Shown here piece after piece: positions 1-15,791 of a DNA stretch of 15,791 nt; positions within the stretch are counted from its first letter, which is position 1; every line of letters begins with the position of its first letter. The notes beneath the pieces were generated by a model. The model was not told the origin of the DNA. It searched no databases and worked only from the letters and a program-made list of their open reading frames with translations. The translations under genes and the position numbers were made by a program. The DNA is from Lysobacteraceae bacterium (GTDB lineage: Bacteria; Pseudomonadota; Gammaproteobacteria; Xanthomonadales; Xanthomonadaceae), in assembly GCA_017990865.1 (NCBI GenBank), contig JAGNNB010000024.1:1-15791 (forward strand), read 5' to 3'.

Positions 1-441
1 CGGCGCACCGCCCGTGGCGGCATGCGTTTCGGCGAAGTCCCTGGGCAAAAGATTCAAGTCGACCATCAACAGAGCCGGCGCCAGATCGCGCACGGTTTGC
101 GACATCAACAGCGCGGCGTGCGCGGCGTTGAAACCGACCAGAACGATGCCGGCCTCGGTCGCGGCGAAACGCACGACCAATTGCGGCCAATCGTCCCCCA
201 GTAGCACGACCACGCGCGAGCCCTTGCGCACGCCCGCCGTGCGCCACGCGCCGACGAGCCGCAGTGCGCGGTCTTCGATATCGCGATAGCTCAACTCCGC
301 ACTGGGCGTCGACAACGCGGGTTTGTCGAGGTGCGCGGCGAACGCGAAACGTTGGATGTCGCGCAGGCTGCGCGCGGCTTCGACTTTGCGCGCCACCGCG
401 CGGATTTTCATGCGGGCGAGGAAGGTGCCGAAAACGCTCAT
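1..441 (-). CDS. AMP-binding (acyl-CoA synthetase-like) enzyme, N-terminal part, cut by window edge
   Basis: Reading the minus strand from the ATG at 441 gives 147 codons without a stop, running off the left edge. After a basic N-terminal stretch (about residues 1-35) the protein has LSYRDIEDRALRLVGAWR, then VRKGSRVVVLLGDDWPQLVV and AATEAGIVLVGFN. This is the characteristic N-terminal pattern of ANL-superfamily acyl-CoA synthetases and fatty-acid ligases. Such enzymes activate a carboxylate with ATP to an acyl-AMP and usually transfer it to CoA. The ATP-binding P-loop and the C-terminal lid lie outside the window, so the substrate cannot be judged. The frame stays open upstream to beyond 608, but it has no ATG, GTG or TTG there, so 441 is the first usable start; an internal ATG at 411 is an alternative. 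No convincing Shine-Dalgarno sequence is visible. The gene lies 166 bp downstream of the ThiF-like gene on the same strand and may share its transcript. Confidence 0.8.
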   Translation of the reverse strand, partial: MSVFGTFLARMKIRAVARKVEAARSLRDIQRFAFAAHLDKPALSTPSAELSYRDIEDRALRLVGAWRTAGVRKGSRVVVLLGDDWPQLVVRFAATEAGIVLVGFNAAHAALLMSQTVRDLAPALLMVDLNLLPRDFAETHAATGGAP

Positions 442-607
442 GCGCGGACTCGCGAGGAAGTGGAATAGCAGGCCGTTGAAGAGCAGCCTGTAAAAAAGCA
501 GCCTATTTCGACAACCCGATAGAGCGGTCGCAGCGCGCGCAGCGCATCGCCGCGAGTGATGTGCGCGTGCGTCGAAGCGGCACAGGCTCTCGTCGCTGTC
601 GCCCGCA

Positions 608-1528
608 TCAGCGCGGCCCGTCCGCCGTCGGCATCGTCTGGAAACCGATGTCGTCGAATTGCGAGGCGCGACCGGCGAATTTCTTCGCGACGTGACGCAG
701 CTTGAGTCGCTGCAGTGGGCCGCGATTGCCCCAGCGCAACCGGCCGCGCACGAACGTGCCGAGATAGGCGTCGAACTGGCAAAACTCGGGCGCCGCGCGC
801 AGCGGTCGCCGGTCGAGCAAGGCGACCAAGGTCTCGCTGCAGACCATGCCGGCGATCAGGCTGATCGCCGCCGCCGAGGACGGCCCGGTATGGTCTTTCG
901 GATCGACTTGCTCGGGATCCATGTAAGTCCAGTGCCGGCCTTTCGGCGCCAAACCGACGATGAAGCGCATCATGATTTCGAACGGCGACATGCCGTCGCG
1001 CAGACCGAAGTAGTCTTCGAAAGACATGCCTTCGGGCGTGAACACGCCCATCGTGCCTGACAGCCCCAACGGCGCGCCGAACAACACCGGAATGCCCATG
1101 CGGCGCGCGGTGCGATACATCAGCAATCGCGCCGGCTGCGCGAACACGTCGATCGCATCCAACACCACGTCGACATCGCGCAGGAAATCTTCGATGTTGT
1201 GCTCGCCGACGCCGTTGTCGAATCGGCGAACCTCGACGTCCGGGTGGATATCGCGGGCGATCTCGGCCATCACCTCGGTCTTCGGGCGATCCATCGTGCT
1301 GCGCATCGCGCCGGCTTGGCGATTGGTGTTGGCGACGCTGAAGGTATCGAAGTCGGCGACGTTGAATTTACCGATGCCCATCCGCGTCAGCGTGGTCAGA
1401 TAAATGCCGCCGGCGCCGCCCATGCCGACGATCGCCACGCGCGAATCGCGCAGGCGTTGCTGCTCTTCGCGCGTCACGATGCCGAGATTGCGTTTGGTGG
1501 CGGTCCAGTAGTACTCGTCGGGCGTCAT
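608..1528 (-). CDS. ThiF/HesA/MoeB-type (E1-like) adenylyltransferase
   Basis: This 306-residue protein has the Rossmann-type ATP-binding core of the ThiF/E1 family. It shows the glycine loop VGMGGAGG at residues 34-41, the acidic end of the second strand (ADFD, 58-61), NTNRQ at 67-71, a conserved-type lysine in RPKTEVM (K83) and DAID at 124-127. Family members adenylate the C-terminus of a ubiquitin-like sulfur carrier, a peptide or another carboxylate. Neither a CxxC zinc pair nor an obvious E1 catalytic cysteine is apparent; its cysteines are few (in MVCSETL and EFCQFD). It therefore does not look like a standard MoeB or ThiF. No ubiquitin-like partner, E2 or JAB protease is visible in the window. 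It sits 70 bp behind the TonB-dependent receptor gene and ahead of an acyl-CoA synthetase-like gene, all on one strand, which suggests a shared job on an imported or lipid-like substrate. The exact substrate is unknown. Confidence 0.85.
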   Translation of the reverse strand: MTPDEYYWTATKRNLGIVTREEQQRLRDSRVAIVGMGGAGGIYLTTLTRMGIGKFNVADFDTFSVANTNRQAGAMRSTMDRPKTEVMAEIARDIHPDVEVRRFDNGVGEHNIEDFLRDVDVVLDAIDVFAQPARLLMYRTARRMGIPVLFGAPLGLSGTMGVFTPEGMSFEDYFGLRDGMSPFEIMMRFIVGLAPKGRHWTYMDPEQVDPKDHTGPSSAAAISLIAGMVCSETLVALLDRRPLRAAPEFCQFDAYLGTFVRGRLRWGNRGPLQRLKLRHVAKKFAGRASQFDDIGFQTMPTADGPR

Positions 1529-1598
1529 ATCGAAGATCCCGTGGCGTTCCGGCTGCGAGAGCGCGACCGGAACACGGTACGTGCGTCGGAGAAAGCGC

Positions 1599-3860
1599 TC
1601 AGAAGTGATAGCGCAGGTTGATGCCGAAACTGCGCGGTTCCGGTGCGGTGACCAGCGGTTGGAACAACTGGCGTCCGGGGCGTTGCCGCGTCGCGAACTC
1701 GTAGATCGTCGCCGGGCTGCTCAGGAAGACCCCGCTCGCGGCGCCGTCGTCGCCGAGGATGTTGTCGATCCAGAACATCAGCTCCACGTCGTCCTTGCGC
1801 GCGCCGGCATGCAGATTGAACCGTGCGGCGCCGGGAATTCGCGCCGTCGCGGTCTGCACCGCGACCATGCTCGAGCGGTACAGCGCATCGCCGCGCGCGA
1901 ACCAGGTCCAACCGCTATCGGTTTTGTGCTCGCGCATCGCGCTGAAATTCGCGGTGCGTTGCGGCGCGTACTGCAGCGGTTTGCCGGACAGGTCCGGGTC
2001 GCCGCCGATCGCGCCGATCAGCGGGAACACATATTCGTCGTACACCGCGCGGTTGTAACTGGCGCCGCCGCGCAGCGTCCACTCCGGCGACGGATGCGCT
2101 TCGAACGAGGCTTCGACGCCGCGCGAGGAGGTTTTGCCCGCGTTGACGTTCAGCGTCGCGCCGAGTCGGCCGATGCTGCGCACGATTTGATCGTCCCACG
2201 CGATCGCGTACAGGCTGGTGTCGAGGAAAAGACGCCCGTCGAACAGCGAGAATTTTCCGCCGACTTCGTAATTCATGCTGGTTTCGGCGTCGAAGTAGCG
2301 CTCGTCGTCGGCGATCGCGCCGTTGGTGATCAGGGTGTTGAAACCGCCGACTTTCACCGCGCGCACGACGCTGGCGTAGAAGGTGGATTCGTCGTTGGCT
2401 TCGTAGGTGAGGTACAGGCCCGGCGTGAACGGCTCGAACCGCTCGTTCAACCGCACGCGCTGCACCGAGCCCGCGGGATTGGTCGCGCTGGGCAGGTTGG
2501 TTTGCGTCACCTCGGCGGATTTCGTCTCCTCGGTGTAGCGCATCGCCACACCGATACCGAAGCGTTCGGTGACGTGCCAGGTGACCTGTCCGAACAGCGC
2601 CTGGCTGCGCGTGCGCTCGACGTTGTCGCTGACCACGCCGCCCAGCGGTGCCGCGGCGGCGACGAACCGGCTTTGATCGGTGCGATCGTCGCGAAAGTCG
2701 TAGTAATACGCGCCGACCAGCCAATCGAGTTTGCGTTCGCCCTGCGACACCAGATTGAATTCTTGGCTCCACTGTTTTTGCGTGCCGCGGGTGCCGGCCT
2801 GCGAAATTTCGCGCGCGGTGTAGTCGGAGTCGTAGAGTTGATCGGTTTCGAAGCGATCGTAGGCGGTGATCGCGCTCAGCTTGGCGCCTTCGAAATCGTA
2901 ATGCAGGCTCAGCGCGCCCATCAGATTGTCGCGGTCGAAATGTCCGGGCGTGACCGCATAGCCGCGGGTGAGGGTGGGCACGTTGCCGAAAAATTGCTGT
3001 TCGTCGTTGAAGCGCGCGACGAAGCCGCCGTTGTTCGGCACGAAGCGTTGCGCCACGTCGCCTTGCCGCATGCGTTCGTACATCAGATTCAACTGCGCGT
3101 CCCAGCGTTCGCCCGGATACGCGCTGAGCGTCAGAAAGGCGTTGCGCGAGCGGCTCCAATCGAGGTCGCCGCCGGTCAGTTCGTTTTCGTAGTGCCCGTC
3201 GCTGTCGCGCGCCATCGCACCGACGCGGTAGTAGAGGGCGTCCGACGCCAATGGCCCGGACAGCGTGGCGCCGGCTTCGCGCCCGCCGTCGCTGCTGAGG
3301 CCCGCCCGTACGCTGCCTTCGCGTTTGTCGTTGGGCAAGCGGGTGACGAAATTCACCGCGCCGCCGAACGTGTTGCGGCCATAGAGCGCGTATTGCGGCC
3401 CGCGAGCGACTTCCACGCGCTGGATGTTGTCGCCCAGCGCGAAATCCAGGCCGGCGCGCGAAGGGATGTAGACGCCGTCGATGAAGAAACCGACGTTGGG
3501 CTCGCCGATCGCGGTGTTGAGGCCGCGGATCACCGGGTTGTAACCGGAGGAACCGAACAGCGGCACCATCACGAAGCCCGGCACCATCGGCGCGATGTCC
3601 GCCGCGTTGCTCAGGCCCGCGGTCTCGATGTCTTCCCGATCCACCACGCCGATCGAGATTGGCACATCCCGCATCAGTTCTTCGCGCTTGGTCGAGGTGA
3701 CGACGATGGTGTCGAGATTCTGAGCGTCGGCGGGTGCGGTTTCGTCGGCGGTCGTTCCGGCGTCTTCGCCGGGTGGGGTTTGCGCGGGGACTTGGGCGTA
3801 GGCGGACACGCTGAGCGCGGCGCAGACGGCGGCGGTCAGCGCGCTGATTCGGATTCGCAT
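1599..3860 (-). CDS. TonB-dependent outer-membrane receptor
   Basis: This 753-residue protein begins with a signal peptide, cleaved about after SVSAYA (residue 22). A short acidic linker is followed by a TonB-box-like segment, LDTIVVTSTKR (about 49-59). The plug domain follows at about 64-175, with DVPISIGVVDREDIE, the VIRG element near 110, FIDGVYIP near 126 and VEVARGPQYALYGRNTFGGAVN at about 149-170. The rest is a beta-barrel ending in aromatic LRYHF, the usual C-terminal signature for outer-membrane insertion. Its length fits the family. Such receptors import siderophores, vitamins or carbohydrates using TonB energy. No SusC-type extension or SusD partner is seen, so the ligand is unknown. 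The gene heads the minus-strand set that continues into the ThiF-like and AMP-binding genes. Its promoter should lie in 3861-4069. The glycan genes to the right are on the other strand and are separated by an orphan gene and an AraC gene, so a common role is unproven. Confidence 0.93.
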   Translation of the reverse strand: MRIRISALTAAVCAALSVSAYAQVPAQTPPGEDAGTTADETAPADAQNLDTIVVTSTKREELMRDVPISIGVVDREDIETAGLSNAADIAPMVPGFVMVPLFGSSGYNPVIRGLNTAIGEPNVGFFIDGVYIPSRAGLDFALGDNIQRVEVARGPQYALYGRNTFGGAVNFVTRLPNDKREGSVRAGLSSDGGREAGATLSGPLASDALYYRVGAMARDSDGHYENELTGGDLDWSRSRNAFLTLSAYPGERWDAQLNLMYERMRQGDVAQRFVPNNGGFVARFNDEQQFFGNVPTLTRGYAVTPGHFDRDNLMGALSLHYDFEGAKLSAITAYDRFETDQLYDSDYTAREISQAGTRGTQKQWSQEFNLVSQGERKLDWLVGAYYYDFRDDRTDQSRFVAAAAPLGGVVSDNVERTRSQALFGQVTWHVTERFGIGVAMRYTEETKSAEVTQTNLPSATNPAGSVQRVRLNERFEPFTPGLYLTYEANDESTFYASVVRAVKVGGFNTLITNGAIADDERYFDAETSMNYEVGGKFSLFDGRLFLDTSLYAIAWDDQIVRSIGRLGATLNVNAGKTSSRGVEASFEAHPSPEWTLRGGASYNRAVYDEYVFPLIGAIGGDPDLSGKPLQYAPQRTANFSAMREHKTDSGWTWFARGDALYRSSMVAVQTATARIPGAARFNLHAGARKDDVELMFWIDNILGDDGAASGVFLSSPATIYEFATRQRPGRQLFQPLVTAPEPRSFGINLRYHF

Positions 3861-4069
3861 GGCGGGGGAAACCTGTCTGAAAACGATGTAACGCAGGTTA
3901 GCCGCGGCGATGCGATCTGGACACTCGCATAAATGTTAGGGGGGAATGTGCTTGTGTCACAGTTTTCGATATGCGCCAGCCGTTCGTGGCTTGCCGGAGT
4001 GGACAGAGAGCATCGCTGCGCGTGCTCGCTACCCGGGAAGCTCGATCATATTTCTGTGTGGCGAAAGAG
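3861..4069. other. Intergenic region upstream of the TonB-dependent receptor
   Basis: No gene is supported here. The stretch must carry the promoter of the minus-strand receptor gene, but no convincing -35/-10 pair could be picked by eye. Two small symmetric features are visible. One is AACCTG near 3869 with CAGGTT near 3894, an inverted pair about 18 bp apart just upstream of the receptor start. The other is a short TGTG-T-CACA palindrome at 3953-3961, which is too short to assign to a regulator. Confidence 0.4.
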
Positions 4070-4093
4070 GCCCCTGCCTGTTTCGGCAGGGGC
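4070..4093 (-). terminator. Hairpin terminator behind the lipoprotein gene
   Basis: A perfect 9-bp stem (GCCCCTGCC at 4070-4078 with GGCAGGGGC at 4085-4093) encloses a 6-nt loop. It begins 19 bp beyond the stop codon of the minus-strand lipoprotein gene. Read on the minus strand, it is followed by CTCTTTC, a pyrimidine tract that is only partly T, so it may be a moderate intrinsic terminator. The stem would also fold on the other strand. Confidence 0.7.
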
Positions 4094-4112
4094 ATGGACA
4101 AACATGAGCTGC

Positions 4113-5138
4113 TCAGTCTTTTTTGTCTGGGTCTTTACAAGTGGCGTCGATCAAGTCCGGCTTTCCCGACGCGTAAGCATCTTGGCACGCCCTCAGTTCG
4201 GCCTGCGCCTGCTTGTACTTCTCCTGAGCGGCCATATAGGCCACTTCGTTTTCGATACGTTTGCTCCGGAAAGCGAGCAAGCCGCTCACGGACTCGAAAT
4301 AGGCTTTCAATATCGATGCCGGGAGTTTGAAACCCGATTCGATCTCGCTGCTGTTCTTCGGTTCGAAGGCGGTCAGCACGCCGTTATCGAAACCTAGCTT
4401 TCCTTCCGCTTTCGAGAATAGCGAACGATTGAGTCTGAGGAAGAGGGCATCCGCGCCGCTCGGACTGAGCGCGATTTCGGAATGCAGCGTGCGGGCTGGG
4501 AGGACGCTCGAGAAAATCTCGACGCGGTAAGGCATATTCATTCGAAAAAACAGCCCGTTCTTCGGTTTTTTCGAGTCTTTATAGTCATATTCGCCGCCGC
4601 GAGGTTGCCTTCCTATGGGTGTGATACGAACGGTGAAGCCGCAGAAGTAGACCTCAAGCAAGGCTTTCCTGTCGGCTGCCAAATGGGCCACATCGATGGT
4701 TTGCACATAATCGCCGTCCGCGCTGCAAGGTGTGCTGGTCGCAATAGCCTGATTATTTGTTGACACTGTCAAAGGGATGTTGGCGATCGCCTCGATGATC
4801 TTCGGCTCGTATTTGTATTCGGACGAAACCAACAACCCGGCGGTGTTGACCTTGACGCTCATCTGAGTGTCGCCCGCCGGATTCTTGGGAATGGTGACGC
4901 TGTATCGCTTCGATACGTCGGCGTAGTAGACGGTTTCGATCTTGAATTTATCGGATGTTGTTCCGCTCGCAGCATCCGTTGTTCGGGTCATCGTGACCTT
5001 GATGTCGCCGTTCGGGAGGTAGTACCCCAAACCGGGCCGGACCTTCTTGTCATGGCTCATCGATTTCATCGAGGCGCAAGCGGACAAGAAGGAGAATGCG
5101 AAAATCGTCAGCGCGATACGGAATGTGTGGGAAAGCAT
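4113..5138 (-). CDS. Orphan outer-membrane lipoprotein of unknown function
   Basis: From the ATG at 5138 this encodes 341 residues. That start is chosen because GGAGGAG lies directly in front of it, and because the protein then opens with a lipoprotein signal peptide, MLSHTFRIALTIFAFSFLSAC. The lipobox LSAC puts the lipidated cysteine at residue 21. Alanine at +2 and no aspartate there fit outer-membrane sorting. Longer in-frame starts would bury the signal peptide. The body looks beta-rich (for example GYYLPNGDIKVTM at 39-51 and SVKVNTAGLLVSSEYKYEP at 94-112). The C-terminal 60 or so residues are helical and charged (ENEVAYMAAQEKYKQAQAEL, about 297-316), possibly a coiled coil. Four further cysteines (138, 166, 318, 334) could form disulfides. 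I recognise no family. Lysine content and AT-rich codons exceed those of the neighbours, suggesting a foreign origin. It appears monocistronic, with a hairpin terminator behind it. Confidence 0.8.
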   Translation of the reverse strand: MLSHTFRIALTIFAFSFLSACASMKSMSHDKKVRPGLGYYLPNGDIKVTMTRTTDAASGTTSDKFKIETVYYADVSKRYSVTIPKNPAGDTQMSVKVNTAGLLVSSEYKYEPKIIEAIANIPLTVSTNNQAIATSTPCSADGDYVQTIDVAHLAADRKALLEVYFCGFTVRITPIGRQPRGGEYDYKDSKKPKNGLFFRMNMPYRVEIFSSVLPARTLHSEIALSPSGADALFLRLNRSLFSKAEGKLGFDNGVLTAFEPKNSSEIESGFKLPASILKAYFESVSGLLAFRSKRIENEVAYMAAQEKYKQAQAELRACQDAYASGKPDLIDATCKDPDKKD

Positions 5139-5140
5139 GG

Positions 5141-5147
5141 CTCCTCC
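5141..5147 (-). promoter_or_regulatory. Ribosome binding site of the lipoprotein gene
   Basis: On the minus strand GGAGGAG stands just ahead of the ATG at 5138. It is the reason for choosing this start over the upstream in-frame ATG at 5279. Confidence 0.75.
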
Positions 5148-5330
5148 ATGGGTTGTGAACAGAGCGATGCCCCGTCTTTGGACATAGAGCCTCGCTTCGC
5201 AAAGGCTAAATCCGGAGAAGAAAAGGTGTTGGATCGTCTCGGTATCTGTTTCGGTCGGCCGTGGTTTCAGCGAAAGCATTTCATGCCTGCCTGCCGAACA
5301 CGGTGTCGCCGCAGCGATGCCTGAAGAGTG

Positions 5331-5366
5331 GCGAAAAAAACCCGCGGTTTCCTGCGGGTTTTTCGC
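5331..5366 (-). terminator. Strong intrinsic terminator belonging to the tsf remnant
   Basis: CCCGC at 5341-5345 pairs with GCGGG at 5354-5358 around an 8-nt loop. The stem is extended by five A-T pairs (5336-5340 with 5359-5363) and GCG/CGC at the base. Runs of seven A and five T on the two sides make it work in either direction. On the minus strand it lies 50 bp past the stop codon of the EF-Ts remnant and so is most simply the terminator carried along with that 3' end. Confidence 0.85.
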
Positions 5367-5384
5367 TCTATCGTCGGACGATGG

Positions 5385-5429
5385 TCAGACTTGCATCGAT
5401 CTGAACTTGAATCGATCAGACCTGCATCG
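5385..5429. repeat. Short direct repeat at the tsf stop codon
   Basis: TCAGACTTGCATCG (5385-5398) and TCAGACCTGCATCG (5416-5429) differ at one base and lie 31 bp apart. The right copy covers the last codons and stop of the EF-Ts remnant; the left copy repeats the same end between the stop and the terminator. It may be a slippage or recombination product at a breakpoint, or chance. Confidence 0.45.
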
Positions 5430-5487
5430 CCTTCGCCACTTCGGCGGCGTAGTCTTCGACCACTTTCTCGATATCTTCGCCCACGGC
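5416..5487 (-). pseudogene. tsf: 3' remnant of an elongation factor Ts gene
   Basis: The minus strand from 5487 to the stop at 5416-5418 encodes 23 residues containing VGEDIEKVVEDYAAEVAK and ending AMQV. This matches the extreme C-terminus of EF-Ts; from memory, the E. coli protein ends [23 protein letters not shown]. Immediately upstream, at 5488-5490, there is an in-frame TAG, and further upstream no EF-Ts-like sequence is seen, so only the last 23 codons and the stop remain. EF-Ts is the guanine-exchange factor for EF-Tu, and the fragment cannot carry that activity. A good intrinsic terminator follows. The fragment marks a junction: either the end of a tsf gene displaced by rearrangement, or a 3' end duplicated when an element integrated at tsf. 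The identification rests on recognition of the motif and not on a database search. Confidence 0.7.
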
Positions 5488-5490
5488 CTA

Positions 5491-5582
5491 CTGACCGACC
5501 GATCCGGCCATCGTTTGATCGTTCGTTCGGGGCGTGCGATCGACGCCCGCTTCTAAGCGGCGCGGTCTCGGCCGTCGAGCGG
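5491..5582. other. Short gap between the tsf remnant and the AraC gene
   Basis: No gene is seen. A small hairpin (GGGCGT 5530-5535 with ACGCCC 5543-5548, 7-nt loop) lies about 35 bp beyond the stop of the AraC-family gene. It could end that transcript, but it lacks a T tract on the minus strand. The strong terminator at 5331-5366 would in any case stop read-through. Confidence 0.3.
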
Positions 5583-6422
5583 TCATTGCGCGCAGCGATA
5601 TTCGCGCGGCGTATGCCCGACCCGTCGTTTGAATTGCCGATTGAAGTGCGACATCGTGCCGAAGCCGCATCGATCCGCGATGTCGGCGATGCTGCGATCC
5701 TTTTGCCGCAACAGCATGCAGGCCTCGGCGATGCGCAGGTCGTTGACGTAGTCGGTGAAGGGTTTGCCGGCGATGCGGTGAAAGCTGCGACTGAAGGCGC
5801 CTGGGCTGACGTGCAGAATCGCGGCGGCGTCTTCGACGCTCAGAGGGCCTTGCAGATGTTCGCGGATCCATACCAGCAGGGCGTCCAATCGGCGCTGCCG
5901 GCCGGGATCGCTCTGCAAGACCGGAAACGGGAGCGGGTCCAACGGGCGGAGGTCGCCGTCGGCATCGGCCAACAGCGCGAAGGTGGACAATGTTTCGCCG
6001 AGCATGCGCAGCCCGGGAGCTTCCGGCATTCGCTCCAGCGCGGCGACGATGCGGGTCCGAAGCGCGCCTTCTATCGATAGCCCACGCTGCGCACGCTGAA
6101 GCAGGGGAGCGATGCCGCGCCATTCCGGCAGCGCCGCCAGGGAGGCAGACGGCATCCATTGCAGCACCGTCGCCCAGGCGCCTTCCGGCGGCATGCCGTG
6201 GCTCGACCAGACATGCGGCAGACCCGGACCGATCAGCACCAGATCGCCCGCGGCGAATGGTTCTACCCGACTGCCGACGATGCGCACGCCTTCGCCGCGC
6301 TCGATCCAGGTCAATTCCAGGGCTTCGTGGGCGTGCAGCGCGCCCGCGAAGGACGGCAGCCGCAGCCGCATCAGTCGCACGGACTGGGTTCCGGCCTGGA
6401 TGGACTCCCAAGCGACTTTCAT
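5583..6422 (-). CDS. AraC-family transcriptional regulator with cupin sensor domain
   Basis: The 279-residue protein has an N-terminal cupin-like ligand domain (HAHEALELTWIERGEG, about 30-45; AAGDLVLIGPGLPHVW, 57-72). Its C-terminal AraC/XylS DNA-binding domain (about 180-279) holds two helix-turn-helix units: LSVEDAAAILHVSPGAFSR near 194 and SIADIADRCGFGTMSHFNRQF near 244-264, ending GHTPREYR. Proteins of this build sense a small molecule, often a sugar, and activate nearby operons. The start at 6422 gives the usual family length. The frame is open further upstream to 6758, but that would overlap the divergent dehydrogenase gene and add low-complexity residues. The gene is divergent from the dehydrogenase-esterase-permease unit, with a 27-bp element (6444-6470) between them. 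The same element, followed by a truncated copy of this gene's start, precedes the second glycosidase unit, so this protein is the best candidate regulator of both. Confidence 0.92.
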   Translation of the reverse strand: MKVAWESIQAGTQSVRLMRLRLPSFAGALHAHEALELTWIERGEGVRIVGSRVEPFAAGDLVLIGPGLPHVWSSHGMPPEGAWATVLQWMPSASLAALPEWRGIAPLLQRAQRGLSIEGALRTRIVAALERMPEAPGLRMLGETLSTFALLADADGDLRPLDPLPFPVLQSDPGRQRRLDALLVWIREHLQGPLSVEDAAAILHVSPGAFSRSFHRIAGKPFTDYVNDLRIAEACMLLRQKDRSIADIADRCGFGTMSHFNRQFKRRVGHTPREYRCAQ

Positions 6423-6443
6423 CGGTGGCGATGCCTGCTGAAG

Positions 6444-6470
6444 CGGTCGAAATAGTATCGATATTGGTTG
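6444..6470. promoter_or_regulatory. 27-bp repeated element, copy 1 (putative operator or promoter)
   Basis: A 27-bp sequence starting CGGTCGAAATAG, centred on the palindrome TATCGATA and ending ATTGGTTG recurs without a single mismatch at 10279-10305. Here it lies between the divergent AraC regulator (its edge is 21 bp before that ATG) and the dehydrogenase gene (130 bp before that ATG). The AT-rich palindromic core fits an operator or a promoter -10 region. Its binding partner is inferred, not shown. Confidence 0.75.
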
Positions 6471-6480
6471 TGCGGCACGT

Positions 6481-6490
6481 CTTGCGCAAG
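6481..6490. repeat. Perfect 10-bp palindrome in the dehydrogenase leader
   Basis: CTTGCGCAAG is a perfect inverted repeat 10 bp downstream of copy 1 of the 27-bp element. It has no counterpart beside copy 2, so it is not part of the shared element. It might be a second protein-binding site, or chance. Confidence 0.3.
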
Positions 6491-6600
6491 CTCCACGGCG
6501 GGCACACTGCGGCGCAAGGCCGGGACATCTCCGGCCCACGATCGACCTCGATACCGTGGCGTCGTGCGTTTTTCGACAACCCGCCAGACAAGGTACGCGA

Positions 6601-7803
6601 ATGACATCGGGCGATCTCTCAACGCGTGATCTTTCAATGCGCGATCTTTCAATGGGTGATCTGCATAGTGCGGCCGCCATCGGCGACGGCCGCGGGGGCT
6701 TCGTCATCGACGAGACCATCGTGCGCGCGCCTTCGGCGGGCGAAGTGCGCGTGACCATGCGGGCCGCCGGGATCTGTCATACCGACCACGCTTCGCTGCA
6801 ATGGCCCGGCCCGCTGGTGTTGGGGCACGAAGGCGCCGGTGTGGTCGAAAGCGTAGGCGAAGATGTGGCCTCGACGCACCCGCAGTTGCGGCCCGGTCAG
6901 CCGGTGCTGCTGAACTGGGCCATTCCCTGCGGACGCTGTCCGCAGTGCGAACGCGGCCGGGGTTCGCTTTGCGAGCGCACGCACGGTGTCGATACCGCAC
7001 TGGGCAGCAGTGCGCCGTCGCCGGGCCACACGCAATGGCGAGGACGGGCGATCGAGCGATCCTTCAAGCTCGGTACCTTCGCCGAACATACCGTCGTTCG
7101 CGCGGATGCCTTGACGCTGCTGCCCGAACACCTGCCGCTGCAACATGCCTGCATTCTCGGCTGCGGCGTGATGACGGGCGTCGGCGCTGCGCTGAACATC
7201 GCGCAAGTGCAGCCGGGCGACTCGGTGGCGGTGGTGGGCTGCGGCGGGGTGGGGTTGAGCGTGATCCAAGGCGCTCGCTTGGCCGGTGCCGGCTGCATCA
7301 TCGCCATCGACCGTCGACCCTCGGCGTTGCGGCGAGGCTCGGACTTCGGCGCCACGCACACCATCGAGCCGCGCGCCGACGATCCACAGCACGAACGACT
7401 CGCTGCCGACGTGCGTGCGCTGACCGGCGGGCGCGGTGCCGACCATGCCTTCGAAGCGACCGGTGTCGCCATGCTGGCGTTCCTGCCGCTGAAGTTGTGC
7501 CGCAACGGCGGCAACGCGGTGCAGTTGAGCGGTGCGCATGGTCTGGTGACGGTGGAGATGCCGCAGTTCTGGTGGGACAAGCGCTATCTGGTGCCGCTGT
7601 ACGGTGGTTGTCTGCCGGAACGGGACTTTCCGCGTTTGTGCGACTGGGCGCTGAAGGGCGAGCTGGTCCTGGAGCGCATGGTCACCCATACCTACCGCTT
7701 GAACGATCTGGGGCAGGCGCTGGACGACATGCTCTCCGGACGCAGCGCCAAAGGCGTGATCCTCTTCGATGAGCGCGCCGATCGAATGAAGGGCGAGGCA
7801 TGA
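6601..7803 (+). CDS. Zinc-dependent (class III-like) alcohol dehydrogenase
   Basis: From ATG 6601 this gives 400 residues of the medium-chain dehydrogenase family. Visible zinc ligands are the catalytic cysteine in GICHTDH (C59), GHE (H76, E77) and the cysteine in LGCGVMTG (C188). The structural-zinc set is CGRCPQC plus SLC (C110, C113, C116, C124). The cofactor loop is VVGCGGVGLS (about 211-220), followed by IIAIDRR, whose aspartate suggests NAD. The overall pattern resembles class III enzymes such as S-(hydroxymethyl)glutathione dehydrogenase, but the exact substrate cannot be read. The N-terminus carries an unusual repeated DLS-type stretch, so the real start could be one of the ATGs within it (6640, 6655); 6601 has a weak AAGG upstream. 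The stop overlaps the esterase start by 4 bp (ATGA), so the two are translationally coupled. It probably oxidises an alcohol released or imported by this locus. Confidence 0.88.
   Translation: MTSGDLSTRDLSMRDLSMGDLHSAAAIGDGRGGFVIDETIVRAPSAGEVRVTMRAAGICHTDHASLQWPGPLVLGHEGAGVVESVGEDVASTHPQLRPGQPVLLNWAIPCGRCPQCERGRGSLCERTHGVDTALGSSAPSPGHTQWRGRAIERSFKLGTFAEHTVVRADALTLLPEHLPLQHACILGCGVMTGVGAALNIAQVQPGDSVAVVGCGGVGLSVIQGARLAGAGCIIAIDRRPSALRRGSDFGATHTIEPRADDPQHERLAADVRALTGGRGADHAFEATGVAMLAFLPLKLCRNGGNAVQLSGAHGLVTVEMPQFWWDKRYLVPLYGGCLPERDFPRLCDWALKGELVLERMVTHTYRLNDLGQALDDMLSGRSAKGVILFDERADRMKGEA
6613..6657 (+). repeat. In-frame 15-bp tandem repeat at the dehydrogenase N-terminus
   Basis: Three 15-bp units (6613-6627, 6628-6642, 6643-6657) of the type GATCTTTCAATGCGC follow one another, with a fourth partial unit after them. 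They encode DLSTR-DLSMR-DLSMG-DL. The unit length is a multiple of three, so copy-number change would alter length but not frame. Two units contain in-frame ATG codons. Confidence 0.75.
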
Positions 7804-8630
7804 CCCGCTTCCGTACGCTGGAAACCAGCAACCCCGCGCTGACGCCCGACGGCTTCGACTTCGTCACCGTGAAAAGCCCTGCGCTGGGCCATCGCGCGGA
7901 CCTGACGCTGTTCGCGCCACGCCAGGCGCATGGCCGGCGCGGTCTGCCGCTGGTGCTGCTTCTGCATGGCGTGTACGGGTCGCACTGGTCGTGGGCCTTC
8001 CAAGGCGGCGCGCATCGCACCTTGCAGATGCTGGTGGATCGCGGTGCCGTTCCACCGATGCTGCTGGCGATGCCCAGCGATGGGCTTCGGGGGGATGGGT
8101 CGGGCTACGTGCCCCATGCCGATGCGGATTTCGAACGTTGGATCGTCGATGAAGTACCGGCCGCCGCCCGACAACTGCGGCCCGAGCTGGACGATACCTC
8201 GCCGTTGGCCCTGATCGGCCTGAGCATGGGCGGGTTCGCCGCCCTGCGGCTGGCGGCGCGTGACCCGCAGCGTTGGTGCGCGGCGGCCGGACATTCTTCG
8301 ATCACCGAGGCAGCCCAGCTCGATGCCTTGGTCGAGGAATCGCGAGCGGGCTGGTCTCCGGCGCCCGAAGCCGGCTCGGTGCTGGGCGCGGTGGACGCTG
8401 CGCTGTCGGCCGGCGCGGCGCTGCCGCCGTTGTATCTGGACTGCGGGCTGGACGATCCGCTGCTGCCCGCCAACCGCGACCTGCATGCGGCGTTGCGCGA
8501 TCGCGGTGTCGTCCATGCGTGGCGGGAATACCCCGGTGGGCACGACTGGCCTTACTGGCAGACACATCTGGCCGACAGTCTCGCCTTCGTCGCGAACGCC
8601 ATCGGCGCGCGCGCCAAGACATGCGCATGA
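7800..8630 (+). CDS. Alpha/beta-hydrolase, esterase family (PF00756-like)
   Basis: This 276-residue protein has no signal peptide and is probably cytoplasmic. It has an alpha/beta-hydrolase fold: PLVLLLHGVYGSHWSW (50-65), the nucleophile elbow IGLSMGG with Ser142, an acidic candidate in CGLDDPLL (D218 or D219), and His248 in PGGHDWPYWQTHL. The spacing and the HDWPYW context match the putative-esterase family PF00756, which includes esterase D/S-formylglutathione hydrolase, enterochelin esterases and feruloyl or acetyl esterases. The nucleophile region reads SMGGFAAL, whereas S-formylglutathione hydrolases usually have SMGGHGAL, so assignment to FrmB is not secure. Its ATG overlaps the dehydrogenase stop (ATGA), a strong sign that the two work together. 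It probably removes an acyl or formyl group from the imported sugar or from a thiol carrier; this is inference. Confidence 0.87.
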   Translation: MTRFRTLETSNPALTPDGFDFVTVKSPALGHRADLTLFAPRQAHGRRGLPLVLLLHGVYGSHWSWAFQGGAHRTLQMLVDRGAVPPMLLAMPSDGLRGDGSGYVPHADADFERWIVDEVPAAARQLRPELDDTSPLALIGLSMGGFAALRLAARDPQRWCAAAGHSSITEAAQLDALVEESRAGWSPAPEAGSVLGAVDAALSAGAALPPLYLDCGLDDPLLPANRDLHAALRDRGVVHAWREYPGGHDWPYWQTHLADSLAFVANAIGARAKTCA

Positions 8631-8695
8631 CTTTCAGGTACATCCATTCAACAAGCACGGTGCCGGCCGTGGGCTTCTTTTGAAAGGTCAGCACG

Positions 8696-10192
8696 ATGCT
8701 CAACGCGCAAAAAAACCTGTCGACCGGCTTTCTCATCCTGTTGAGTTTGCCGACCGCCGCGATCGGTTTCTGCCTATCGTCTGCCGTCGCCACGACGACC
8801 TGGCTGCTCAGCACCCGATACGGCCTGCATCTCGAAAACATCGCGCTGATCTGGTTGATGGGCCCGTTGATGGGATTGCTCGTGCAGCCCATCGTCGGCG
8901 CGATCAGCGACCGCACATGGCTGTTGAACGGCCGTCGCCGGCCCTTCCTGATCGCCGGTGGTGTGGCCGGCGCGATGTCCACTTTCGCGATGTTGAAACT
9001 GGACACGATCGCCGCCGCCACAGGCTTGAGTCTGCTCGGTGTCGCTGTGTTCGTGGTGCTGGTCAGCGACCTGAGCACGAACGTCACCTTCAACCCCGCG
9101 CGATCGCTGGTCGCCGATCTGACGCCGGAGGGGCCGGATCGCGTCCGCGGCTACGCGTGGATGCAGATGGTGTCCGGCGTACTCGGCATCAGTGCCTACC
9201 TGATCTCGATTTTCCTGGGCAACCATGTGCTGGTGTTGACCACCGTGGCGGTGACCTTTTTCCTGACGGTCGTGCCGATGTTCTTCATCGAAGAGCGTGC
9301 GCCAGCCGAACGTCCAGAGGATGCGCGAAGCACGGAGCGTACCGGCCGGAGAGACATCGCGGCATTCCGGGCGCTGCTGCCGATGAGCGGCTTCGCGTTC
9401 TATGGCGTGTTCATCGCGGTCGACAAGCTCGTTCTGAAGGATGCGCTCGCGGGCCTGGCGGTGCCGCTGTTTCTTGTCACCGTTGCGGCGACTCTCGCCT
9501 GGGGTGTCTATACCGTCTGGCAGGGACGCTCGATGCCGTCCGATCAGAACCGGCTGCGCACCCTCCTGCTGGGCCATGGCTTCGCATGGCTGGGCGTGCA
9601 GAGCATGTTCGTGATGGCGTTCTTCTACGTCCGCGACTTCATCGTGCCCAATGCTGCCGGATCGGTGCTTGCGGATGCGTTGTACGGCTTGACCAGCACC
9701 ACTGTGCCGACGGCTGCGGATACGGCCGGTCGCATTCTGTCGATGGGTTTCCTGTTGATGAACGTAGTGGGCGCGGCTCTGCCGGTTTTGGTGCTGAAGC
9801 CGCTCTGCTTGAGATGGGGCAAGGTGGCCGTGCATCGCGGTGCGATGGGCGTGATGGCCGCCGCCTATCTGTTCACCGCCCTCGGCTCGCAAAACGAAGT
9901 CTTTTACTACCTGGGTATGCTGTTGTGCGGTATCGGCTGGTCGTCGCTGATCTCCATCGTGTTCGCGATCTTTTCCGAATCGGTGGACGCCAACGCGATG
10001 GGCGTGAACATGGGCGTATTCAATTCGAGCCTCGTGCTGCCGGCGCTGGCGGTGCCGGGATTGCTGAAGCTGTCGGACGCACTCGAACAACACCGCTGGA
10101 TGTTCCTGCTCTTCGCCCTGAGTCTTGCGGTGTCTTTCGCGTTCTGGTGCGCGGTGTCGGAGCGGCCATCCGCGAGCGGTCATGAGGCATAA
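8696..10192 (+). CDS. MFS sugar permease of the SLC45/sucrose-transporter type
   Basis: The 498-residue protein is a polytopic membrane protein with about 12 hydrophobic segments, for example near 11-33, 49-70, 84-100, 108-125, 160-175 and 178-196. Between segments 2 and 3 it has the cytoplasmic motif ISDRTWLLNGRRRPF (70-84), preceded by GPLMGLLVQPIVG. This combination is typical of plant SUC and animal SLC45 sucrose transporters and of bacterial maltose/sucrose permeases near GH13 genes. It should import a di- or oligosaccharide by cation symport across the inner membrane. GAAAGG lies 7-12 bp ahead of the ATG once the AGCACG spacer is allowed for. It follows the esterase by 65 bp, is the third gene of the unit, and is followed directly by the truncated AraC remnant on the opposite strand. 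The downstream alpha-glucosidase fits import of an alpha-glucoside. Confidence 0.9.
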   Translation: MLNAQKNLSTGFLILLSLPTAAIGFCLSSAVATTTWLLSTRYGLHLENIALIWLMGPLMGLLVQPIVGAISDRTWLLNGRRRPFLIAGGVAGAMSTFAMLKLDTIAAATGLSLLGVAVFVVLVSDLSTNVTFNPARSLVADLTPEGPDRVRGYAWMQMVSGVLGISAYLISIFLGNHVLVLTTVAVTFFLTVVPMFFIEERAPAERPEDARSTERTGRRDIAAFRALLPMSGFAFYGVFIAVDKLVLKDALAGLAVPLFLVTVAATLAWGVYTVWQGRSMPSDQNRLRTLLLGHGFAWLGVQSMFVMAFFYVRDFIVPNAAGSVLADALYGLTSTTVPTAADTAGRILSMGFLLMNVVGAALPVLVLKPLCLRWGKVAVHRGAMGVMAAAYLFTALGSQNEVFYYLGMLLCGIGWSSLISIVFAIFSESVDANAMGVNMGVFNSSLVLPALAVPGLLKLSDALEQHRWMFLLFALSLAVSFAFWCAVSERPSASGHEA

Positions 10193-10257
10193 GCCGTGCG
10201 ACGGGTCATGTCCGAAGAGACCGGAGCGGCTTCGATAAGCTCCCAGGCGACTTGCAT
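10180..10257 (-). pseudogene. Truncated 5' remnant of an AraC-family gene
   Basis: On the minus strand an ATG at 10257 opens a 25-codon frame beginning MQVAWELIEA and stopping at 10180. The intact regulator at 5583-6422 begins MKVAWESIQA. In both cases the ATG is exactly 21 bp from the perfect 27-bp element, and both regions read QPISILFRP when the sequence upstream of the ATG is translated. After about ten residues the similarity is lost, and the frame closes inside the end of the permease gene. It is most simply the 5' stub of a second regulator gene whose body was replaced when the permease-containing segment arrived or was rearranged. A functional micropeptide is possible but unsupported. 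Confidence 0.65.
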
Positions 10258-10278
10258 TCGTCGGCAATTCTGCCATGA

Positions 10279-10305
10279 CGGTCGAAATAGTATCGATATT
10301 GGTTG
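10279..10305. promoter_or_regulatory. 27-bp repeated element, copy 2 (putative operator or promoter)
   Basis: This is identical over 27 bp to 6444-6470, with the palindromic core TATCGATA. It lies 45 bp ahead of the preferred alpha-glucosidase start (15 bp ahead of the alternative ATG at 10321) and 21 bp from the start of the AraC remnant on the other strand. The surrounding 21-bp spacer differs at most positions from that at copy 1, so the identity of the 27-mer points to selection and not merely recent copying. It probably controls the alpha-glucosidase-PhyH-GH92-neopullulanase unit. Confidence 0.75.
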
Positions 10306-10350
10306 CGAGACGTCTCCGACATGGCGCCGGGAGCCGGCAAACTGCCTCGC

Positions 10351-12045
10351 ATGTCGATCACGCATTCTCCTTCCCCGGCCACTCCCGATTCGCCCAATCC
10401 CTGGTGGCGCGGCGCCGTGCTCTACCAGGTCTATCCGCGCAGCTTCGTCGACAGCGACGGCGACGGGATCGGCGACCTGCGCGGATTGACCGAGCGCCTG
10501 GACTACATCGCGGAGCTGGGCGTCGACGGGCTCTGGATCAGCCCGTTTTTCCCCAGCCCGATGCGCGATTTCGGCTACGACGTCAGCGATCACCGCGGCG
10601 TCGACCCGCGGTTCGGAACCCTGTCGGATTTCGACGCCTTGCTGACGCGGGCGCATGCGCTCGGGCTCAAGGTGCTGATCGATCAAGTGTGGAGCCACAC
10701 TGCCGCCGAGCACCCGTGGTTCACCGAGAACCGCAGCGACCGCGACAACCCCAAGGCGGATTGGTACGTCTGGGCGGACCCCAAGCCCGATGGCAGTGCG
10801 CCGAACAACTGGCAGAGCTGGATGGGCGGGCCGGCCTGGCGTTGGGAGCCTCGGCGTCGGCAGTACCACCTGCACAATTTTCTGCCGCAAATGCCGGATC
10901 TCAATTTCCATTGTCCCGCGGTGCAGGAGGCGATCCTCGAGATCGCACGTTTTTGGTTGGATCGCGGCGTCGACGGGTTCCGCCTCGATACCGCCAATCT
11001 CTATTTCCACGACCGTTCGCTGCGCGATAACCCGCCGCAGCCGTCGGAGCGCGCGGGCGATTCGCCGGTGCTGATGCAGCGGCATCTGCACAATGCCGAT
11101 CAGCCGGAGACGCTGGCGTTTCTCGAACGACTTCGCGCGACGATGGACGCTTACGGCCGCGGCGAGCGCATGGCGGTGGGCGAGATCGGCGGCGTCGATG
11201 GGCTGCGCACGATGCAGGACTACACGTCCGGCGATCGACGCCTTCACACGGCCTACTCGTTCGGATTTCTCGGCGCGCGGCCCGATGCGGTGGCGGTGGC
11301 GGCGCAACTGTCGCCGTGGCAGGACAGCGACGGCTGGCCGAGTTGGGCGTTCTCGAACCACGATGCGCCGCGTGTGGCCTCGCGCTGGGGCGCACGGACC
11401 GCGCGTGCGTTCGATTTCGGCGCGCAGTCCCGCGCTGCGGACGAGGCGAGCGATGCGCTCCCGCCCGAAACCTGGATGGCGCTGCTGCTCTGTCTGCGCG
11501 GCACGATCTTCCTGTATCAGGGCGAGGAACTGGGCCTCCCGCAAAGCGAGATTCCCTTCGAGCTGATGCAGGATCCGTTCGGTATCGCCAACTGGCCGTT
11601 GAATCCGGGCCGCGATGGTTGTCGCACGCCGATGCCCTGGCAGGGCGATGCGCCGAACGCCGGCTTCAGCGCGGGAACGCCGTGGCTGCCGATCGATCCT
11701 GCGCACGTTCCGTTGGCGGTGGATCGCCAGCACGCGAATACGCGATCGATGCTGCAGACCGCGCGGCGATTGATCGCGCTGCGTCGACGGCTTGTTGCGC
11801 TGCGCGACGGCGATTCGGACATCCTGCACGCGGACGGCGCCGCACTGCTGATACGCCGACGTTGTCCGCAGCAGACGCTGTGGGCGGCGTTCAACCTCTC
11901 GACACAAGGGCAGGCGATCTCCATGCCCGAACCCGTTGCCGACATCCCCGTTTGGCAATTCGGCGGCGCGCTGCTGCACGACCGACACCTCTATTTGCCT
12001 GGCGGCGCCGTCTGGATCGCCGTCGACCCTCCGAGCCCGACATGA
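10351..12045 (+). CDS. GH13 alpha-glucosidase
   Basis: From ATG 10351 this encodes 564 residues without a signal peptide, so it is probably cytoplasmic. It opens with WWRGAVLYQVYPRSFVDSDG (18-37), typical of oligo-1,6-glucosidase/alpha-glucosidase members of GH13. All catalytic motifs are present: DQVWSHT (111-117), GFRLDTANLY with nucleophile Asp213, VGEIGG with acid Glu278, and FSNHDAPR with Asp338. GYDVSDH (75-81) and PMPWQ further on are also family features. It should cleave terminal alpha-linked glucose from short oligosaccharides brought in by the SLC45-like permease. ATG 10321 is an alternative start adding 10 residues; neither start has a clear Shine-Dalgarno sequence, and a TTG at 10303 lies inside the repeated element and is unlikely. 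Its stop overlaps the next start by 4 bp (ATGA), coupling it to the PhyH-type gene. Confidence 0.93.
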   Translation: MSITHSPSPATPDSPNPWWRGAVLYQVYPRSFVDSDGDGIGDLRGLTERLDYIAELGVDGLWISPFFPSPMRDFGYDVSDHRGVDPRFGTLSDFDALLTRAHALGLKVLIDQVWSHTAAEHPWFTENRSDRDNPKADWYVWADPKPDGSAPNNWQSWMGGPAWRWEPRRRQYHLHNFLPQMPDLNFHCPAVQEAILEIARFWLDRGVDGFRLDTANLYFHDRSLRDNPPQPSERAGDSPVLMQRHLHNADQPETLAFLERLRATMDAYGRGERMAVGEIGGVDGLRTMQDYTSGDRRLHTAYSFGFLGARPDAVAVAAQLSPWQDSDGWPSWAFSNHDAPRVASRWGARTARAFDFGAQSRAADEASDALPPETWMALLLCLRGTIFLYQGEELGLPQSEIPFELMQDPFGIANWPLNPGRDGCRTPMPWQGDAPNAGFSAGTPWLPIDPAHVPLAVDRQHANTRSMLQTARRLIALRRRLVALRDGDSDILHADGAALLIRRRCPQQTLWAAFNLSTQGQAISMPEPVADIPVWQFGGALLHDRHLYLPGGAVWIAVDPPSPT

Positions 12046-12848
12046 ACGCACTCGACGACCTCTATTCACTCAGCGCCGAACAGATCGCCGCATTCCGCCG
12101 CGACGGTTTCATCAAACTCAAGGATGTGTTCGACGCGGACACGTTGACGCACTACGGCCGCGAGATCACGCGGCTCACCATCGAACTCAATACCGAGCGA
12201 CGGCCGCTGGAAGAACGCAGCACCTATGATCGCGCGTTCCTGCAGGTGATGAATCTGTGGGAACACAGTCCGTTGGTCGGCCGTTTCGTGATGGGACGGC
12301 GATTGGCGCGGATCGCCGCGGAATTGCTGCAGGTGGAAGGCGTGCGGCTCTACCACGATCAATCGCTGTACAAGGAACCCGGCGGCGGCATCACCCCGGC
12401 GCATGCTGATCAATATTACTGGCCGCTCGCCAGCGACCGCACGATCACCGCATGGGTGCCGCTGCAACCGGTGCCGCCGGACATGGGGCCGCTGGGTTTC
12501 TACGCGCGCAGCCAATCGGTCGCCTTCGGCCGCGATTTGGGCATCTCCGACGAGAGCGAAGAGAAGATCAGCGCGAACATGACGGCGCACGGTTTCGCAT
12601 TCGAGAGCGGCGGTTTCGATCTCGGCGAAGTCAGCTTTCATCTCGGTTGGACCTTCCACAAGGCCGGCGCGAACCTGAGCGACCGTCCGCGTTCGGTGAT
12701 GACCATCATCTACATGGATGCCGACATGCGGCTCACCGAAGCCTTGAACGCGGTCCAGGCCAACGATCGCGACCAATGGTGTCCGGGCGTACAGCCTGGG
12801 CAGACGATCGATACGCGCAAGAATCCGGTGATCTGGAGGCGCGCTTGA
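12042..12848 (+). CDS. PhyH-family Fe(II)/2-oxoglutarate-dependent dioxygenase
   Basis: The 268-residue protein starts at the ATG overlapping the alpha-glucosidase stop. It has the phytanoyl-CoA hydroxylase-type fold: EQIAAFRRDGFIKLKDVFD at the N-terminus, then LYHDQSLYKEPGGG (103-116), and the iron-binding HxD in THE segment PAHADQYYWP (His121, Asp123). The distal histidine is in FHKAGANLSDRPR (His206), with an arginine (215 or 217) for 2-oxoglutarate. The family hydroxylates or oxidatively dealkylates small substrates, consuming oxygen and 2-oxoglutarate. Its tight coupling on both sides to glycosidase genes is unusual and suggests action on a sugar or sugar derivative; the substrate is unknown. 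No signal peptide is seen, so it is cytoplasmic. Its stop overlaps the TTG start of the GH92 gene. Confidence 0.88.
   Translation: MNALDDLYSLSAEQIAAFRRDGFIKLKDVFDADTLTHYGREITRLTIELNTERRPLEERSTYDRAFLQVMNLWEHSPLVGRFVMGRRLARIAAELLQVEGVRLYHDQSLYKEPGGGITPAHADQYYWPLASDRTITAWVPLQPVPPDMGPLGFYARSQSVAFGRDLGISDESEEKISANMTAHGFAFESGGFDLGEVSFHLGWTFHKAGANLSDRPRSVMTIIYMDADMRLTEALNAVQANDRDQWCPGVQPGQTIDTRKNPVIWRRA
12835..12839 (+). promoter_or_regulatory. Ribosome binding site that sets the GH92 start at TTG
   Basis: GGAGG ends 5 bp before the TTG at 12845. Translation from there begins directly with a signal peptide, whereas the frame upstream only covers the PhyH gene. This makes the TTG the best start. Confidence 0.75.
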
Positions 12849-15019
12849 ACGCGATTGCGGTGCGTGTCGCGCTGGCGCTGTGCTTGTTGTCGCCGCCGGC
12901 ATTTGCGCGATCGCTCACCGACTTCGTCGATCCTTTCATCGGCACCGACGGCACCGGTCACACGTTTCCAGGCGCATCGATGCCGTTCGGCATGGTCCAG
13001 CCCAGCCCGGACAACACCGATCGCGGCTGGAGCTACAGCAGCGGTTATCAGTATCGCGCGCCGAAGATTCTCGGCTTCTCGAACACTCACATCAGCGGTG
13101 CTGGCATCGGCGAACTGGGCGATGTCCTGCTGCAACCTGCGCAGGGCGATGCGTGGAACGCGGGAACCGTCGATTTCGCCAGCGCGTACGACAAACGCAG
13201 CGAAACCGCGCGCCCGGGTTACTACGCGGTGACGCTGCGCGATCGCGGCGTACGGGTGGAACTCACCGCCAGCGAACGTGTCGCGTTCCAGCGCTATACC
13301 TTCGATCGCCCCGGGCGGGTGCAGGTGCTGGTGGATCTGCAGCACGGCATTCTCTTCGGCGATGGGCCGCGCGTGACTCGTGCAGATGTTAGCCAAGCGG
13401 ATATCGCGGTCGGACCGCAGAATCTTCAAGGCACGGTGTTCTCGAAAAACTGGGTCGAGCGTCAGGCCTCCTTCGCGGTGCGATTCAGTGCGCCGATCGT
13501 CGAGAGCATCGTGCTACCGCCGCGCGACGGCGACAAAGCGCCGCGCTATGTGCTCGCTTTCGACCTGGGCAAGAGTAGGGTGCTGGAAGCGCGCGTCGCG
13601 CTGTCGACCGTGGACGAAGCCGGTGCGCTGCGCAATCTCGCCACCGCCGACGAGCGCGACTTCGCACGCGTGCGCCGCGATGCCGATCGCGCGTGGAATG
13701 ATCTGCTGGGTCGGATTCGCATCGAGGCCGATGCGCGCACGAAGCGGATGTTCTATTCGGCGTTGTATCGCGCCATGCTGCATCCCAGCCAGATCGCCGA
13801 TGCCGACGGTCGCGTGCGCGGACCGAAAGGTGAGGTGATGCGAGCGCCGGACGGCGTCTATTACTCGACCCTGAGTCTGTGGGACACGTTCCGCGCCGCG
13901 CATCCGCTGTACACGTTGATCGTGCCGGAACGCGTGCCCGGTTTCGTCAATACGATGATCGCGCACCAGCAGCAGATGGGCTATCTGCCGCTGTGGACCG
14001 CTTGGGGTCGCGAGACCCACACCATGATCGGCAATCCGGCGATGCTGGTGATCGCCGATGCGCTGATCAAGGAAGTGCCGGGGATCGATGCCGATGCCGC
14101 GCTGCAGGCGATGCTGGCCACCAGTACTAAGCCGCGCCCCGATGCGCCCGTGTGGGCGCAGCGCGACTGGGACACGCTGGAGCGCTATGGCTATCTGCCC
14201 TTCGACGTGCAGACCGGCGAATCGGTGTCGATGACCGCGGAACTGGGCTATGGCGACGCCGCATTGGCGCAGTTGGCGAAACAGCTCGGTCGCGAGGAGA
14301 TCGCGACGCGCTTCTCGCGGCGCGCCACAGGCTGGACGCGCTTGTTCGATCCGACGACGCGCACGCTGCGCGGCAAGGACAGCGCCGGACGCTGGCGTAC
14401 GCCATTCGATCCCACGGTCGCGACGTCGCCGATGAACAATCCCGGCGATTACACCGAAGCCAACGCCTACCAATACACCGCCACGCCGGCGCTGCACGAC
14501 GCCGAGGGCTTTCGCGACGCGCTCGGCGGCGCGAAAGAGCTGGAGACATGGCTGGACGATTTTTTCGCGCGCGCGGCGCCGAACGCGGACAAGCATCTCG
14601 GCCAGGAGGCGATGATCGGGCAATACGCGCACGGCAACGAGCCGAGCCATCACATCGCTTGGCTCTACGCGTTCACCGACGCGCCGCAGAAAGGGCACGC
14701 GCGCGTTCGCGAGATCGTGCGCCGTTTCTATCGCGACACGCCCGACGGCATCGTCGGCAACGACGATGCCGGGCAGATGAGCGCATGGCTGGTGTTCGCG
14801 ACCCTCGGCCTGTATCCGGTTCAACCGGCGCGCGGCGAATACGTCTTGGGTGTGCCGCTGGTCGCCGAGGCCCGCGTGCGCATCGGCGACGCGCAATTGC
14901 ATATCCGCCGCGAGCCGCGCGACATCGCGACGCTCGACGGTCGCGCGCTGCCGCGTACCGCAGCGCCGCATACGGCACTCGCCGCAGGCGGTATGCTGCG
15001 TCTCGGTCCGGCGCGATGA
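12845..15019 (+). CDS. Exported GH92 glycosidase (alpha-mannosidase family)
   Basis: Starting at TTG 12845 the protein has 724 residues, a normal length for GH92. A signal peptide (MNAIAVRVALALCLLSPPAFA) ends at about residue 21, so it acts in the periplasm or outside. Family hallmarks are all present: DPFIGTDGTGHTFPGASMPF (29-48), GFSNTHISGAGIGELGD (77-93), LWDTFRAAHPLYTLIVPE in the middle, QYAHGNEPSHH with Glu599 as the likely acid, and GNDDAGQMSAW (638-648), whose aspartates are base candidates. GH92 enzymes are calcium-dependent exo-alpha-mannosidases. Finding one between an alpha-glucosidase and a neopullulanase is unexpected and suggests a mixed mannose/glucose substrate. The TTG overlaps the PhyH stop (TTGA) with a good Shine-Dalgarno sequence ahead; a GTG at 12860 is a weaker alternative. 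The unusual start could lower its translation relative to its neighbours. Confidence 0.92.
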   Translation: MNAIAVRVALALCLLSPPAFARSLTDFVDPFIGTDGTGHTFPGASMPFGMVQPSPDNTDRGWSYSSGYQYRAPKILGFSNTHISGAGIGELGDVLLQPAQGDAWNAGTVDFASAYDKRSETARPGYYAVTLRDRGVRVELTASERVAFQRYTFDRPGRVQVLVDLQHGILFGDGPRVTRADVSQADIAVGPQNLQGTVFSKNWVERQASFAVRFSAPIVESIVLPPRDGDKAPRYVLAFDLGKSRVLEARVALSTVDEAGALRNLATADERDFARVRRDADRAWNDLLGRIRIEADARTKRMFYSALYRAMLHPSQIADADGRVRGPKGEVMRAPDGVYYSTLSLWDTFRAAHPLYTLIVPERVPGFVNTMIAHQQQMGYLPLWTAWGRETHTMIGNPAMLVIADALIKEVPGIDADAALQAMLATSTKPRPDAPVWAQRDWDTLERYGYLPFDVQTGESVSMTAELGYGDAALAQLAKQLGREEIATRFSRRATGWTRLFDPTTRTLRGKDSAGRWRTPFDPTVATSPMNNPGDYTEANAYQYTATPALHDAEGFRDALGGAKELETWLDDFFARAAPNADKHLGQEAMIGQYAHGNEPSHHIAWLYAFTDAPQKGHARVREIVRRFYRDTPDGIVGNDDAGQMSAWLVFATLGLYPVQPARGEYVLGVPLVAEARVRIGDAQLHIRREPRDIATLDGRALPRTAAPHTALAAGGMLRLGPAR

Positions 15020-15080
15020 TCGAACTGCGCGAGTCGCCGCCGCATGCGCCTGGCGATGCAGTAGACACAGCGTTTTTGTG

Positions 15081-15087
15081 GAGAGAG
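15081..15087 (+). promoter_or_regulatory. Ribosome binding site of the neopullulanase-like gene
   Basis: GAGAGAG ends 5 bp before the ATG at 15093, which opens directly into a signal peptide. Confidence 0.6.
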
Positions 15088-15092
15088 TGACG

Positions 15093-15791
15093 ATGAAACA
15101 CCGCCCGCTTCGACGCGCGATCGCTGCGTCCGTGTTGTCGCTGATCTGCTGTCTTGCGGCGCTGCCGGTCTTCTCGGCGAACGCGACCAAGACCGCGGAT
15201 ACGCGCGCCGACGCGCGCGCGCCATCGTCGACGCCCGCCGTCTACCCGCCGAATTGGTGGGTCGGGATGCGCGATCCACGCCTGCAGATTATGTTGCGGG
15301 CGCCCGACATCGGCGCGGGCGACGTGCGTCTCGACGACACCGCGCGTGCGCGCATCGTCCGAGTTGTGCGCGGCGACAGTCCCAACTATCTGTTCGTCGA
15401 CCTCGAGATCGCCGCCGATGCCGCGCCCGGCGATCTACGGTTGCGCCTGACTGCGGAAGGTCGTGAGCGAACGCTGCGTTACGCGTTATGGCCGCGCAAG
15501 CCGGGCTCGGCCGAGCGTCGCGGCTTCGACGGCCGCGATGCCATTCTCAATCTCATGCCCGACCGTTTCGCCAACGGCGATCCGGGCAACGATCGCGTCG
15601 CCGGCTACGTCGAAGGCGCGAATCGCGATCACCCCGGCGGTCGTCACGGCGGCGATCTGCGCGGCTTGCGCCAGCGTCTCGACTACATCGCGGGCATGGG
15701 CTACACCATGGTCTGGCCGACGCCGCTGATCGAGAACGCGCAGACCGAATACTCGTATCACGGTTATGCCGCGACCGATCTGTACCGCATC
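15093..15791 (+). CDS. Exported neopullulanase/cyclomaltodextrinase-like GH13 enzyme, cut by right edge
   Basis: The visible 233 codons begin with a signal peptide (basic MKHRPLRR, hydrophobic core to about residue 28). An N-terminal beta domain at about 50-135 opens with YPPNWWVGMRDPRLQIML, the signature of the cyclomaltodextrinase N-terminal domain. The GH13 barrel starts at about 146 with FDGRDAILNLMPDRFANGDP, GGRHGGDLRGLRQRLDYIAG (182-201), MGYTMVWPTPLIEN and YSYHGYAATD (220-229). This matches SusA-type neopullulanases, which cut alpha-1,4 bonds in pullulan, cyclodextrins or maltodextrins in the periplasm. The catalytic Asp/Glu/Asp set lies beyond the window. It follows the GH92 gene by 73 bp, and that gap holds a 24-codon frame linking the two. 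It is probably the fourth gene of the unit and the starting enzyme of glucan breakdown. Confidence 0.9.
   Translation, partial: MKHRPLRRAIAASVLSLICCLAALPVFSANATKTADTRADARAPSSTPAVYPPNWWVGMRDPRLQIMLRAPDIGAGDVRLDDTARARIVRVVRGDSPNYLFVDLEIAADAAPGDLRLRLTAEGRERTLRYALWPRKPGSAERRGFDGRDAILNLMPDRFANGDPGNDRVAGYVEGANRDHPGGRHGGDLRGLRQRLDYIAGMGYTMVWPTPLIENAQTEYSYHGYAATDLYRI

Follow-up and report, generated by a model that had tools for sequence, protein, structure and literature searches.

Two identical 27-bp elements, at 6444-6470 and 10279-10305 of the 15,791-nucleotide stretch of DNA analysed here (the window), probably act as the operator of a single AraC-family protein (5583-6422, minus strand) and serve two neighbouring operons, the second copy having come from duplication of a divergent control region. 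This reading is favored because the element is better kept than most of its flanks (between the copies, in copy 2 of a near-identical sister genome, G006, and in a congener, G009) and because the genome contains only two copies, both beside the regulon, within a conserved araC synteny and with a characteristic spacing of boxes. A site common to the regulator gene and both operons fits both the AraC model and the synteny. The original prediction that this protein controls both units is partly supported, by the shared site and the synteny; binding by this protein is what we infer. The close evidence comes from G006 and G009, one near-identical genome and one congener. All three assemblies are incomplete, the window's own being 86.5% complete and these two 82 and 75%.

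Direct reading of the window bears out the original description of the elements: both read CGGTCGAAATAGTATCGATATTGGTTG, both have the perfect 8-bp palindrome TATCGATA in the centre, and each is separated from a minus-strand ATG by a 21-bp spacer (6423-6443 and 10258-10278). Chance alone would give about 6e-8 exact repeats of 27 bases in a window with this composition. Allowing up to three mismatches over 26 bases, the window's own assembly contains these two copies only (reversed-pattern control, 0), and a search of seven genomes with up to three mismatches to the 21-bp core returned no regulator sites beyond those known. It had also been claimed that the surroundings diverged while the 27-mer did not, and ungapped comparison of copies 1 and 2 (W1 and W2 in sequence comparisons) in 15-base blocks agrees, with 27/27 identities in the element vs. 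5/15 in the spacer block just before it and 5/15 and 6/15 in the two blocks after it. Identity is 11/15 in each of the two blocks from -45 to -16, which hold the araC start codon and first codons, and 3-6/15 per block still further upstream. Downstream of the 27-mer, gapped alignments were not above shuffles, either between the two copies (P 0.18 or 0.30, depending on the scoring scheme) or between W1 or W2 and G009 (P 0.12 to 0.67).

A repeat search of the window placed the 27-mer at the core of a 79-nt direct repeat of 75% identity, and copy 2 adjoins a relic of an araC 5′ end. The element could thus be a mere leftover of a duplicated or gene-converted araC promoter region, retained without selection, and for the window pair taken alone a short conversion tract is conceivable. 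However, many positions flanking the 27-mer within this duplication differ between the copies whereas the 27-mer itself is unchanged, and relatives repeat this pattern, as the original prediction had expected. Between the window and G006, copy 2 is identical over the element (27/27, no differences), whereas the spacer matches at 14/21 positions (7 differences) and the 86 upstream bases that include it at 69/86 (17 differences); the next 32 bases downstream match at 28/32 and the following ones at 16/16. Copy 1 is uninformative in this comparison, all its parts being 89-100% identical. G009 retains 22/27 positions of the element, 5-6/21 of the spacer, and 8-10/27 of the stretch just after, and it also keeps part of the araC start (23-26/39) and of the hexamer block described below (12-14/21). 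We consider a leftover kept without selection improbable.

The product of 5583-6422, the presumed binder, is assigned to the AraC/XylS family by its predicted C-terminal DNA-binding domain, a double helix-turn-helix (HTH_18, PF12833, 84.1 bits, cut-off 33.6; PF00165, 59.2 bits, cut-off 26.6), and residues ~171-278 match SoxS, Rob, MarA, and AraC in the PDB. Its N-terminus scores near the cut-off for a cupin (Cupin_2, 26.3 bits vs. 27.2), and the precomputed Pfam list for this protein (P0001) includes PF07883. Relatives of this protein at 82-91% identity (P0004, P0005, P0007-P0022, and P0024, among 120 listed of 186) lie outside the DNA comparison. Only one AraC gene is present in the window. 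The second “AraC-type start” of the original prediction proved to be a decayed copy: the minus-strand ATG at 10255-10257 opens just 25 codons (relic at 10193-10257, MQVAWELIEAA.., where the gene next to copy 1 begins MKVAWES..), and in G006 this ATG reads AGG and is followed directly by TAA. The equal 21-bp distance of both elements from a start codon is thus most likely a result of common descent by duplication.

The relic also bears on the possibility that the element is simply the araC core promoter on the minus strand, a -10 box bound by RNA polymerase alone. On the minus strand, TACTAT precedes the araC start by 29 nt, and its equivalent lies at the same distance in G009, where the start codon is TTG. 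Yet copy 2 is intact although it has no araC gene to transcribe (the start itself being lost in G006), the 27 bp of identity exceed a -10 box, and a promoter scan revealed no -35 partner, so that this explanation appears quite improbable. The same scan yielded no sigma-70 -35/-10 pair in either intergenic region. Under the operator reading, the AraC protein probably represses its own gene, because copy 1 covers the stretch that includes TACTAT and is the probable araC promoter.

As judged from the letters, the 27-mer is most likely a tandem AraC/XylS operator, since two direct half-sites about 21 bp apart are found in it. The distal half-site reads GGTCG..AGTAT (boxes at 6445-6449 and 6454-6458 in copy 1, 10280-10284 and 10289-10293 in copy 2); the proximal one, GGTTG (6466-6470 and 10301-10305), begins exactly 21 bp after GGTCG and by eye lacks a clear B box. 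The two boxes agree at 4/5 letters in W1 and W2, and the window has no exact 5-mer repeat at 21. On the plus strand a -10-like CAMACT hexamer lies 32 bp beyond each copy: CACACT (6503-6508), the putative promoter of operon 1, and CAAACT (10338-10343), which is 7 nt before the GH13 ATG, so that the operon 2 mRNA is possibly leaderless. The GT of the first box lies 56-58 nt before such a hexamer in 9/9 anchored sequences, the hexamer having been picked by eye and no -35 being seen. These anchored rows exclude the near-identical G006, and eight-row statistics also exclude W2 as a duplicate of W1.

The palindrome noted in the centre of the element is hardly its working unit. Being perfect in both copies, it might be the operator of another dimeric repressor, e.g., of LacI or GntR type. 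Against this, it reads TATCAATA in G009 and is not found at the aligned place in the elements of other relatives, which also have an element beside araC, and we regard a separate dimeric repressor as very unlikely. The palindrome as operator was likewise rejected, as neither G009 nor the other relatives conserve dyad symmetry.

The spacing of the boxes was followed into more distant relatives. An AraC homologue was found in 4/99, 6/395, 1/369 (the window's own only), 3/398, 1/1, 2/395, 2/2, and 5/225 genomes, in samples that overlap and count the window's own genome where present; the 20-bp motif occurred in 3/99 genomes, the 21-bp core in 3/7, and the 24-bp element mentioned below in 4/7. Left out before counting were L021 and L022 (30 and 33% identity over ~82-84 residues) and G964/L034 (35% AraC identity, no operon gene nearby, and a weak TBDR match). 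Counted from the araC start, W1, W2, G009, and L018 have the pattern RGTYG at 22 and 43 nt and nowhere else within 110 nt (or within the available length, where that was less), these being the same four sequences from which it was drawn. G009 keeps the layout of boxes and hexamer, with the GT cores at 23 and 44 nt and the hexamer at 80, and five genomes of one Burkholderiales family keep it more loosely, one of them without the second box. The box repeat at 21 bp is exact (5/5 letters) in G009, L018, and L019; it is the only exact 5-mer repeat at spacings of 12-31 in the first two and one of three in L019, where it fits the hexamer side only. A strict prediction fixed beforehand (RGTYR twice, spacing 21) held in 0/4 held-out genomes. 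As an alternative, the prediction allowed a GT placed 56-58 nt ahead of a -10-like hexamer that itself precedes the GH13 ATG by 6-8 nt; G1167 alone shows this arrangement completely, and G1112 has its hexamer 9 nt from that ATG. In these four later genomes, core GT was present at 23 or 24 in 4/4 and at 44 or 45 in 3/4 (7/8; 5e-5 of shuffles), with the GT pair in 3/4 and a NANAMT hexamer at 79-81 in 4/4 (each 0/20,000 shuffles), in tests framed after those sequences had been seen. Column conservation upstream of the hexamer in eight sequences anchored on it by eye was not significant (one column at ≥7/8, P 0.144). The RGTYG pair at 21 bp is missing in G080, G159, and G181, and these genomes and G231 have a different 24-bp element at that place, which does not resemble the 27-mer significantly (P 0.106).

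Gene order is conserved across these relatives. The araC gene diverges from the same enzymes in G080, G159, G181, G231, L018, G1112, G1231, G1178, and G1167 (whose contig ends inside GH13). A single araC heads GH13/PhyH/GH92 clusters in the relatives, some of which also hold MFS (G080, G159, G181) or ADH-esterase (G1178) genes. In the window, operon 1 (plus strand) encodes a zinc alcohol dehydrogenase-like protein (6601-7803), an esterase-family alpha/beta hydrolase (7800-8630), and an MFS transporter (8696-10192; Pfam MFS_1 and MFS_2 above cut-off) whose best NCBIfam match, a sucrose symporter, is far below its cut-off. Operon 2, on the same strand, encodes a GH13 alpha-glucosidase-like enzyme (10351-12045), a PhyH-family (phytanoyl-CoA dioxygenase-like) protein (12042-12848), a GH92 enzyme (12824-15019, given as a frame with the exact start not fixed), and another GH13-type enzyme, truncated where the contig stops (15093-15791; all NCBIfam matches below cut-off). 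The host is an environmental Lysobacter-like genome, and the two are neighbouring sugar-use operons.

The 27-mers bracket exactly the ADH-esterase-MFS block, as a target-site duplication around an inserted mobile cassette would, and in relatives some genes of this block sit at other places in the cluster. However, all three genes are metabolic by Pfam and none encodes a transposase or integrase, G009 has the site next to araC without the block (which counts in part against insertion), and the repeat takes in diverged araC codons, so that a recent target duplication would be too young to account for it. We give a cassette hardly any credence. Under the operator reading, the window looks instead as if duplication of a divergent promoter had divided a single cluster into two, because the single araC of relatives heads clusters with MFS or ADH-esterase genes. 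Copy 2 would derive from duplication of an ancestral divergent araC-operator-GH13 region; its GH13 side and operator would have been kept while the araC half decayed and lost its start, whereas in copy 1 the araC side would have survived and the start of GH13 would have been lost. A relic of that start (CGCAAG for CGCATG) may persist in copy 1, as suggested by the in-register match CAMACTGC..CGCA between the copies and by a window test on three sequences (best ten-column window, P 0.0004). For the full history, in which the whole divergent promoter was duplicated, the copies decayed in opposite halves, the operator was frozen, and ADH-esterase-MFS was captured as a second, separately tuned operon, the chances seem evenly balanced. 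If true, it would be a case of natural operon splitting and regulon rewiring through promoter duplication.

In the proposed mechanism, the AraC protein would bind the tandem half-sites, GGTCG with AGTAT and then GGTTG 21 bp (two helical turns) downstream. Taking CAMACT as -12 to -7, the 27-mer would lie at about -71 to -45 on the plus strand, the region in which activators of the AraC type contact RNA polymerase. In the presence of inducer, the protein at copy 1 would activate operon 1 (ADH-esterase-MFS), and at copy 2 it would activate operon 2 (GH13-PhyH-GH92-GH13).

The arrangement neatly illustrates a common type of regulation. It offers a testable candidate operator for an AraC subfamily linked to a GH13/GH92/PhyH carbohydrate locus, of which search results alone gave no description, and suggests a route by which a second operon may join a regulator via a copied divergent control region. 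The GH13 enzyme of operon 2 finds its best structure matches in 3wy1 and 6aav (GH13 alpha-glucosidases/alpha-glucosyltransferase; residues 17-538 and 14-558), from which the predicted enzyme differs in clustering with GH92, PhyH, ADH, and esterase genes. Among regulators, MtlR of Pseudomonas fluorescens (AraC/XylS) at PmtlE is alike in its tandem half-sites, upstream AGTAT, and 21-22 bp repeat, its published site being AGTGC-N5-AGTAT-N7-AGTGC-N5-AGGAT (PMC4514859). Its 15-bp blocks also lie just upstream of the promoter, at -72/-58 and -50/-36, compared with about -71/-57 and -50/-36 here, as predicted from the hexamer. It differs in reading AGTGC-N5-AGTAT where the window has CGGTC-N5-AGTAT, and the proximal half-site here is without a clear second box (PMC4514859). 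Escherichia coli AraC, whose half-site letters are as quoted in PMC4514859, shares with the window a single divergent region lying between the regulator gene and a catabolic operon, and the regulator here would likewise repress itself while activating the enzymes (PMC3163201). The two systems differ in that the protein here matches AraC in the DNA-binding half only and that the region exists here in a second copy, which serves the second operon.

The 27-bp elements at 6444-6470 and 10279-10305 are exactly identical, as seen both by direct reading and in a repeat search of the window, and an exact 27-base repeat is far above chance expectation. As originally noted, these are two perfect copies, and they are the only two in the assembly, which is incomplete (3.45 Mb in 551 contigs, 86.5% complete; the window is contig C101). 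Copy 1 parts the minus-strand AraC-family gene (5583-6422) from a plus-strand ADH-esterase-MFS operon, while copy 2 lies between the end of that operon and the plus-strand genes GH13-PhyH-GH92-GH13. The proposal of shared AraC control stands in part, in that the two operons probably have a common AraC-type control site; the central palindrome is unconserved in relatives and hence hardly the working unit. The ADH frame opens with a short degenerate tandem repeat (6604-6670, by eye), reading GDLSTRDLSMRDLSMGDL, and thus the true ADH start may lie downstream of it.

The expectation that the element is better kept than its flanks holds for most of the flanking sequence in two relatives. In the near-identical Lysobacter sp. 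MAG G006, where identity to the window at the fourfold-degenerate sites of six genes or parts of genes is 89-95%, copy 2 matches at 27/27, as opposed to 80% for the 86 bases upstream and 67% for the 21-bp spacer within them; downstream, 28/32 bases and then 16/16 are shared. Copy 1 says little about constraint in this comparison, since all of its parts are 89-100% identical. Against the congener G009, both copies match at 22/27, with the spacer at 6/21 and 5/21, the bases just after the element at 10/27 and 8/27, the araC start at 26/39 and 23/39, and the block of the -10-like hexamer (6503-6508 and 10338-10343) at 14/21 and 12/21.

The element features GGTCG from its second base and GGTTG at its end, two boxes 21 bp apart. 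Measured from the start of araC, these boxes sit at 22 and 43 nt, and boxes at exactly those distances are present in G009 (AGTCG/GGTCG) and in L018, a Burkholderiales MAG (AGTTG/AGTTG). In L019, GTCAT occurs twice with the 21-bp spacing but farther out, 62 and 83 nt from araC and 58 nt from the hexamer there. The hexamer reads CACACT at copy 1 and in G009 and L018, and CAAACT at copy 2; its distance from the araC start is 80 nt in all but L018, where it is 79 nt. A prediction was fixed before four held-out genomes, all from the family of L018, were read (G1112, G1231, G1178, and G1167). The predicted RGTYR twice at spacing 21 was found in 0/4, and its alternative clause, a GT 56-58 nt upstream of a hexamer that itself precedes the GH13 ATG by 6-8 nt, was seen in full in G1167 only. 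By looser measures, framed after the sequences were examined, the four fit the model: GT falls at 23 or 24 in 4/4 and at 44 or 45 in 3/4, with NANAMT at 79-81 in 4/4. Column conservation assessed more generally, across eight rows, did not reach significance (P 0.144). We read the operator architecture as real but degenerate and spacing-based, as is usual for AraC-type sites. The hexamer lies only 6-9 nt 5' of the GH13 start codon at copy 2 (10338-10353) and in L018, L019, G1112, G1231, and G1167, which suggests that the GH13 mRNA is leaderless.

An AraC-type start had also been assigned beside copy 2, and this is not a gene start. The minus-strand ATG at 10257 opens MQVAWELIEAAPVSS.., resembling the AraC protein start MKVAWESIQAG.., in a frame that stops after 25 codons. 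The likeness between the upstream pieces of the two copies was matched by 1/1000 shuffles, and in G006 the start codon is AGG, followed by TAA. Together, these observations indicate that a degenerated duplicate of the 5' end of araC accompanies copy 2.

In relatives, araC is divergent beside GH13, followed by PhyH, in G080, G159, G181, G231, and L018, with GH92 after PhyH in the first four; the clusters of G080, G159, and G181 also contain MFS. G009 has araC adjoining PhyH-GH92; araC adjoins GH13 in G1112, G1231, and G1167 (where the contig ends) and PhyH in G1178, where genes for GH13-type, ADH, esterase, and GH92 proteins lie beyond it. Therefore, genes that form two operons in the window are found in other genomes within single clusters headed by araC, and the divergent araC-GH13 arrangement is likely the ancestral form, judging from gene order. 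A duplication of the whole promoter that split one cluster and left the araC relic is probable, and is the most interesting part of the locus. Among the open-licence papers listed in searches on this locus, its regulator, and promoter duplication, none describes the locus, judged by title and the start of the abstract. The match to the AraC homologue of G1231 (L047) is reported with one internal TGA, which may be the gene's own stop.

On the minus strand of the window, a 388-aa frame without a Pfam match (4113-5279) lies between araC and a TonB-dependent receptor (1599-3860). It has no match in G006, where those two genes are only ~200 bp apart. The minus strand also encodes a ThiF-family protein at 608-1528 and, at 1-441, a frame that by appearance only is acyl-adenylate-ligase-like; gene order across 1-3860 is the same in G006.

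In the other clade (G080, G181, G159, and G231), a different 24-bp element, GAATCGGCACAGTATGSGYCATCC, occupies the same place, separating araC from GH13. A genome search found it a single time in each of these four and absent from G000, G006, and G009. It is kept at 22/24 between G080 and G159 (flanks 7/18 and 9/30) and between G080 and G181 (flanks 8/18 and 8/30), while G159, G181, and G231 are mutually too alike to add to this conservation. Its likeness to the 27-bp element is not significant (P 0.106). Because each is better kept than most of its flanks, an araC-adjacent element appears to be under constraint in either clade. In the other clade, AraC has GHFHRQL in place of SHFNRQF as its second recognition helix; the differing helix and element hint that protein and site co-evolved.

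By analogy, the best-supported model is that an AraC-family activator would hold a strong distal half-site and, with inducer, fill a weak proximal one, thereby recruiting polymerase. We would guess at an alpha-glucoside or alpha-mannoside as inducer from the GH92 gene, the GH13 enzyme (closest to 3wy1 and 6aav), and a sub-threshold sucrose-symporter match of the MFS protein. The operator overlaps the araC promoter side, which suggests that the protein may also repress its own gene, as E. coli AraC does (PMC3163201). In P. fluorescens, the AraC/XylS-family regulator MtlR binds AGTGC-N5-AGTAT-N7-AGTGC-N5-AGGAT, with a strong upstream 15-bp block at -72/-58 and a weak downstream block at -50/-36 that is required for inducibility (PMC4514859). 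With the putative hexamer set to -12/-7, the half-sites here would fall at about -71/-57 and -50/-36, close to the positions of the MtlR blocks.
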